Shown: piece by piece, positions 1 through 64,000 of the stretch
Position numbering within the stretch: position 1 is the stretch's first letter
How the letters are laid out: the number at the start of each line of letters is the position of its first letter
NCBI RefSeq assembly: GCF_017876575.1
Contig: NZ_JAGIOE010000001.1
Location: 992,001-1,056,000 of the forward strand
From: Paeniglutamicibacter psychrophenolicus
GTDB lineage: Bacteria > Actinomycetota > Actinomycetes > Actinomycetales > Micrococcaceae
Direction: 5' to 3'
DNA: 64,000 nt
Program-made: the position numbers and the translations under genes
Notes under the pieces: generated by a model
Databases searched by the model: none
What the model was told of the DNA's origin: nothing
Seen by the model: the letters and a program-made list of their open reading frames with translations, nothing else

Positions 1-514
1 CAACACCCGAACCGATGCCCATGGTGGGTCCCCGGAAAACCGGGCGCGCTTCGTCATCGAGGTCGTCACCGCCGTGGCAAACGCCATCGGGGCGGGCCGC
101 ACCGGCCTGCGCATTTCGCCCGAGCACAACGTGCAAGGTGCCGTGGAGAGTGATCCGGTGGATGTCGCCGCCACCTATGCCGCCCTGATCGACGGGATTG
201 CCCCCTTGGGCCTGGCAGCGCTGAGCATCCTGCACGCCGATCCCGCAGGTGCACTCGTCCAGGACCTGCGCTCGCGGTTCAACGGACCGGTCCTGCTGAA
301 CACCGGGTTCCAGACCGTCACCACGTACGACGACGCCGCCGCGGTTGCAGCCAACGGCTGGGGAGATGCGGTGGTGGTCGGTCGCCCGGCGATCGCCAAC
401 CCGGACCTGGTGCGCCGCTGGCAGGAGGGCCTGCCGCTAAACGAGCCGGATGCGACCACCTTCTACACCGAGGGCGCCGCCGGGTACACCGACTACCCGT
501 TCTGGGAGAACTAA
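1..514 (+). CDS. Alkene reductase, Old Yellow Enzyme family (C-terminal part, 5' truncated by window edge)
   Basis: The frame is open from base 2 and ends with TAA at 512-514. The visible part is the C-terminal half of an FMN-dependent NAD(P)H enoate/nitroester reductase of the NemA/OYE TIM-barrel family. It opens with the family signature GGSPENRARF, which continues into a helix ending in a glycine-arginine segment (GAGRTGLRISP). Later the phosphate/FMN-binding segment DAVVVGRPAIANPD is present, followed by the typical C-terminal YTEGAAGYTDYPF tail. Members of the family reduce activated double bonds (maleimides, enones, nitro-esters). The start lies outside the window. No partner gene can be judged, because the next gene faces the other way. 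Confidence 0.9.
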   Translation, partial: NTRTDAHGGSPENRARFVIEVVTAVANAIGAGRTGLRISPEHNVQGAVESDPVDVAATYAALIDGIAPLGLAALSILHADPAGALVQDLRSRFNGPVLLNTGFQTVTTYDDAAAVAANGWGDAVVVGRPAIANPDLVRRWQEGLPLNEPDATTFYTEGAAGYTDYPFWEN

Positions 515-661
515 TCCACGGGATTCAGGGCAAGTTGGGAACCCTTGGTTGCAGCGTCCTTAACATCGAAAGGTTCACGAGGACCTGAGCCGCGAGGCGC
601 TCGCCGGTTCCCGTAGCGGAAGTGGCTCGTGGCGAAATGCCGGGACGGCCCGGGGAACTTG

Positions 662-708
662 AACGCGTGGTGGCTCCCTCTCGGATCGAGAGGGAGCCAC
701 CACGCGTT
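662..708 (-). terminator. Perfect 22-bp inverted repeat, transcription terminator
   Basis: Two perfectly complementary 22-base arms are separated by 3 bases, 19 bp beyond the stop codon of the minus-strand transporter gene. There is no long U-tract in either direction, which is common for actinobacterial terminators. It may also stop readthrough from the plus-strand reductase, so it could act in both directions. Confidence 0.75.
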
Positions 709-726
709 GTCTCTTGCAGGGAGTCG

Positions 727-2019
727 TTACTTGAGCAGCACCGTGATGAGCCGCAGGGAAGACGCGACGATGGCAATCAGCCCGATCGCGGCGAACATGT
801 TCTGCCACCACTTGTTGCGCAGGTCCCCCATGATGGAGGTCTTGTTGGCCATGATGACAATCAGGACTCCAAGGAACGGGGCTATCAGAACCGTCAGGGA
901 CTGGGCGATAACGATCAATCCGACGGGTGAAGCCTGGAACGAAAGGGTGATGGCCAATCCGAAGGCCAGGATGATTCCCGTGACGATTCTTGCGGTGGGC
1001 GACCCTGCCTTTGCCCCACGTCCGAGGGCATCCGAGAACATGGTGCCCCCGGCCGTTGCATTGGCGATCATCGAGGAGAAGGCTGCTCCGGATAGTCCGA
1101 GCGCGAAGACCAGCGATCCGACGGGGCCGGCCAGGGGCTCGAATACCGCAGCGAGTGCGTTGATGGTTCCGGCTTCGGCGCCGGTCTTGCCGAGCACGGC
1201 CGCTGCCACCATGATGACCAGCGCCGTCATGATGCCCGGGGCGACGATGCCTGGAACCGTGTCAACAAGGGTGATGTCGCGGTAGTCGGCACGGGTGCGG
1301 CGGTGTTCCTTGATGCCGTAGGAGGTGTAGAAAGCGGCGTTGATGGAAAAGTTGGTTCCGACCAGTGCTACCACGAGGATCTCGCTTCCGGCCGGAAGTT
1401 GTGGAACCATTCCCTCCATGGCCCGGTACCAATCGGGTTGTGCAACCAGGACGCTGGCGATGAAGGCAATGCCCATCAGCACGACGATTACCAGGAGCGC
1501 CTTTTCCACGATTCCGTAGACATTGCGGAATGCCAGCACGATACCGACGGCGGCGGTGCACACGATGGTCCACAGGACGGGGGAGCCCCCGAAGACCATG
1601 GAAAGGCCGAGCCCGGAGCCGACGGCGTTGCCGACGGAAAACATGAGGGTGATGCCAAAGACACCGATGCCTGCCAGGACTCCGACCGATGGGCCCAGAT
1701 GATCCTTGATGGAGGTGATCAGGGACGTGGGGGTGGCGATGCCCAGTCGGACGCTCATGTCGGTGAAGAAGATCATCAGGGTCGTGGAAACCGCGATGAC
1801 CCAGAGCAGGGTGTAGCCGTGGCCGCTGCCCGCCTGCACCGCAGTCGTGAGGTTGCCGGGGCCGAACTGCCATGCTCCGACAACGAAGGCGGGACCCATG
1901 AGGGCGAGGTACCCGAGGAATCCCCGGCGCTTGCCCGGAGCGGTGCTACTGACTTCTTGTGTAACCGTCCGTCCGTGGTGGGCATGCGGGGAGGCGACGG
2001 TGTTGTGCGGCTCGCTCAT
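727..2019 (-). CDS. NRAMP-related membrane transporter with non-canonical metal site
   Basis: A 430-residue polytopic membrane protein with about 11 hydrophobic segments and the general NRAMP (LeuT-fold) organisation. The first transmembrane segment carries GPGNLTTA where classical Mn/Fe NRAMPs have DPGN. The sixth helix reads NFSINAAFYTSYG, where the classical family has a Met-Pro-His motif. The Asp, Met and His that coordinate transition metals are therefore not seen. The gene starts with ATG behind a strong AAGGAGGA site (spacing about 8) and lies 115 bp downstream of a DapA-like gene, with a hairpin between them. The pairing with a lyase/aldolase and a LacI regulator suggests it may carry an organic acid or a different cation rather than manganese. 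Family membership is fairly clear; substrate is unknown. Confidence 0.8.
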   Translation of the reverse strand: MSEPHNTVASPHAHHGRTVTQEVSSTAPGKRRGFLGYLALMGPAFVVGAWQFGPGNLTTAVQAGSGHGYTLLWVIAVSTTLMIFFTDMSVRLGIATPTSLITSIKDHLGPSVGVLAGIGVFGITLMFSVGNAVGSGLGLSMVFGGSPVLWTIVCTAAVGIVLAFRNVYGIVEKALLVIVVLMGIAFIASVLVAQPDWYRAMEGMVPQLPAGSEILVVALVGTNFSINAAFYTSYGIKEHRRTRADYRDITLVDTVPGIVAPGIMTALVIMVAAAVLGKTGAEAGTINALAAVFEPLAGPVGSLVFALGLSGAAFSSMIANATAGGTMFSDALGRGAKAGSPTARIVTGIILAFGLAITLSFQASPVGLIVIAQSLTVLIAPFLGVLIVIMANKTSIMGDLRNKWWQNMFAAIGLIAIVASSLRLITVLLK

Positions 2020-2095
2020 GTGCGAGTCCTCCTTCTACTGCAGCATATCGGTGGTCGTCATTGACCTAAGTGGAGAGAGTACAGGGATTGTGGGC

Positions 2096-2121
2096 GGGGT
2101 GGCAGGCCTGGCTGCCACCCC
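2096..2121 (-). terminator. Hairpin between the DapA-like and NRAMP-like genes
   Basis: Ten-base perfect arms with a 6-base loop, starting 13 bp after the stop of the DapA-like gene. It may end or attenuate transcription so that less mRNA reaches the transporter gene. No clear U-run follows. Confidence 0.55.
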
Positions 2122-2134
2122 GCAGGCAGGTTGG

Positions 2135-3070
2135 TTAGGCGGGAACCGTCACGGTGCCAAGGTGTGCTGCGGCGAGTGCTGCGGCAATCTCCTCGGCGGC
2201 GCCTTCGGCCAGCGGCAGCAGCGGTGGGCGCACCGTCGCGTGCTCGAGGATTCCGCGAGCGACGAGGCCCTGCTTGAGCGCCACGGTTCCTTCCATGTGC
2301 GAACCGCGGTGGTAGACGTTCTTGGTCACCGGGAGCAGCCGGTCGTGGATCGCGCGGGCCGCCGCGTAGTCCTTGGCCTTGCCGGCGGCAATGAGCTCGA
2401 CAAGCGGCTCGGGCGTGAGCCCGCCGTAGCCGACCAATGCACCGTCGACGTCGAACATGGTGTGCAGCAGGTACTCGTCGTGGCAGGTCAGGATCTGCAG
2501 GTCCGGGTAGGTCTTGCGCAGCACCGGGATCTCGGTGTCCCAGCGCTTCATGTTGCGAACGCCGTTCTTGGTGGCGAACACGCCTTCCTGGCCGGCGATC
2601 TCAAGCTGCGTTTCCAAGTCGTAGGTGGCCTTGGTGGCATCCGGGTACTGGAACAGAATCAACGGCAGGCCGCTGGTTTCGTAGATTTCCTTGTAGCGGG
2701 TCTGGGGTGCGCCCTTCTGGTAACCGAAGCGCAGCCAGCCGTGGGACGGGTAGACAAGGCCCGCGGAGGCACCGGCATTCACGGCACGCTTGGCTTCCAA
2801 GGCGGCGACGGTGTTTCCCTCGCCCGTGATGCCGGCGATGATCGGGAGGCTGTCGTTGACCGATTCGCGGAACGCTCGAATCACGAGTGCCTGCTCGTCC
2901 TGGGTCAGGAACGTTCCTTCGCCGGCATGGCCGAGGACAACGAGGCCCTTGACACCCTCGACGCTGGCAAGCCATCCGCCCAGGCGGTGGATGGCGTCGA
3001 CGTCGACGCTTCCGTCGCGGTTGAACGGGGTGACGGGTGCGGGAACAAGTCCACGAAGATCGATGCTCAT
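2135..3070 (-). CDS. Dihydrodipicolinate synthase/N-acetylneuraminate lyase family protein
   Basis: A 311-residue TIM-barrel class I aldolase/dehydratase. The substrate-carboxylate loop is GHAGEG at about residues 47-52 (GTTGE in DapA), the proton-relay Tyr is in LFQYPD (Tyr142), and the Schiff-base Lys is Lys168 in FATKNG. These are the marks of the DapA/NanA/KdgD superfamily. It starts with ATG behind AGAGGAAG. Because the gene stands alone next to a LacI regulator and a transporter, not in a lysine operon, it probably acts in sugar-acid or hydroxy-keto-acid catabolism (for example a 2-keto-3-deoxy-acid aldolase or 5-dehydro-4-deoxyglucarate dehydratase). The exact substrate cannot be read from sequence. 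The promoter is overlapped by a LacI-type operator, so it is likely repressed by the divergent regulator. Confidence 0.85.
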   Translation of the reverse strand: MSIDLRGLVPAPVTPFNRDGSVDVDAIHRLGGWLASVEGVKGLVVLGHAGEGTFLTQDEQALVIRAFRESVNDSLPIIAGITGEGNTVAALEAKRAVNAGASAGLVYPSHGWLRFGYQKGAPQTRYKEIYETSGLPLILFQYPDATKATYDLETQLEIAGQEGVFATKNGVRNMKRWDTEIPVLRKTYPDLQILTCHDEYLLHTMFDVDGALVGYGGLTPEPLVELIAAGKAKDYAAARAIHDRLLPVTKNVYHRGSHMEGTVALKQGLVARGILEHATVRPPLLPLAEGAAEEIAAALAAAHLGTVTVPA

Positions 3071-3110
3071 GAGAACTTCCTCTGTTGTAGTGGGCGAAAT
3101 CCCGCTATGA

Positions 3111-3136
3111 TGAAAACGTTTGCGGGAACGTTTTCA
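3111..3136. promoter_or_regulatory. Palindromic LacI-family operator in the divergent promoter region
   Basis: Two perfect 10-base arms (TGAAAACGTT and AACGTTTTCA) flank a 6-base GC-rich centre. Each arm holds the central CG typical of LacI/GalR half-sites. On the minus strand a TTGACA -35 box lies at 3161-3166, so the palindrome covers the -10/start region of the DapA-like gene. It lies about 95 bp upstream of the LacI gene itself. Control of both divergent units is inferred. Confidence 0.75.
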
Positions 3137-3231
3137 ATCATGCGGTGTGCTGCGGCTCACTGTCAAGGGGTAGTTTCCAACAAGAACGAAATAGAGTGTC
3201 TGTGTAGGCACTCGCGAAAAGGAGAATCCGC

Positions 3232-4269
3232 ATGGAACCAACTGCTTCAGGCGCGCAAGTCACCCTGAAAGATGTTGCAGCTGCCAGTGGAGTAAGCATC
3301 TCCACCGCCAGCCGTGCCCTTGACGATCGAGGAAACGCGTCTGGCTCGGCTGCGGCGATCCACGTTCGCAAGGTCGCGGAAGAGCTCGGGTACCGGCGAA
3401 ACTCGTTTGCCTCGAACCTGCGGCGCGGGGACACTCGGACACTCGGGGTGCTCGTGCCTCGCCTAAGCGATACCGTCATGGCCTTGATGTTCGAGGCACT
3501 CGAACGTGCTGCGGCGGCACGCGGGTATTTCGCAATGGTGGCCACCAGCGGTGATGACCCCGAGGATGAGCGCAGGGCTGCCGAAACGCTGCTTGACCGA
3601 AACGTTGATGGGCTGATCCTGGCGACGGCTCGCCTGGATGACGAGCTGCCAAGGTATTTCCGGGAACGCAACGTGGCCCATGCCTTGGTGCTGCGCACCG
3701 ACGGGGTGAGCCCCTCGGCCCTCGGCGACGATGAGGTCGGCGGGTACCTTGCCGTCCGCCACCTCATTGACCTGGGGCACCGGGACATCGCTGTGCTGAC
3801 CGGCCCGTCTTTTACCTCCACCGGTATTGCGCGACTGGCCGGGGCCCGGCGGGCCCTGGACGAGGCCGCAATCGAGACACCTGCTGAATGGTTGGTGGCA
3901 GCCGGCTACGGCATCGAAAATGGTTTCTCGGCGGGGCACGAAGTCCTCGAAGGGGGCATTGGAAGGCGTCCCAGCGCGGTGTTTGCCGCCAATGACAACC
4001 TGGCCATGGGCGTCATCGCTGCTGCCCATCACCTGGGCATCGAAGTCGGGGAGGAACTGGCTCTGGTTGGGTACAACGACATCCCACTCTCATCGCGTCT
4101 TTCGACTCCGCTGTCATCTGTGAGGGTTCCCTTGGACCAGATTGCGGGCAACGCGATCGACTTGATTGTGAATCCCGGCAAGGAACCGCAGATCCGCAAG
4201 TCCATGCCGACGCTCATTCCCCGTGCATCCAGCGGAGCCCCCAGGCATTCCATGCCACAAGTTCGCTGA
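3232..4269 (+). CDS. LacI-family transcriptional regulator
   Basis: A 345-residue repressor. Residues 11-31 form the N-terminal helix-turn-helix (VTLKDVAAASGVSISTASRAL) with the hinge helix at about residues 45-65. The periplasmic-binding-protein-like sensor domain covers the rest, including the characteristic AVFAANDNLAMG and ALVGYNDIPLS segments near the C-terminus. It starts with ATG behind AAGGAG. It is divergent from the DapA-like gene and shares with it the operator at 3111-3136, so it probably controls that gene and itself in response to the pathway's substrate. The defence island begins a few hundred bases after its stop codon. Confidence 0.92.
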   Translation: MEPTASGAQVTLKDVAAASGVSISTASRALDDRGNASGSAAAIHVRKVAEELGYRRNSFASNLRRGDTRTLGVLVPRLSDTVMALMFEALERAAAARGYFAMVATSGDDPEDERRAAETLLDRNVDGLILATARLDDELPRYFRERNVAHALVLRTDGVSPSALGDDEVGGYLAVRHLIDLGHRDIAVLTGPSFTSTGIARLAGARRALDEAAIETPAEWLVAAGYGIENGFSAGHEVLEGGIGRRPSAVFAANDNLAMGVIAAAHHLGIEVGEELALVGYNDIPLSSRLSTPLSSVRVPLDQIAGNAIDLIVNPGKEPQIRKSMPTLIPRASSGAPRHSMPQVR

Positions 4270-4474
4270 TCGCATCGACCCAAGCGGGTACGCCGCATTC
4301 AACGAGTCCGAGACTCGGATGCCCATTGTCGGCACAAGGTTGGCTCGGTCGACCTGCTCCCTTTCTGGGAGAGCCTCCGGGGCTTTTAGTCGCGTTGTGG
4401 GCCGGGATATACGGGAGGTACTCGATTTCGCAATTGAAAACTCCAACAGCGATGCCCCTGCGCTTGAAGGCGAT

Positions 4475-5619
4475 ATGCAGTGGCTTATCGACTCCAACGT
4501 GGACGGGCTACTGGATGCCCCCGAGAAGACGAAGCAAATCACGCCAAGTGACCGGCTGGAGGGAGCTTCCTTGAGATTATCGAGTTCCGTCGCACCCACG
4601 ACAGGATTCCCAGTTCTACGGCTCGGGAGCTTGCCGAGCCTAAGCTCGGGGACCGACTTGACTGGGTCCTCGCCGTTGAAGAGAAGATCGCCGCTCTGAT
4701 GCATTTGGACTCATGGAATTCCCTGAGACCCCCGCCTCGCTTGACGACATACTCGCCAGTGACGACTCCGGCTTGCTCAAACACGAAGGCTTGTGACTTC
4801 TGGACACTTCCGATTTACCGGCACGTGCTCGCCGAGTGCCATCGGAAGAAGTGGCTAGGAGAGTAAAGTCCGAAGACTTTGCGCAGTATGGACACCTATA
4901 TGTGCAGTGCACAAGCATGGGGAGGTAAAGGCTGGCACGTCAAAGCTCGTGAGATTCGTCGAAGCCGGTGGACAGTAGTCGATCCAAGAAGGGGAATCTT
5001 CATTGTTTCAGGCGTTATGCTCTTCGTGGCTTAAATCACAGATTCACAGCTAACCTCCGGTGTGCGAACTCGGTACAAGCCATGAGCCCGGACCATCTTT
5101 GAAAACGGCATAGAATCGGGTTTCTTTCGGCGTTCCGTGCCCTGGACAGTTAGCTTGAGCAGGATGGCCATGCAGTTATAGAGGCGGGCCCTACAGAGAT
5201 CCTTACCGATAACGAGGCCGCCGGGTACGTATACGTCTTGCGTTCGCTCAATGATGATTCCCCAATCTCGAACAGAGAGAACCTGTACGAGATTGGCTTC
5301 AGCCGTGGCCCAGCGGAAAAGCGGCTCACTAATGCTGAAATGGAACCAACCTATCTGATGGCTCCGGTTGAGTTCGTTGGCACTTGTGGAACATACAACC
5401 TTAAGGTGTCTGCGTTTGAGGACCGTCTACATCGTGTCTTCTCCAAAGTGCGGCTTGATACCAAGCCGGTTGACGGGCGAGGGAACATATTTGATCCATT
5501 AGGAATGGTTCTTCGCACCGGTGAAAGGCATTGGCCAGGCAAGCGACCTGATCGTTTCCGGTGGCATTGTTGACTACGTCTACGAGAAAACGGCCCGACA
5601 GCTCATGGAACGTGGCTGA
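4475..5619 (+). pseudogene. Decayed GIY-YIG nuclease (T5orf172-like) gene
   Basis: Fragments of one protein can be followed through several frames. The N-terminal piece (LIDSNVDGLLDAPEKTKQIT, then SDRLEG) is at about 4480-4565. It jumps frame to IIEFRRTHDRIPSSTARELAEPKLGDRLD-type sequence at about 4570-4660. The conserved GIY-YIG-type catalytic domain begins at about 5223 with GYVYVLRS and continues with LYEIGFSRGPAEKR, EPTYLMAPVEF and LHRVFSKVRLD. A further single-base shift occurs at about 5495-5500, after which EWFFAPVKGIGQASDLIVSG runs on to a TGA at 5617-5619. This matches the layout of the roughly 400-residue GIY-YIG family proteins often found in actinobacterial defence islands. At least three frame changes and internal stops show it is inactive. 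The 200 bp before it hold no recognisable gene. Confidence 0.7.
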
Positions 5620-5630
5620 GCAGCGTTGAA

Positions 5631-5861
5631 ATGGGATTGTGGCGTGCCGACGATGACAAACTCACTCGATCGCGCCTACGATCAATTGGTATTGAGGTGC
5701 AGCTGGAGTTCGACATTGAAACGGATCCGTCGATGCCGAGTGAGACCCTCCTTCGAACAGTTCGGTGGCACACTGTTGGCCAAAGTAAATGCAGCCCAGG
5801 TTTTGACCTTCGTTGCAGCAGCCGTCGACGTCGCAACCGAATGCATCGTGAGGGTTCTTAA
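5631..5861 (+). pseudogene. Probable remnant of a NucS/DUF91-like endonuclease N-terminus
   Basis: The first 40 or so codons from 5631 (MGLWRADDDKLTR, then EVQLEFDIETDPSMPSETLL) resemble the start of PDDEXK proteins of the NucS/DUF91 type, which typically begin with a GLWR-(I/V)-D segment followed by an E-x-x-L-E-D-x-I-E-x-DP-S-I-L-G stretch. The similarity is lost after about 5760 and the expected catalytic D...ExK core is absent. The reading is based on a short match and is tentative. Confidence 0.35.
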
Positions 5862-5889
5862 TGATGAAAGCTCTTGAAAGGTAAACAAC

Positions 5890-7977
5890 ATGACAACCAT
5901 TGAGAACCGCGATTTCTCGATCACTGTACTCGGCCGCACTCTCGAACATTTGGGAACTCAAATGTACAAGAGGAGAGATGTCGCCATCGCCGAGTTGGTG
6001 GCAAATGCTTGGGACGCCGGTGCTCAAAACGTGCATCTTTCAATACCACTTAAATCTGACTACAACCAAGCCTCGTCTAAAGTGATCGTTAAAGATGATG
6101 GCCAGGGCATGTCCCCTGACGAAGTCCAAGACAACTACCTGGTTATCGGACGAAATCGTCGATCTGCCGGCCAAGAGCCTCCAGGTAGCCGTCGTCCGAT
6201 GGGTAGAAAAGGCGTAGGGAAACTAGCTGGGTTCGGGCTCGGGACCCGCATGGATGTACTCACCGCAACACAGAATGCGGCCACGAGCTTAGCGCTCAAC
6301 GGCGCTGATTTGACGGAACGTGGTGGCAAAACGAAAAGGCTCGAGCTTCCAGGAACTGTAACGCTTCTGGATGAGGATGCTTCCACCACAGGAACTACTA
6401 TCACCCTGTCCACGCTGAAACACAAAACACCACCAGATATAGCCGGCCTGCATCAATCGTTAAGTCGGCGATTCAGTCGAACAGTCCTTGGTGAAATGAA
6501 GATCTTTATCAACGAGGAACCGCTGCAACCTTTCGAAGTTACGTTTACTAAAAGGGATCCTGCTGTGGGCGAGGACACCGCAACTCTCGAATGTGGCAAC
6601 AGTGTCACTTGGTGGGCAGGATTCAGTGACAAAGTCCTCTCAGCAGAGATGCAAGGGTTTACCATTCTGGTAAATGGAAAAACGGCGCAAGCACCAGCAT
6701 TCTTTTTTAACGTTGAAGCCACCGCAAGTGGACAGCACGGAACGAAGTATCTGACCGGTGTTATCGAAGCTGATTATCTGGACAATGGTACTGATGACGA
6801 ATCGGACCTGGTTTCGACCGATCGGCAAGACCTCGACTGGGATTCTGAGGCTACTGAGTCGTTAATGAAGTGGGGGCAGGCTCAGACCCGAAAACTATTA
6901 AGAGAACGTTTGGAAGATGGCGAACGGCAAGCGGTCGCGACGGCTGAATCGGATCCTGATTTGGCAGGTAGGCTCGCAAGATTGGATCCGACGTCACGAA
7001 AGCAAGCGAATAAGTTCATTATGACACTGGGTAGAACTGACGCGAATCCAGAGCGAGTCAGAGAACTTGCCGGGACCATTGTTCGAGCCTTTGAATATCG
7101 CCAGTTCCATGACTACATTGAGGAACTGGAAAAGGTTAGTGAAGATCCTGCGAGTCTGACAGAAGCTATCGGATATCTCAGTGGATGGCGTGTTCTGGAG
7201 AGCCGCGCAGTGCTTGAAGTGATCAAGGGCCGTCTCGGAATCGTCGACAAATTCTTCGATATGATTATAAAAGATAGCCCAGAAACCGCATCAAGCAAGA
7301 GCGACGACAATATGCATGATCTTTTGGCGCGGTACCCTTGGTTAATTAATCCAGACTGGCAGGTTTTGTCTGAAGAAAAAACAATCACCAATCAATTGAA
7401 AGAATGGAACGCAGAATTTGTTCCAGAGGCAGATAGGTCACGATACGATTTTCTGGCTCTCGAAGGCAATGGTGAAACGATAATCATCGAGATCAAGAGG
7501 GCCGGTCATGCTGTCAATATGGAGGACCTGATGCAGCTTGAAAAATACGTTTATAAACTTGAAGGTGCACGAGAGAAAATTCGAGGCGTTTTTATTACGG
7601 CAGATCGATATGCCGTATCTGAGCGAATCATAGACCGGTGGAACGAAAGGGCTGATATGGAGTTACTTACCTGGTCAACAGTCCAAAAAAGAACTTCTAG
7701 CCATTATCAACACTACGCCGCAGTATTGAACAGCGATATAGATGAAGACTCGTTCGACCGAAAGAAAAAAGAAGTCTCGCAGACTCGGCAAGTCCTCTCT
7801 ACTTCAACCCGGCGGACTCCTGAAGAACGTCGTTCGGGTGTAGGGCCCAGCGACATCGAGTTTCTCGAGCCAGCATTGGAATCACTGTACGATTCCCTGA
7901 ATCAAGAAACAAGCATTGTTGGTATCTCAGATACGTCTAATGAGACTATTTCGGATGCTTCATTGGGCACATCGTGA
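5890..7977 (+). CDS. GHKL ATPase fused to a C-terminal PDDEXK-type nuclease domain
   Basis: A 695-residue protein. The N-terminal third is a GHKL (Hsp90/MORC-like) ATPase: N-box AIAELVANAWDAG (Glu35, Asn39), the ATP-lid motif KDDGQGM (residues 68-74) and the glycine-rich G2 motif GRKGVGKLAGFGLG (105-118). A helical middle follows. The C-terminal region has YDF...IIIEIK, with Asp520 and Glu534-x-Lys536, which is a PDDEXK nuclease core similar in style to Shedu-like DUF4263 domains. The gene starts with ATG behind AAAGG and is intact. It is AT-richer than the flanking chromosome and faces the methyltransferase end of the DISARM-like operon. Such ATPase-nuclease fusions are typical of antiphage proteins. 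A defence role is inferred; substrate and named system are not known to me. Confidence 0.82.
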   Translation: MTTIENRDFSITVLGRTLEHLGTQMYKRRDVAIAELVANAWDAGAQNVHLSIPLKSDYNQASSKVIVKDDGQGMSPDEVQDNYLVIGRNRRSAGQEPPGSRRPMGRKGVGKLAGFGLGTRMDVLTATQNAATSLALNGADLTERGGKTKRLELPGTVTLLDEDASTTGTTITLSTLKHKTPPDIAGLHQSLSRRFSRTVLGEMKIFINEEPLQPFEVTFTKRDPAVGEDTATLECGNSVTWWAGFSDKVLSAEMQGFTILVNGKTAQAPAFFFNVEATASGQHGTKYLTGVIEADYLDNGTDDESDLVSTDRQDLDWDSEATESLMKWGQAQTRKLLRERLEDGERQAVATAESDPDLAGRLARLDPTSRKQANKFIMTLGRTDANPERVRELAGTIVRAFEYRQFHDYIEELEKVSEDPASLTEAIGYLSGWRVLESRAVLEVIKGRLGIVDKFFDMIIKDSPETASSKSDDNMHDLLARYPWLINPDWQVLSEEKTITNQLKEWNAEFVPEADRSRYDFLALEGNGETIIIEIKRAGHAVNMEDLMQLEKYVYKLEGAREKIRGVFITADRYAVSERIIDRWNERADMELLTWSTVQKRTSSHYQHYAAVLNSDIDEDSFDRKKKEVSQTRQVLSTSTRRTPEERRSGVGPSDIEFLEPALESLYDSLNQETSIVGISDTSNETISDASLGTS

Positions 7978-8451
7978 AGTAGATTTGTTCGCCCGAAATC
8001 TTTCGTAGGGTGCCAGCCAGCATGCCGTTGATTCCCTCTTTTCCCGGAATCGGCGGTTTGCCGGCTATCGGGGGCATATTGAGATGGCCGTATCGTTGGC
8101 CGGAACCCCGGGTGGTTTAGACGAGACTTCCGGTAGCAGGTGTGGGGCGATCGGGTAGCGGCGGTGGGCCAGGTGGCACCTGCCCCACACCAGAACATTC
8201 CAGACCTGCTATCAGAAGCCTCGGCTTTACACGGGTTCCATCGCACACGCACCGGAATGGTGAATCGTCACTGCCCCTTCCTCATCAGTGCCCTCCACGG
8301 TACGGATCCAGGTCTTTGCGTTGGCGTCAACTGCCTGGCCATGCCAGACCTTTTGCTCTTGAACCTGGAGACATGCACCCGGCTGCAGGGCATCCGCTCA
8401 TTAGTAAGATACCCGGATCTCGAAGTACCAGAAGGCGAGAAGAAACGTCGT
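7978..8451. other. Gene-free stretch between convergent defence genes
   Basis: No convincing gene is seen. On the minus strand around 8260-8345 an open stretch encodes a hydrophilic peptide (VWHGQAVDANAKTWIRTVEG) that looks like part of a former gene, but it is closed by stops on both sides and I cannot assign it. The GC content is closer to the host than that of the neighbouring ATPase gene. Confidence 0.4.
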
Positions 8452-9981
8452 CTAGACGGTGTTCGGCCGCAGATAGGCATGGATCGACTCCGCGATCTTT
8501 AATCCGAGCGGTACAGGAACTGCATTTCCAATCTGTTTGGCGATATCAGTCTTTGAGCCGCACCATCGAAAGTTGTCGGGGAATCCTTGGAGCTTGGCTG
8601 CTTCGTAGTGTGTTATTGGCCGGTTTTCAGTGGGGTGCAGGTATCGGCCCTTTTCTGGTTTGAAGAACTCGGTCCGAACTGTGACCGACGGTGCTCCAGC
8701 TCGCACGCGTCCCATAACATCTCCTGCGCCAGAATCATGGTTGTCCCATGACTTGGTCGACAAGTATTCAATAGTTGCGCGGCGGGTAGAAGCGTCGTCT
8801 TTGATCTGTACTCGAAACGTCTCTTTCTTCCTCCCTCCGGGTGAAACGGCATCGGTATCGCTGCCCGATTCATACGAGAGGACGCAGAAGCTGCTTGAAG
8901 TGGTAATGCTATCGACCACAAGCCTGTAGGTACCGAGAGGATCGAGTTCGCCTTGGGCATTCCTCGGCTTCCCTACCTTTTCTATAATAAATTCTGAACC
9001 ATCACTGAAACTGCATAGATATCGACCACGCAGGTTGTTGCGATTTCCGTTTGCGGGAATCGCTCGGTAACGGGCCAGTGAGATCGCTTCGGGACGTCTA
9101 CCGATATGTAGCTCGGTAGTTACGAATGGTCCCGTAACCTCCCCAGAAATTCCACGGACAGTCGTCAATCGCCCCTGTGGAAAGTCAGTCTTTTCAAGTT
9201 GCATTGTTGATGTTTCTTCAAACAGGTCGTCAACCGTCCGCCAAGGGAGTTGACTGGGCAAAGCCTCATGACCATCGCGCTCTTCACTCCTAGACCGAAC
9301 CCCTCGAGAGTGACTAGGGACCGGGTACTGCATGCGGTCATCGGAGAGATCAACGTTGGTGCGGATTCCAATGACGATAGCCCGTCGCCGAGCCTGAAGC
9401 GCGCCATAATCGGCTGCATTCAGAAGGTAGCGTCTAGCACGTTCTTGTTCAGTGTCTTCAGGGGTTGCTCCCGGCGCTTCGACGAGTCGATAGTTCATGA
9501 GGTCCCCCGTCCCAATTCGCTCCTGGAGGTCATCAAACTCGACCGAACGGACGAATCGATCGACGTTTTCGATAACGAAAACTTTAGGTTGCAGGACAGT
9601 TACGACCCGAATGAACTCTTGCCAAAGTTTGTTGCGCTCAACGCGGACCTTATTGCGGTTAAGGCCCGAAAACCCCTGGCACGGAGGGCCACCGACGACA
9701 ACGTCGACTTCGTCGGGTTCCCATTTTGGTTCCCAACCAACTATGTCCCCACAGAAAATCTCTGGTGGGTCAAAGCGGTGGGCACGATTCGACTCAGCTC
9801 CGAAGTTCATGGCATATGAAGCGGCAGCCGATGGCTCCCATTCAACCGCACCCAAGCTTCGGAATACTGGGGCTGTAGTGCCATCGGGCCGGTACTGATG
9901 AAACCCTTCAGTTAGACCACCGCAGCCAGAGAATAGATCGAGAACCGTAATCGGAGCCTCGACTGTATCCACTGATTTCAT
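8452..9981 (-). CDS. drmMII: DNA (cytosine-5-)-methyltransferase, DrmMII-like
   Basis: A 509-residue C5-cytosine methyltransferase. Motif I VLDLFSGCGGLTEGF (SAM binding) is at residues 13-27, motif IV GGPPCQGFS has the catalytic Cys101, motif VI is VIENVD (138-140 ENV), motif VIII is LQARRRAIVIG, and the C-terminal motifs AKLQGFPDNF and QIGNAVPVPLG close the fold. A long variable target-recognition region lies at about residues 230-430. It is the last gene of the minus-strand set and starts 141 bp after DrmB. No cognate restriction endonuclease of ordinary type II form is adjacent, so with DrmA/DrmB it most likely marks self DNA for a DISARM-like system. The target sequence cannot be read from the protein. 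The DrmMII name rests on context; a solitary Dcm-type enzyme is the alternative. Confidence 0.88.
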   Translation of the reverse strand: MKSVDTVEAPITVLDLFSGCGGLTEGFHQYRPDGTTAPVFRSLGAVEWEPSAAASYAMNFGAESNRAHRFDPPEIFCGDIVGWEPKWEPDEVDVVVGGPPCQGFSGLNRNKVRVERNKLWQEFIRVVTVLQPKVFVIENVDRFVRSVEFDDLQERIGTGDLMNYRLVEAPGATPEDTEQERARRYLLNAADYGALQARRRAIVIGIRTNVDLSDDRMQYPVPSHSRGVRSRSEERDGHEALPSQLPWRTVDDLFEETSTMQLEKTDFPQGRLTTVRGISGEVTGPFVTTELHIGRRPEAISLARYRAIPANGNRNNLRGRYLCSFSDGSEFIIEKVGKPRNAQGELDPLGTYRLVVDSITTSSSFCVLSYESGSDTDAVSPGGRKKETFRVQIKDDASTRRATIEYLSTKSWDNHDSGAGDVMGRVRAGAPSVTVRTEFFKPEKGRYLHPTENRPITHYEAAKLQGFPDNFRWCGSKTDIAKQIGNAVPVPLGLKIAESIHAYLRPNTV

Positions 9982-10122
9982 TGCCCTAGTCTATCCCGGC
10001 AGCACGATCAACCCGGGGCGCACGTCTGTGCTCGAGCTCTAACTCCGTGCGGACGCGGAAAGGTACTATTTCTCTTTTTGAACCCTATGGTTCTTGCCAG
10101 GGGCGGCAGTTGGTAACTCTAG

Positions 10123-11931
10123 TCATCTGTCCGTAGACCGGACTTCCTCCAGTACACCATCTAGCAGCCCGGGGACGCTGCTCCCACCAAGCACGAGCTG
10201 TCTGTCGAGAAGGCGATTTGCTGTTTCACATGATGTCTCGCTGATGAGGGAGCACCCGTGGCATGCAGAAAGGTTAAGGCTAGTTGCCCCTTGCCGGTCA
10301 CTCTCGATACAGACTGGATCGTTCGAGCAGACATCGGCATCGTCCAGGGCCGCCAGTAAAATTGGCACTAACTTATCCGGATCGCCGAGTCTGACGAGTC
10401 CTCCGAGCGTGCCCTGTGCATCACCGGCTGCCGTATAAATCAAGATGCCTGCCGTGCGGTCCGGCCGATCGGACTGCGCGTAGATTCGCTCTTGAAGAGA
10501 CGCCGAGGAGTATCCACTGGCGAATGCAAGACGACGAATCAAGAGGTGCGCGATCGTGTGCAGGGCCACATAGCGAGGCTCGGGAACGTCCAATCGCTGC
10601 GCCCATTGGGTTCTATTGCGCCGTTCTATGAGGATGCCGGCCCGGGCCTTAACCTCTGGCCTTTTCTCCCACTCGGTTAGGAACTGCTCATCGAAGCGCA
10701 GAAAAATCCCTTCCCCGTATACCTCGATTGCAGGGAATACCGGCCTTCGTTTCCCATCAATTGATAAGTCGGCGCTGATCAGGTCTGCTTCGGCTGTGTG
10801 GCGTCGAAAGCCTGTGAGGGCACGAACCTCACGTACCCTTCGGACTTGCCCAATGCTTGTCAGACGGGCTGACAAGGCTGGAGGAACACCTTGCTGGTCA
10901 CTGACGCGCCAACTATCAACGACAAAGTCTCCGTAACTTTGGTCACGGCCTGTTCTTGTCAGTTTCTTGAGGAAGGCCGCCCATTCGCCATCTTTGAGAT
11001 CGAGTAAGGCAGCGTCGGACGGTTCATCTACACCAGAGGCAACATTGAGTACCTCTTCAGGAGTCACGCCGAGTTCGTCAGCGATCCATCCGGCGACTAA
11101 ATGAGCCTGCGGACCACCGTTGTCAGCGACGACTTTCTCGAAAAACATATGGCCACGAATGGCATCGGCGGCCTCGGCCGAGCGTGGGAGTTCCTCGGGA
11201 ATATCAAGCGCCGAGATCCGTTCTGCAATGTAGTTTCCAGTTGCACCACGCTGTGTTGCTATCAGCGTGTGCTCGCATGCACTACCGGATTCCGGTTCCT
11301 GCCATGGTTGAACGCCCTTGCATCGGATACCATCACGACCGAGTGCTCCCTTTGTTACAAGATCGGAAAGAGGGCGTGACCGCTTGCAACCCCCGCATTC
11401 CACACGCAAAGATTTAAGTCCCTCACCGTGCTTTGCTGATCTGACAAATCGAAGCTCCTTATATGAGCGGCAGAAGCGCACGGACTCAGTGGCACCGGCA
11501 TCACGGCCGCGATGGGCCCACATGAACCAAGGGATGTCTTGGAGGTGGCTGCCCTTCTCACATACCGCGACATAGCGCATGGGAACGAGCGATCCACCGC
11601 AGAAGCACGTGTTCGTCCACTTACCTTTTTTCCGGCCTGTCTGTGCTGATAGTTTTGAGCACCGCTCACAGAATCTCCAGGCAGGGAAACGCCAGTAGAG
11701 CAGGCCGAGCGTGTCCTTGCCTGTGCGGCCTGAGTGGGTAGGGGCCTCACGCAGGACACTCTGACCGATCCGCTCCACGAGGCGTTCGCAGTGGATCTCT
11801 GGTGAAAACTTTTTGTCCCACCACGACGTGTCGGGAGCAATCAGGGATTCACCTCGTATATCGACGATTGCGCCGACGCCGAAAGGCGAGACCGTCTCGG
11901 ATAACCTCAGGTCATGCTTGATCCGTTCCAC
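10123..11931 (-). CDS. drmB: DrmB-like protein with DUF1998 domain
   Basis: About 602 residues from a GTG start at 11931, chosen because GAGGAGGGG lies 4 bases upstream and homology begins exactly there (ERIKHDLRLSETVSPFGVGA). The longer upstream frame is inside DrmA. Zinc-ribbon cysteines CERC (88, 91) and CFCGG (109, 111) are followed by more Cys pairs (CGGCKR). The C-terminal DUF1998 region contains ALHTIAHLLIRRLAFASG, GILIYTAAGDAQGTLGG and late cysteines (CSNDPVC, CHGC). This is the layout of DrmB, the DISARM partner of DrmA. It overlaps the DrmA stop by 20 bp, so translation is coupled. In DISARM, DrmAB forms a DNA-translocating complex that recognises incoming DNA; that role is transferred by family. 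Confidence 0.88.
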   Translation of the reverse strand: MERIKHDLRLSETVSPFGVGAIVDIRGESLIAPDTSWWDKKFSPEIHCERLVERIGQSVLREAPTHSGRTGKDTLGLLYWRFPAWRFCERCSKLSAQTGRKKGKWTNTCFCGGSLVPMRYVAVCEKGSHLQDIPWFMWAHRGRDAGATESVRFCRSYKELRFVRSAKHGEGLKSLRVECGGCKRSRPLSDLVTKGALGRDGIRCKGVQPWQEPESGSACEHTLIATQRGATGNYIAERISALDIPEELPRSAEAADAIRGHMFFEKVVADNGGPQAHLVAGWIADELGVTPEEVLNVASGVDEPSDAALLDLKDGEWAAFLKKLTRTGRDQSYGDFVVDSWRVSDQQGVPPALSARLTSIGQVRRVREVRALTGFRRHTAEADLISADLSIDGKRRPVFPAIEVYGEGIFLRFDEQFLTEWEKRPEVKARAGILIERRNRTQWAQRLDVPEPRYVALHTIAHLLIRRLAFASGYSSASLQERIYAQSDRPDRTAGILIYTAAGDAQGTLGGLVRLGDPDKLVPILLAALDDADVCSNDPVCIESDRQGATSLNLSACHGCSLISETSCETANRLLDRQLVLGGSSVPGLLDGVLEEVRSTDR

Positions 11932-14900
11932 TGGACCCCTCCTCGAAAGGTTCGCGTACTTCCACAGCAACGTTGGGTTCGACTGATCGCATTGAGTCGG
12001 CGACGAGCCACCCCTCACCTGACTGCCCAAAACGCTTGAGCAAGGCAACATCATCCTTGTCGTGACGGTCGTACAGTAGACGCTCACCTGACTCTCGGGA
12101 GTTCCGGGCACGTCGGTCCCAGTCGGTTAGAAGTGCTCGCATTCTTTCCTGTGTATCGCTAGACTCGATTGGTTCGGCGCGCTGCACAAGCCCAACGAAG
12201 CGTTCGACGAGTTCGTTGATGGACTCACTCTGTGCAACATTGTTCAGGTCAAATCGAACAGCAGCCTCATTATCGGAGAGATCGGATACCAGGTGTCGCG
12301 CAAGAATGATGAGGGCGCCCGAGAGTGAACGCTCGCGTGAGGCCAGAGACCACGGGGTCACGCTTGTTGGTTCGACGCTGCGATAAAGCGCCTCATGAAA
12401 CCCTCGGAATGTCTCGAAGTGGGATCGATCTCGCGCTCGGTTGGAGCGGAACAATGTTGTGACTATTCCTGGGATCTTGCCACGTCCGACACGGCTAGTA
12501 GCCTGGATATACTCCGAGGTGGTCTTGGGCTGTCCGACCATTAACATCAGAGCAAGGCGTGGGATATCGATACCCACGGAGAGCATGTTTGATGAGAGCA
12601 CGATGTCGACCGCTTGGTCGGAATCATCCGCACTGTGCCTGAGTTCGCGTAGAACCTTAGGCAACTCCTCCGGCCCGCGACGGCTGGTCAACTCAAGCAC
12701 TTTTTCAGCTCTGACGGTGCGGAGTTTGTATCCTAGCCGGTCAGCACGAGGTTCGAGCCGGCCGTTGACGTCGTCAACAACAAGCGTTCCGGTACGCCCG
12801 AGCTCGCGCAAGCTGTTGTGGTACATGACTGACGTCCAGTATGCATCACGTGCTGTCACAGAGTCGGGGTCTTGCTCAAGCACGAAGGGGATCTCAAGAA
12901 GTGGTGATGCTGCAGATACTGTCGCAGACATCTGCGACAGTGCTTGTGGCATCAGGCCGAGGTACAAGCGTCCCTCGCCGCTGCTCACTGGCCGGGAGAA
13001 AAACGTGCGGTCGTCATCGAGACCAGAAGGCGGGTAGAGTGCAACGTCGCGGCCGTACAGCCCCTGCACCTGCTCGTGCGAAGCTCTGATTGTCGCAGTG
13101 GACGCAATAATCTTGGGTGTTTGCCCACCTGCTGCGAGCAACATTTGAATGACCGTGTCGAAGACTGCAACTGTTGTTCCCAACGGCCCCGAAAGCAGAT
13201 GCAGTTCGTCTTGAATAATCATCGAGGGCTGGCTAAACGCAGTGTTTAGGCCCAACAACCGTCCCGCTTCGGGGCGGAATTGCAAGCGGGCGAACTTATC
13301 AACGGTCGCTAGCAAGATCGTTGGCGGGTTTTCGTAGAGTTCTTCATCCACGACGGCGACCGGTAGTTCATCGCGAAACTCGCAAGAATTACTGGTGCAG
13401 TGGATGACGACGTCGTGGCCGACAAGCCTAACGCCATACTCACTCAACTTTGAAGATCGCATCCGAGGTAACAGTTCCGTGCCACACCAAGGGCAACTCT
13501 CGATCTGGAACTGGTTGGCTTCCTCAGGACGCGCTGCTTTGTGGAGTCGTTCCAGTGCGGCCTTCGCATCACGTCGCGTTCCTGGCGTGACCTCGTTTCC
13601 GACCCAAAGACCGATCGTGAAGGGCGCCATCCCCTTGGTGCGCGCGTCACCGATCCGATCTGGACGTCGGAGCATCTCCATTGCGCAGACGAGTGAAGCT
13701 GCACGCTGGAACTGTTGGGCAGTTAACAAACGAAGGGTGTACCGAGTTAAGACCGCAGTTCCTCCACCCGCTGGCCCATCGACGATTCTGCGACGGAAGA
13801 TCTCTATCGCGGCGAGTGCGAGGTAGGCCTCGGTCTTCCCGCCACCGGTCGGGAACCAGATTAGATCGACGAGTTCACGCTCAGCATGGGTTTCGTCGAC
13901 AACGGACGTTAGAGAAACGAGCAAGAACCCGAGCTGGAACGGCCTCCAACGAGGCTCAGGCGGATCGTCACCCCGGCTTGCCACCGTTTGGTGCATTTGA
14001 AGCCGCATCGCAGACATGGCTAAGGCGAATGCGGAACGGAGCTTGGACTGCTCGGGTTGCCGTAAGAGGGCAGTGCTCTCGCGCATCCGGCTGAGGGCCA
14101 CCTCTGATCGCGCGACTATCCGCCCGGCAATTGAAACATCAGAACCGAACGAACTCACCCGAGCTGATTCAGTTGTTACCCAGCCCCCAAATGCTTCGAC
14201 AAAAGCGTCCATAGAAGCGAGAACTTCGTCTGGTGACGAATCTAGACGCTCGAGGTGGCTCAGCATTAGGGCCCGCGCTTCAACGGACGGCTCCTCGAAG
14301 GATGTTGTCTCGACGGCAGGGATCACGAAAGACGGAACTGGGTCTAGTCGCACCTGGGCGCAACGTCCAACATCGGTAAGATCCCAGTCAGCAGCCATGC
14401 CGTGGCCAACGGCGTATACCTGACGGTTTCGGTATCGTAAGCGTAGCTCAGCCGACTCTTCGTCGAGATCGAATGCTTTGGTCGTGTCATACTCCAGAAA
14501 CGATCCGTTTTCCTGAGGAGTGACTGAGAGGGCTACCTGGTACAGCATGTTGATCGCATCGAGGCGGACGTCGCCGGCCGAAGTCGCTAGAACACGCACA
14601 TGGACAGTCACGAGGTACGCGTCACCGAGCACCCTCCACCGCGATCCGATTTGAATCGGAATATCACCTGCTACAGCCTGGCTGTGTGGCTCCTCCCGAG
14701 AGAGTTCGAGACCCTCGAAATGAAATGGAACTCGTCTCCAACGCGGGGGACCATCTCCACCCACTACAACATATGTCGCGCCTGTGAGGTCACACCGGAT
14801 GGTGGAGCTGTCGGTGACAAAAGAAATCGCCACCGACGAAGGCTTCCAGTCCTCTGCAATGGGAATTCCGGCACTTACCTCCTCCACTTCCCCGTTCGAA

Positions 14901-15112
14901 GCAACTGCCGCGTCGACATCGACTTCGTTGGCGTCCATGGAAACAACTCCGTCGTCCGTGACTGGCATGGAGACGTCACGTGGAAAGAGCATACCGACGG
15001 CGTACTGCAAATTTGGCAGATTCTCGAGGACCTCGTCGTCTCCTCCGTCTGGCCCAACGTACGCCGATCGAAGATGCTCGAGGACCCGACTTTGTACTTG
15101 GGTGAGGGTCAT
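11912..15112 (-). CDS. drmA: DrmA-like SF2 helicase of DISARM
   Basis: A 1066-residue helicase. A long N-terminal region of beta-rich sequence (1-400) precedes the Walker A motif FPTGGGKTEAY (421-427). A zinc-binding pair CPWCG (540-543) and later cysteines (572, 577) sit between the motifs. The DExH box is IIQDELHLLSG (634-638), motif III is ASTATIRAS, and motif VI is QATSRVGRG in the second RecA lobe. Length and domain order agree with DrmA, the helicase conserved in all DISARM types. Its start codon overlaps the stop of the NERD-helicase gene (ATGA), and DrmB overlaps its end, so all are read from one message. AT-richer codon use than the flanks supports transfer. Confidence 0.9.
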   Translation of the reverse strand: MTLTQVQSRVLEHLRSAYVGPDGGDDEVLENLPNLQYAVGMLFPRDVSMPVTDDGVVSMDANEVDVDAAVASNGEVEEVSAGIPIAEDWKPSSVAISFVTDSSTIRCDLTGATYVVVGGDGPPRWRRVPFHFEGLELSREEPHSQAVAGDIPIQIGSRWRVLGDAYLVTVHVRVLATSAGDVRLDAINMLYQVALSVTPQENGSFLEYDTTKAFDLDEESAELRLRYRNRQVYAVGHGMAADWDLTDVGRCAQVRLDPVPSFVIPAVETTSFEEPSVEARALMLSHLERLDSSPDEVLASMDAFVEAFGGWVTTESARVSSFGSDVSIAGRIVARSEVALSRMRESTALLRQPEQSKLRSAFALAMSAMRLQMHQTVASRGDDPPEPRWRPFQLGFLLVSLTSVVDETHAERELVDLIWFPTGGGKTEAYLALAAIEIFRRRIVDGPAGGGTAVLTRYTLRLLTAQQFQRAASLVCAMEMLRRPDRIGDARTKGMAPFTIGLWVGNEVTPGTRRDAKAALERLHKAARPEEANQFQIESCPWCGTELLPRMRSSKLSEYGVRLVGHDVVIHCTSNSCEFRDELPVAVVDEELYENPPTILLATVDKFARLQFRPEAGRLLGLNTAFSQPSMIIQDELHLLSGPLGTTVAVFDTVIQMLLAAGGQTPKIIASTATIRASHEQVQGLYGRDVALYPPSGLDDDRTFFSRPVSSGEGRLYLGLMPQALSQMSATVSAASPLLEIPFVLEQDPDSVTARDAYWTSVMYHNSLRELGRTGTLVVDDVNGRLEPRADRLGYKLRTVRAEKVLELTSRRGPEELPKVLRELRHSADDSDQAVDIVLSSNMLSVGIDIPRLALMLMVGQPKTTSEYIQATSRVGRGKIPGIVTTLFRSNRARDRSHFETFRGFHEALYRSVEPTSVTPWSLASRERSLSGALIILARHLVSDLSDNEAAVRFDLNNVAQSESINELVERFVGLVQRAEPIESSDTQERMRALLTDWDRRARNSRESGERLLYDRHDKDDVALLKRFGQSGEGWLVADSMRSVEPNVAVEVREPFEEGSSGTDQA

Positions 15113-16629
15113 CTGGCCGCCATCTTTTGCTGTATGAGTTTCTGGAGACGTCGCCTGTCATCTTTGGACACCAAAATATGAAGCGAGACTCGTGCTCGAG
15201 TAACAGCGACATAGAAGGCTGCAGCGCCAGCGCTGTCGAGCGAATTGGGTAGGCCGCATACGACGACGTGCTCAGCCTCAAGCCCTTTGGCGAACCTTGG
15301 GCTGGTGAAGACGAAACCATCAACGCTTTTCGTTGGGGGCCTGTCAGAAGCCGGGTCGATGATCCAGATGCCGTCCGGGGAGACACCTCCACCGACTAGC
15401 TGTCTGGCGACGTCTTCTCCGTCAGCTCCAGTTACCCGACTGGATGTCGTGTGCCAGTGGACTTTTTCGCCATGCACGATTCCAGGATCGCCAACATCAG
15501 CACCGAGATATTCCTGGACGATGTGCACGATCGCTCGCGTATTCCGCACGTTAAGATCAAGGTCGACGGCGATGCCTTCTTCTGCAACTAGCGCGGCTAC
15601 ATCCTCGTCGTAGTGACCGTCAACGTGAGCCTGGTTGTTCGGGTCGAGGAACATACGCCAACGCCCGCCCGTTCGCCCTCCAACTAGTACCGAGTCAATT
15701 CGGTCCATGGCATCAGCAGTCATCATGTCCTGCGCTTCATCGACCAACACCACGTCGTATTGCCCCGCCGTACAGAGGTCATCGAACGGAACCACATCCA
15801 CGGGCAAACTCTCCAAATGCGGGGCGAAATACCCTGCAAGAGCGGGGGACTTGAACGTGACCAGGACAGAACGCCCCTGTTCCGCCTCTTGCTTGGCAGC
15901 CTCAACCAACACCAACGACTTTCCGGTGCCCGCGCCACCGTAGACCAGAACACGCTGGTTCCGCGCTAGCGCGGCTAAAACACGTGCCTGACCAGCCGTT
16001 GCGCGGTTCTGTTCCTCAATCACGGCTCCTCGTTGCGCATCGATAACAGGCATGCGCGTAAACTCGCCGAACAGTCGGACCCTCAAGTCGTCCATCCGAG
16101 CAAGCTTCTGCTTGCTTGGAGCTTTTTGCGCCTCGCTCGCGACTGCGTCAAGGACCGTCGCGATACTGGTGGATGTCATGTCGTCACGGGCGAGCCAGTG
16201 CGTAGGGAGCCAACCGACTGCTTCTGGGGGCGCAACAATGTCGGGAGTAACCACGACAGCCTCGTGGGCGAACCACCCGATCCCCTGCTCCTTGAGAATG
16301 TCCTTAAGCGCGTATGCCGCAGAGCGCGCTTGCTCCATGGGCGATGTTGCGAGCTTATGCCAGTCCCCGCGCCGGTCAACTGTGTACCAAACCCCAAGGT
16401 GCTTGCGCACGCCCCCGCCTTTGACCTCCACTACAATCACGATCCCGCGCCACAGGATAACGAAGTCTGCCTCGGCCTGCTGCTTGTATGAGTGCGACCG
16501 AAGATCAACCGAATAGAAAGCAACGGCGTCAGGGTCGGTATCTACATCGCGTAGGAGTCGGGCGAATGCCCTTTCGCCCGGGCTCACTGCCTGTTGCTCG
16601 ATGTCTGCCAACGTCGGAACCAGTATCAT
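15109..16629 (-). CDS. NERD-domain nuclease / UvrD-like helicase fusion
   Basis: A 506-residue protein. The N-terminal NERD (nuclease-related) domain has the PDDEXK-like pattern Asp55 in AEADFVILW and Glu68-Val-Lys70 in VVEVKGG. The second half is an SF1-type helicase or DUF2075-like ATPase: Walker A YGGAGTGKSLV (231-238), Walker B VLVDEAQDM (296-301), an arginine-containing LNVRNTRAI segment and the UvrD C-terminal signature FYVAVTRARVSLHIL. It overlaps both neighbours by 4 bp (ATGA at each end), so it is firmly part of the operon. NERD-helicases are widespread and sometimes occur in defence loci, but they are not a standard DISARM component. Here it may supply the nuclease function that DrmC gives in typical DISARM; this is inference. 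Confidence 0.85.
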   Translation of the reverse strand: MILVPTLADIEQQAVSPGERAFARLLRDVDTDPDAVAFYSVDLRSHSYKQQAEADFVILWRGIVIVVEVKGGGVRKHLGVWYTVDRRGDWHKLATSPMEQARSAAYALKDILKEQGIGWFAHEAVVVTPDIVAPPEAVGWLPTHWLARDDMTSTSIATVLDAVASEAQKAPSKQKLARMDDLRVRLFGEFTRMPVIDAQRGAVIEEQNRATAGQARVLAALARNQRVLVYGGAGTGKSLVLVEAAKQEAEQGRSVLVTFKSPALAGYFAPHLESLPVDVVPFDDLCTAGQYDVVLVDEAQDMMTADAMDRIDSVLVGGRTGGRWRMFLDPNNQAHVDGHYDEDVAALVAEEGIAVDLDLNVRNTRAIVHIVQEYLGADVGDPGIVHGEKVHWHTTSSRVTGADGEDVARQLVGGGVSPDGIWIIDPASDRPPTKSVDGFVFTSPRFAKGLEAEHVVVCGLPNSLDSAGAAAFYVAVTRARVSLHILVSKDDRRRLQKLIQQKMAAR

Positions 16630-19600
16630 CCGAGGTGCTCCTTCCAGAGGTCTGTATATTCGTGGTACCCGAGGAAATCATTCATGGCCCCCCAATTGTC
16701 AGAGACATCAACAATGAGGCACTCTTCTTTGCCACCATTTTCCGGACCGCGCAGTCCTCTACCGGCCATCTGGATATACGCGCCGGGGCTGAAGGTGGGG
16801 CGTGCAATATACAAGGCGCGAACACCCGGCGCATCAAATCCCTGTACCAACAAGTCGCAGTTGGCGAGCACTTTGATCTCTCCGTCCTGGAACTGTTTGA
16901 TTACGTTCCGCCGTTCCTGACGCCCGGTCTGGCCACTTAGGGAAGCTGCTTTCACTCCGCGATATCGCAATGACGCGGCGAGTACCTGAGCAGACAACAC
17001 ACTTGGTGTGAAAACTAGGATCGGCCACTCCGGATCCTGACTCAGGATGTGTTCCACCAGAATCCGCATACGCTGTTCGTTGCGACCGATGCGTTCATAT
17101 ACGTTACGGTCGATTAGACGACTGGACTGAATAGAGCTGCGTTCCGCATCTTTGAGCTCAACATCGACGCCTGACGGAAGCACCTCATGCCGGACACTCG
17201 CGAGAACGCCTAGATTGACTAGTTGCCGGTAAGAGTCGGATTCAAATGCCGTGAGCCGATTTGTTCCAAACCGCGAGACCAGTTCTTTGGTACCGCTATG
17301 GTCGCCCGCTCGGCCCTTGAACGGGGTTGCTGAAAGACCTACTAGCGGACGTTCCCAGTTATGCCCGTCGACCTTAAGCCATCGCAAGATCGCGGTGTAG
17401 CGTGTCGATCCGCCCGCCCGGTGTGCTTCATCGATAAAGACAGCGGTCGGCCGGCTCAACCACTCATATTCGGGTCGGCCCATGACCGCTTCAATCTTGG
17501 CGTCGGTTGCAACCATAACTGAAAGCCCGGTGTCAGGTTTGTGGACAATATTGGTGTCCCATAGACGACCGATAGTCAGCGGACGCTCATCGCCAAGGTA
17601 CCGCCAGACTGACTCAAAGGTTTGCACTGCCTGTTCACATAGTTCCGCAGACTGGGCGATCCACAGGATCGTGCCTGACAAGACTTCGTCGACGAACAGC
17701 CTTAGCACTGTCTCAGTCGCTACACGCGTCTTGCCCGCTCCCGTGGGCAATTCGACCATGCCCTTCTGAGCAGCGCCTTCTTCGGATGGCTGTGTCAGAA
17801 CAGTCCGCAAGTCTTCGCCAATTTTTTTCTGGTAGCTATGCAACTTGTTGAGGCGAACAGCGCCGGGGACTACAAACTCCTGCAAGCGTCTTTCAGTTCG
17901 CTGGCCAGCGAACTCGGTGCCGAAGCCCATCTTGCGCACCCAGGAAATCGCTGCTGGTAATCCGGCCCAAGCCGCAGGGACATCGGAGAACCCCTCCTCT
18001 CGAAAACGATCCGCAAGGATAATGAGTGTGTCGGAGCCGTAGACGGTAAGGAACAGCTCCGCGACAGAGGTATGGTCATCGACGATGCCTTGTGCCTCAA
18101 GTGCAGTCCAAAGGCCGGTCGGCAGCGCATCCCGCAGATCGTCGGGCCCAATGTAAAGGTCCAAGCGATCAGCATCCGAATCGATCGAGTGCGCCTCCTG
18201 ACGAAGTAGCTCTAATCGATGGTCGAGCCCAGCCTTGAGTACGGCGGAGAGCTCTGAATTATCGAGACGAAGGCCGAATGCTTCATTCACAAATCTGAGG
18301 ATCCGCACCTCATCAGCGTCGCTCCTGACCACTAACTCAGAGCCGTCGAGGTACCAGTCCATGGGTTGGTCTTCAACACCCTCTTCGGTCGTGACTCGCT
18401 TGGCAATCTGGAGTGCTCGGATGACCTTGGAGGACCCCAGCCGTATACCGAACGCGTTACGTAGCCCAGTGTAGATATCAAGAATTCGCTGGGAGTCTTG
18501 GTTCCCCTCGATGACCATGGAGAACGAAAAGCTATCTTCAAACCGGCAACAACCAACCACTTCGACCATATCTACGACTTGCTCCGGGGCGACGCGCAGA
18601 TATGGGCGCTGGCGGGTGCGAAGGAAATCTTCCTGTTCGTCGGTCGTTGCGAGGTAGACAGAAGAAGGCTCGTGCGCTTCAATCGCTTGTTTGACTCGCG
18701 CTGGTATCGTCACCGGCTTTTCTCCGGAGAGCCCAATTTTGCTCGCTGTGAGCACAAACTCCACCAGCGTGTCATCATCGTCTACCCGCGGGAAGATATC
18801 TCCCTCGAGCATTTCACGGAGGACGCGAGCGGGAACCTTATCGAGTTCGTCCGGGAGATCCAGTGCATTCAGCGCTTGGTGTGGTCCCTTATATAGCGGC
18901 AGCAAACCATCGAATCGAACCAGCGATGGCGCCACGACTTCGCTTACGCGACGGTAGCCACGGCTGGTATTCAATACCCCCACTTGCTCAGTTGCCCACC
19001 TCGCAGGAGACATGACCGCGAAGGTGCGCCCCGTGTCCGTTTCCTCCACAACCATTTTCTCTTCGCCGATTGAAAGCAGGGATACCGTCCACTTCTCGCG
19101 AACTTGCGGTGATGCATTAGCATCACGGAGCATGAAGAGAACTGAGAATGGGCCGGGGCCTTCAGCGGTGCTTAAATCGAAAGACTTGATCGGCCGCTCA
19201 TCAAGACCAATTTGACCATTGAGCAGGCTCAACGTCGCTTGTATAAACGATGCGAATTCTGATTCGTCCTCGAGCGCAAAGTTCTTCACGGGCTCCCGCA
19301 CCACACCCAATTTGTATGCGACATCAGGCACACAGCGATGACGGTCGAGGAGCTTCGAAGCGGCCTCTGCAGGCAGTACAACGTCGATGTCAAGTACCTG
19401 CTGTGGCCAGGCCCAACCGCCGTCACGCGTTGGTACCTTGACAGACGCCGAGGATGAAAGGATTGCCCTAGAAGCCACTGGCGTGGCAACCGACAAGACA
19501 GCGTCCCAGAGCGTGGTGAGATCGGCATCACTCGGTTCTCTTGGGAGAGTTGAGAGTCGCGCGTTAAGGATTGATTCAGGGTCAAGGTCACGGAATCCAA

Positions 19601-21341
19601 TAGAGCGGAGAAGTGGTTCGATCCCCTCTTCGGTGAGGAACTCGACAGACACGAAGACAGCTCCGTCAACCTCCAGACCTGTCTCGCGATGAAGGAACAC
19701 AACGTCTTTGTCGACTAGCGCCCGCATTCCTTCCGTTGTCGGAATAACCTTGGCCGTGCGAATGTCCTCAAGGCTAAGGTTCTTAGTTACAGTGCGGAAC
19801 GCGTTTGCCGATGAGGTTGTATCTGTTCCGTCTGACCACTCACGAAGCCAAGTGAGAAGGCCCCTCTTCGGCATTCGTTCAAGAGCCACTCTCGTGTCTC
19901 TAGCGCTCGGTTCAAGGCCCTTTTCCATTGCCGCGAGCAGGAGATCGCGCAGTCGGCTTGTACGTGTCGGAGTGGAGTAGCAGCGCCAATGCGGTACATC
20001 GGCTCCGGTGTTTGGCGACAGAATCCACCCGCGGTGTACGAGCATCTCGAAGCGGACACTCAAGTCAAGCGGCCGTAGCGCTACTCCGTTGCGAAGCACT
20101 GCGTTTGCATCCGGAATGTAATCGCCCGCGCCAGCAAGCTGCAAGATATGCGCTGCCAAGATATCGTCGCCGAAACCATGGCTTTCTTGGCCACGGCCAC
20201 GTGATGGCATGTAGTCCAGATGAGCCGCGGGGTCTTCCAGCGTTCGAACGAAAGGCAGTAGATCAACGAATATCTCGGCAAGAGACCGAAGTATCTCTCG
20301 GTTGTATTCATTTCTGAGTAGGGTCGTGCGGTCGTCATTTACGCTCCATGGGGCGTTGAACAAGGCCGATGCTGATGTCGTGTCCTGCAGCCGGAAATAC
20401 GACCAAAACTGGCCGATTCTCATGGTGTTTCCCTCAGCGGGAACCGCTACGGTGACCTTGACTTCCTTACGCGATACGGCTTCTCCGACTAGTTTGCGGG
20501 ATTCAATCGATGGAGCGTGCATGCGACTTCTTACGATCCAGTCTTTACCTTCGCCATCGGGGCCTTCGATCCTAAGTTTCCCGTCGCCTAAATCCCGTGA
20601 AACATGGCTCGTCTCGAAGGGATCAGTACCTACGACGCGGAGTTTCACTTTGCGGACAGCCCCCACAAACAGCAAGAACTCTGAGCTAAAGTTCTCGATT
20701 TCTGACCGTAGGTGTTGGAGGTTGGAAATTTCTGGCAGTTTCACGATCGTCGATGCCCACACCGCCAACTCTGCAAGAATTGGATCCTGTGGGATAGCCT
20801 GGGCTGCTTCGATGACATTGGGCGTGCGCATGATCGGAAGACGCTGGGTGTTCGCAATTCCAGCTATTGCGTGGCGAGCCTGTGGAGAATTAAACTCGAA
20901 TGAGACGGACTTGCTAAACACTTGTGGAGATTCGGTCACCGCCAGAACAGACTTGAACCCGAGACCGAATCGTCCAATTTCATCTCCACGTTTGCCGCTC
21001 AAATATGCGTGCGTGATGGTGACTAGGCCGGCCTTCGTGAATGGTTTCCCCGAGTTTGCACAGTAGAGAGTGCGAGAGGCCAGATCGAGTACGATCTCGA
21101 TTCTTCCTATGTCGATTGGCTCCGAGTCTTCAGCACTCGCAATCGCGTCGGCTGCGTTCTGGGCAAGTTCGAGAAGCGTGCGTTGCGCATATCCACCAGT
21201 CCGGATGGACTCCTCGTGGTTGGCATGCTCAGCTATCAAAGTAGGTTTCACTTCGTAGGCGGCGATTGCACTTGCGAACTGCTCGTTGATCTCCCGCACC
21301 AATGCATCGTCAGATACCCATCCGGCGACCGATTTAATCAT
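16626..21341 (-). CDS. Sacsin-like GHKL ATPase fused to SF2 DEAD/DEAH helicase
   Basis: A 1571-residue protein from an ATG at 21341 behind GGGGGAA; a TTG 12 bases further upstream is possible but lies inside that ribosome-binding site. The N-terminal 200 residues form a sacsin/HATPase_c_3-like module: N-box LLELAQNAADA, a CANSGKPFT lid motif and the GRFGLGFKSVL glycine motif. A long middle without recognised domains spans about 250-1150. The C-terminal helicase has Walker A ELPTGAGKTRVA (PTGAGKT from about 1199), FIDEAHRAGG (about 1304), GLSATPFKGR and motif VI QMAGRGLRG (about 1524). It is the first gene of the coupled four-gene run ending in DrmB. Such fusions are known as orphan large proteins near defence genes; coupling to NERD-helicase and DrmAB is unusual. 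It may sense or remodel foreign DNA or DNA-protein complexes. Confidence 0.82.
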   Translation of the reverse strand: MIKSVAGWVSDDALVREINEQFASAIAAYEVKPTLIAEHANHEESIRTGGYAQRTLLELAQNAADAIASAEDSEPIDIGRIEIVLDLASRTLYCANSGKPFTKAGLVTITHAYLSGKRGDEIGRFGLGFKSVLAVTESPQVFSKSVSFEFNSPQARHAIAGIANTQRLPIMRTPNVIEAAQAIPQDPILAELAVWASTIVKLPEISNLQHLRSEIENFSSEFLLFVGAVRKVKLRVVGTDPFETSHVSRDLGDGKLRIEGPDGEGKDWIVRSRMHAPSIESRKLVGEAVSRKEVKVTVAVPAEGNTMRIGQFWSYFRLQDTTSASALFNAPWSVNDDRTTLLRNEYNREILRSLAEIFVDLLPFVRTLEDPAAHLDYMPSRGRGQESHGFGDDILAAHILQLAGAGDYIPDANAVLRNGVALRPLDLSVRFEMLVHRGWILSPNTGADVPHWRCYSTPTRTSRLRDLLLAAMEKGLEPSARDTRVALERMPKRGLLTWLREWSDGTDTTSSANAFRTVTKNLSLEDIRTAKVIPTTEGMRALVDKDVVFLHRETGLEVDGAVFVSVEFLTEEGIEPLLRSIGFRDLDPESILNARLSTLPREPSDADLTTLWDAVLSVATPVASRAILSSSASVKVPTRDGGWAWPQQVLDIDVVLPAEAASKLLDRHRCVPDVAYKLGVVREPVKNFALEDESEFASFIQATLSLLNGQIGLDERPIKSFDLSTAEGPGPFSVLFMLRDANASPQVREKWTVSLLSIGEEKMVVEETDTGRTFAVMSPARWATEQVGVLNTSRGYRRVSEVVAPSLVRFDGLLPLYKGPHQALNALDLPDELDKVPARVLREMLEGDIFPRVDDDDTLVEFVLTASKIGLSGEKPVTIPARVKQAIEAHEPSSVYLATTDEQEDFLRTRQRPYLRVAPEQVVDMVEVVGCCRFEDSFSFSMVIEGNQDSQRILDIYTGLRNAFGIRLGSSKVIRALQIAKRVTTEEGVEDQPMDWYLDGSELVVRSDADEVRILRFVNEAFGLRLDNSELSAVLKAGLDHRLELLRQEAHSIDSDADRLDLYIGPDDLRDALPTGLWTALEAQGIVDDHTSVAELFLTVYGSDTLIILADRFREEGFSDVPAAWAGLPAAISWVRKMGFGTEFAGQRTERRLQEFVVPGAVRLNKLHSYQKKIGEDLRTVLTQPSEEGAAQKGMVELPTGAGKTRVATETVLRLFVDEVLSGTILWIAQSAELCEQAVQTFESVWRYLGDERPLTIGRLWDTNIVHKPDTGLSVMVATDAKIEAVMGRPEYEWLSRPTAVFIDEAHRAGGSTRYTAILRWLKVDGHNWERPLVGLSATPFKGRAGDHSGTKELVSRFGTNRLTAFESDSYRQLVNLGVLASVRHEVLPSGVDVELKDAERSSIQSSRLIDRNVYERIGRNEQRMRILVEHILSQDPEWPILVFTPSVLSAQVLAASLRYRGVKAASLSGQTGRQERRNVIKQFQDGEIKVLANCDLLVQGFDAPGVRALYIARPTFSPGAYIQMAGRGLRGPENGGKEECLIVDVSDNWGAMNDFLGYHEYTDLWKEHLG

Positions 21342-21997
21342 TTGTTCCCCCAAAGCTTCGCACTGTTACTGCTTAGACAAACGTGGAATGACCCTTGAAT
21401 TTCACACCGCGAAGCCGATACGTCTTCTTCTTCTGTGGCTGAAACTCTTTCTTGACAGTATTGCACTTCGTTTAGACGAAGGGCGCTAAAAAATGGGTGT
21501 GTTGGAGGACTCGCATACACATGCGTTCAGTTGCGCGAGGTAGGAGGGTGCCGTCTAAGGCAGCCTCGGACCCGATCTGGATTTATCGGAAAATCGTAGG
21601 AACAGATCCATCCTATGCAGTCTGGCAAGAGCGACGTAAATGGTATGAGTGGCTACCACCAAATACCAGATACGTGGCGTTCGTGTCTATTGGTTGAAAC
21701 GATATTCAAAACATCAATGTCGCAGAGTTGAATATCATCAAAATTTAGCATTGATCAGGCATGGATTGCAGTAGAGGACCAAGCTGATCGAGGCGGTCTG
21801 CTTCCGATGAATATCAGCTAAGAATAATTAATTTTGAAATTGTTCTGCATTTCATAATGTTCCAACCAAGTCATTGGCTGAAAAATTTTCGAGCGAATGG
21901 CGAGACAGGCGACAGTACGTATTTCGCATCGCTTGGCGGAGTGTTGGGCGGATCCGGGGCGGATGCCCTTTCAAGAAAACCCATTCAAGACTGCAAG
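21342..21997. other. AT-rich gene-free region upstream of the defence operon
   Basis: About 650 bp with clearly lower GC than elsewhere in the window, especially 21700-21860. It separates the DUF3883 gene from the large helicase gene and must carry the promoter of the operon. Several AT-rich hexamers on the minus strand could serve as -10 boxes, but none pairs with a clear -35 box. A 66-codon plus-strand frame (21497-21697) has no good ribosome-binding site and no family resemblance I recognise, so it is not called. Confidence 0.5.
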
Positions 21998-22870
21998 TCA
22001 AGCTGGCAAAGCGCGGTAGCTGATTGGTCTGAGGTCGAGCTTCGTTCGTAGGTTCCCGTGTAACCGATAGGCCGATCTACTTTTACTTGTGCTCCGTGCC
22101 TGATCGTCGAAATCGTAAAGTCTATACAACCAGTATGTTTCAGGGTTTCGCTCCGAAACTCTGACTTCGTTATCGGTGACAAAAAAGGGCGTTGCTGCGC
22201 CGTATCTGGACGTTTTGACTTCGATGCAGCGTTCCCTTCCGTTGGCGTCAAAGGAAAGCACATCGTAACCGATTCCGTCGCCTTGGGTCTGCGAAACATG
22301 CTCAACCTTGTTCGCAAGTTTCTTGTGTCCGGCCAGAAACAATAGCCGGGTCTCATTCTCAGCAACCGCTAGTTCTCCGGCAAGTCCCAACGAGGAATTC
22401 GCAGCCTCGATAGCCGCATAATCGCGTTTGGCCGCATTAACCTCAGGGTTGCCGGACTCCAGCAGTCCACCGTTTAGAAACTGCGGAACAGGGCGCAGCA
22501 CCAGGTCTACTGGACTCACGGGAAATTCTACAGGTTCTGAGTTTTCCAATAGCGCGAAATCTGTCGGCGATCTATCGACGATGTGTTTTGCAACGGCAAT
22601 TTCGAGCGAGCCTTGATAGTTCGCTTTGGGCATCAACCCGCGCAGATACGGCCAGCCGAGCCTGACTAGTACGGCTGAAATGTTGAGCATTTTAAATTCA
22701 AAGGCCTTCGGCGCCCGGCCAAACTGACCAGCCAGTTTGCGGTAGGTAGCCGCTTTGTTGATCGGTTCACCGTGCAAGTCGGCTATGAACAAGGAGAAGT
22801 AGGCCTCAATGGTCGCGTAGTTCTCAGAATCAGACCACGCGGTGCCAACCGCCGAAAGGTTCATGAGCAT
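21998..22870 (-). CDS. DUF3883 (NO VEIN C-terminal) nuclease-like protein
   Basis: A 290-residue protein. The N-terminal half has helical sequence (NKAATYRKLAGQFGRAPKAFE) typical of proteins that carry DUF3883 at the end. The C-terminal DUF3883 domain shows GLAGELAV (Glu166), GDGIGYDVLSFD (Asp203) and RCIEVKTS (Glu217-x-Lys219), a PDDEXK-type nuclease pattern. This domain is common in restriction and defence proteins. It lies upstream of, and in the same direction as, the DISARM-like operon but separated by 656 bp, so it probably has its own promoter. It may be a nuclease partner or an independent defence gene. The start is ATG, with a second possible ATG two codons later; the ribosome-binding site is weak. 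Confidence 0.8.
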   Translation of the reverse strand: MLMNLSAVGTAWSDSENYATIEAYFSLFIADLHGEPINKAATYRKLAGQFGRAPKAFEFKMLNISAVLVRLGWPYLRGLMPKANYQGSLEIAVAKHIVDRSPTDFALLENSEPVEFPVSPVDLVLRPVPQFLNGGLLESGNPEVNAAKRDYAAIEAANSSLGLAGELAVAENETRLLFLAGHKKLANKVEHVSQTQGDGIGYDVLSFDANGRERCIEVKTSRYGAATPFFVTDNEVRVSERNPETYWLYRLYDFDDQARSTSKSRSAYRLHGNLRTKLDLRPISYRALPA

Positions 22871-22957
22871 TCCACTGTCTCCCAGATTGATCTCAGGGAT
22901 CTTTAGGATACAGGAGCCAGAGGCAACCGAGTTGTAAGCCTGGCGACCACGAGTCCT

Positions 22958-24166
22958 TTAAGGCACCGTCAAGCGCTTCTTTAGGTAAGGAACCGCAACA
23001 GCAAGATAAGTGCGCACCACGCTGTAGCTGGTATGGGTTATCAGCTCGATAGCGCCCTCGCTCAGCTCCTTGAGGCTGGCAGGGCCATGGGCAATCGAAT
23101 AGGCGGCCAGGATTCCGGCTTCAGCCAGCTCCTCGGGGCTGAGCTCAACGCTGCCGGCAATCACGATCACGTCGGTTTCCGGCCGGCTCGCCAGCCGCAC
23201 ACCGTTGACAACCTTTCCGTGCAGCGACTGCGAGTCCAATCGCCCTTCACCGGTGATCACCAGATCGGCTGCTTCCAAGATCTCGCGGGCGTTCAGGATC
23301 CTTGCCACGAGCTCCCATCCGGGGACCAACTCGACCTCACAAAATCCCGCCAGCGATACGGCCAGGCCTCCGGCCGCGCCCATGCCAGGCGCCTCGCCCA
23401 GATGGCGCCCAGTGACTTCACCAATGACGGCGGCCAAGCGCCGAAGCCCGGCGTCCAAGACGTCGATGTCCGCGTCTTTCGCACCCTTTTGGGGACCGAA
23501 CACTGCTGCTGCCCCGAGTGGGCCAACCAAGGGATCGGTGACGTCGCAGGCGATCTTCCAAGACACTTCAAAGACCCGGGCATCAACGCCGGAAACATCA
23601 ATGGAAGCAAGCTGCTCCAGTGAGCCGCCACCTGGGGGCAACTGGTTGCCGTGGGCGTCCATGAAGCGTGCACCCAGGGCGTTGAACAACCCGGTGCCAC
23701 CGTCGGTCGTTGCTGATCCACCGAGGCACAACACAATTTCGGTGGCTCCCTCCGTGAGCGCCTCATCCACCAACGCCCCGATCCCGTAGGTGGAGGCATC
23801 AAGCGGACGCAACGGAACGTCGCTGACGGCCGGCAATCCGTTGGCCTCGGCGGCTTCGATGATGGCGGTAGTGCCATCGCGTGACAGGCCGTAGCGCGCG
23901 GTGACTCTGCGTCCGAGGGCGTCGGTGGTGGCGACGCTCCGGGCTTCCGTTTTCCAGGCATCCATCACCGCGTCGAGGGTTCCTTCGCCGCCGTCGGCAA
24001 AGGGCAACGTGGTGATGTCCACGTCCCGACCGGAGGCTTGTGCTGCCGCCCGGGCGCCCCGGGCCATGGCCTGGGCAACTGCTCCGGCGCCGGCACTGCC
24101 CTTGAAGGAATCGGGAACGATGGCAATGGACAGCGCCGGGCTTTGATGCTTCGCGTCAAGGGTCAT
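22958..24166 (-). CDS. garK: Glycerate 2-kinase, GarK family
   Basis: About 402 residues, starting at an ATG at 24166 where the family signature begins (SIAIVPDSFKGSAGAGAVAQ). A longer upstream frame is not homologous. Typical segments are TTLPFADGGEGTLDA, ATEIVLCLGGSATTDGGTGLF, FGPQKGA, GAAGGLA and DLVITGEGRLDSQSLHGK. The enzyme phosphorylates D-glycerate, the end product of many sugar-acid pathways, feeding 2-phosphoglycerate into glycolysis. The gene is 167 bp downstream of an enolase-superfamily dehydratase in the same direction, which supports a sugar-acid catabolic role. It lies directly next to the defence island, whose last gene ends fewer than 90 bp away. Confidence 0.9.
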   Translation of the reverse strand: MTLDAKHQSPALSIAIVPDSFKGSAGAGAVAQAMARGARAAAQASGRDVDITTLPFADGGEGTLDAVMDAWKTEARSVATTDALGRRVTARYGLSRDGTTAIIEAAEANGLPAVSDVPLRPLDASTYGIGALVDEALTEGATEIVLCLGGSATTDGGTGLFNALGARFMDAHGNQLPPGGGSLEQLASIDVSGVDARVFEVSWKIACDVTDPLVGPLGAAAVFGPQKGAKDADIDVLDAGLRRLAAVIGEVTGRHLGEAPGMGAAGGLAVSLAGFCEVELVPGWELVARILNAREILEAADLVITGEGRLDSQSLHGKVVNGVRLASRPETDVIVIAGSVELSPEELAEAGILAAYSIAHGPASLKELSEGAIELITHTSYSVVRTYLAVAVPYLKKRLTVP

Positions 24167-24333
24167 GGGTGGGCCTTTGGTCGGTGGGTGGGTGAGGAGC
24201 CGGCCGCGTCGCCATTTCCAAGGCTCGAGACCGAGGAGGTCAATTGACATGGCAAAATCTGGTTTTGTGCAGGGAATCCGGGGCCGGCCAATGGCATCGA
24301 CCCGCGTCTGTTCCGATCCCCGCTGTTCGGCTG

Positions 24334-25512
24334 CTATATCCGAGCGTTTGCCGCCGGTTGCGCTGCCACCAGCACCAGGCGGTCGACCAGATGCCTTTCG
24401 AGCACCTCCATGTCCGGGGCGAACCCTAGCCCCGGTGTGTCCGGCAGTTCGATGACCGGCCGGGCAGCATGCAGCGGGTGTAGGTGTTCCTCCCAGAGCA
24501 GCAGCGGGGCTTCCAACGGGACGTCGTCGTCCATTGCGGCAATGAACTGCGCGGTGGCAACCTGGGCCGGTCCGTAGTAGAAGCAATGCGGCACCACCAG
24601 CGCCGTTGGATGGGGATGCAGGTGGCCCAACATGGAGCTGAACCCGCCGATCTTGCCAATGCTTGGTTGGGCCACGTCCAGTGCCCTTGCCGTGAGCGCG
24701 GCGTCAAGGGCTTCGGTGCCCGAGGCGTTCTCGCCGCCGGCCAGGGGAATGCCACGGAGGGCCAGTCGGGCGTGGGCCTCGACGGCGTCCGGTGGCCAGA
24801 GTGGTTCCTCGAGCCAACGCAGGTTCAGGGGCAGGAAGGAATCGATGGCTTCGGCTGCATCGGCTTCATTCCACCGGCAATTCACGTCAACCATGAGCGG
24901 CGCGCCGGCGCCGGCCTGCATCCGGGCCGCGGCAATGGCGGGGTAACTGGATTCGTGCAGCTTGAACGCCCCAAAGCCCTGCTGTTGGGCGCGGGAGATC
25001 TGCCGGGTGACCTCGGCAGGGTCTTCCCCGTAGTGCACCAGGCTGGCGTATGCGCCGATGCTGTCGCGGGCCGCGGGGTTCAGCAGCTTCCGCAGCGGCT
25101 TTTCGGCGATTTGTGCCTTGATATCCCACAAGGCGATGTCGAGGGCGGAAATGGCGTAGAGAACCGGACCGGTGCGTCCAAAGGCGTGGAAGGCGCGTTG
25201 GGCCTGGTCGTGGAGGGCCTCGGGGTCCGCGGGCTTGCCCAGGTAGAACGGGGCGACCAGCGATTCGAGCGCCGCCCAGGTCACGTCGTTGACCTTGTGC
25301 CCGAAGGCTTCGCCCCAGCCGACCAGCCCTTCGCTCGTTGTCACCTTGGCCATGAGCGATTCCATGGCGGTAAAGGTTTGCGAGGAAGCGTTGAATTCAT
25401 CAATGCTCTCGTTGGCTGCTTCCGTGCTGCGTGCCGCGCTGAAGGGCATGCGCACCCGGAGCAGCTCCACCGACTCGACGGTTTGGACCGGGCGTGGAAC
25501 TGTCACTGACAT
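24334..25512 (-). CDS. Enolase-superfamily (mandelate racemase/muconate lactonizing) sugar-acid dehydratase
   Basis: A 392-residue protein from an ATG at 25512, with GGAG 7 bases upstream. It has the capping N-terminal domain (to about residue 125) and the TIM barrel. General base Lys184-x-His186 (FKLHES), metal ligands Asp209 (MVDVN), Glu235/236 (LEEPL) and Glu261 (GGENASG), and a His309 (VPHCFYYG) follow the mandelate-racemase subgroup plan. Such enzymes dehydrate or epimerise aldonic or aldaric acids. With glycerate kinase downstream and a carbohydrate ABC importer divergent to it, it likely opens a sugar-acid branch. The specific acid cannot be told from sequence. Confidence 0.87.
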   Translation of the reverse strand: MSVTVPRPVQTVESVELLRVRMPFSAARSTEAANESIDEFNASSQTFTAMESLMAKVTTSEGLVGWGEAFGHKVNDVTWAALESLVAPFYLGKPADPEALHDQAQRAFHAFGRTGPVLYAISALDIALWDIKAQIAEKPLRKLLNPAARDSIGAYASLVHYGEDPAEVTRQISRAQQQGFGAFKLHESSYPAIAAARMQAGAGAPLMVDVNCRWNEADAAEAIDSFLPLNLRWLEEPLWPPDAVEAHARLALRGIPLAGGENASGTEALDAALTARALDVAQPSIGKIGGFSSMLGHLHPHPTALVVPHCFYYGPAQVATAQFIAAMDDDVPLEAPLLLWEEHLHPLHAARPVIELPDTPGLGFAPDMEVLERHLVDRLVLVAAQPAANARI

Positions 25513-25909
25513 GGATGGCTCCAATGGAAAGGATTGGTTTTCGTGGCAGATTGCCGGGCCTCTGTTCGAACGGCCCACACCACCCGAATATAGGCTCGGG
25601 CTTCATGACTGTCTAGAACCAAGAGTGGATGGGTTGATGCCATAAAGGCATCGAACCCTCCTCGCCGGCTCCGCATTGCACTGGGGACTAGGGCGGCCGC
25701 CGCCCCGGTGGTCTTCCCGTGACACCGAAGATGGCGAACGGTTTCAAGAATCCGGCCTAGGGTGTTTGACGTCACATCGTGGGGCGTTTACTGTTGATCC
25801 AACACCGGAAACCGCTTTCCCAAACCAGGAGGCCGTGTATGTCGAACGTCCAACTTCCGCTCTGCAGGGCCCAAGCTCCTGCGCGCGGCAACACCGAGGA
25901 GTCAAGTTC
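25513..25909 (+). promoter_or_regulatory. Divergent promoter region with LacI-type operator
   Basis: This gap holds control signals for the ABC permease operon. A good sigma-70-like promoter is present: -35 TTGACG at 25766-25771, 17-bp spacer, -10 TACTGT at 25789-25794. The operator GGAAACCGCTTTCC (25807-25820) lies just past the expected start point, in a position to block transcription. The same operator recurs at 38114-38127 and a close variant at 36857-36870. The rest of the region (25513-25760), between the dehydratase start and this promoter, shows no gene. Confidence 0.8.
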
Positions 25910-26839
25910 ATGAGTGCGCTCGGCGAACTGACCCGACTCAAAAGCAAACCCGGGCGCATCAAGGCCAAGCCGAAGGACAACAAGGCCGCCTACATATTCC
26001 TGCTTCCATGGCTGATCGGTCTGGCCGGAATCACCATCGGCCCGATGTTCATGTCGTTGTACCTTTCCTTCACCGACTACAACCTGCTCCAGGCCCCGGT
26101 CTGGTCCGGCTTCGACAACATCGTGCGGATGTTCGAGGACGCCCGGCTGCTGAACTCGCTGAAGGTCACCTTCACCTACGTCTTGGTGGGTGTGCCGCTG
26201 CAGCTCGCCCTGGCCCTGGGCGTTGCCATCCTGCTGGACCGCGGGATGCGCGGCCTGGCCATCTACCGCTCGATCTTCTACCTGCCCTCGCTCCTTGGCT
26301 CCTCCGTGGCCATCGCGGTGCTGTGGAAGCAGATCTTCGGCACGTCCGGCCTGGTCAACCAGTTCCTGGCCATGATCGGCATCCAGGGTCCCGGCTGGAT
26401 CTCGGATCCGGACACAGCACTCGGCACCCTGATCCTGCTCAACGTGTGGACCTTCGGCTCGCCCATGATCATCTTCCTGGCCGCCCTGCGCCAGGTCCCG
26501 GTCATGTACTACGAAGCGGCATCGATCGACGGGGCTTCCAAGTACCGGCAGTTCCTCACTATCACCCTGCCGATGATCAGCCCGATCATCTTCTTCAACC
26601 TCATCCTGCAGGTCATTGGCGCCTTCCAGTCCTTCACCCAGGCGTTCATCGTCTCGGGCGGCAAGGGCGGACCCTCCGACTCCACCATGTTCTTCACGCT
26701 CTACCTCTACCAACAGGGCTTCGGACGCTTCGACATGGGCTACGCATCGGCCATCGCCTGGCTGTTGGTGGTCATCGTCGGTCTGTTCACGGCCGTAAAC
26801 TTCCTAGCTTCAAAGTATTGGGTGTTCTACGATGACTGA
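25910..26839 (+). CDS. Carbohydrate ABC transporter permease (MalF type)
   Basis: A 309-residue inner-membrane permease from an ATG at 25910 behind GAGGAG. It has six predicted transmembrane segments and the binding-protein-dependent transport signature EAASIDGASKYRQF (the EAA loop that contacts the ATPase) near residue 205. It belongs to the CUT1 sugar-importer family. The next permease overlaps it by 8 bp. No ATPase is encoded nearby, so it probably uses a shared MsiK-type ATPase, as is usual in actinomycetes. The substrate-binding protein is 10 kb away at 38.2 kb under the same operator. Confidence 0.93.
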   Translation: MSALGELTRLKSKPGRIKAKPKDNKAAYIFLLPWLIGLAGITIGPMFMSLYLSFTDYNLLQAPVWSGFDNIVRMFEDARLLNSLKVTFTYVLVGVPLQLALALGVAILLDRGMRGLAIYRSIFYLPSLLGSSVAIAVLWKQIFGTSGLVNQFLAMIGIQGPGWISDPDTALGTLILLNVWTFGSPMIIFLAALRQVPVMYYEAASIDGASKYRQFLTITLPMISPIIFFNLILQVIGAFQSFTQAFIVSGGKGGPSDSTMFFTLYLYQQGFGRFDMGYASAIAWLLVVIVGLFTAVNFLASKYWVFYDD

Positions 26840-27827
26840 GCAAATCAAAACCACGGTGACCGACGAGCGGACCGCCAACACTGCGACCGACGAACGATTC
26901 GAACTCATTGCCGCGGAGACCGCCCTGGACAGGGACCGCCTGCCGCGGGAGCAGAAGAACCGCCTGCGCAGCTACAAGAAGCAGCAGCGCTCCTCCCGCA
27001 ACAAGATGACCCGGGCGATCCTCAAGCACGTGATGATCATTGCGGTGGCCGCCATCATGATCTACCCGCTGCTGTGGATGGTCGTCAGCTCGCTGCGGCC
27101 CACCGACGTGATCTTCCGCGAACCGGGCCTGTTCCTGCAGACCTTCGAGTGGGAAAACTACACCGACGGCTGGAACGCGCTCTCGCACCCGTTCGGGCAC
27201 TTCATGCTCAACTCCGCGATCGTGGTGCTCGGCTCGGTCATCGGAAACCTGGTGTCCTGCTCGATGGCCGCCTACGCCTTCGCACGGCTCGACTTCAAGT
27301 TCAAGGGCCTGTTCTTTGCGATCATGCTCATGACCATCATGATTCCCATCCACGTGATCATCGTGCCGCAGTACATCATGTTCTCCCAGTTCGGGTGGGT
27401 CAACACCTTCCTCCCGTTGATCGTGCCCAAGCTCCTGGCCACGGATGCCTTCTTCATCTTCTTGATGGTGCAGTTCATCCGCGGCATCCCCAAGGACATC
27501 GACGAGGCCGCTCGCATCGACGGCGCCGGCCACGCCCGCACCTTCCTGCAGGTGATCCTCCCGCTGATGGTCCCGGCGCTGGCCACCACCACGATCTTCA
27601 CCTTCATCTGGACCTGGAGCGACTTCTTCTCCTCGCTGATCTACCTGACGGACCCTTCCATGTTCACTGTCCCGGTGGCGCTGCGCGCCTTCGTTGATGC
27701 CACGGGCGAATCCAACTGGGGCTCGCTGTTCGCCATGTCGATCGTGACCCTGCTGCCGGTGTTCATTGCCTTCGTCCTGGGACAGAAGTTCCTGGTCAAG
27801 GGCATCGCCACCACCGGCATGAAGTAG
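26832..27827 (+). CDS. Carbohydrate ABC transporter permease (MalG type)
   Basis: A 331-residue permease with a long charged N-terminal extension (about 70 residues, rich in Lys, Arg and Glu) before the first transmembrane segment, longer than usual for the family. The EAA loop is IDEAARIDGAGHARTF, and the ending MK is typical of MalG proteins. Its start overlaps the upstream permease by 8 bp, so the two are coupled. The two form the membrane channel of a CUT1 sugar importer. Confidence 0.93.
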   Translation: MTEQIKTTVTDERTANTATDERFELIAAETALDRDRLPREQKNRLRSYKKQQRSSRNKMTRAILKHVMIIAVAAIMIYPLLWMVVSSLRPTDVIFREPGLFLQTFEWENYTDGWNALSHPFGHFMLNSAIVVLGSVIGNLVSCSMAAYAFARLDFKFKGLFFAIMLMTIMIPIHVIIVPQYIMFSQFGWVNTFLPLIVPKLLATDAFFIFLMVQFIRGIPKDIDEAARIDGAGHARTFLQVILPLMVPALATTTIFTFIWTWSDFFSSLIYLTDPSMFTVPVALRAFVDATGESNWGSLFAMSIVTLLPVFIAFVLGQKFLVKGIATTGMK

Positions 27828-27869
27828 CCCCGGAAAATCCATCCCCCCTCGTTGACGAAAGGCCAACAC

Positions 27870-29255
27870 ATGCATTCCGAGCACACGACCGAGGCCCGCA
27901 CCCGCTATGCGATAGTGGGCACCGGAAACCGTTGCGAGATGTATATCCATGCCATCCTGGGCGAGCACAGCGACGTGGCCGAACTCGTCGCGCTGTTCGA
28001 CCTCAACGCCGGACGCCTCGAGTACTTCGACGAGGTCATCGAGCAAACCTACGGCCGACGCGTCGACGGGTTCCACCCGCGCGAACTTGGCGAATACATC
28101 CGCGGCAACCGCATCGACCGGGTCATCGTCACCAGCCCCGATTCCACCCACGCGGAGGTGATCTGCACGGCCCTCGAGGCCGGGGCGGATGTCGTGGTGG
28201 AAAAGCCGTTGACCATCAATGCGGAGGACTCGCGCCGGATCACCCACACGGCGAAGGCCACGGGCAAGAACGTCATCGTGACCTTCAACTACCGGTACTC
28301 GCCGCGGAACACCGCGCTGAAGAAGGCGTTGCTGGAGGGGCAGATCGGGGAGATCACCTCGATCGACTTCACCTGGATGCTCGACACCGTCCACGGGGCC
28401 GACTACTTCCGGCGCTGGCACCGGCAAAAGGCGAACTCCGGCGGCCTGCTGATCCACAAATCCAGCCACCACTTCGACCTGGTGAACTGGTGGCTCGATG
28501 ACACTCCGGCCAAGGTCTACGCGGCCGGGGCACTGTCCTTCTACGGCCCGCAAAACGCCAAGGACCGCGGGCAGCAGCGGGAACAGTCGCGCGGAACCTT
28601 TGACGGGTCGGAGGACGACCCCTTCGCCCTTGACCTGCGCAGCGACCCCCGCCTGCAGGGCCTCTACCTGGACAACGAGCACCTCGACGGATACCTGCGC
28701 GACCAGGACGTCTTCAGCGGCGAGATCGACATCGAGGACAACCTGGCCCTGACCGTCAACTACGGCCGCGGGGCCATCCTGTCCTATTCGCTCAATGCCC
28801 ACAGCCCGTGGGAGGGCTACCGGGTTGCCGTCAACGGCACCCAGGGCCGGATCGAGCTGGATGTGGTGGAACGCGCCGCGGTGCTGCCTGCGGCCGGGGG
28901 TTCCCCGGTCGACCCCTCGGTGACCGCGGACAGCCAGGATTCCCCGGCGCGTGCGCGCGGGGAACACCTGGTGCTCCAGCGGCACTGGGAAGCCGCAACG
29001 GAAGTGGAAATCGTCAACGGGGAAGGCAGCCACGGCGGCGGGGACATCCTGCTGCTCTCGGACATCTTCCGGGGTGCGGTCTCCGATGCCTACGAGCGCC
29101 CGGCCGGGCTGCTGGACGGGGTTGCCGCCATTGCCGTGGGGATCGCCGGAAACCAATCCCTGCTCACCGGACTGCCCGTCGAGGTGGCGGATCTCGGCCT
29201 CGGCCTGGAATCCCTCGCGGAGTCCGGTGCCACGCTGGTTCCGGCAGGAAGATAA
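27870..29255 (+). CDS. Gfo/Idh/MocA family oxidoreductase
   Basis: About 461 residues from an ATG at 27870 (AAAGG seven bases before); an upstream TTG is less likely. The N-terminal Rossmann fold has YAIVGTGNRCEMY, a degenerate GxGxxG, and the EKP motif (VVVEKPLTIN) that places the nicotinamide near the substrate. The family HKSSHHFDLVNWWL segment supplies the catalytic His. The protein is longer than the usual 330-390 residues because of an insertion at about 215-260. It sits in the ABC operon 42 bp after the second permease. It probably oxidises the imported sugar or a glycoside with NAD(P). Confidence 0.9.
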   Translation: MHSEHTTEARTRYAIVGTGNRCEMYIHAILGEHSDVAELVALFDLNAGRLEYFDEVIEQTYGRRVDGFHPRELGEYIRGNRIDRVIVTSPDSTHAEVICTALEAGADVVVEKPLTINAEDSRRITHTAKATGKNVIVTFNYRYSPRNTALKKALLEGQIGEITSIDFTWMLDTVHGADYFRRWHRQKANSGGLLIHKSSHHFDLVNWWLDDTPAKVYAAGALSFYGPQNAKDRGQQREQSRGTFDGSEDDPFALDLRSDPRLQGLYLDNEHLDGYLRDQDVFSGEIDIEDNLALTVNYGRGAILSYSLNAHSPWEGYRVAVNGTQGRIELDVVERAAVLPAAGGSPVDPSVTADSQDSPARARGEHLVLQRHWEAATEVEIVNGEGSHGGGDILLLSDIFRGAVSDAYERPAGLLDGVAAIAVGIAGNQSLLTGLPVEVADLGLGLESLAESGATLVPAGR

Positions 29256-29266
29256 AAGGACACAAA

Positions 29267-30193
29267 ATGGATCAGGCACAACATGTTCTTGTCACCGGAG
29301 GATCCGGGAGGCTGGGCCGCAGCGTCGTTAAGGGCCTGCTGGAAGCCGGGCACCGGGTGACCTCGGTGGACCGGCATCCGCCGGAAATCCCGGAGCCTTC
29401 AGCGCACTACGTCTCGGTGGATCTGACGGACACCGCGCAAACCCTGGCGGCCTTCGCCGAGGCAAGTCCCGACGCGGTCGTTTCCCTGGCGGCCATTGCC
29501 GTGCCCTTCAGTGCCCCCGAGGCGGTGATCCTGAAGACCAACGCGACCATTGCGCACAACGTCACCTCGGCCGCCCTGGAGGTCGGGTGCAGCAAGATCG
29601 TCCTGGCCTCCAGCCCGACGGTTATTGGCTACGGGGCCCCGGCCGGTTGGCTGCCTCAGAAGTTCCCCGTGGACGAGAACACGCCAGCCCGGCCCTGGAA
29701 CGCCTACGGCCTCTCGAAATTCGTGGCCGAACAGGTTGCCTCGATGTTTGCCGCGGCCCGCGGCAACGAAGCCAGGTTCGCCTCCTTCCGCCCCTGCTAC
29801 GTGATAGCACCAGAGGAATGGGAAGGAGCCCCGACGCAGCAGGGACACACCGTCACCGAAAGACTGGAGAACCCGGATTTGGCGGCACCGTCGCTGTTCA
29901 ACTACGTCGATGCCCGAGACGTCACCGATTTCCTGCTGTTGTTGCTGGAAAAGATGGATGTCATCGAGAACGGTTCGACCTTCTTCGTGGGGGCCGCCGA
30001 TGCGCTGGCCGTCGAACCCCTGAGCGAGCTGCTGCCGCGCTACGTCCCCGGGAGCGAGGAGATCGCTTCGGTGCTGGTGGGGAGTTCTCCGGCCTTCAGC
30101 ATCGAGCGGGCACGCACGGTCCTGGGGTGGGAACCCAAGCGCAGCTGGCGGACCGAGCTGGCCAAGCAGCCGGCCTCCCCGGCCAGGGGCTGA
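29267..30193 (+). CDS. NAD(P)-dependent epimerase/dehydratase (extended SDR)
   Basis: A 308-residue extended short-chain dehydrogenase. TGGSGRLGRSVV at residues 10-21 is the NAD-binding glycine motif, VSVDLTD holds the second Asp, and YGLSK is the catalytic Tyr-x-x-x-Lys, with an upstream Ser in VLASSPTV. The ATG at 29267 follows AAAGGA, 11 bp after the Gfo/Idh/MocA stop. It is the last gene of the permease operon, and a strong terminator follows. Likely roles are oxidation or epimerisation of a sugar or uronic-acid intermediate. Confidence 0.9.
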   Translation: MDQAQHVLVTGGSGRLGRSVVKGLLEAGHRVTSVDRHPPEIPEPSAHYVSVDLTDTAQTLAAFAEASPDAVVSLAAIAVPFSAPEAVILKTNATIAHNVTSAALEVGCSKIVLASSPTVIGYGAPAGWLPQKFPVDENTPARPWNAYGLSKFVAEQVASMFAAARGNEARFASFRPCYVIAPEEWEGAPTQQGHTVTERLENPDLAAPSLFNYVDARDVTDFLLLLLEKMDVIENGSTFFVGAADALAVEPLSELLPRYVPGSEEIASVLVGSSPAFSIERARTVLGWEPKRSWRTELAKQPASPARG

Positions 30194-30214
30194 TCCGCCA
30201 CCTCAAACCGCAAT

Positions 30215-30250
30215 GTGTGGCGGCCGTCGGGAAACCGGCGGCCGCCACAC
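30215..30250 (+). terminator. Rho-independent terminator of the permease operon
   Basis: Perfect 12-base arms (GTGTGGCGGCCG and its complement) with a 12-base loop, followed by CTTTCATTTC. It lies 22 bp after the SDR stop. Confidence 0.85.
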
Positions 30251-30318
30251 CTTTCATTTCTGCCATCGGTGCCTGGGTGATCATCCGCAACCGGAGAAGA
30301 CACTGGCAAGGCAAAGAA

Positions 30319-30348
30319 CGGAGGGCTCCCGAATTGGGGAGCCCTCCG
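30319..30348 (-). terminator. Terminator of the convergent minus-strand catabolic operon
   Basis: Perfect 12-base arms with a 6-base loop. Read on the minus strand it is followed by TTCTTT. It lies 31 bp after the stop of the M24-fold gene and closes the five-gene operon that starts at 36.8 kb. Confidence 0.85.
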
Positions 30349-30378
30349 CTCGATACGTATATATATGTATGCCAGGAA

Positions 30379-31464
30379 TCAGCGTTCCAGGATTGCGGGC
30401 CGCTGGCGTCCGGCCACGGTGAGCGTGGGCCAACGTGGATCAACGCTCAGTACCTCGAACCCGGTCTCGGTCAGCAACATGGTGTCCTCCACCTTGACCC
30501 CCGGCGCGGACGGGTTCCAGGCGAAGGCCTGTCCGGCAACAACGGTGTCTGTGACACCGGGCACCAGGCGCGGGTCGCGGCCGACATACCCGGTGGGACC
30601 TCCCTGGTGGTGGCGTATCCACTCGTCAGTCTCGAAACCGTGCCGCGGGTAGGCGGCCTGGATGACCGGAAGAATCGAAGCCAGGGAGACGCCCGGCCGG
30701 GTTGCTTCAAGGATCTCGGCCTCCACCTCCAAGATGGAAGCCTCGGCGCGGAGCTGACCGGCACTCCGGGGAGCAAAGGACACCCAACGGGTGACGTTGG
30801 CAATCAACCCCTCGCGCCTGGCGCAGAGCACCGCCATGAACATGTTTCCCACCGGATTCGCCGTGGGCAGCGGGTGCCTGAAGCCCAAACGGTCGGCACC
30901 TGCCACCAGCACCACCAGCGGGTCGCTGCCATCGAGCATGAGCCGCGCGGCAAGCCGGGAGGCGATGCCTCGCTCGGTGTCCCGAGGCACGGCCTCGAAG
31001 AGCACGTCGCCCAGCGTCCGGGCGGTGTCTGCGCAGAGCTGGCGGTAGCGTTCCTGCTCGAGGGGAAGCAGCGCGGCCCGCGCCGCCCGCAGTTCGAGGG
31101 CAACCTCGTCCTCGTCAAGGACCATCGCCAGTCCGAGGTCCGTGGCAGTCCGGCCCGTGTGTGCGGAGAGATTCTCGGCCCAAGGGACTTCGATGGTTTC
31201 CAGGCCCACGGGCAGCTCTTCGGCGAAAAGTCGCGCGGCCTCGTTCCCAAAGACCAACAGATGCGCGCCGTTGCGCTGAACCAGCACCTCGGCCACCGGG
31301 GCTCCGGCCAGGGACACGTGGGTGCGCGCCCCGCCCAGGAACCAGCCCAGGGCGCCGGGGGACCGCAACACCAGCCCGTCGGCCCCGCGGGCCTCGAGGA
31401 TGGCGGCCAGCCGGGCGTGCTTGGTGGAGAGCTCGGGGTCGGGAAGCGTGGCGGGGATGCTCAA
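30379..31464 (-). CDS. M24-fold (pita-bread) protein with degenerate metal site
   Basis: About 361 residues. No ATG is available before residue 120, and a TTG at 31464 overlaps the upstream stop in a TTGA, so that start is chosen. The N-terminal creatinase/prolidase-like domain (1-150) is followed by the M24 fold. Of the five metal ligands of aminopeptidases, the Asp of the DxTR motif is Asn here (LIANVTRW) and the first Asp is absent (AVLCARR). The HHQGGPTGYVG and VKVEDTMLLT segments remain. It therefore resembles Xaa-Pro peptidases in fold but may be metal-free, like creatinase, or act on a different bond. It is the last gene of a sugar-catabolic operon, so a peptidase role is doubtful. Confidence 0.75.
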   Translation of the reverse strand: MSIPATLPDPELSTKHARLAAILEARGADGLVLRSPGALGWFLGGARTHVSLAGAPVAEVLVQRNGAHLLVFGNEAARLFAEELPVGLETIEVPWAENLSAHTGRTATDLGLAMVLDEDEVALELRAARAALLPLEQERYRQLCADTARTLGDVLFEAVPRDTERGIASRLAARLMLDGSDPLVVLVAGADRLGFRHPLPTANPVGNMFMAVLCARREGLIANVTRWVSFAPRSAGQLRAEASILEVEAEILEATRPGVSLASILPVIQAAYPRHGFETDEWIRHHQGGPTGYVGRDPRLVPGVTDTVVAGQAFAWNPSAPGVKVEDTMLLTETGFEVLSVDPRWPTLTVAGRQRPAILER

Positions 31465-33443
31465 GCCAGGATCCCGGACTCGGCCAACAGACCGGCGATT
31501 TGGGTGCGTCCGAGCCGACCGTCGGCCACCAGCACCCGTACGGAGCGGGAGACCGGGTTCGCGGCGGTGGTGTGAACCGGCTGTTCCCAGGCCAGCGAGC
31601 GCCCGATGCCCGGGTAGCCGGCGCAACGCACAAACCAGGGGTCCGCATCCTCGGCGTGGAACACCAGGGTTGCCTCGGCGCCGCCGAAGTCCGCACTGAA
31701 GGCCAGCCACGGGGCGATGCTGCCGTGCACCTCGTCTTCGCCGCTGGCATGCTCGGTGAAGATCTCCGCCTCGCCGACGGCGGGCAGGCGCCAGAAGAAC
31801 CCGCCGTAGCCCCCGGCGATCCGTCCGTTGGAACCGGGGCTGCCGAGGCTGACCGCTTCGGATGCCGCGGGCACCAGGGTGAAGTCGTAGCCCAGTTCCC
31901 AGCTTCCCTGCGGCCCGGAGTTGGCGGTGATGGTGCGCCGCTCCTTCAAGATGGTTTGTCCGTCCGGTCCGACCCAGTCGAGGGATTCCTCGCGGCGCGT
32001 CTCGTCCCCGGTGGACTCGGTGAGGTTGATCCGGCCGTGGTCCTTGCGCCAGATGTAGCGCCCGGCCTCGCGGGTGTACGTGCGTCCGCCCCAGAAGTTC
32101 ACGCCGTCCACGTCCTGAATCGCCACTCCGACACCCAGGTGCCAGGTGTGGTCCAGCGGCTGCTGGTCGGTCAGGACGGTCCCGCCCAGGGTCCGCACCG
32201 GGTGCAGGAAGGGGCGCGGGGAATTGGTGCCCGACAGCTCGGTGCCCAGGCGCTGGGCTGCCACTTCCTGCCCGGCCACCGACAGCGGCACCCCGGTGGG
32301 TGCCGGTGCCGCCCAGGGGGCGCCGAGCGAGGAGAACGTTGCCGGGGACTTGATGCCGCGTTGGGCCAGTTCCTCGATGCCGGGCACGATCACGCGGCGC
32401 TGGGGGCCTTCACCGGTGAACCGCAGCAGGGCCGGGTCGATGGGTGCCGGATCCTTGGCGGTGCGCACGGCCTCGAGCACCCGCATGAAGGCGCCGGTCC
32501 CCGCCAGCGGGCACAACAGTTCGGTTGCCTCGCCGCGCTGGATCCGGACCAGGTCCGCCAGCAGGTTGGTGCGCCCAAAGGTGTGCACGGTGGTGTCGCC
32601 GTCCTGCGGGGTGATGGCGAGTTCGTCGCGGGTGTAGTGGAAGACGGCCTGCCCGTTGGTCCCGGAGATGGTGATGAACGGATCCTGCTGCTCGGATGCG
32701 GTGGTGGCCAGCGCGCAGGTGACGGGGATGCCTGCGGCCGTGACGGCACTGACGGTGGAGGTGTCGTCGGCCTCGATGTCGTTTGCATGGAAGAGTTCGG
32801 TGGACAGCTCGGCGATGTCGTCGGCGGCGCGTGCCCCGGCAATGTGCAGCGCGGTCATCACTGCGTGGGCCAGCGGGTTCGTGACGACTCCGTCGACGAC
32901 CTGGACCCCGTCAAGGACGCGCTTGCCTGCCCAGGGGGAGCGTGAGTAGTAGGCGGCGTCGCGGCACCACATGCCGGTGGCGCCCACGGCACGCAACGCG
33001 CCAATGGTCCCGGCTTCCAGCAACCGGTCGATGGCGGGCAGCGCGTGGGAACCCAGGGACTGGAATCCGACCTGGATGCGGGTCCCCGCGACCTCGGAGG
33101 CCGCCAGGAGTTCCTCGAACTGGGCCAGGGTGGCCGTCGGCGGCTTTTCCAGGAGCAGGTCGGCCCCCATGGTCACCGCGATCATGCCCTGCTCGAAGTG
33201 GGTGTCGATCGGCGTGGAGAGGATGACGATGTCCACGGGCTCGCCGGCCGCCGCGGCGTCGGCCAGCGAGCGGTACATGGCCACGGAATTGCCCAGCGGC
33301 CGTTCGCCGTCCTGGTGGCGTCGGTCCACGGCGCTGGTCAGCACCACCTGGCCTGTGGCCTCGAGCTCCCGGATGTTGTCCAGGTGGCGCAGGCCGAAAC
33401 CACGGATACCAACAAGACAGATGCGGGCTGGTGATGCTTTCAT
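31461..33443 (-). CDS. Gfo/Idh/MocA oxidoreductase fused to DUF6807/PmoA-like domain
   Basis: About 660 residues from an ATG at 33443 with GGAG upstream. The N-terminal 370 residues are a Gfo/Idh/MocA dehydrogenase (CLVGIRGFGLRHL nucleotide motif, EKPPTATL). The C-terminal 280 residues match the beta-rich family annotated as PmoA-like/DUF6807 (HPVRTLGG, DHTWHLGVGVAI, VNFWGGRTY, GYGGFFWRLP). In other bacteria these two proteins are separate neighbours; here they are fused. The pair occurs in carbohydrate loci, and the fusion suggests that both domains act on the same substrate. The stop overlaps the start of the M24-like gene. Confidence 0.82.
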   Translation of the reverse strand: MKASPARICLVGIRGFGLRHLDNIRELEATGQVVLTSAVDRRHQDGERPLGNSVAMYRSLADAAAAGEPVDIVILSTPIDTHFEQGMIAVTMGADLLLEKPPTATLAQFEELLAASEVAGTRIQVGFQSLGSHALPAIDRLLEAGTIGALRAVGATGMWCRDAAYYSRSPWAGKRVLDGVQVVDGVVTNPLAHAVMTALHIAGARAADDIAELSTELFHANDIEADDTSTVSAVTAAGIPVTCALATTASEQQDPFITISGTNGQAVFHYTRDELAITPQDGDTTVHTFGRTNLLADLVRIQRGEATELLCPLAGTGAFMRVLEAVRTAKDPAPIDPALLRFTGEGPQRRVIVPGIEELAQRGIKSPATFSSLGAPWAAPAPTGVPLSVAGQEVAAQRLGTELSGTNSPRPFLHPVRTLGGTVLTDQQPLDHTWHLGVGVAIQDVDGVNFWGGRTYTREAGRYIWRKDHGRINLTESTGDETRREESLDWVGPDGQTILKERRTITANSGPQGSWELGYDFTLVPAASEAVSLGSPGSNGRIAGGYGGFFWRLPAVGEAEIFTEHASGEDEVHGSIAPWLAFSADFGGAEATLVFHAEDADPWFVRCAGYPGIGRSLAWEQPVHTTAANPVSRSVRVLVADGRLGRTQIAGLLAESGILA

Positions 33444-33539
33444 GCGGGCTCCTTCAAACGTGGCCACGGTGGCCCCGGCAGTCAATGATGCGGTGGGCAC
33501 CGGGGCGCTGGCCTCGATGCCCACCACGGGGATTGTTTC

Positions 33540-34424
33540 CTAGACCAGGGACCCGACGCCCCGCAGGGACGGCAGGACCAGGTCGTTGTAGCGCTGCTTC
33601 ATGGTTGCCAGCGTCAATGCGGCATCCTGGGCATTGATTTGTTCATTGAAGATCTCGACCTCGACCGGTCCGGTGTATCCGGCCTCGGCGACCCAACGGG
33701 AAATCGAGGCAAAATCAACGTATCCGTCGCCCATCATGCCACGTGACTTCAGGGCATCTGCGGCAATCGGAAGGTTGAAGTCGCAGACCTGGTAGCTGGC
33801 CAGCCGGCCCTCGGTCCCGGCGCGGGCAATGAGCTCCGCCAGGCGCGGATCCCACCAGACGTGGAAGGTATCGACCACCACGCCGACCGTCGCGGCCGGG
33901 TGCCCGGCGGCCATGTCCAGGGCCTGCTCCAGGGTGGAGAGCACCGCGCGGTCCGCGGCATACATGGGATGCAGGGGCTCCAGGACCAGGCGCACATCGT
34001 GTTCGGCGGCAAACGGGACGAGCTCGGCAAGCCTGTCGGCAACCCGGGCGCGGGCCCCGGCCACGTCGCGGTCGTTGCGCTCGCCCTCCCCGCCCAGCAC
34101 GTGGGCGGCGGCGGGCAGGCCGCCGACGACCATGATCAGTTCGCGGGTGCCCAGGGCCGCCGCCTCGCGGATCGCCTGGCGGTTCTCCTGAAGGGCTGCG
34201 GCTTGTCCGGCCGGTTCGGCCGCGGTGAGGAAACCTCCGCGGCAGAGCGAGGAGACGGAAAGCCCGGCGGCGGAAACCACCTTGGCCGCCGCCTCGGCGC
34301 CGTCGACCAACAGGTGCCGCCAGAGCCCGATATGGCTCAGCCCGGCCTCGGCGGTGTGGCGCACCGCTTCCTCGAGGTTGAGGTTCGGCGTGGTGCCGGT
34401 GTTCAGGGACAGTTCGAAGCTCAT
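33540..34424 (-). CDS. Sugar phosphate isomerase/epimerase (AP endonuclease 2-like TIM barrel)
   Basis: A 294-residue xylose-isomerase-like TIM barrel. It starts within the stop of the upstream DUF993 gene (ATGA). Metal-ligand-bearing segments of the family can be seen: LVLEPLHPMY, VGVVVDTFHVWWDP, QVCDFNLP and VEVEIFNEQ near the C-terminus. Enzymes of this family isomerise or epimerise sugars, inosose or hydroxypyruvate. Coupling to DUF993 and two Gfo/Idh/MocA enzymes suggests action on an oxidised sugar. Confidence 0.88.
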   Translation of the reverse strand: MSFELSLNTGTTPNLNLEEAVRHTAEAGLSHIGLWRHLLVDGAEAAAKVVSAAGLSVSSLCRGGFLTAAEPAGQAAALQENRQAIREAAALGTRELIMVVGGLPAAAHVLGGEGERNDRDVAGARARVADRLAELVPFAAEHDVRLVLEPLHPMYAADRAVLSTLEQALDMAAGHPAATVGVVVDTFHVWWDPRLAELIARAGTEGRLASYQVCDFNLPIAADALKSRGMMGDGYVDFASISRWVAEAGYTGPVEVEIFNEQINAQDAALTLATMKQRYNDLVLPSLRGVGSLV

Positions 34425-35647
34425 TTGATTCCTCCGGCAAGCAGTAGGGTGCCCATGCGTCGTGCTGCCTCGTCCGGGTCGTGCAGGAGGCCTGCGGTGT
34501 CGGCCAGGGCGAAGGTCTTGGCCAGGTGCGGCAGCGAGCGGCCCGAATGCAGGCCGCCGGCCATCTGGAAGCCGGACTGGTGTCCGTTGAGCCAGGCCAG
34601 GAACGCGATCCCGGTCTTGTAGTAGAAGGTGGGGGCGGAGAAGATGTGCCGCCCCAGTTCCTGGGTGGAGGCCAGGATTTCGTATCCGCGCGCTGTGTCC
34701 CCGGCGTCGATGGCCTGCAGTGCCGTGGAGGCGGCGGGGTAGATGGCGGCAAAGATGCCCAGCAGGGCATCGGAGTGCCGTTGGCCGTCGCCGCGGATCA
34801 GCTCCGGGTAGTTGAAGTCGTCCCCGGTGTAGAGGCGCACGCCCGTCGGCAGGGCTGCACGCAATTGCTTTTCATGCCCGGCATCGAGCAGCGAGACCTT
34901 CACCCCGTCGACCTTGTGGGCGTGGGTGCGGATCAGTTCCAGGAAGGTCCCGGTCGCGACCGAGACGTCGCTCGAACCCCAGTAGCCTTCCAGTGCCGGA
35001 TCGAACATGGTGCCAAGCCAGTGCAGGATGACCGGTTCGGTGGACTGTTCGAGCAGGTGGGAGTAGAGCGTGAGGTAGTCCCCGGCGTTGCGGGCGACCC
35101 TTGCCAGGGCCCGGGAGCACATGATGATGGTCTTGGCGCCTGCGGCCTCCACCACCTCGAGCTGCTCGAGGTAGGCGGCTTTGACCGCGGCCAGTCCGGC
35201 CTCGCCGGGTTCCAGGGTTGCCGGGTCCAGCTGGTCGGTGCCCACGCCGCAGGAAATCAAGTCCCGCACGGTCTTTCCTTGCAGCGCGGCCGGTGCGTTG
35301 CGCACCACGGAAGCGGCCTCGGCCGAAGACTTGGCGATCAACGCCTTCGTGGAGGCCCAGTCCAGGCCCATGCCGCGCTGGGCGGTGTCCATGGCATCGG
35401 CAACGCCCAGACCCCAGCTCCACAGTTCGTGGCGGTAGCCCAGGGTGGCCGTCCAGTCCAGGTCGGCCGGTGCCCCGGGGGTGTTCTCCGCGCTCATCAG
35501 CGGGATGACGTGGGCCGCGGCGTAGACATTGCGGGAGGAGATGGGCCTTTCCGGCTTGGTCCAGGCCCCCGGTTGGTTCAGGGTGTGTGGGTAACGGATG
35601 CCCTCGGGGCCCGGAAGCATCAGGGTGGTGCTGGTTGCCAGGCTCAC
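34421..35647 (-). CDS. DUF993 family protein (predicted dihydrodipicolinate-synthase-like barrel)
   Basis: A 408-residue protein from a GTG that overlaps the upstream stop (GTGA). It matches DUF993 throughout: LPGPEGIRYPHTLNQPG near the start, VIPLMSAENTPG, LGYRHELWSWGLGVADAMDTAQRGMGL and VILHWLGTMFDPALEGYWG. The family is thought to adopt a DapA-like TIM barrel, and a Lys (VDGVKVSLLDA) sits where a Schiff-base lysine is expected. The reaction is not established. In this operon it could cleave or dehydrate a keto-sugar made by the Gfo/Idh/MocA enzymes. Confidence 0.85.
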   Translation of the reverse strand: MSLATSTTLMLPGPEGIRYPHTLNQPGAWTKPERPISSRNVYAAAHVIPLMSAENTPGAPADLDWTATLGYRHELWSWGLGVADAMDTAQRGMGLDWASTKALIAKSSAEAASVVRNAPAALQGKTVRDLISCGVGTDQLDPATLEPGEAGLAAVKAAYLEQLEVVEAAGAKTIIMCSRALARVARNAGDYLTLYSHLLEQSTEPVILHWLGTMFDPALEGYWGSSDVSVATGTFLELIRTHAHKVDGVKVSLLDAGHEKQLRAALPTGVRLYTGDDFNYPELIRGDGQRHSDALLGIFAAIYPAASTALQAIDAGDTARGYEILASTQELGRHIFSAPTFYYKTGIAFLAWLNGHQSGFQMAGGLHSGRSLPHLAKTFALADTAGLLHDPDEAARRMGTLLLAGGIK

Positions 35648-36810
35648 AGCGCCACCTCCGGGATGTCGATGGTGCGGCGCTCGGCGGCGGAGAGCAGGCC
35701 GAGCTCGGCCAGCTGGACGCCGCGGGCGGCCGAGAGCAGGCCGAAGCGGTGCTCGCGCTTGTTGGCGACGTCTTCAAGGAATTCTTCCCACTGGCGCTTG
35801 AAGCCGTTGTCCAGCTCGTCGTTGGCCGGGACCTCGAGCCACTGGTCGCGGAAGGACTCGGTGACCGGAAGGTCCGGGTTCCACACTGGCTTGGGGGTGT
35901 GGGCGCGCTGCTGGGCCACGCACTTGTTCAACCCGGCGACAGCCGAGCCGTGGGTGCCGTCGATCTGGAATTCCACGAGCTCGTCGCGGTACACGCGCAC
36001 TGCCCAGGAGGAGTTGATCTGGGCCACGACCGGGTCCCCGTCCGGGGTCTCGAGCTCGAAGATGCCGTAGGCGGCATCGTCGGCGGTGGCCTGGTACTCG
36101 TTGTCCTGCTCGTCCCAGCGTGCGGGGATGTGGGTGGCGGTCTTGGAGGTGACCGACTTGACCTTGCCGATGATCCCTTCCAGGACGTAGTTCCAGTGGC
36201 AGTACATGTCGGTGGTCATCGAGCCGCCGTCGGCCAGGCGGTAGTTCCAGCTGGGGCGCTGGGCGGATTGCACGTCGCCCTCGAAGACCCAGTAGCCGAA
36301 TTCCCCGCGCAGCGACAGGATGCGGCCGAAGAATCCCTCGTCGACCAGGCGGCGCAGCTTGACCAGTCCGGGGAGGTAGAGCTTGTCGTGCACGACCCCG
36401 GCGGTGATGCCTGCCGTCTTGGCGAGCCGGGCCAGCTCGATGGCCTCCTCGAGGGTCTCGGCGGTGGGCTTTTCGGTGAAGATGTGTTTGCCGGCGTTGA
36501 TGGCCTTGGTCAGGGTCTCGTTGCGCAGCGAGGTCATGGAGGCGTCGAAGACGATGTCGACGCTCGCGTCGTGGATGATCCCGTCGAGGTCGGTGGTCCA
36601 GTGCTCGATCTTGTGGAGGCGGGCCAGTTCCTTGATCTTCTCTTCGTTCCGTCCGACCAGGATGGGTTGGACGGTGATCTTGCGTCCGTCGGCCAAGGTG
36701 ATGCCACCCTGGTCGCGGATCGGCAGGATGGACCGCAACAGGTGCTGGCGGTAGCCCATGCGACCGGTGATACCGTTCATGGCGATACGAAGGACTTGTG
36801 TTTCCGGCAT
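35644..36810 (-). CDS. Gfo/Idh/MocA family oxidoreductase
   Basis: A 388-residue NAD(P)-dependent sugar dehydrogenase, first gene of the minus-strand operon, from an ATG behind AGGAGA. The Rossmann motif is IAMNGITGRMGYRQ, the cofactor/substrate motif is FTEKPTAETLEEA, and YCHWNYVLEGIIG holds the catalytic region. The promoter region upstream contains a TTGACA -35 box and an operator like those of the ABC genes, so it is probably controlled by the LacI protein encoded divergently. Confidence 0.9.
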   Translation of the reverse strand: MPETQVLRIAMNGITGRMGYRQHLLRSILPIRDQGGITLADGRKITVQPILVGRNEEKIKELARLHKIEHWTTDLDGIIHDASVDIVFDASMTSLRNETLTKAINAGKHIFTEKPTAETLEEAIELARLAKTAGITAGVVHDKLYLPGLVKLRRLVDEGFFGRILSLRGEFGYWVFEGDVQSAQRPSWNYRLADGGSMTTDMYCHWNYVLEGIIGKVKSVTSKTATHIPARWDEQDNEYQATADDAAYGIFELETPDGDPVVAQINSSWAVRVYRDELVEFQIDGTHGSAVAGLNKCVAQQRAHTPKPVWNPDLPVTESFRDQWLEVPANDELDNGFKRQWEEFLEDVANKREHRFGLLSAARGVQLAELGLLSAAERRTIDIPEVAL

Positions 36811-36856
36811 TGCTGGGTCTCCTGAAATCGGGTGTGTATAGCTCGAGAACTGGGTG

Positions 36857-36900
36857 GGAATGCGCTTTCCAAGATATAGTCGCTTGCATCAAGGTGTCAA
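36857..36900 (-). promoter_or_regulatory. Minus-strand promoter with LacI-type operator
   Basis: On the minus strand, -35 TTGACA (36895-36900), a 16-bp spacer and -10 TATATC (36873-36878) are followed at once by the operator variant GGAATGCGCTTTCC (36857-36870, plus-strand reading). It matches 12 of 14 bases of the sites at 25807 and 38114. Spacing relative to the promoter is like that of the other two. Confidence 0.78.
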
Positions 36901-36961
36901 CTGTCACAATGGCTAGAGGGTTTCGGCGGTGCGCCGAAACGACGAGAAGGTGGTTTTGCAA

Positions 36962-37987
36962 ATGGTCGTACGGCTTGCCGATGTAGCCCAGGCAGCGGGG
37001 GTCTCTTCGGCCACCGCGTCGCGGGTGCTGAACGGTTCCGCGAGGGTGCCCGCCGAGGACATCGCCGGGCGGGTCCGTGCGGCGGCCGAGCGGCTGGGCT
37101 ACTTCCCCAATGCCCAGGCCCAGGCACTGGCGCGCTCCTCGGCCGGACTGGTCGGTTTGATCGTCCACGACATTGCCGACCCCTATTTTTCCTCCATCGC
37201 CCACGGTGTCCAGCACGGACTGCGCGGCTCGGGGCTGCGCGTGATGCTCTCGAGCACCGACCGCGACGGGGAGACCGAGCTGGAGGCCGTGAGGGCCTTC
37301 ATGTCCTACCGCACCGACGGCATCGTGCTGGCCGGCTCGCGCGGGCTGGACGGGGAGGCGGAGCTCGCCGCCGCCCTGGCGATGTACCAAAAAAACGGCG
37401 GCAAGGTCGTCGTGGTGGGCCAGCCGCTGCCGGACACCCTGGGCCTGTACGTGGACAACCGCGGAGCGGCAACCAGGCTGGTGCGAGGGCTGGTTGAGCT
37501 GGGCCACCGGCGCTTCGTCATCCTGATGGGGGACGCCCAGCTGAAAACCATCGAGGAGCGCAAGGCCGGCTTCCTCGAGGGGCTTGCGGAGGCCGGCATC
37601 GAGCCGCTTGCCGTGCTCCTGGGGGTGTTCACCCGGGATGGTGGCCTGGAGACAATGACCCGCCACCTCGAGGAATCCGCGAGTGATCTCGGGCAGGGGC
37701 AGATCTGTGTGCTGGCCGCCAATGACGTCATGGCCCTGGGTGCGCTGACGGCGATCCGGAGGGCTGGCCTGCGCGTGCCACAGGATGTCGCCCTGGCCGG
37801 ATTCGATGACATTTCCACGCTCGAGGACATGGTTCCATCGATCACCACCGTCCACTTGCCGCTGGACGAAATGGGCGAGCGGGCGGGCCGGATGCTGCTC
37901 GAGGGCGACGCGGACAGCGGGGACGATGTCCAGGTTGTCGCGGGGGAGCCGGTCTTCCGCGAGAGCACCGTGTTCTGCCCGCGATAG
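36962..37987 (+). CDS. LacI-family transcriptional regulator of the catabolic locus
   Basis: About 341 residues from an ATG at 36962. A GTG 24 bases upstream is an alternative, but the family N-terminus (VRLADVAQAAGVSSATASRVL) begins right after the ATG. After the helix-turn-helix come the hinge helix and the sugar-sensing domain (GLIVHDIADPYFSSIAHGV, CVLAANDVMALG, LAGFDDIS). It is divergent from the five-gene operon and next to the binding-protein gene. It is the obvious candidate to bind the three near-identical operators at 25807, 36857 and 38114. Confidence 0.92.
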   Translation: MVVRLADVAQAAGVSSATASRVLNGSARVPAEDIAGRVRAAAERLGYFPNAQAQALARSSAGLVGLIVHDIADPYFSSIAHGVQHGLRGSGLRVMLSSTDRDGETELEAVRAFMSYRTDGIVLAGSRGLDGEAELAAALAMYQKNGGKVVVVGQPLPDTLGLYVDNRGAATRLVRGLVELGHRRFVILMGDAQLKTIEERKAGFLEGLAEAGIEPLAVLLGVFTRDGGLETMTRHLEESASDLGQGQICVLAANDVMALGALTAIRRAGLRVPQDVALAGFDDISTLEDMVPSITTVHLPLDEMGERAGRMLLEGDADSGDDVQVVAGEPVFRESTVFCPR

Positions 37988-38080
37988 CGCCGGCGCCGGG
38001 CCCTCTTCGCCGACCTAGATGATTGCCCTTTGGGTATCGACGCATGCTCAAATGGCAATGTCGATTCGAAGCCCGCCCCC

Positions 38081-38127
38081 TTGACGGGTGATTCGGCTCA
38101 CACATACTGTGTTGGAAACCGCTTTCC
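38081..38127 (+). promoter_or_regulatory. Promoter and LacI-type operator of the sugar-binding protein gene
   Basis: -35 TTGACG (38081-38086), 18-bp spacer, -10 TACTGT (38105-38110), then operator GGAAACCGCTTTCC (38114-38127). Both boxes and the operator are identical to those upstream of the permease operon at 25.8 kb, showing co-regulation of the split transporter. Confidence 0.82.
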
Positions 38128-38174
38128 CAGAGTGGTTGACCAAACCCCACTCCACGAGACATGAGGATTCGACG

Positions 38175-39455
38175 ATGAGATTCACTCGACTGGCCAAATT
38201 CGGCGCGATGGCATCAATTGCCGCTCTTGCCCTGACCGGCTGCGGCGGCAGCGGCAGTGCGGCGGGCCCGGACGCCGACGGCAACGTGACGCTTCGGTTC
38301 TCCTGGTGGGGTTCGGAATCGCGGTCCGCGGCAACCCAAAAGATCATCGATGCCTTCGAGGCCAAGAACCCCGGCATCAAGGTGCAGGGCGAATACGGCG
38401 ACTGGGGTGGCTACTGGGACAAGCTGGCAACGCAGGTGGCCTCCAACGACGCCCCGGACGTCATCCAGATGGACGACAAGTACCTGCGGGAGTATGCCGA
38501 CCGCGGCGCGCTGATGGACCTCGAAGGCATCGATATCTCCAAGTTCGACGAAGCAGCCATTGCCAACGGCACCACCGAGGAAGGCCTCTTCGGCATCACC
38601 ACGGGCATCAACGCCATGGTCATGACGGCCAACCCCACGCTCTTCAAGGAAGCCGGGCTCGAATTGCCCGATGACAAGACCTGGACCTGGGACGACTACA
38701 AGGAAATCGCGGCAACCATCACCGAGAAGACCGACGCGTTCGGGGCCAGCGGACCGAACGAGCCTGCCGGCTTCCAGTTCTGGCTGCGCCAGGACGGCAA
38801 GTCGCTGACCACCGCCGAGGGCACGCTCGGCTACGAACCGGCCGATGCGAAGGCCTACTTCGAGATGCTCAAGGGCCTCATGGATGCCAAGGCCATCCCG
38901 ACCGCCTCCGGCATCGCCGAGGACCAGAGCCCGGGCCCGGACAGGTCGCTGACGGGCACCGGCGGCGCCGCCATGGGCATGTGGTGGACCAACCAGCTGG
39001 CAGCACTCTCGGGTGCATCCGGCGAGGAGCTTGTCCCGCTGCGGATGCCAGGACGCAGCGGCCAGGACGGTGGCTCGAACACCTTCTACAAGTCGTCGAT
39101 GTTCATGTCGGCCACCAAGGCATCCAAGCACCCAGAGGAAGTCAAGAAGTTCATTGACTTCATGGTCAACTCCGAGGAAGCCGGCATGCTGAATCTTGCA
39201 GATCGCGGCCTGCCCTCCAACCTCGATGTCCGTGCGGCAGTCATCGACAAGCTCGACGGCGCGGATGCACGTTCCGCCAAGTTCATTGCCGACATCGAAG
39301 ACGAGGTCGGGGACGCGGAGCCGGTCCCGCCGAGGGGCTTCAGCGGATTGCAGGACATCCTCTACCGCTACGGGCTTGAGGTCTTCTTCGGGCGGCTTGG
39401 CCCGGACGAGGCAGCCGAGAAGATGTTCGCCGAAATGCAGACGGAAATCGGCTAG
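38175..39455 (+). CDS. Carbohydrate ABC transporter substrate-binding lipoprotein
   Basis: A 426-residue extracellular solute-binding protein (family 1) from an ATG at 38175. The N-terminal signal peptide ends in the lipobox LALTGC, so the mature protein is anchored by a lipidated Cys. The body carries VTLRFSWWGSESR, VIQMDDKYLREYADRGAL and GMWWTNQ typical of oligosaccharide or glycoside binders. It lacks adjacent permeases, but its promoter and operator are the same as those of the permease operon at 25.9 kb, so the three proteins very probably form one importer. Confidence 0.93.
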   Translation: MRFTRLAKFGAMASIAALALTGCGGSGSAAGPDADGNVTLRFSWWGSESRSAATQKIIDAFEAKNPGIKVQGEYGDWGGYWDKLATQVASNDAPDVIQMDDKYLREYADRGALMDLEGIDISKFDEAAIANGTTEEGLFGITTGINAMVMTANPTLFKEAGLELPDDKTWTWDDYKEIAATITEKTDAFGASGPNEPAGFQFWLRQDGKSLTTAEGTLGYEPADAKAYFEMLKGLMDAKAIPTASGIAEDQSPGPDRSLTGTGGAAMGMWWTNQLAALSGASGEELVPLRMPGRSGQDGGSNTFYKSSMFMSATKASKHPEEVKKFIDFMVNSEEAGMLNLADRGLPSNLDVRAAVIDKLDGADARSAKFIADIEDEVGDAEPVPPRGFSGLQDILYRYGLEVFFGRLGPDEAAEKMFAEMQTEIG

Positions 39456-39471
39456 GTTTCGGGCTTTGTGA

Positions 39472-39523
39472 ACATGCAAATGGTGGGGCGTGGCAGGGAT
39501 GCCGCGTCCCGCCATTTGCATGT
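39472..39523 (+). terminator. Terminator after the binding-protein gene
   Basis: Arms of 22 bases with three mismatches (G-U compatible on one strand) around an 8-base loop, 17 bp after the stop. Confidence 0.7.
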
Positions 39524-39559
39524 GCGCAGGGTTCCGCAGTTCACCGGCAGGATCCAACA

Positions 39560-40816
39560 ATGAGTGAAGGAAGAACACCGTTGACGTTGACAGCTTCGCC
39601 CGTGCAGCACGCGCCGGCCGGCACCGCAGCCTGGGTAGCCATCGTTGCCGCCGGGGTGAGCGCCGGACTCCACCTGTGGAAACTGCCTGCCGCCTTGCCG
39701 CTGGTCCAGGCAGAGATGGGATTCTCCCTGCTCTTTGCCGGAGTCCTGCTGGGGGTGTTCCAGGGTGCAGGCATCCTGGCCGGGCTCCTGGTCTCCTTCC
39801 TCTCTGAGCTCATCGGCCAACGCCGGATACTGGTCGCTGGGTTGCTCTTCCTGGTGGTCGGTTCGGTGCTGGGGGCAGTGTCGACACAAACCGGCGTCTT
39901 GCTGGTCTCACGCGTCTTGGAAGGACTGGGGTTCATCCTGCCTGCCGTCGTGGGCCCCGGACTCATCAGGTCCCACGCTCCCGCGGCCTCCCTCAACAGG
40001 GCCTTCGGGTGGTGGAGTTCCTTTCAGGGGATTGCCATCCTCACGGGATTGATCGGCAGCGCATTTTTCCTCCAGGTCGCTTCGTGGCAGGCCCTCTGGC
40101 TGCTCATGGCGGCCTTGAGCCTGGTCCCCGTGGTGCTGGTTGTGAGGTTTGTCCCGACCGATGTGCACACCGGTTCTCGCCGCGCAGTACCGGGGCTCAA
40201 GCGGATCGGTGTCACCGTCCGCTCCGGCCGGGTGTGGATCGCCGGCCTGGTTTTCGCCTGCTACACCGTCCAATGGACGGCCGTGCTGGGGTTCCTTCCC
40301 ACCATCTACGAACAGGGAGGGGTGGAGGGCGTTGGACCCGGCGTGCTGACGGCGGTGGTTGGCGGAATGAATGCCGTCGGTGCGCTGGCCACCGGAGGCC
40401 TGATGCAGCGCGGGGTCCCGGCTCGCATGCTGATCAACCTCGGATTTGGGTTGATGGCGGTCACCGGCGTGCTCACCTTCGCGCTCGATTGGTCGTGGGT
40501 TTCCGGCGGCATGTCCTGGCAATTGTTGTGCATCATCTTGTTTTCCTGCGCCGGTGCGCTGGTTCCGACCACCCTGACGCGCATGGCCGTGGAGCTGGTA
40601 CCCGCGGGCGGCTCGGCATCCGCGACCATGGGGTTGATGCAGCAGATCTTCAACATCGGAAACTTTGCCGGGCCCGTGGCGATTGCCTGGCTTGCCACAG
40701 CCACCGGAGGGTGGTCGGCAACGTGGTGGATGACCTCGGGTTTTGCTGCGCTCGGAATTCTGCTGGCCCTGGCCTTGAGTGAGCGCCGGCTGGGTCTGCA
40801 GTTGGTCCAGACATAA
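39560..40816 (+). CDS. MFS transporter (CynX/NarK-like)
   Basis: A 418-residue major facilitator protein with 12 hydrophobic segments. The loop 2-3 region (SELIGQRRILVAGLL) and its mirror in the second half fit the superfamily pattern. It starts with ATG behind AGGA. It stands alone between a terminator and the toxin-antitoxin-like pair, so the substrate cannot be inferred from neighbours; cyanate, nitrate or organic anion carriers are the nearest types. Confidence 0.85.
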   Translation: MSEGRTPLTLTASPVQHAPAGTAAWVAIVAAGVSAGLHLWKLPAALPLVQAEMGFSLLFAGVLLGVFQGAGILAGLLVSFLSELIGQRRILVAGLLFLVVGSVLGAVSTQTGVLLVSRVLEGLGFILPAVVGPGLIRSHAPAASLNRAFGWWSSFQGIAILTGLIGSAFFLQVASWQALWLLMAALSLVPVVLVVRFVPTDVHTGSRRAVPGLKRIGVTVRSGRVWIAGLVFACYTVQWTAVLGFLPTIYEQGGVEGVGPGVLTAVVGGMNAVGALATGGLMQRGVPARMLINLGFGLMAVTGVLTFALDWSWVSGGMSWQLLCIILFSCAGALVPTTLTRMAVELVPAGGSASATMGLMQQIFNIGNFAGPVAIAWLATATGGWSATWWMTSGFAALGILLALALSERRLGLQLVQT

Positions 40817-40996
40817 GGTGCGGTTTCGGCATCTGCGGAAATGCAAGGCGTAGGATCCGCAACGAACAGGCGCTCGCCCATTGCCCAGAAGACTCATCAG
40901 GTTTTGAGGCCGGACCTGATGTCCACCAAGGCACGCACTTGGTCTCGGCGGCCACCAATCTTCCGGCGTTGGATCCCCGCCTGCGTGGTGTTTGGT

Positions 40997-41269
40997 TCAG
41001 GCGCTGGCGCCGTAGCGTTGGCGCGCGGCCTCGCCGCTGGTGCCGATCGCCTCGCCGACCTCGCGCCACGACATCCGCTGTTCGCGGGCAGAAAGCACGG
41101 CCTCGGCGAGTTCTTGTTCGGCGGTGTCGCGCCGCCAGGCAGCGAGCTTGACGGCCAACACCGGTGGCACCGGAGCGTCCTGGTCACCAGGTTTCGGATC
41201 ATAGTTTTCGAAGGCGTCGGCGAGCTCGTCGGCGCGGGCCTTGATTTCTTCGATGGAACGTCGAGTCAT
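40997..41269 (-). CDS. Small HTH protein, probable antitoxin
   Basis: A 90-residue, mostly helical, acidic protein whose C-terminal third is a helix-turn-helix (REQRMSWREVGEAIGTSGEAARQRYG). It begins 6 bp after the stop of the upstream 77-residue gene, an arrangement of toxin first, antitoxin second as in BrnTA or HigBA. A palindrome upstream of the pair would fit autorepression by this protein. The family name is not certain. Confidence 0.7.
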   Translation of the reverse strand: MTRRSIEEIKARADELADAFENYDPKPGDQDAPVPPVLAVKLAAWRRDTAEQELAEAVLSAREQRMSWREVGEAIGTSGEAARQRYGASA

Positions 41270-41275
41270 GATGAA

Positions 41276-41509
41276 TCACCTCAAATATTTGGATCGGGCC
41301 GGACGCATGGCATGGGCGATGGCGGTGACACCATGCCATTCGACCACCCCTACCCCGACAAGGGCGCCCGTCTCATCGGGCCCGATGAACATGGTCATCG
41401 AGTCATCTTGCACGAAATGCCGGACAGGGAAACGGAGCGCGTGGAGCATTGCCGCGTCCGTGACACCATGCCGGTGAGCACTGTCGAGGATGATCGGCTC
41501 AAACTCCAT
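41276..41509 (-). CDS. Small protein, probable toxin of a type II pair
   Basis: About 77 residues from an ATG at 41509, where sequence conservation seems to begin (MEFEPIILDSAHRHGVTDA). A frame 12 codons longer runs through the palindromic operator and is unlikely. The layout (xHGV, a DD pair, a beta-rich middle GALVGVGVVEWHG and a C-terminal HAMRPARSKYL) resembles small BrnT/DUF4258-like ribonuclease toxins. There is little room for a ribosome-binding site, so the message may be nearly leaderless. The toxin role is inferred from size, order and partner. Confidence 0.6.
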   Translation of the reverse strand: MEFEPIILDSAHRHGVTDAAMLHALRFPVRHFVQDDSMTMFIGPDETGALVGVGVVEWHGVTAIAHAMRPARSKYLR

Positions 41510-41514
41510 ATATA

Positions 41515-41541
41515 CAAGGTTACTTGCCACAAGTAACCTTG
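41515..41541 (-). promoter_or_regulatory. Palindromic operator of the toxin-antitoxin-like pair
   Basis: Perfect 11-base arms (CAAGGTTACTT and its complement) around GCCAC, beginning 5 bp upstream of the toxin start codon. It is placed for autorepression of the operon by the HTH protein. Confidence 0.7.
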
Positions 41542-41712
41542 CCAAGAGAGTGCGTGTTCGTGGAACACTCCCGGTGCTGTCTCAACCGCGGCGCGCATCG
41601 CTCGCCAGCGCCCTATCCATTCTCGAAACGACGGTAGAAACACTTCCGAAGGTTCTCCACCGGCTGGCCCGGTTTCTCCGAGATGTTGTACCGTCGTCGA
41701 GGAAGAAATGGC

Positions 41713-43434
41713 TCACGTCGTGGACGAAGCCTCGGGCCAGGCCCGCTCCAGCTCCCTACGAAAAGCAACATGCCGCGGATAGCGGGTGAACCAGTCGCGG
41801 TACCAGGACAGTCCGGCGGTATCGCCGCGGGCCAGCGACAGCGCCAATGCACCGTCGGCCAGCCATTCGGCAGCCTTTTGGTATTCGCCTCGGCGCTTGT
41901 CCGACACGATTGCATCGACGTCCCGGCCGAGCTGGCCCAGCGCCGCCTCAAGCCGGGACTCCAACGCCGCAGGTTCCGGGACTTCTGCACGGATCCGTGA
42001 GGCGAACAGTTCGGAGAGCGTCGGGGCCCCTTCCTGGGCCGGTTCCCCATACTGCCGGAACATCATGGTGCTCCGATCGACTTTTTCCAGATAGCCGTTG
42101 GCCCAGTCGATCGCGTGCTGTTCGCCGCCAAGCGCCTTGGAGGCGGAAACCAGCAGGTAGGGCACCAAGACCGCGCTGGAGACCTCGCGCTCGCGCTGGG
42201 TCGGCGGAAGCGACAGCAGCCGCGTGGCCCGCTCTTCCCCTCCGGCGAGCAGCAACAGGGCGCTGAACAGTGTTCGTCCCAAGGGCTTGGTCTGCTGGTC
42301 GGCATCGGCGTGTGCAAGTTCTTCGGCCATGACATGCATTGGGCTGCCCTGCTGAGCGGCGGCATGATGCAGCGCCAGCAGGCGGGTCTCGCTCGGTTCG
42401 CTGCGCCAGGCAATACGCCGGGCTTCAAGTACGGCAGCGTTATCCGGTGCGCTGAGTTCGGCCAGTTCCTCGGCGACGGCCGCCCGGTTGCGGGAGCCGA
42501 ATGCCTCGGTCGTCAGCGCCTCCCGCGCTGCATCCACGGCCCTGTCAGTGTCGCCGACGGAGCGCAGCGCCTTGACCCATTCGAGGTACAGGCTGCCCCG
42601 TCCCGGGCCGGGCTGGCGCGCCAGATTCCCCAGGGCGTCCGGTCCGCCGGACATGATGGCGGCTTCGACCAGCAACGTGCGGACCAGCTTCTTGCTGCGA
42701 TCCGCGTCGGAAAGCGCCCCGACCCACAACGGCAGGAACCCCTCAAGATTGGGAACATCCTCCGGTGCGCAGTCGCGGATGTCCTGCAGGCTCGGTTCCT
42801 CACCGGGCAACGGGAGCCTGGTCCATTGCCTGGACAGCTCGTCGGCGCGCTCAACGGGCGCGCTGGTTTCGTAGACGGCCCGCAGGTACTGGCTCATGGC
42901 CTCGTGGAGGTTGGCATCCAGCATCACCACCGCCGGTCCCTGCCCGGCAAAGGTCCCGACCTCGTCGTCGAGATCCAGGGCGTCGAAGAGCTTGCGGTAG
43001 GCGGTTCGGGCCAGGCCTATCTCACCGTTGCTGAACGCCTGGCGCGCCGCGTGGAAGTAGTCGTCCATCTCGTCGGCCCAGGACTCATTGCCAAATGATC
43101 GTTGGTCGTGGATCTCGTCGTCCCAGCCGAAACCCTCGAAGAAATAGCCTGACTCAATGCGTTCGGCGAGGTCGTCGATGTCGGCCAGCAACGGGTCGGA
43201 ATCCACAGGCCACGTCAGGTTGCGGTGGGCGGGGGAGACGCTTGCCTCCGTGTGGTGCACCTCCGAGATGCGGCCGGGGGCGGGGAAGATGTCCAGGAAG
43301 GTGCGGCGTTCATCGGCGGGCAGGTTGGCCGCGTGGTCGAGCAGTGCCCGCTGCATCTCCGGCAAGCTCAGCCGTTCCAGCCGCTGCTCCAGGTGGGTGA
43401 GCATCTCGCGAAGGCTCAGCGGGTTGCTATCCAT
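41713..43434 (-). CDS. Hypothetical protein, helical-repeat (TPR-like)
   Basis: A 573-residue, acidic, largely alpha-helical soluble protein without signal peptide or membrane segments. I do not recognise a named family. Paired helices rich in Ala, Leu and Glu (for example AVDAAREALTTEAFGSRNRAAVAEELAEL) look like tetratricopeptide-type repeats, suggesting a scaffold or binding role. It starts 8 bp inside the end of the DUF6398 gene, so the two are co-translated and probably work together. No catalytic motif is visible. Confidence 0.75.
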   Translation of the reverse strand: MDSNPLSLREMLTHLEQRLERLSLPEMQRALLDHAANLPADERRTFLDIFPAPGRISEVHHTEASVSPAHRNLTWPVDSDPLLADIDDLAERIESGYFFEGFGWDDEIHDQRSFGNESWADEMDDYFHAARQAFSNGEIGLARTAYRKLFDALDLDDEVGTFAGQGPAVVMLDANLHEAMSQYLRAVYETSAPVERADELSRQWTRLPLPGEEPSLQDIRDCAPEDVPNLEGFLPLWVGALSDADRSKKLVRTLLVEAAIMSGGPDALGNLARQPGPGRGSLYLEWVKALRSVGDTDRAVDAAREALTTEAFGSRNRAAVAEELAELSAPDNAAVLEARRIAWRSEPSETRLLALHHAAAQQGSPMHVMAEELAHADADQQTKPLGRTLFSALLLLAGGEERATRLLSLPPTQREREVSSAVLVPYLLVSASKALGGEQHAIDWANGYLEKVDRSTMMFRQYGEPAQEGAPTLSELFASRIRAEVPEPAALESRLEAALGQLGRDVDAIVSDKRRGEYQKAAEWLADGALALSLARGDTAGLSWYRDWFTRYPRHVAFRRELERAWPEASSTT

Positions 43435-43951
43435 CGGTTGCCTCCTCGCCGGGTACGTGGGGGATCAGGCCCATGTCGAACGCCTTGCGCTGGATCTCGA
43501 CCGGGAGCTGGCGCACATCCACCGCCAGGCCGTCAATGAGCAGCATCCAGGTCAGCGGGTTGTCCTTCAACAAATCGGGATGCGTGAATTCGGGATCAAA
43601 TATCCCGATCTTCAGCAGGTTGCGCACGATGGTGCCCTTGTTGCCCATGGTGGTCTTCTTGACGCCCAGCAACTCGGCCAGTTGCTCCGCACCCAGGTGC
43701 ATCGGCTGCGACTTGTCGAACAGGAAGTTCTGCGCCGCCAGCGCGTAGATGACCCCGCTGGCCCAGATCCGCAGATCCCCGCGCAACAGCGGGGAGGGGC
43801 GCTTGCGCGCGAGCTTGCCGACGACGTTGCGGCACAGCTGGGCATACTTGTCATCCAGGTGCGTCAGGCAGAATTCATCGGTGATCCCGATGACCGTGTT
43901 CCCCTTTTCCTGCACCTCCTTGGGCATCTTTGGATCCTTCAGCTCTGTCAC
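43427..43951 (-). CDS. DUF6398 domain-containing protein
   Basis: About 174 residues from a GTG at 43951, which has AAGGGGG five bases upstream; an internal ATG eight codons later is a weaker choice. The sequence fits DUF6398 (DEFCLTHLDDKYAQLCRNVVG, RKRPSPLLRGDLRIWASGVIYALA, NFLFDKSQPMHLGAEQLAEL). The segment after residue 90 (LAELLGVKKTTMGNKGTIVRNLLKI) looks like a helix-turn-helix. Members often sit beside proteins of unknown function. It overlaps the downstream helical-repeat gene by 8 bp. Function is unknown; DNA binding is a guess from the HTH-like segment. Confidence 0.82.
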   Translation of the reverse strand: MTELKDPKMPKEVQEKGNTVIGITDEFCLTHLDDKYAQLCRNVVGKLARKRPSPLLRGDLRIWASGVIYALAAQNFLFDKSQPMHLGAEQLAELLGVKKTTMGNKGTIVRNLLKIGIFDPEFTHPDLLKDNPLTWMLLIDGLAVDVRQLPVEIQRKAFDMGLIPHVPGEEATDG

Positions 43952-44278
43952 CGAGCCCCCTTGCTGTGTTGTTCCATCTCTTTCTCCAGCAAAACAATAC
44001 ACAGGCGCAGGCCGGGGACTTGAGCGCCGTGAGCGCGGCCTGTCACGAAGCCGGGCCATGGGCCTGGGCGACGGCCCGGCTCTCGAGCCAAGTCGCGATG
44101 GGTGGGAAATACCACGACGTCAAAACACTTGAAGCTACAACAAAATGTTGTAGAATTGACTTCATCAATAAGCGGTCGGCGGCGCCATGTCGAGGTATCA
44201 GGTGCTGTCTCCGCGACCGGAGCTGCATCAAGCTGAAACTCGGTCCCGGCTCCCCGAACACTATGAACGGATTTCCCT
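43952..44278. promoter_or_regulatory. Divergent intergenic region with a palindrome
   Basis: A 327-bp gap between divergent units. At 44135-44153 lie perfect 8-base arms (CTACAACA and TGTTGTAG) around AAA, an operator-like palindrome in a short AT-rich patch upstream of the esterase gene. It could bind a repressor encoded elsewhere. No gene is seen in the gap, and the ribosome-binding site before 44279 is weak. Confidence 0.5.
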
Positions 44279-44929
44279 ATGACCAACGCACTGCGCGACG
44301 TACGCTCAACCGGATGGACCACCAGCGAGACTCCCGACGCGGTCGTGCTCTTCCTGCACGGCTTCGGCTCCAACGAACAAGACCTCAGCGGGCTGGCACC
44401 GGCCCTTGGCCTGAGCCTTCCCTGGGCCTCGCTGCGTGCACCGCTCGAACTCGGCAACGGCGGCGCGGCTTGGTTTGAGATCACCACCCCCGGTGCCCCG
44501 GATGCCGCCCCGGTCGAGGCGGCGACCGCCGCGATCTGGTCCTGGATCGACCAGAACGTCGACCCGGCCACCCGCATCATTCCCGTCGGCTTCTCCCAGG
44601 GCGGGCTCATGGCCAGCCAGCTGCTGCGCACCCGCCCCGAGCGCGTCATCGCCCCGGTGATCCTGGGCGGATTCGTCCTCGGTGCAACCCAGCTCGGCGA
44701 CGAGTCGCTGCGCGAGAACCTTCCGGCGGCGTTCTGGGGCCGCGGCTCCGAGGACCGGGTCATTGCTCCGGTCGCGATCGCCCGCACCACCGAATTCCTG
44801 CCGGCCCACACTTCGCTCGTCGAGAAGGTCTACCAGGGACTGGCCCACGGCATCAACGCCGCCGAGCTCGACGACGTCCGCGACTTCATCACCGCCCATA
44901 TCGGCGCCGAGGTGGTCTCCGGCGCATGA
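44279..44929 (+). CDS. Alpha/beta hydrolase, phospholipase/carboxylesterase family
   Basis: A 216-residue cytoplasmic serine hydrolase. The oxyanion loop LFLHGFGSNEQDL (24-36) is followed by the nucleophile elbow VGFSQGG (Ser106), an acidic residue in RGSEDRVIAP and the catalytic His in GLAHGINAAEL, the usual triad. Members hydrolyse short acyl esters. Its stop overlaps the start of the flavin-dependent monooxygenase gene (ATGA), so they are co-expressed. Confidence 0.9.
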   Translation: MTNALRDVRSTGWTTSETPDAVVLFLHGFGSNEQDLSGLAPALGLSLPWASLRAPLELGNGGAAWFEITTPGAPDAAPVEAATAAIWSWIDQNVDPATRIIPVGFSQGGLMASQLLRTRPERVIAPVILGGFVLGATQLGDESLRENLPAAFWGRGSEDRVIAPVAIARTTEFLPAHTSLVEKVYQGLAHGINAAELDDVRDFITAHIGAEVVSGA

Positions 44930-45960
44930 GTGCCGCCAACCCGTTTGAGATCGGGATCTTCACCTTCGGCGAGCTCACCCGCGACGCCGCCGGCAAGCCG
45001 ATGGATGCCGCCACGCGCATGCGCGACATCCTCGAGTGGGCGCGGGTGGCCGACGAGGCCGGGCTGGATGTCTTTGGCGTGGGGGAGCATCACCGCGAGG
45101 ACTTCGCCGTTTCCTCCCCTCCGGTCGTGCTGGCGGCTGCCGCCGCGCAAACGAAGAACATTCGCCTGACCAGCACCGTCACGGTGCTCTCCAGCGCCGA
45201 CCCGGTGCGCGTGTTCGAGGACTTCGCGACCCTTGATTTGATCAGCTCCGGGCGGGCCGAGCTCACCGCGGGCCGCGGCGCCTACCTGGAATCCTTCCCG
45301 CTCTTCGGCCAGGACCTGCAGCGCTATGACGAGTACTTCGATGACCGGCTCGAGCTGCTGCTCAAGATCCGCGACGAAAATCCTGTCAGCTGGAATGGCA
45401 GCACCCGTCCGCCGCTGCACGATGCCGGGATCTGGCCGCGTCCGGTGCAGGACTCCCTGCCGATCTGGGCGGCCGTGGGTGGCACGCCGGCCTCGGCCGT
45501 CCGGGCCGGAAAGCTGGGCCTACCGCTGTACCTGGCGATCCTCGGCGATCCGCCGCGCTTCGCGCCGCTGGCCGAACTCTACCGCCGCTCCGCCGTGGAC
45601 GCGGGCCGGGAACCCGGGCGGATCGGGGTGACCTCGCACTTCTACGTCGAGGAGACCTCGCAGGGAGCCCGCGACACGTTCTTCCCGCACTACAGCTCCT
45701 ACATCGGGCAGAATATGCCCCGGGCAGGCCGGCTGGACCGGGATGCCTTTGAGTCCTGGGCATCCCCGCGCGGGGCCCTGTTCGCCGGCAGCCCGGCCCA
45801 GATCGTGGAGAAGATCCTCTGGGAGCACGAGATCCTGGGGCACGCCCGCTTTCTGGCCCAGGTCGGCCTCGGCGGCCTGTCCCAGACACATACGCTGCGC
45901 TCCATCGAACTGCTTGCCACCGAGGTGCTGCCCGCCGTCCGGGCGGCCTTGAAAAACTAG
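44926..45960 (+). CDS. LLM-class flavin-dependent oxidoreductase
   Basis: A 344-residue luciferase-like TIM-barrel protein. Family segments are ARVADEAGLDVFGVGEHHREDF, TSTVTVLSSADPVRVFEDFATLDLIS, GRAELTAGRG and PVQDSLPIWAAVGGTP. Such enzymes use FMNH2 or F420 to oxidise a small substrate. Coupled to the esterase upstream, possibly as a two-step degradation of an ester or ketone; the substrate is unknown. Confidence 0.9.
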   Translation: MSAANPFEIGIFTFGELTRDAAGKPMDAATRMRDILEWARVADEAGLDVFGVGEHHREDFAVSSPPVVLAAAAAQTKNIRLTSTVTVLSSADPVRVFEDFATLDLISSGRAELTAGRGAYLESFPLFGQDLQRYDEYFDDRLELLLKIRDENPVSWNGSTRPPLHDAGIWPRPVQDSLPIWAAVGGTPASAVRAGKLGLPLYLAILGDPPRFAPLAELYRRSAVDAGREPGRIGVTSHFYVEETSQGARDTFFPHYSSYIGQNMPRAGRLDRDAFESWASPRGALFAGSPAQIVEKILWEHEILGHARFLAQVGLGGLSQTHTLRSIELLATEVLPAVRAALKN

Positions 45961-46260
45961 CCGTCAAGGTACGGTCAACCGGCGATCAAGTGCCGACCGT
46001 AGCTCCAAGGGGAATTTTCTTGAATGCGCGGTTCTGTCGCAGGAAGGATTCCCGGAGCGAAGTAGGCACCCCGCGGCAGGGGTGGTTCCGTCCCGAATTG
46101 GTCAGCAGCAGTGCTTATGCTCCCCAGCAATAAACATTGCTGGATTGATTTGGTGCCCTGACTCAGACTTGATTCATGGACGGTCGCGCAACACCGTTCC
46201 GCTCGGGGAGGACGTTTGTCGGCAGTTCCGAGGGGAATCCGGGATCCGGCCTGGAACTTC
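45961..46260. other. Convergent intergenic region with small hairpins
   Basis: Between the monooxygenase and the convergent IclR gene. It contains a hairpin with 8-base perfect arms (CCAGCAAT / ATTGCTGG) at 46124-46143 followed by ATTGATTT, a plausible terminator, and a weaker pair of 7-base arms at 45970-46001. No coding sequence is seen. Confidence 0.5.
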
Positions 46261-47022
46261 CTAGGGCGCAGCGGCGCCGGTCATGGCCCGCACCGCGTCG
46301 CGCAGCGGTTCCTCGACCCGGGCAACGTATTCCTGACGGGACTCGCGTGCCATCGGGGTCGGGGCGCTGAAGGCGGCCAGTTCTCCGCGGGGTAGTTCGA
46401 AGGCCATGGACATCGTCCGGATCCCGGCGGTGTGCTCCTCCTCCACCAGTGCATAGCCGCGCGTCCGGGCCAGCTGGACCTGTTTCAGGATCTGCCCAGG
46501 GTCGGTCAGCGTGTGCTTCGTGCGGGGTTCGGGCTCCGTTGCCTCCAGCAGCCTGGCGGCGCCGTCGCCCGGCAGCAGGGAGAGCATGGCCCGGCCCATG
46601 GCCGTGCAATAGACCGGCAGCAGCCGGCCGCGCTGGACCTGGATGGCCAGCTCGTGGTTCGTTTGGATGTCCAGGACGTTGAGCACCTCGTGGCCCTTGA
46701 GCAGCGTGAGCGTGCTGGTCTCGTTGATGCGGCCGGTCAGTTCCTCCAGAACGGGACGGGCCCGCAGCGTGGGGTCGTTTGCGACCAGGAAGGGATCGGA
46801 GAGCTCGAGCAACCTGGCCTGGGCCGAAAAGCGTCCCCCATGGTGGGCGAAGTACCCCAGCTGGGTCAGTGTGCTCAGATAGCGCCGGGCGGCCGCGGGG
46901 GACATGCCCACCCGCTCGGCAACCTCGGAGAGGGTCAGCGGGGAGCCGTCAAAGACGGAAATCACCGCCAACCCGCGTTCGAACGCCTGGACGTACTCAT
47001 TGCGGGGTGACCCTGCATCCAT
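46261..47022 (-). CDS. IclR-family transcriptional regulator
   Basis: About 253 residues from an ATG at 47022 behind GAAGGA. The N-terminal winged helix-turn-helix (LTLSEVAERVGMSPAAARRYLSTLTQLGY) is followed by the IclR effector domain, including CTAMGRAMLSLL and GIRTMSMAFELPRG. It is divergent from the amino-acid-type ABC importer, with an interrupted palindrome in between, so it probably controls that operon. Confidence 0.92.
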   Translation of the reverse strand: MDAGSPRNEYVQAFERGLAVISVFDGSPLTLSEVAERVGMSPAAARRYLSTLTQLGYFAHHGGRFSAQARLLELSDPFLVANDPTLRARPVLEELTGRINETSTLTLLKGHEVLNVLDIQTNHELAIQVQRGRLLPVYCTAMGRAMLSLLPGDGAARLLEATEPEPRTKHTLTDPGQILKQVQLARTRGYALVEEEHTAGIRTMSMAFELPRGELAAFSAPTPMARESRQEYVARVEEPLRDAVRAMTGAAAP

Positions 47023-47102
47023 GGTGTTGTCCTTCAAGTGGCTTAATAGTCGCGATATCGGGGACACAACCCTTGACGGGAGAGCTGCGTCACATCAATA
47101 CT

Positions 47103-47139
47103 GTTTCGTGTAGCGAATATCATTTTCGCACAACGAAAC
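47103..47139. promoter_or_regulatory. Probable IclR operator
   Basis: Two 15-base arms (GTTTCGTGTAGCGAA at 47103-47117 and TTCGCACAACGAAAC at 47125-47139) match as an inverted repeat at 12 of 15 positions. They sit 15-51 bp upstream of the binding-protein start and in the divergent promoter of the IclR gene. Confidence 0.65.
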
Positions 47140-47153
47140 CGAAAGGTGAAGAG

Positions 47154-48065
47154 ATGCGCCGAAAATTGTTCACGGTCACCGCATCCGTCTCGCTGTGCCT
47201 GGCTGCGACCCTGGCCCTGGGCGGCTGCGTGGTCCTGCGTCCCGGCGCCTCCGCCAACGAGGCGGGCGCGGAACAGGTCGAAGCACACACCCAAATCGTC
47301 GAGCTCCCGGAATCGGTGCGCGACCGGGGGACGCTGGTGATCGGATCCCAGCTCGCCTCCCCGCCGCTGATCTTCCAGCGCGAGGGCGGCAACAAGATCC
47401 AGGGCATCAACAAGGACATTGCCGACGAGGTCGGCAAGCGCCTGGGCGTGAAGATCGAATGGAAGCAGTTCCCCTTCGCCGGGCTGATCCCCGCCGTGCA
47501 ATCCGGACAGGTGGACGCGGGCATGGATTTGATCGGCGACACCGACAAGCGCCGGGCCGCCGTGGACTTCGCCAACTACATGAACCAGGCAACCTCCCCG
47601 CTGGTGCGCCGCGGCAACCCGCATGACATCAACTCGGCAGCGGACCTCTGCGGCCTTCCCGTGGCCATCGTCCGCGGCGGGGTCCAACTGGAACTGGCCG
47701 AGGAAACCAGCAAGAATTGTGTGGCCGAGGGCAAGAAGCCGGTGGAAATCAACCAGTACGGCGCCCCGGGCGACGCCCGGCTCTCGGTGCAGGCGGGCCG
47801 TGACGCGGCCTTCCTGGGCAACACCCCGGTGATGCGCTACATCTCCGAACAGGAAGCCACCCGCTCCGTCTTCGAAATGGGCGGCGAAGCCACCTACCAG
47901 CTGCAGCCCATCGGCATCATCACCTCCAAGGGCAACCGAGAGGTCCACGATTCGATCCAGTCGGCCCTGGACCTGATGCTGGCCGACGGCACCATCGCCG
48001 CGATCCTGAAGGAATGGCGCACCGAGGACCTCGCCCTGGACGCACCCGCAAAGGAATCCAAATGA
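47154..48065 (+). CDS. Amino-acid-type ABC transporter substrate-binding lipoprotein
   Basis: A 303-residue family 3 solute-binding protein from an ATG at 47154 behind AAAGGTGA. It has a signal peptide with lipobox LALGGC, then the typical RGTLVIGSQLASPPLIF strand, a VGKRLGVKIEWKQFPFAGLIPAVQSGQVDAGM segment and C-terminal EWR. It delivers a polar amino acid, opine or similar small nitrogen compound. The permease start overlaps its stop. Confidence 0.92.
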   Translation: MRRKLFTVTASVSLCLAATLALGGCVVLRPGASANEAGAEQVEAHTQIVELPESVRDRGTLVIGSQLASPPLIFQREGGNKIQGINKDIADEVGKRLGVKIEWKQFPFAGLIPAVQSGQVDAGMDLIGDTDKRRAAVDFANYMNQATSPLVRRGNPHDINSAADLCGLPVAIVRGGVQLELAEETSKNCVAEGKKPVEINQYGAPGDARLSVQAGRDAAFLGNTPVMRYISEQEATRSVFEMGGEATYQLQPIGIITSKGNREVHDSIQSALDLMLADGTIAAILKEWRTEDLALDAPAKESK

Positions 48066-48946
48066 GCAACGCATTGCTGTCCCAACGCCAGACGGCACTG
48101 GCCGGGGCCACCGACCGGGTGGCTGCCAAACGCCACCCCTGGCGCATCGTCTTCGGGCTGCTGGCCGCCGTCGTGGTGGTGTGGGGAGCGCTGAACCTCT
48201 GGCTCAACCCGGCCCTGGACCACGCCACCATCCTGAAGTACCTCACCGCCGAGTCGATCCTCACCGGCGTGAAGAACACCATCGTGCTGGCGGTCATCGC
48301 CATGGTCATCGGCACCGTGGGCGGCTACCTGGTGGCCGTGATGCGGCTGTCCCACAACCCCGTGCTGCGGGCCATTGGCTTCGGCTATGTCGCGTTGATC
48401 CGCAGCATCCCGCTGCTGGTGCTGATCCTGTTCATGGGCAACCTGGCACTCTTCTGGTCGCGGGTGGACATCGTGAACCCGTTCAACCACGACGAGGTCT
48501 GGGCCGGCTGGGACATGAACGACCTGGTCACCCCGTTCATCGCCTCGATCCTGGCGCTGGCCATCAACGAGGCCGCCTACATGGGCGAGGTCATCCGTTC
48601 GGGCCTGCGCTCGGTGGACCAGGGCCAGCGCGAAGCCGCCACCGCCCTGGGCCTGGGCTCGCGGCACACCATGTCCAAGGTGATCCTGCCCCAGGCCATG
48701 CGGGTGATCCTGCCGCCGGCCGGCAGCCAGTTCGTGACCATGATCAAGATGACCTCGCTGGTCTCGGTGATCGCCGGTGGCGACCTGCTGACCGAGGCGC
48801 AGAACATCGCGGCCACCAACCTGCGCACGCTCGAACTGCTGGTGATCGCCTCCGCCTGGTACCTGCTGGTCACCGGGATCGCGACCATCGGCCAGTCCAT
48901 CCTCGAACACCGCCTTGAGCGCGGCCAGAGAAGGGTATCGATCTGA
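48062..48946 (+). CDS. Amino-acid ABC transporter permease
   Basis: A 294-residue HisM/GlnP-type permease. A short cytoplasmic N-terminus is followed by about five transmembrane segments, [12 protein letters not shown], and the EAA loop [26 protein letters not shown]. It overlaps the binding-protein gene by 4 bp and precedes the ATPase gene by 2 bp. Confidence 0.92.
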
Positions 48947-48948
48947 TC

Positions 48949-49716
<768 letters not shown>

Positions 49717-49747
49717 GACCCGGGACCAAGAAGAAGGAAGACATCAC

Positions 49748-50584
49748 GTGAAAAGCTCACTCGTCCTGCTGGGCACCGGCGGCGGACCCACCCCCAAGTC
49801 CGAGCGCAATGCCGCCTGCAACGCGATTGTGGTGGGGGACGCCACCTACATCATCGACGCGGGCAACGGGATCGCACGGCAAATGGCGTTCGCGAAACTG
49901 CCCTTCGATTCGATCCGGGCCATGGGAATCACCCACCACCACTCGGACCACAACGCCGATGCCGGGACGCTGCTGCACCTGGCCTGGTGCGCCAACCTGC
50001 AGGGCCCGGTGGAAACCTTCGGCCCGGCGCCCTGGTCGAAGATCTGGGAATCCTTCCTGGCCTACGCCGACACCGATGTCCAGATCCGCAAGGTCGACGA
50101 GGGTCGCCCCGATTTCGCCTCCATGGTCACCGCCAGGGACGTGGTGGACCCCGGCGTGGTCTACGAGGACGACCGCGTGCGGATCAGCGCGGCCTGGGTC
50201 AACCACCCGCCGATTCCGGCCCTGGCCTACCGGGTGGACACCGAGGACCGCTCCTACGTCATTTCCGGCGACACCACCCCGTGCGAAAGCCTCATTGAGC
50301 TGGCCCGGGGGGCGGATGTGCTGGTGCACGAGGTCATGCACATCCCAAGCATCGACCCGCTGCTCAAGCGTTCCAACGGGGCCCGGCTGCGCGAACACCT
50401 CATCAATTCCCACACCTCCTCCACGGACGTCGGCGGCATTGCCGAACAGGCCGGCGTCGGGCAGTTGGTGCTCTCGCACTTCGTGCCGGGCAGCCCGGCG
50501 GTTCCCGAGGAGATCTGGCTTGCCGATGCACGGGCGGGCTTCGGCGGGAAGATCGTGGCCGGCCGGGACCTGATGGTCATCTAG
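49748..50584 (+). CDS. Metallo-beta-lactamase-fold hydrolase
   Basis: About 278 residues from a GTG at 49748, with AAGGAAG upstream. The zinc-binding motif is THHHSDHNAD (His63, His65, Asp67, His68 of the HxHxDH pattern), followed by SGDTTP and a late SHF. The fold is like RNase Z/arylsulfatase-type hydrolases. As the last gene of the ABC operon it probably cleaves the imported compound, for example an ester, lactone or amide. The actual substrate is not visible. Confidence 0.87.
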   Translation: MKSSLVLLGTGGGPTPKSERNAACNAIVVGDATYIIDAGNGIARQMAFAKLPFDSIRAMGITHHHSDHNADAGTLLHLAWCANLQGPVETFGPAPWSKIWESFLAYADTDVQIRKVDEGRPDFASMVTARDVVDPGVVYEDDRVRISAAWVNHPPIPALAYRVDTEDRSYVISGDTTPCESLIELARGADVLVHEVMHIPSIDPLLKRSNGARLREHLINSHTSSTDVGGIAEQAGVGQLVLSHFVPGSPAVPEEIWLADARAGFGGKIVAGRDLMVI

Positions 50585-50632
50585 CGCGGAAGAACCCACC
50601 GCGTGCTCCGCTACGCGGTGGGTTCTTCCGCG
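50585..50632. terminator. Bidirectional terminator with 19-bp perfect arms
   Basis: Perfect 19-base arms around a 10-base loop begin right after the hydrolase stop. The right arm is inside the last codons of the convergent UPF0158 gene, so one hairpin ends both transcripts. Confidence 0.85.
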
Positions 50633-50988
50633 TCGGGGCCGGGGTCCTCGATGGCCTTGACGTCGATCAGCCACTCGATGACCAGCTTCGTCATGGCTTC
50701 GTCCTTGAACGCGTACCAGGCCTCGCGCTCGAGGGGGAAGGATTCCAGCGCGTCCTTGAAATGACGGAAGGGCTTGCTGCGGATCAGCGCCTGTTCAAGC
50801 CGACTCCGCGCCTCGCCCTCGGGCAATCCGGCGGTGAAGTCTTCCATGTGCCGGTAGGACTCGTAGGATTCGATGCGGTCGATGGAGGCATAGTTGCCTT
50901 CCTCGATGTCCTCCATGTCCAGGTCTTCCTCGAAGCCGGGCAGCACGACATCGCCGGTGTCCAGATTCAGGTAGAACTCCGCGCCCAT
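50611..50988 (-). CDS. UPF0158 family protein, apparently frameshifted at its N-terminus
   Basis: A 125-residue protein of family UPF0158 (FYLNLDTGDVVLPG, RHMEDFTAGLPEGEARSRLEQALIRSKPFRHFKDAL, EAWYAFKDEAM). The open frame begins at an ATG where the family is already conserved (MGAEFY). Upstream, in another frame at about 51003-51045, the missing start is readable as DLDLERIPWAM. Removing one T from the ATGGTAGGAC stretch would join the two as IPWAMEDDGSMGAEFY. So the gene carries a one-base insertion, or the sequence has an error. The function of the family is unknown. Confidence 0.8.
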   Translation of the reverse strand: MGAEFYLNLDTGDVVLPGFEEDLDMEDIEEGNYASIDRIESYESYRHMEDFTAGLPEGEARSRLEQALIRSKPFRHFKDALESFPLEREAWYAFKDEAMTKLVIEWLIDVKAIEDPGPDAEEPTA

Positions 50989-51111
50989 CGAACCGTCGTC
51001 CTACCATGGCCCAGGGGATTCGTTCCAGATCCAGGTCTGCTCGTGCGGTGACCGGAAAAGTTGACGGTGTCCTGAATCGTGCCACGCTGGAAGGGTGGTT
51101 GAGCGTGTCAG

Positions 51112-51330
51112 GTGCGCTGGCTGCGCCCGGCGGAAGGTCAACGGCTGCAGCGGATCGTGCGCCGCGGTGAATCCAAGACCGGGGGCAACGTGGTGCGCTG
51201 GCGGCGTGACACGAAGCTCCCGGCCGCGGCGGGAGCAAACTCGGTACCGGTGATCGCGCGCCTGGTGGCAGCGGACGAAGACACCGTGCGGAAAGTGATC
51301 CGCAGCTTCAACAAGATCGGCCTGGACTGA
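51112..51330 (+). pseudogene. IS630-type transposase N-terminal fragment
   Basis: A 72-codon fragment (RPAEGQRLQRIVRRGESKTG, PVIARLVAADEDTVRKVIRSFNKIG) that matches the helix-turn-helix start of IS630-family transposases. The DDE catalytic part is absent and a stop follows, so it is a remnant. Confidence 0.65.
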
Positions 51331-51466
51331 GCGGACCCTGCCGGTTCGCGGTTCCAGGGAGCACAGAGGCAACCCGCGCACGTAGGCATCGGATGCCCCA
51401 GTGGGTGGTTCAGTTGTTCCAACGGTGCGTCCAGACGTTGATGGAGGGGTACACAGATTGTTAAAT

Positions 51467-51516
51467 GTCCGCCGGGCGGCAACTCCCTGGGACCAGGGAA
51501 TTGCCGCCGGGCGGAC
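51467..51516 (-). terminator. Terminator of the MFS transporter gene
   Basis: Arms of 24 bases with one mismatch and a 2-base loop, 28 bp after the transporter stop, followed on the minus strand by ATTTAACAAT. Confidence 0.85.
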
Positions 51517-51544
51517 GGTGTCTGTGGTGCGGAGTCCAGGCGCG

Positions 51545-52909
51545 TCAGTCGGTGCGGACGGTGCTGGGGTCGACGTTGCGGGCAGCGAAGATCAGCAGCC
51601 CGGAGGCCAGGATGGGGATGACACCCCACCACAACGTGGCATTGATCCAGCCGCTGCCTGCGGCCAGGGAGGCCGTGATCAGCAGGCCGCCGATGATCGC
51701 ACCGACCTGGCCCGCGGCGTTGATCAGCGAGCTGCCGGTGGCCCGGGTATGGACAGGGAAACTCTCACCGGTGAAGAACATCAGGGCCGAGAAGGGGCCG
51801 ATGAGGAAGAACAGCCCGGCACTATAGAGGGCGATGATGAGCGGGAAGTTCCCGTTCGGGGCTTGGAGCATGGTGAAGAAGGACCCGGCGCACAGGATCC
51901 AACCGATGCCAATGGCGTTGCGGCGTCCGATTCGGTCACCCAGCCAGCCATGGAAGAGGTATCCGGCGAAGGCCGTGGCATTGGAGATGATCAGGACCAG
52001 CAGCGCGTTGCTGAACTCGATGTCCTTGCCGTCCGGTGCCGTCAACAGCGAGGTGCCAAGGATCGCGAAGGACAGGACACCGAGCCAGTTCAGGAGGAAG
52101 GCGCCACCGATCGTCACGGTGGAGCGCAGCGATTCCCCGCGGAAGACCGAGGCCAGGGGACTGGCCTTCTCGGAGACATCGATGCCGTACTTCTGTCCGA
52201 GCAGCTGTGCCTCTTCCAGTTGACCGGCCTTGAGCATCCGGTCGATTTGGTGGCGATGGGAGAACTGGGGGCTTTCCTTGAGCCAGCGTCCGGCCCAGAG
52301 GATGAAGACGGCGGGGATGGCCGCGACGACGAAGCAAAGCTGCCATCCGCCGATGGGGAAGAGCAGGTAGACGGATCCGGCGGCGAGTACGGAGCCGACC
52401 GGCCAGCCGGACTGGACCAGCGAGTAGACCAGCCCCCGGCGCTTGGCCTTGGCCGGGTCGCTGTTGTGGGCGAACATCTCGTTGAGGTAGGCCGCGTTGA
52501 TGGCCTGTTCGGCGTAGCCGAGGCCGGCCAGGGACCGCACGAGGACCAGGAAGACGAGTCCCAGTCCGGCGGCGAGGCCGATGACCCAGCCGACCATGGC
52601 GGTCAGCAACGAGGCCACGGCGGCTCCGGCCACGGCGATCAGAATGCCCTTGCGCCGGCCGATCCGGTCCACGATCGGGCCGATCGCGAAGGCCACGATG
52701 GCCGTGCCGGCCGTGACCCAGGTGTTGACCTCGGTCGAGTGGGCCCCTGTCCATCCGAGGTCCTCGGCGAGCTGGGGCAACAGGTTCCCGAAGAGGACGA
52801 AGTCGTAGACGGCGAAGGTCCAGGCGAAGAAGCAGATCCAGGTGGCCAACCGGACGTCCTTGGGCCGGACATCCGATTCGACGAATTGAGTGTGTTGCGC
52901 AGTAGACAT
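51545..52909 (-). CDS. MFS transporter, likely carrier for the N-methylhydantoin/creatinine pathway
   Basis: About 454 residues from an ATG at 52909 behind AAGGA. Twelve transmembrane segments, with the sugar/metabolite:H+ symporter motifs GPIVDRIGRRKGI between helices 2 and 3 and GWLGDRIGRRNAIG in the second half. It is the gene directly after the hydantoinase in the same direction, though a hairpin separates them. Uptake of a hydantoin or creatinine-type compound is therefore likely but not shown by sequence. Confidence 0.85.
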   Translation of the reverse strand: MSTAQHTQFVESDVRPKDVRLATWICFFAWTFAVYDFVLFGNLLPQLAEDLGWTGAHSTEVNTWVTAGTAIVAFAIGPIVDRIGRRKGILIAVAGAAVASLLTAMVGWVIGLAAGLGLVFLVLVRSLAGLGYAEQAINAAYLNEMFAHNSDPAKAKRRGLVYSLVQSGWPVGSVLAAGSVYLLFPIGGWQLCFVVAAIPAVFILWAGRWLKESPQFSHRHQIDRMLKAGQLEEAQLLGQKYGIDVSEKASPLASVFRGESLRSTVTIGGAFLLNWLGVLSFAILGTSLLTAPDGKDIEFSNALLVLIISNATAFAGYLFHGWLGDRIGRRNAIGIGWILCAGSFFTMLQAPNGNFPLIIALYSAGLFFLIGPFSALMFFTGESFPVHTRATGSSLINAAGQVGAIIGGLLITASLAAGSGWINATLWWGVIPILASGLLIFAARNVDPSTVRTD

Positions 52910-52988
52910 GACGATTCCTTGAGGACGGTGGGGAAATGACAGGGTCAGGGTGGCAAAGCGACAGGGGGCAGGGTGGTGGATCAGGAAC

Positions 52989-53046
52989 GAAAGGGGGCGG
53001 ACCGGCGACCAGGCAATGACGCTGGCCTCCAATCCGCCCCCCTTTT
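52989..53046 (-). terminator. Hairpin after the hydantoinase gene
   Basis: Arms GAAAGGGGGCGGA and its near-complement (one extra C) about 30 bases apart, starting 18 bp after the hydantoinase stop and followed on the minus strand by TTTCGTTCCT. Confidence 0.6.
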
Positions 53047-53063
53047 CCGCTACGGCTTCGGGA

Positions 53064-56000
53064 TCAGTTGATGGGACTGAGCTCGGAGGCCACGTTCTTC
53101 CGGAGTTCGGCGGTGGCGACCAAATCGACCGTGAGCTGGTCGTTGACCTCCTTGAGGACCACGCCGTAGTCGCGGGTGGCGGCCTCGGCGGTGGTGAAGC
53201 CGTCCAGCACGTCCTCGAGGACCTTCGAGGGGTCGCGCTTGAGCGGATCGCCGAACCCGCCGCCGCTGGGCACGGTGATCTGGAGGGAATCGCCGGCCGT
53301 CAACTGCCAGCCGGTGACCTTGGAAGGCCATGAGGCCTCCCCGTCCCGGCCGGGGTTCTTCACCAGGGACGCGTTCAGGCCGTCGTGTCCGCCGTAGGCG
53401 CCCCAGGGAACGTCGGAGTCGTGGCGCTCACCCTCGCAGGTGACCGCGGTGTCGGTCAGGAAGGTGTTCTCCCGCACGATGCCGATGCCGCCGCGGAACT
53501 CGCCGGCGGCTGCCGGATCGTCGCGCAGCTCGTAGCGGTCGGTGCGCATCGGGAAGCGCCACTCGAGTTCCTCGATCGGGTTGTTGCGGGTGTTGGCGAT
53601 GAGGTTGTCCACCGAGTCCGGCCCGTCCGAGTGCTGGCGCCCGCCGTAGGAGCCTTCATTGACCTCGAGGTAGACCCAGTACTCGCCCTGCTTCTGGTCC
53701 CAGCCGGAGTAGGACATGAAGTGGATGTGCGCCGAGTTCCCGGCGGTGACCCGCTCGGGCATCACCGGAGCCAGCGCCCGCAAGGCCAGGTCCACGGCCC
53801 GCTGCACCTGGGAGAACCGGCTGAAGGTGGCCGCCGGGTAGGTCGGGTTGAAGATGGTGCCTTCCGGGGCAATCACCTTCAGCGGCTTGAGCATCCCCTC
53901 GTTCTGCGGGACGAACACCGGGAAGGCGACCTCGTCCAGGAACATCATGCGGGTGATGAAGGTGAACGCCGAGACCGTGGTGCCCTCGAACGCGCAGTTG
54001 TAGGCGGTGGGCACCTGTTCGGAGGATCCGGTCAGGTCGTAGGTGATCTCGTCGCCCTCGACGATGACCTTGACCACGATGGGCAGTTTCTTGCCGTAGT
54101 TGCGCCCGTCGTCGTCGAGGTAACCGACCTCCGTCTCGTACACGCCGTCCGGGACCTTGGCGATCTCCTGGCGCAGCATCCGCTCCGAGTAGTCGATCCA
54201 GAACTGGCCGGCGTCGCGGACCGCATCCAGGCCGTAGCGTTCCACCAACGCCAGGTAGCGGGACCTGGCCAGGTCGCAGGCGGCGATCATGGCCTGGAAG
54301 TCGCCCTCGTTGGAGGTGGGTGTCCGGGTGTTGTTGAGGATGTGCTGGATCAAGGACGCCTGGCGGACGCCCTTCTCGTAGACCTTCACCGCCCGGAAGA
54401 TGGTGCCCTCGGACTGGATGTCCTGGATGTCCACCATCAGCCCGGAGAACGCCCCGCCGTTGTCGATCAGCTGCCCGGAGGCGCCGGCGAAACCGACGAG
54501 TTGCCCGTCGTGGAAGATCGGGGTGATGATCGCCACGTCCGGGGAGTGCGTGGCGCCCAGGTACGGATCGTTGTGCAGGATGACATCTCCCTCGTGGATG
54601 TCATCGCCTAGGACCGAGATGACGCCCTTGACGATCTTGGGCATCGAGCCCATGAACATCGGGGTGGAGTCGGATTCGGCCAGCACGTTGCCGTCCTTGT
54701 CGAACAGCCCGGCGCCCAGGTCCTCGGACTCGCGGATGATCGAGGAGTAGGCCATGCGGAAGAGCACCGAGGCCATCTCCTTGGCCGCGGAGTTCAGGGC
54801 GCCGCCGATCACGCGCATCAGGATCGGGGTGGCCAGCTGCTCGGCGGTCTGGGTGACCGCCGGGCAGGTGATGACCAGGTTGCCGGCCTCGTCGACCGCC
54901 CCGATGAAGGCCGGGGGAATGACCGTGGTGGAGTCGTACTGCTCGATGACGGCGGGGCCGGCAAAGGTGGTTCCCACGCCCATCTTGTCCCGGTCATAGA
55001 AGCCGGTGTCCAGGGTGACCGGCTTGCCGTCCTGCTGGAAGATCACCGGACGGGTCTCCACCAGGGCTTCCTCCAGGGAGCCGGACTTCGTCGCCTCCGG
55101 CGTGGGCAGCTCGTCCATCACGGCCCGGGCCTCCACACGGATGTTGATGATCTCCACGGTGCCGTCCTTGAAGCGGTGGCCGTACTCCTCGAAGTGGGCG
55201 TCGTGGAAGGCGGCCTCGGCCTGGTCCAGCCAGGCGGTGGTCACCGGACCTTCGGGGACATCGAAGCGAATCTCGTAGCCCTGGCCCTCATAGCGGGCGT
55301 CGGCCAGCCAGTCGATCCTGCGCCGGTCGGCGGGGACTTCCTCGGCGTCCAGCTGGGCATTGGCGTCGCGCTCCAGCTGTTCGAAGGACGCCTGGATGGC
55401 CGCCGGATCGGCGTCGGCGAACCGGAAACGGTTGGTCGCAACGAACTCGTACTGTTCGTCGGTGGCCAGCAGCCCGATGCCGGCGATGATACCCGGGTGG
55501 GCCGGGACCAACACGTGCGGGATCTCCAGTTCGGCGGCGATCTCGCAGGCGAACAGCGCGCCGGCGCCGCCGGCTGCGACCAAGGTGAAGTCGCGCGGGT
55601 CGTAGCCGCGGCGCACCGAGTTCTGCTCGATGGCCTGTGTCATGCCGAACTTCTGGATCTGCAGCGCCCCCAGGGCGGCCTCCTCGACGGACATGCCGAG
55701 CTTGTCGGCCAGTTTCTCCATGGCCGTGCGGGCACCGTCGAGGTCCATGTCCAGGCCCGAGCCGGCCAGCATGCGGTCCGGGCGCATCCGGCCCAGCAGC
55801 ACTTGGGCGTCGGTCGAGGTAGGCTCCGTGCCGCCGCGGCCGTAGCAGACCGGTCCTGGGACGGCACCGGCCGACTGGGGTCCGACGCGGAAGACGTCGC
55901 CGGCATCGACATAGGCAATCGAACCGCCGCCGGCGCCAATGGTGTCGATGTCCACCATGGGGACCATGGCCTGGTGGTCCCCGATCTTGGTGTCCAGCAG

Positions 56001-56930
56001 GTGGCGCATGCGCAGCTCGCCCTGGTAGGCGACGCCGATGTCCGCCGAGGTGCCCCCGATGTCCAGGGTGACGACGTTCTCGAAGCCGGACTGCTTGGCG
56101 GCCCACATGCCGCCGATCAGGCCCCCCACCGGACCGGACATCATCAGGGTGACCGGTCGCTTTGCGGCCTCACGGATGGGCACCATGCCCCCGGAGGACT
56201 GCATCAGCAGGATCTCGCGCTGGTAGCCCAGGCCTTCGGCCTGTTCCTGCAGACGGTGCAGGTAACGCGAGACCCGCGGCCCGACATAGGCATTCAGGGC
56301 GGTGGTGGAGAACCGCTCGTACTCCCGGTACAGGGGGACGACCTCGGAGGATAGCGAGAGGTAGGCCTCGGGGAACTCCTCGTTGACGATCTGCCCGATG
56401 CGCTGTTCGTGGGCGGGGTTCAGGTAGGAGTGCAGCAGGCACACGGCGATGGCCTGGACTCCTGCGGCCTTGAGCTCGCGCACCCGGGTGCGGACCTCGT
56501 CCTCGTCCAGGGGAACCAGGACCTCGCCGTGGGGGGCGGTGATGCGTTCCTTCACGGTAAGCCGGTGGCGGCGCTTGATCAGCGGTTTGGTCTGCCACGG
56601 CAGGTCCTGCTGGAGGGAGAAGTTGTGCGGCTTCTTGTGGCGGGCGATGTGCAGGATGTCCCGGAATCCCTCGGTGGTGATCATCCCGACCTCCGCCCCG
56701 GTGTGCGTCAGCGCGGTGTTCGTGGCCACCGTGGTCCCGTGCACCAACTGGTCGATCTCCGACAGGGGCACGCCGGCCTTCTCACAGAGCAACTTGATGC
56801 CGTTGACCACGCCCTCGGACGGGTCGTGGGGAGTGGAGGGAACCTTCTCGACGACGGCGATGCGGCGTTCATCATCTGAATAGTAAAGGTCGGTGAATGT
56901 GCCGCCGACGTCGACTCCGATGCGCTTCAT
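53064..56930 (-). CDS. Fused ATP-dependent N-methylhydantoinase (HyuA-HyuB)
   Basis: A 1288-residue protein from an ATG at 56930 behind AAAGGA. The N-terminal half (to about 700) is the HyuA-type actin-like ATPase: GVDVGGTFTDLYY, VHGTTVATNTALTHTGA and LDIGGTSADIGVAY phosphate loops. The C-terminal half is HyuB (IGGALNSAAKEMASVLFRMAYSSIIRESEDLGAGLFD, GDVILHNDPYLGATHSPDV). In many bacteria these are two genes; here they are one chain. The enzyme (EC 3.5.2.14) opens N-methylhydantoin to N-carbamoylsarcosine at the cost of ATP; 5-oxoprolinase or acetone carboxylase-like roles are excluded mainly by the N-carbamoylsarcosine amidase next door. A shared operator motif links it to that divergent gene. 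Confidence 0.88.
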   Translation of the reverse strand: MKRIGVDVGGTFTDLYYSDDERRIAVVEKVPSTPHDPSEGVVNGIKLLCEKAGVPLSEIDQLVHGTTVATNTALTHTGAEVGMITTEGFRDILHIARHKKPHNFSLQQDLPWQTKPLIKRRHRLTVKERITAPHGEVLVPLDEDEVRTRVRELKAAGVQAIAVCLLHSYLNPAHEQRIGQIVNEEFPEAYLSLSSEVVPLYREYERFSTTALNAYVGPRVSRYLHRLQEQAEGLGYQREILLMQSSGGMVPIREAAKRPVTLMMSGPVGGLIGGMWAAKQSGFENVVTLDIGGTSADIGVAYQGELRMRHLLDTKIGDHQAMVPMVDIDTIGAGGGSIAYVDAGDVFRVGPQSAGAVPGPVCYGRGGTEPTSTDAQVLLGRMRPDRMLAGSGLDMDLDGARTAMEKLADKLGMSVEEAALGALQIQKFGMTQAIEQNSVRRGYDPRDFTLVAAGGAGALFACEIAAELEIPHVLVPAHPGIIAGIGLLATDEQYEFVATNRFRFADADPAAIQASFEQLERDANAQLDAEEVPADRRRIDWLADARYEGQGYEIRFDVPEGPVTTAWLDQAEAAFHDAHFEEYGHRFKDGTVEIINIRVEARAVMDELPTPEATKSGSLEEALVETRPVIFQQDGKPVTLDTGFYDRDKMGVGTTFAGPAVIEQYDSTTVIPPAFIGAVDEAGNLVITCPAVTQTAEQLATPILMRVIGGALNSAAKEMASVLFRMAYSSIIRESEDLGAGLFDKDGNVLAESDSTPMFMGSMPKIVKGVISVLGDDIHEGDVILHNDPYLGATHSPDVAIITPIFHDGQLVGFAGASGQLIDNGGAFSGLMVDIQDIQSEGTIFRAVKVYEKGVRQASLIQHILNNTRTPTSNEGDFQAMIAACDLARSRYLALVERYGLDAVRDAGQFWIDYSERMLRQEIAKVPDGVYETEVGYLDDDGRNYGKKLPIVVKVIVEGDEITYDLTGSSEQVPTAYNCAFEGTTVSAFTFITRMMFLDEVAFPVFVPQNEGMLKPLKVIAPEGTIFNPTYPAATFSRFSQVQRAVDLALRALAPVMPERVTAGNSAHIHFMSYSGWDQKQGEYWVYLEVNEGSYGGRQHSDGPDSVDNLIANTRNNPIEELEWRFPMRTDRYELRDDPAAAGEFRGGIGIVRENTFLTDTAVTCEGERHDSDVPWGAYGGHDGLNASLVKNPGRDGEASWPSKVTGWQLTAGDSLQITVPSGGGFGDPLKRDPSKVLEDVLDGFTTAEAATRDYGVVLKEVNDQLTVDLVATAELRKNVASELSPIN

Positions 56931-57756
56931 GATGGGTCCTTTCGATAGGGGGATGCCCAGGATTGTGGTGGAAAAAGGAATGGCTTGGGGCGAGGAACAG
57001 GGATGCAGGGAATGGGGCCCGTACCGGGCCGCGGATGGGAAGGATGGTCCACAGTGGTGGGGCCTCCTCAGACAGGTCATGTGATCCGGCTCACGCGACG
57101 TTGCTTAGGTAGCAATCTAATGCCCCTCTGAGCAACAAGCAATGCCTAAGTGGGATCCATTCGATAGTTTTTTGGGTGCGCGGTGGCCCGTCGCGATCGC
57201 CACCCCCGCTGCTGCCTGCGTATTCGGCGATCCAGTCCGGGTGGCCCGTGGGCTGGGCGCCGGGTGTCGTCTCGATGGGCTGCTGTTCCCGATCGGGGGG
57301 ATGGCCGCCCCTTCAGTGTCGCCACGACCCCCGCGCCTTCATGTCGGTCTCGATAGGGGAGCTGCGGGCCGGTGGCCGCGGCAATATGAGCGCCATCCAC
57401 GGTCTCCTCTCGGGCCCACGCGGTGACAGTGCCACTGGACGGACCGACGCCCCCGATTGCCGGCGCGGGAGGGCGGCCCCGCTAACCTTCGGCGCGAGAG
57501 GGGGCCACGGCTTTCGCCAGGGGCCCAGCCCCAATCCTGCTGCCCGGCCTGGTGATCACTCGGGCGGAGGGGCGGCCTCGCGGAACTGCGGGCGTTGAGC
57601 AGCTGCCGATGTCCGCACCCTGCCGTGCGGTGGGCCCGAGAAAAATTCGGGTTCCGGGCACCTCTGGCGCTGGGCTGTGATGTGGGTTATAGTACTTACC
57701 AGAGCAACGCCGTTGCTTAGTTAGCAACATTCCAATGGATGAGAGTGGAGAGAAAA
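56931..57756. promoter_or_regulatory. Long divergent control region with repeated operators
   Basis: No gene is seen in this 826-bp stretch. Near each end lies a related sequence: GTTGCTTAGGTAGCAA (57100-57115) upstream of the hydantoinase, and GTTGCTTAGTTAGCAAC (57712-57728) upstream of the amidase. The second overlaps another palindrome, AGCAAC-GCC-GTTGCT (57703-57717). A -10 box TATAGT at 57688-57693 places the amidase start point inside the operator array, so repression is likely. The centre of the region (57150-57650) is GC-rich and featureless to me. Confidence 0.7.
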
Positions 57757-58551
57757 ATGACTGAAGCGACAGGGAAGTTCAACGACATCGAAGCCCGCCT
57801 TGCAGCAGTGCTGGAAGAAGCGTTCGAAGCCGGAAACAGCATCTACAACGAGCGCGGTTTCAAGCGCCGGATCGGCTACGGCAACCGCCCCGCCGTCATC
57901 CACATCGACCTCGCCAACGCCTGGACCCGTCCGGGCCACCCGTTCAGCTGCCCGGGCATGGAGACGATCATCCCGAATGTGCAGCGGATCAACGAAGCAG
58001 CGCGCGCCAAGGGCGTCCCGGTCTTCTACACCACCAACGTGTACCGCAACCGCGACGCGACCTCCGGCACGAACGACATGGGCCTGTGGTACTCGAAGAT
58101 CCCCACGGAAACCCTTCCGGCGGATTCCTACTGGGCGCAGATCGATGACCGCATCGCGCCGGCAGAGGGCGAGGTCGTGCTCGAGAAGAACCGTGCCTCG
58201 GCATTCCCGGGGACGAACCTCGAGCTCTTCCTGACCTCCAACCGCATCGACACCCTGATTGTGACCGGTGCGACCGCAGCCGGGTGCGTGCGCCACACCG
58301 TCGAGGACGCGATCGCGAAGGGCTTCCGCCCGATCATCCCCCGCGAGACCATCGGCGACCGTGTCCCGGGCGTCGTGCAGTGGAACCTCTACGACATCGA
58401 CAACAAGTTCGGTGACGTGGAGTCCACGGATTCGGTGGTGCAGTACCTGAACGCACTCCCGCTGTTCAAGGACACCGTCCCGAAGACCCTCTCGGATCCC
58501 CAGCCCGAGGTGGAGGCTCCGGCAGATCCGGTCTTCGCCGAACAGTACTAA
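57757..58551 (+). CDS. N-carbamoylsarcosine amidase
   Basis: Exactly 264 residues from an ATG at 57757, the length of the Arthrobacter enzyme. It is an isochorismatase-fold cysteine amidohydrolase with the triad Asp51 (IHIDLANAW), Lys144 (LEKNRAS) and Cys177 (ATAAGCVRHTVED), the same residue numbers as in the structurally known enzyme. It hydrolyses N-carbamoylsarcosine to sarcosine, CO2 and ammonia (EC 3.5.1.59), the step after N-methylhydantoinase in creatinine breakdown. It is divergent from the hydantoinase gene and shares its operator motif. Creatinine deaminase itself is not in the window. Confidence 0.95.
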   Translation: MTEATGKFNDIEARLAAVLEEAFEAGNSIYNERGFKRRIGYGNRPAVIHIDLANAWTRPGHPFSCPGMETIIPNVQRINEAARAKGVPVFYTTNVYRNRDATSGTNDMGLWYSKIPTETLPADSYWAQIDDRIAPAEGEVVLEKNRASAFPGTNLELFLTSNRIDTLIVTGATAAGCVRHTVEDAIAKGFRPIIPRETIGDRVPGVVQWNLYDIDNKFGDVESTDSVVQYLNALPLFKDTVPKTLSDPQPEVEAPADPVFAEQY

Positions 58552-58588
58552 CATCGTCCTACCGGCCGGCGGCCCTGGGCCGTGGCGA

Positions 58589-58626
58589 CAACAGTCCGGC
58601 ACCCCTTGGTGGGTGCCGGACTGTTG
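58589..58626 (+). terminator. Terminator of the amidase gene
   Basis: Perfect 16-base arms with a 6-base loop, 37 bp after the stop. Confidence 0.85.
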
Positions 58627-58702
58627 CGCATCCGGGAGGACATGGAAGTCTCGGGCATCCGTGCGATGGGGTTGACGGCAACTCCTGGACACGGGTTCTG
58701 CA

Positions 58703-59038
58703 TCACTCGGCCCGCGTGAGCACTCCTTTCCGCTCTTCGCCATTCTCGGCGCAGGCCCGCATGGCCTGCTCGAACTCCACCGGCGGGAGCATCCCAAGCC
58801 TGGAATGTCGCCGTCGGCGATTGTAGAAGTCCTCGATCCACCACGGGACATTGGCCTTCGCCTCGTCGCTGGTTCTCCAGCCCGCCAGTCGAAGAATGCG
58901 GTCTTCAGCGTCGATCAGAGCCACTCCTGCATGGCGTTGCCACAGTCGGTACGCCTCACCGATTACAGGATGCCCAGGTCCCTGGCGGCCTCCCAAGGCT
59001 GCGTCGAGGTGAGCTGCGCCCTGCGATCGAAATTAGGC
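58703..59038 (-). pseudogene. IS3-type transposase C-terminal remnant (minus strand)
   Basis: The integrase-core end of an IS3-family OrfB can be read on the minus strand: WRTSDEAKANVPWWIEDFYNRRRRHSRLGMLPPVEFEQAM at the C-terminus and, in another frame upstream, AQLTSTQPWEAARDLGIL, a decayed form of the family's RGAQYTS motif. The frame is broken and everything before that motif is missing. Confidence 0.7.
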
Positions 59039-59050
59039 CGGAACCGGCAT

Positions 59051-59363
59051 AATTCCGATCGCGGCAGCCAATACACTTCGACCGCTTTCCAGGGGTGGTG
59101 CGTGGCTTCCGGGGTGCGGCAGTCGATGGGGAAAACAAGGGTGCTGGGGTAATACCGTCGCCGAGTCTGCCTTTTCAACGTTGAAGAACGAGATGCGTCA
59201 CTATCGGGCGTTCACCCACCTCAGCGCGGCTCGTACCGCTGTCATGGAACATATCGAGCTCGGGTACAACCGGCGCAGGACCCACACGAGCAACGGCGGA
59301 GTCGGCCCGCTGGCCAGGCTTGAACGCTACCGTGTTGCCCAGGTTCCGGTCCTCGCGGCCTAA
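59051..59363 (+). pseudogene. IS3-type transposase C-terminal remnant (plus strand)
   Basis: On the plus strand a second, different IS3-family OrfB end begins exactly at its NSDRGSQYTSTAFQGW motif, loses frame by one base at about 59144, and continues as LKNEMRHYRAFTHLSAARTAV and YNRRRTHTSNGG to a TAA at 59361-59363. It lies head to head with the minus-strand remnant, with only about 12 bp between them. Confidence 0.72.
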
Positions 59364-59378
59364 ATTACTGAAAGGAAA

Positions 59379-59567
59379 TCAAACAAACTGTCTCAAAAAG
59401 CTTGACCAGCTCACGTAGTGGTAGCTGTGCAGCGGGAGGCCCTTGAGGGGGATCTCGGTGAATCGAAGGTTGTTCGGGGGCAGCTTGATCAGCGCCGTGG
59501 ACAAGGTGCGATTGATGGAGTTGGTGGCCAGGGATCCGACGAAATAACCAATGTTGTATTGAGTCAT
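59379..59567 (-). pseudogene. Truncated NADPH-dependent FMN reductase
   Basis: An ATG at 59567 begins MTQYNIGYFVGSLATNSINR, the flavodoxin-like N-terminus of FMN/chromate-reductase-type oxidoreductases (GSxxxxSxNRxL phosphate loop), and the frame keeps homology up to LPLHSYHY. After about 59418 the sequence no longer fits and a stop follows at the edge of the IS3 debris. About two thirds of the usual 180-200 residues are gone, so insertion of the element truncated the gene. Confidence 0.65.
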
Positions 59568-59942
59568 GGGGAGAATCCGACAGGTGACACCACGGGCGGC
59601 GTCCATAGTGTCAGAGCGATTTATGGTGAATGCGCGGCGCTCTGAAACGGTCGACCCAGCAGGGATGGTGATCGCCAGTGGCATCGAGCCGCAGCTCTTG
59701 GGCGAAGAGCTGCGACGTCCTGGGTGGTGGACCCGGTTGCCGTGGTGCGATGCCGTGCAATTTGACGCCGTCCGACTGGAGCCCTCATGCCGACCATGCC
59801 GGCCTGCGACGGCATGAAAAGTATCCAGGACAAAACGGGCAGGAAAACTTAACTACGCAACGATTCGTTGATACCCGCGGCCTTTGGCCCGGCTTGCGTC
59901 GTCGCCGGGCGTCGTTGGCCAAACCCAGCCGGCGGATGGGAA
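59568..59942. other. Gene-free region between IS debris and the IclR gene
   Basis: About 375 bp in which I see no gene in either strand and no repeat of note. It may contain the former promoter of the truncated FMN reductase. Confidence 0.5.
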
Positions 59943-60755
59943 TTAGGCTACGTTGTCACCGTTCCCGTGCTGAAGACCGAGGCGAGCCGACACCGCACGG
60001 GCAGTCTCCTTGGTCGCCTCCGCCAGCTCGTCTCCGATTCCCAGATGCTGTACGCGGGAGCGGGGGGCACTGACGGTGATGCAACCGGCGATCCTGCCAC
60101 GGTAGTCCCGGATGGCGGCCGAAACCCCGAATTCCTCGTAGGTCGTTTGGCCGTCGTTGACGGCCAGGCCAGCGTCCCGGATCATGGCCAAATGGGCTGC
60201 TGCGTCCGCATAGCCGCCATCAATACGGTCCTGCTCGGTGACTTCGATGCTCCCGGAATCCACCAGTTGTTCCACGGTCCCCATGTCCAGGGTGGAGAGG
60301 AATATCCGCACCGACGAGGAAGCCCAGCGCGTGTAGCGCGTACCGATGTGGGCCGAGTGCTTGACCTGGTGCGGGCTGGCAACCTGCTCAATGACCACGG
60401 CCTCGTTGCCGTTCCACAGTGAAATTGCCGAGGTTTCGCTGGTGCGTGCAGTCAGGTCCTCCAGATGGGGAAGCGCGGCACGGCGCACATCCAGTTCCGC
60501 GAGCAGCGGTGCGGCAAGTCCCAGCAAGCCGAGCCCCAGGCGGAAACGCCCGCTGCCCTCGTCGCGCTGGACGTAGCCGGCCTCGGCCAATCCGTTGAGC
60601 ATGCGCGACACCGTGGACTTGTGCAGACCGACCCGGTCGGAAATTTCGGTGACTCCAAGAACCGGGTGGGCGGTGGTGAAGGCCTCCAGCACCGCCAGCC
60701 CGTTGAGCAGTGAGGCAGCTGCCCCCTGCGGTTGCGTGCCAACGCGTTCGGTCAT
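59943..60755 (-). CDS. IclR-family transcriptional regulator (candidate regulator of the hydantoin genes)
   Basis: A 270-residue IclR protein. The winged helix-turn-helix (LGVTEISDRVGLHKSTVSRMLNGLAEAGY) is at about residues 33-61, and the effector domain includes SVRIFLST and YEEFGVSAAIRDYRGRIAGCITVSAP. It is divergent from the truncated amidase paralogue and lies between the two halves of the creatinine-type gene set, so it is the likely regulator of the amidase and hydantoinase. That assignment rests on position only. Confidence 0.9.
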   Translation of the reverse strand: MTERVGTQPQGAAASLLNGLAVLEAFTTAHPVLGVTEISDRVGLHKSTVSRMLNGLAEAGYVQRDEGSGRFRLGLGLLGLAAPLLAELDVRRAALPHLEDLTARTSETSAISLWNGNEAVVIEQVASPHQVKHSAHIGTRYTRWASSSVRIFLSTLDMGTVEQLVDSGSIEVTEQDRIDGGYADAAAHLAMIRDAGLAVNDGQTTYEEFGVSAAIRDYRGRIAGCITVSAPRSRVQHLGIGDELAEATKETARAVSARLGLQHGNGDNVA

Positions 60756-60971
60756 CGGTCTGGCTCCTCATCTGTGGTTTTGGAGTTGTTGCGGTCTTGC
60801 CGAGTCGCAGCGTTCGGCGTACTCAATGTTCCCATAAGCGACCGCGGAAGCCGCCCATGTGGACTGCGTCACAAAAATTTCCCACAAAACCCTTGCGTGT
60901 TGCTGAGCAGAGAACTGTGTTGATGTCACAACAACAAGTTTGCGAATGTAAATCCAACGACAGGGGGCAAG

Positions 60972-61292
60972 ATGTCGGAAAACGCCCACGCAGAACTCGA
61001 AGCCCGGCTGGAAGCGCTGCTCGAGAAGGTCTTTGCGGCGGGCACCGAAGAGTACAACAAGCGCGGATTCAAGCGCCGCGTTGGCTACGGAACCCGTCCG
61101 GCCATCATCCACATCGACATGGCCAACGCTTGGACCCGCACGGGCCACAACTTCACCTGCAAGAACATGGATGTCATCATCCCGGCCTGCCAGGACCTGA
61201 ATGCCGCAGCACGCGCCAAGGGCGTCCCGGTCATCTTCACCACCACCACCACCTCGTTGTCGGGGAACAACAAGGTAGCGGTCAACAGCTAG
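60972..61292 (+). CDS. Truncated N-carbamoylsarcosine amidase paralogue
   Basis: 106 codons from an ATG at 60972 with a strong AGGGGG site. The first 90 or so residues align with the full amidase at 57757 (RGFKRRVGYGTRPAIIHID, ANAWTRTGH, AAARAKGVPV), at clearly less than identity, so it is a diverged paralogue and not a recent copy. The homology ends abruptly after GVPVIFTTT. The catalytic Lys and Cys are lost, and no continuation is seen in other frames. The good ribosome-binding site suggests the remnant is still translated, but it cannot be an active amidase. Confidence 0.75.
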   Translation: MSENAHAELEARLEALLEKVFAAGTEEYNKRGFKRRVGYGTRPAIIHIDMANAWTRTGHNFTCKNMDVIIPACQDLNAAARAKGVPVIFTTTTTSLSGNNKVAVNS

Positions 61293-61489
61293 TCGAAGTC
61301 GCAAAACGTCCCATAAGTGATCTGTGCAGAAGCTGGTCACGTCAACCGTGCATAATGGTGCGCGGTCGATGTGGTCCGCTTTTGCCTACCGGCAAGAGGC
61401 TGCCGCCCCCCAGTGGTGGGAGCCCCCAAAAAAGCTATCGCCCGCAGAGATGCGGTATTTTCCCCGATTGAAAATGAGGCGAGTCAACC

Positions 61490-62890
61490 ATGAAGCAGCA
61501 CCAGCACGGCACCGAACCTTCCCCGGTCCGTTTGGGCCCCGATCCTTCGCCTCCCGAAGACTACGGGGTAAAACCGGAAACGCTGCGCCGGGCGACCCTT
61601 GCCGGCTTCGCGGGCACCGTGGTGGAATGGTTCGATTTCGCTGTCTACGGCTTCATGGCACCGATCATCGCCCAGACGTTCTTCGCCTCGGAAAGCGTCG
61701 TCATATCCCTGTTGCAGACCTTCGCGGTTTTTGCCGTGGCCTTTGCCCTTCGCCCGGTGGGTGGAGCCTTGTTCGGCATGCTGGGGGACCGGCTGGGTCG
61801 CAAGCAGGTGCTGATCACCACGGTCCTGCTCATGTCAGGATCCACTGCCGTCATCGGGCTGTTGCCCGGCTACCAGCAGATCGGCGTGTGGGCGGCGGTC
61901 CTGCTCACGCTGGCGCGCTGCGCCCAGGGCCTGTCGGCCGGCGGCGAGTATGCCGGGGCGGTCACCTATGTCATCGAGCATGCCCCGGCGCATCAACGGG
62001 CCCGGTGGGGTTCGGCGATGCCCACCGCCACATTCTTTGCCTTCGCGGTGGCGGCCCTGCTGAGCTTCCTGCTCTCCGCCGGGTTGGGGCAAAGCGCCAT
62101 GGAACAGTGGGGCTGGCGCATACCATTCCTGGTGGCCGCGCCCCTGGGGTTGGTGGCCTTCTGGATCCGCCGGCGCCTGGATGAGTCCCCGCTCTTCCAG
62201 GAGATCAAGGATTCGACCGCGGCCCCGGAGCATGCGCCCCTGCGCACCACCCTGGCCGAACAGGGCAAGCCCATGCTCATCCTGGGCGGATACATCTCCC
62301 TGACCGCGCTGTCGTTCTATATTTTCTCCACCTACATGACCACATTCCTTCGCAATGTCGTGGGGATGGACGCCACCTCCGTGCTGTTGTCGAACGTGAT
62401 CGCGCTGTCGTGTGCCGCAGTGCTGGCGCCCTTCGTTGGGATCCTGTGCGACCGGATCGGACGGCGGCGGACCATGTTTGCCTCGGTGTTCCTGCTGATC
62501 CTCACCGCCTATCCCGGCTACCTGCTCGCTTCCTCGGGGACCTTCGGTGGAGCGCTGGGCGGCCAAATCATGATCATGCTGGGTACCGTGAGCGCGAATG
62601 TGGTCACCGCGGTGCTGCTTACCGAGGTCTTCCCAACCCGGGTGCGCTACACCGCGGCCGGAATCACCTACAACATCAGCTACGCGCTGTTCGGCGGCAC
62701 CGCCCCGTTCATTGCCACCTTGCTGATTGACCTGACCGGCTCGCCCATGGCCCCGGCGGTGTACCTGACGGCTATCGCAGTGGGCGCCTTTGTCGCGGCC
62801 ATGCTCCTGCCCGAAACCTCCGGACGCCGCTTGGGTGCCGGCGTGGACGACGGCTCCATCACCACGGCTGCGGAGCCTGGCCCGCGCTAG
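61490..62890 (+). CDS. MFS transporter, metabolite:H+ symporter (MHS) family
   Basis: A 466-residue protein with 12 transmembrane segments. The MHS pattern is clear: AGFAGTVVEWFDFAVYGFMAPI at the first helix, FALRPVGGALFGMLGDRLGRKQVL in loop 2-3 and QGLSAGGEYAGAVTYVIEHAP in helix 5. Members carry betaine, proline, citrate, ketoglutarate or similar organic ions. It follows the truncated amidase in the same direction, so it may once have served a creatine, sarcosine or related substrate. Confidence 0.9.
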   Translation: MKQHQHGTEPSPVRLGPDPSPPEDYGVKPETLRRATLAGFAGTVVEWFDFAVYGFMAPIIAQTFFASESVVISLLQTFAVFAVAFALRPVGGALFGMLGDRLGRKQVLITTVLLMSGSTAVIGLLPGYQQIGVWAAVLLTLARCAQGLSAGGEYAGAVTYVIEHAPAHQRARWGSAMPTATFFAFAVAALLSFLLSAGLGQSAMEQWGWRIPFLVAAPLGLVAFWIRRRLDESPLFQEIKDSTAAPEHAPLRTTLAEQGKPMLILGGYISLTALSFYIFSTYMTTFLRNVVGMDATSVLLSNVIALSCAAVLAPFVGILCDRIGRRRTMFASVFLLILTAYPGYLLASSGTFGGALGGQIMIMLGTVSANVVTAVLLTEVFPTRVRYTAAGITYNISYALFGGTAPFIATLLIDLTGSPMAPAVYLTAIAVGAFVAAMLLPETSGRRLGAGVDDGSITTAAEPGPR

Positions 62891-62910
62891 TTCCCGCCGC
62901 CCGGTGCGCA

Positions 62911-62952
62911 GGCACGGCAGCCGACCCCGAACGCGGGGTCGGCTGCCGTGCC
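62911..62952 (+). terminator. Terminator of the MHS transporter gene
   Basis: Perfect 18-base arms around a 6-base loop, 20 bp after the stop codon. Confidence 0.88.
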
Positions 62953-63329
62953 ATGCCTGGATTCCTGGACGTGGTTGTTCGTCCCGAATCAGTGATCCAC
63001 AACTTGCATGTCCTTGACATGAGGCGGTTTTTGGCGCTGGGGGACTGTGCAATCGTGGGGTGACCTGCGGTGTTGCGGCAGCTCGAAACCAGCCCGTGAG
63101 ACCGGTCAAGAAATTCGTCAGCTCCATATCATGGCGCCCTGAGTGCAGCTGGGTTGGACACAGGGCAAAACAGTCTGGTGTTGGGCTTCCCGCAGTGGAT
63201 GGGCCAGCCCCGGAATAGTTCCAGCAGGGCTTTCATTGTCGCAGCACCGCCCCTAACGCCTGGGCACGGTCACCGGTTTACTGGCATGCTCCAGTCCCCA
63301 TCACCTTCTGGTATCCGGGTAAGCCATCA
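62953..63329. other. Gene-free region before the IS481 remnant
   Basis: About 375 bp with no gene or clear repeat that I can support. It probably holds one end of the decayed insertion sequence that follows. Confidence 0.4.
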
Positions 63330-63780
63330 GGCCCATCAAACCTCCCATCAAACCTCCCTTCGAGTTCGTCCCGACTGCGTCGGGGATATGGCAACGCGCC
63401 TCGTGGCGCACTGGAAGCTCTCGGTCTTGCCCTGGGTTGTGGGCTTGTACGGTTTGCCCGTGATTATGCTGACACCCAGGGACGGCATGTGGGTTACCAG
63501 CTGGTGCACCGCACCCGCCTGCTTGGGATTGGGGCCGTCCCGTTGTCAGGAGGCGCTGGGGCACCCGCATGCCGCGATGCCTTTCTTCACGACCGCTATG
63601 GCCAATTCGCTGGTTTCTCCCGAAGCGGCCAGGGTGGCGACAGCCAGCCGGGAATGATCATTCTGGAGCTGGAAGACCACGCACTTGCGTCCACCGGTCA
63701 GGACGTATTCGGTGGCGTCCAGTTGCCAGCACGCGTCCGGGGCCGGATGGACGAAGCGACGCCACGCTGCGCGTGGTTTC
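63330..63780 (-). pseudogene. IS481-type transposase remnant
   Basis: Read on the minus strand through at least two frames: CWQLDATEYVLTGGRKCVVF, NDHSRLAVATLAASGETS, then after a shift HQLVTHMPSLGVSIITGKPY and KPTTQGKTE. These are successive parts of the DDE core of IS481-family transposases (catalytic Asp of D-A-T-E and of N-D-H-S-R, and the K-P-Y-x-P-T-T-Q-G-K-x-E motif with the Glu). Stops and frame breaks show that it is dead. Confidence 0.7.
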
Positions 63781-63813
63781 TTCTTGGACCGGCAGGGCGG
63801 CGCGCGAATGACA

Positions 63814-63851
63814 AGGTGCTGGGCTCGGGCCGAAGCCCGATCCCAGCACCT
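63814..63851 (-). terminator. Terminator of the gene at the window's right edge
   Basis: Outer 10-base arms (AGGTGCTGGG / CCCAGCACCT) enclose an inner stem CGGGC/GCCCG. It lies 12 bp after the stop of the minus-strand partial gene. Confidence 0.8.
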
Positions 63852-63863
63852 ATGGGTTGGAAA

Positions 63864-64000
63864 TTACTTCTCGGCCTTCTCGACCGGGTCCGGGTCTCCG
63901 ATGTGGCCTTCGGCGCTGGAGTCCAGGACGCGCTCGACGAAGGCCGCGTACTCGCGCATGTAGTGGGCCAGGAAATCGGCCGTCCCACTGTCAGTGACGG
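63864..64000 (-). CDS. Unidentified protein, C-terminal end only
   Basis: Forty-odd codons of open minus-strand frame ending with TAA at 63866-63864, followed by a good terminator. The tail (FLAHYMREYAAFVERVLDSS, then an acidic Asp/Glu/Lys end) is helical and charged. I do not recognise the family. The rest lies beyond the window. Confidence 0.6.
   Translation of the reverse strand, partial: VTDSGTADFLAHYMREYAAFVERVLDSSAEGHIGDPDPVEKAEK

Follow-up and report, generated by a model that had tools for sequence, protein, structure and literature searches.

Does an operon that joins the DISARM proteins DrmA and DrmB to two large helicases of other kinds belong to one of the described classes of this defence system, or to a system of another composition? 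DISARM class 1 consists of DrmD, DrmMI, DrmA, DrmB and DrmC, and class 2 of DrmE, DrmMII, DrmA, DrmB and DrmC. The operon lies in a 64,000-nt stretch of Paeniglutamicibacter psychrophenolicus (assembly GCF_017876575.1, contig NZ_JAGIOE010000001.1, positions 992,001-1,056,000, forward strand), the whole of which is called the window here.

Gene layout

The genes, in window coordinates, are the following:

16626-21341, minus strand: GHKL-helicase (sacsin/Hsp90-like ATPase and SF2 helicase), first gene of the operon, 1571 aa, ATG start
15109-16629, minus strand: NERD-helicase (NERD PD-(D/E)XK nuclease domain and SF1 UvrD/Dna2/SLFN-like helicase), 506 aa
11912-15112, minus strand: DrmA, YprA-type SF2 helicase, short form, 1066 aa
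10123-11931, minus strand: DrmB, DUF1998/MZB zinc protein, GTG start
8452-9981, minus strand: C5-cytosine DNA methyltransferase, 509 aa
5890-7977, plus strand: BbrUII/HgiDII-like GHKL ATPase and NucS-like nuclease, convergent to the methyltransferase

The ORF coordinates agree with the first-pass annotation, which had described five minus-strand genes, the first four of them overlapping: the GHKL-helicase and NERD-helicase genes share 4 bp, those of the NERD-helicase and DrmA 4 bp and those of DrmA and DrmB 20 bp, and a gap of 141 bp separates DrmB from the methyltransferase. Upstream of the GHKL-helicase ATG lies GGGGGAAC. The surroundings of the operon are a lower-GC stretch with two further restriction-modification (R-M) or defence-like genes; for the left edge of this island, comparison with three congeners gave no left-flank match.

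The DrmAB core

DISARM of either class requires DrmA and a separate DrmB, and the operon has both, each aligning over most of its length to the solved DISARM DrmAB. DrmA matches the PADLOC DrmA model (2.1e-192) and the solved DISARM DrmA 7s9v (1.3e-186), this alignment starting at window residue 17 and Serratia residue 147, and reaches 805 bits against NCBIfam DrmAS, below the equivalog cut-off of 950. DrmB scores 413 bits against NCBIfam DrmB_fam (cut-off 240) and matches the solved DrmB 7s9v_B (7.5e-76). In the DrmA tree the window protein (type A) forms a clade of its own, and a DrmA search of phages gave no match. According to passages of PMC9142583, the solved DISARM DrmAB binds 5'-tailed ssDNA, and 5mC lowers its ATPase activity.

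Recurrence of the cassette

Of the 39 loci that a DrmA search yielded, 29 have the order GHKL-helicase - NERD-helicase - DrmA - DrmB, at 54-78% protein identity; since the search seed was the window's own protein, this locus set is biased to close kin. Overlaps of 4, 4 and 20 bp are kept in 27, 28 and 23 of the 29 loci, respectively, and the four proteins diverge together (Spearman 0.74-0.82 against permutation maxima of 0.23-0.34), although shared descent alone would also yield such values. With a GHKL-helicase profile built from the DrmA-fetched loci, the full-length gene proved patchy in the family, being present in 11 of 197 genomes, and all 11 full-length copies stand in a row with DrmAB; in a sample of the phylum this holds for three of four GHKL-helicases, the fourth lying about 29 kb from DrmA. 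Chance adjacency is ruled out by the recurring order and the 11 full-length family copies beside DrmAB. Of the five-gene order looked for in other genomes, the first four genes recur as a unit, whereas the methyltransferase is accessory to them and variable in place. The cassette is present in many actinobacterial genera, Streptomyces included, which makes it testable in laboratory strains.

In a second lineage (type B) the DrmAB pair is of another branch and is accompanied by a UvrD-like helicase and a related ATPase-helicase. A single origin of the GHKL-helicase/DrmA pairing, with types A and B and locus L088 as one clade, is rejected by an AU test (p 4.4e-9) made on a quick tree with some long branches, L088 having been added after inspection of the tree.

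DISARM components not found

Searches of the 42 type A and B stretches for DrmC, DrmD, DrmE and the methyltransferase of class 1 gave no match; of the 12 class 1 control loci, 11 showed at least one of these proteins (6 of 7 without the five query-source loci). The PLD nuclease DrmC was seen in 0 of 42 stretches but in 10 of the 12 class 1 loci, or in 6 of 8 when query-source loci are set aside, and was not found in the window's own genome, where the search had no positive control; the SNF2 helicase DrmD and the adenine methyltransferase DrmMI were likewise found in 0 of 42, as was DrmE, for which there was a single query and no positive control of its own. The NCBIfam DrmE model matched neither a window protein nor any in the own genome, and a DrmE search of plasmids gave no match. 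In agreement with the first-pass annotation, neither DrmC nor DrmE was found by model and query searches of the window, its genome and the 42 stretches.

The one DrmE locus of comparable order, L090, reads DrmE - NERD-helicase - DrmA - DrmB; in the window the GHKL-helicase has the position of DrmE and, judged from gene order, fits that slot. PADLOC also missed the DrmE of L090, so that its silence on DrmE is uninformative. It could be argued that the locus is plain class 2 DISARM, without new function, whose DrmE has diverged and whose DrmC has been lost, as the trio of NERD-helicase, DrmA and DrmB follows DrmE in L090 and a 5mC methyltransferase is present, as in class 2. This is unlikely, however, in view of the negative DrmE searches of the own genome and the 42 stretches and of the GHKL-helicase itself against the NCBIfam model, of its recognised sacsin and SF2 helicase domains, and of the separate clade of the type A DrmA.

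The two helicases

The GHKL-helicase comprises a GHKL ATPase (residues ~1-400), a long middle region and a RadD-like SF2 helicase (~1160-1560). The ATPase is of the sacsin type (NCBIfam NF047352, 70 bits, cut-off 50), and the SF2 part matches Pfam ResIII and Helicase_C and is nearest to RadD (6jde, 1.4e-22); the PADLOC BrxHI/BrxHII models gave a single weak match, to the helicase part (2.4e-5). When an AlphaFold2 model of residues 1-1171 (pLDDT 84) was searched with Foldseek, all of the matches listed (50 of 514) belonged to the Hsp90 family, with TM values on the query of 0.11-0.20, so low that the model would support the fold family only. E58-N62-D65, GRFGLGFKSV and the helicase motifs are invariant in a 17-row alignment. 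GHKL ATPases carry an Asp in the DxGxG box, but this residue is not conserved in the same alignment, which has N-[S/A/G]-G instead, and it is missing from the aligned sacsin stretch as well; ATP use by the GHKL domain is thus putative.

The NERD-helicase has a NERD domain (Pfam 2.6e-10), and D55, E68-x-K70, Q100, GGxGTGK and DExQD are invariant in a 22-row alignment; Foldseek ranks 1-7 for its model (pLDDT 82) are SLFN11, SLFN14 and Dna2. In the actinobacterial sample, 10 of the 12 DISARM-branch loci outside class 1 have an SF1 helicase, with or without NERD, next to DrmAB; none of the 12 class 1 loci does. This wider spread rules out that the NERD-helicase is specific to the GHKL-helicase subtype, and L090, which has both proteins, rules out that it is DrmE. 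The suggestion that the two helicases may take the places of DrmE and DrmC is supported by gene order in its first half, but the NERD-helicase is no simple substitute for DrmC, because it is found together with DrmE too. The UvrD-like helicase of type B has no NERD domain, and no PD-(D/E)XK motif was seen by eye at its C-terminus in a 7-row alignment, so the nuclease is not constant across lineages.

The RadD-like SF2 part and the structural nearness of the SF1 part to Dna2 are also consistent with a DNA-repair module of RadD-like, Dna2-like and YprA-type helicases that is not anti-phage, and YprA/MrfA relatives have repair roles according to passages of PMC12458937. Such a role is nevertheless quite improbable, since DrmA matches the DrmA/DrmB pair of separate genes of DISARM, the full-length gene is patchy in the family, and the operon has a lower-GC setting, restriction-like neighbours and a link to a 5mC methyltransferase.

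The methyltransferase and its neighbour

The methyltransferase matches Pfam DNA_methylase (2.4e-48) and the PADLOC models DruM2 (3e-77) and DrmMII (8.5e-37), and is a frequent but movable partner of the cassette. A strong match (>200 bits) is present in 14 of the 29 close loci, 10 times downstream and twice upstream on the same strand, and twice on the opposite strand. Of the other 15, which have no strong match in the stretch, five give lower scores (32-59 bits), and some of the stretches end at contig ends; methyl-marking may thus not be universal. The facing nuclease (5890-7977), a gene that the first-pass annotation does not list here, scores 238 bits against NF050001, below the equivalog cut-off of 550, and has similar genes in L006 and L028; it is possibly an accessory or separate restriction enzyme, which the methyltransferase may also serve.

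An alternative of some weight, though a doubtful one, is that the four genes act alone, sensing DNA structure (ssDNA ends, replication intermediates), and that the methyltransferase and this nuclease together make up a neighbouring type II R-M system. The inconstant presence, place and strand of the methyltransferase argue for it, as do the restriction-enzyme-like gene facing it, genome G550, in which a methyltransferase relative lies beside an HgiDII-like gene, and the discrimination by DNA structure reported in passages of PMC9142583. Against it, the methyltransferase family tracks sacsin-GHKL: among the 197 family genomes the two have 13 and 14 carriers and share 11 (Fisher 8e-14, kinship ignored), whereas the HgiDII-like gene occurs in 3 of 197; moreover, in four of the six type B loci that the family sample contains (L127-L130) the methyltransferase immediately precedes the GHKL-helicase on the same strand.

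Proposed mechanism and significance

The first-pass annotation's reading of a DISARM-like system of distinct composition is sustained, as the cassette recurs as an operon and DrmC, DrmD and DrmE were not found. Its two large DrmAB partners, the GHKL-helicase and the NERD-helicase, were not found described for DISARM; among openly licensed PMC papers, no paper describing the gene set was found, and the PADLOC name TmtA does not occur in the ten papers listed. The predicted function, probable on balance, is that of a DISARM-like anti-phage system of a composition for which no name was found, and the cassette is taken as a new variant whose putative activity is most likely the destruction of foreign DNA that lacks methylation. 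Like its Serratia counterpart, DrmAB would load on 5'-tailed ssDNA when phage DNA enters or replicates; host DNA would escape through its own structure and, in loci with a methyltransferase, through 5mC. The NERD-SF1 enzyme may unwind and cut the engaged strand, replacing the missing PLD nuclease DrmC, and the GHKL-SF2 protein could be an ATP-driven clamp or remodeller licensing the nuclease; phage DNA would be lost directly, in a non-abortive outcome.

More tentatively, the loci might form a separate DISARM-like class, in which a Dna2-like NERD helicase-nuclease, acting on DNA that DrmAB has opened, is under the control of a sacsin/Hsp90-type ATPase clamp fused to a RadD-like helicase. Such a class would have arisen two or more times, on separate DrmAB branches (A and B), and the sacsin-GHKL sensor with its 5mC methyltransferase would be a module exchanged between MZA-type and DISARM-like systems.

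As to the effector step of DISARM, the nuclease DrmC is reported as non-essential in passages of PMC9142583, where "often missing" is, in our reading, apparently said of DrmC too. A branch in which DrmC was not found, with SF1 helicases beside DrmAB, several of them with conserved NERD residues, offers a candidate effector, and Hsp90/sacsin-type ATPases would be tied to DNA-targeting immunity.

Comparison with known systems

The operon resembles class 2 DISARM in its separate and adjacent DrmA and DrmB, the nearby 5mC methyltransferase and a first-gene slot like that of DrmE in L090, but GHKL-SF2 and NERD-SF1 helicases stand where no DrmE or DrmC was found, and its DrmA is under the DrmAS cut-off. 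With class 1 it shares the DrmAB core; it differs in that neither DrmD nor a PLD nuclease nor the methyltransferase of class 1 was found, and in the separate clade of its DrmA, which has no match to Serratia DrmA residues 1-146, the N-terminal region in which passages of PMC12458937 place an EVE-like domain of class 1 DrmA. A YprA-type helicase is common to the operon and to ARMADA, Druantia and TALON, as the same source describes them in part, and TALON also has a NERD nuclease; what differs is that DrmA and DrmB are split here, as they are in DISARM. Neither a TOTE gene nor a full homologue of BrxHII or PglX was recognised in the operon, the PADLOC comparison being one of protein models. MZA-type loci (PADLOC MzaB, MzaC and MzaD), represented by L132, by profile, and plasmid p2MP, by annotation, have GHKL proteins without the SF2 helicase and no DrmAB seen in those stretches, but resemble the operon in having a sacsin-GHKL protein related to its own and a 5mC methyltransferase of the same family.

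Operon and its genomic surroundings

All five minus-strand genes reported in the first-pass annotation were recovered by an ORF check of the window, and every part of the operon was identified by family searches.

Features of the window, the operon in its 5' to 3' order
21341-16626, minus strand: GHKL-helicase (sacsin/Hsp90-like ATPase fused to a RadD-like SF2 helicase), first gene
16629-15109, minus strand: NERD-helicase (NERD nuclease and SF1 helicase), second gene
15112-11912, minus strand: DrmA, third gene
11931-10123, minus strand: DrmB, fourth gene
9981-8452, minus strand: 5mC methyltransferase, 141 bp 3' of DrmB
5890-7977, plus strand: BbrUII/HgiDII-like GHKL ATPase and NucS-like nuclease, in the low-GC stretch, convergent with the methyltransferase and absent from the first-pass list
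21998-22870, same strand as the operon: DUF3883/NOV_C protein, about 657 bp 5' of the operon, in the low-GC stretch

The last of these proteins is an almost full-length match to the PADLOC candidate PDC-S36 (1.9e-83). The GC content is 0.46-0.58 at about 4-23 kb, against 0.60-0.71 elsewhere in the window, and nucleotide similarity to three congeners stops sharply at 23001, beside a gene that we take to be glycerate-kinase-like. About 23000 is likely the right edge of an island, whose left edge was not found.

Conservation of the four-gene unit

Scanning species genomes with peptides of the window's own DrmA as seeds yielded 39 loci (L-numbers), a set that these seeds bias toward close kin. The first four genes occur in the same order and on the same strand in 29 of them (L002-L029 and L038; L007, counted here, ends inside DrmB), in many actinobacterial genera, including Nakamurella, Oerskovia, Nocardioides, Micromonospora, Streptomyces, Nonomuraea, Nocardia, Curtobacterium, Microbacterium, Geodermatophilus, Demequina and Amycolatopsis. 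On the 3.2-kb fragment L030 the NERD-helicase and DrmA are present, and none of the nine distant loci shows the full four-gene set. With start codons picked by a length rule, 4-bp overlaps are found at the GHKL/NERD junction in 27/29 loci and at the NERD/DrmA junction in 28/29, and DrmA overlaps DrmB by 20 bp in 23/29 and by 14 bp in 4. The distance matrices of the four proteins correlate at 0.74-0.82 (29 rows, the window and 28 loci, without L007), a co-divergence that vertical descent alone could explain.

The reverse search used a GHKL-helicase profile of 17 rows, taken from DrmA-fetched loci, at an E-value of 1e-30. It matched 14 of 197 same-family genomes (G-numbers), 11 of them with full-length proteins, and all 11, the window included, stand in a row with DrmA-DrmB with one SF1 helicase between. 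The other three (G421, G545, G550) have a GHKL protein lacking the helicase half, and the next genes encode about 515, 330 and 1030 aa; those of G545, the only ones profiled, are MzaB-, MzaD- and Z1/MzaC-like, and in G545 and G421 a 5mC methyltransferase lies directly upstream of the GHKL gene. The phylum sample gave matches in 5/396 genomes, four full-length and one helicase-only: the full-length gene is in a row with DrmA in G000, G177 and G182 and about 29 kb from it on the same contig in G278, and the helicase-only copy of G128 adjoins DrmAB on the opposite strand.

Two lineages

The window's arrangement (type A) is shared by four family loci (L122-L125). Type B, in which the order is GHKL-helicase, UvrD/GajB-like SF1 helicase, DrmA and DrmB, occurs at six loci of the family sample (L126-L131) and at two of the phylum sample (L086, L089); L086 has an extra NERD-helicase 3' of DrmB. 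A DrmA tree of 62 rows, obtained by a quick search and with some long branches, places type A in a single clade (SH-aLRT 100), class 1 DISARM in another (99) and type B with L088 in a third (99). Joining A, B and L088, the latter added after tree inspection, in one clade carries a penalty of 98.6 log units (AU p 4.4e-9), which suggests repeated origin or exchange of the GHKL-helicase/DrmA pairing.

SF1 helicases beside DrmAB

An SF1 helicase of the NERD type, the UvrD type or a short form adjoins DrmAB in 10/12 non-class-1 loci of the actinobacterial DISARM branch (the exceptions are L087 and L096), in 0/12 class 1 loci, in 0/5 loci of the outer YprA group and in 5/6 loci inspected from other phyla (L034 has none); the SF1 profile rows came partly from the same loci (L086, L091, L093, L031, L032, L035). 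Annotated plasmids fit this pattern, judged on nine regions that the authors chose among the matches listed, 30 of 85 matching records. Annotated NERD or UvrD genes adjoin DrmAB on plasmids of Azospirillum, Tsukamurella, Rhizobium and Rhodococcus, and Pfam identifies two 'AAA family ATPase' genes of a Deinococcus plasmid as NERD-SF1 and SF1 helicases. On Streptomyces and Photobacterium plasmids the adjoining genes are known by annotation alone ('DNA helicase' or 'AAA family ATPase'), and no such helicase gene was seen in the annotated Lactiplantibacillus region or Nostoc class 1 locus.

In L031, L039, L095 and L097 the slot before NERD-helicase, DrmA and DrmB is filled by differing proteins, 512-1090 aa long and without a match in Pfam or PADLOC, that of L095 giving a weak partial DrmE match, which suggests that the first component is exchangeable.

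The 5mC methyltransferase and its partners

The first-pass annotation had asked whether the five-gene order recurs; the first four genes do so, but the methyltransferase (METHYLTRANSFERASE) has a relative above 200 bits in only 14 of the 29 close loci, and its place varies (10 downstream and 2 upstream on the operon strand, 2 on the opposite strand). Weaker relatives (32-59 bits) occur in L012, L016, L017, L026 and L038, and all these counts are lower bounds, since some close loci are incomplete. Vsr mismatch-repair genes, the usual partners of 5mC methyltransferases, form one cluster present in 8/30 loci, with Pfam support for L006 and L018.

In the 197 family genomes, a methyltransferase relative is found in 13, a sacsin-GHKL protein in 14 and both in 11 (Fisher 8e-14, kinship ignored). 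Sorted by coordinates, the methyltransferase of the 12 genomes other than the window's own adjoins a full GHKL-helicase operon in seven and a Mza-type GHKL gene in two. In G550 it adjoins an HgiDII-like gene, with that genome's GHKL gene about 13 kb away, and in G441 and G539 it is near neither. The HgiDII-like gene is rarer (3/197).

Missing DISARM components

DrmC and DrmE, taken to be absent in the first-pass annotation, were found neither among the low-GC-stretch proteins nor in 42 type A and B stretches (29 loci, the window, 4 and 8). Family searches with the seven proteins of the low-GC stretch gave no match to DrmC, DrmD or DrmE; the silence of PADLOC on DrmE is uninformative, because PADLOC also missed the DrmE of L090. 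Queries for DrmC (five), DrmD (three), DrmMI (two) and DrmE (one, with no separate positive control) had zero matches in the 42 stretches. At least one component query was positive in 11/12 class 1 control loci (L078 was negative); five of the 12 had themselves supplied queries, and 6 of the 7 others were positive.

Proteins and proposed mechanism

The alignment of the window DrmA with Serratia DrmA begins at residue 147 of the latter, and the window DrmB aligns with its Serratia counterpart. In PMC9142583, Serratia DrmAB is described as binding 5'-tailed ssDNA, being autoinhibited by a trigger loop and showing lower stimulation by 5mC DNA. At the trigger-loop position the window DrmA has just a shorter acidic stretch, so autoinhibition is not extended to it. 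Residues D55, E68, K70 and Q100 of the NERD-helicase and both its Walker motifs are kept in 22/22 rows, and its model (pLDDT 82) most resembles SLFN11, SLFN14 and Dna2. The GHKL protein conserves E58, N62, D65 and the GRFGLGFKSV box, and its model (residues 1-1171, pLDDT 84) matches Hsp90 at low TM; the SF2 half is nearest to RadD. Together, the DrmAB alignments, the Serratia data, the conserved motifs and the models point to a product that would be a DrmAB-loaded, ATP-gated helicase-nuclease machine. Its weakest step is that the GHKL part would act as a clamp.

Comparison with known systems

No paper with the four-gene set was found in the openly licensed PMC literature, and the words GHKL, sacsin and cytosine are absent from the main text of PMC12458937.

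In three MZA-like loci, unlike the window operon, a sacsin-GHKL protein without SF2 helicase has a 5mC methyltransferase on one side and MZA-like genes on the other.

MZA-like loci
L132, 6882-17227: by profile
L134, 7450-17731: by gene length only
L136, Arthrobacter sp. 68b plasmid p2MP (typed as mobilizable), 7182-17386: by annotation (ATP-binding, PD-(D/E)XK and Z1 proteins)

On two alphaproteobacterial plasmids (L137, 9692-14079; L138, 9554-13978), a helicase like the SF2 half, an ATP-binding protein and a PLD-family protein stand in a row, near DUF4007, PAPS-reductase-like and cysteine desulfurase genes, which are presumably phosphorothioation-type. In the archaeal L034 (Cenarchaeum MAG, 6000-17440), GHKL proteins and an SF2 helicase are encoded separately alongside DrmA and DrmB; these may be the parts of the window operon in unfused form.

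The core of the window operon would work like that of DISARM, but DrmC, DrmD and DrmE, features of classes 1 and 2, were not found in the operon, which is therefore termed DISARM-like and neither class 1 nor class 2.
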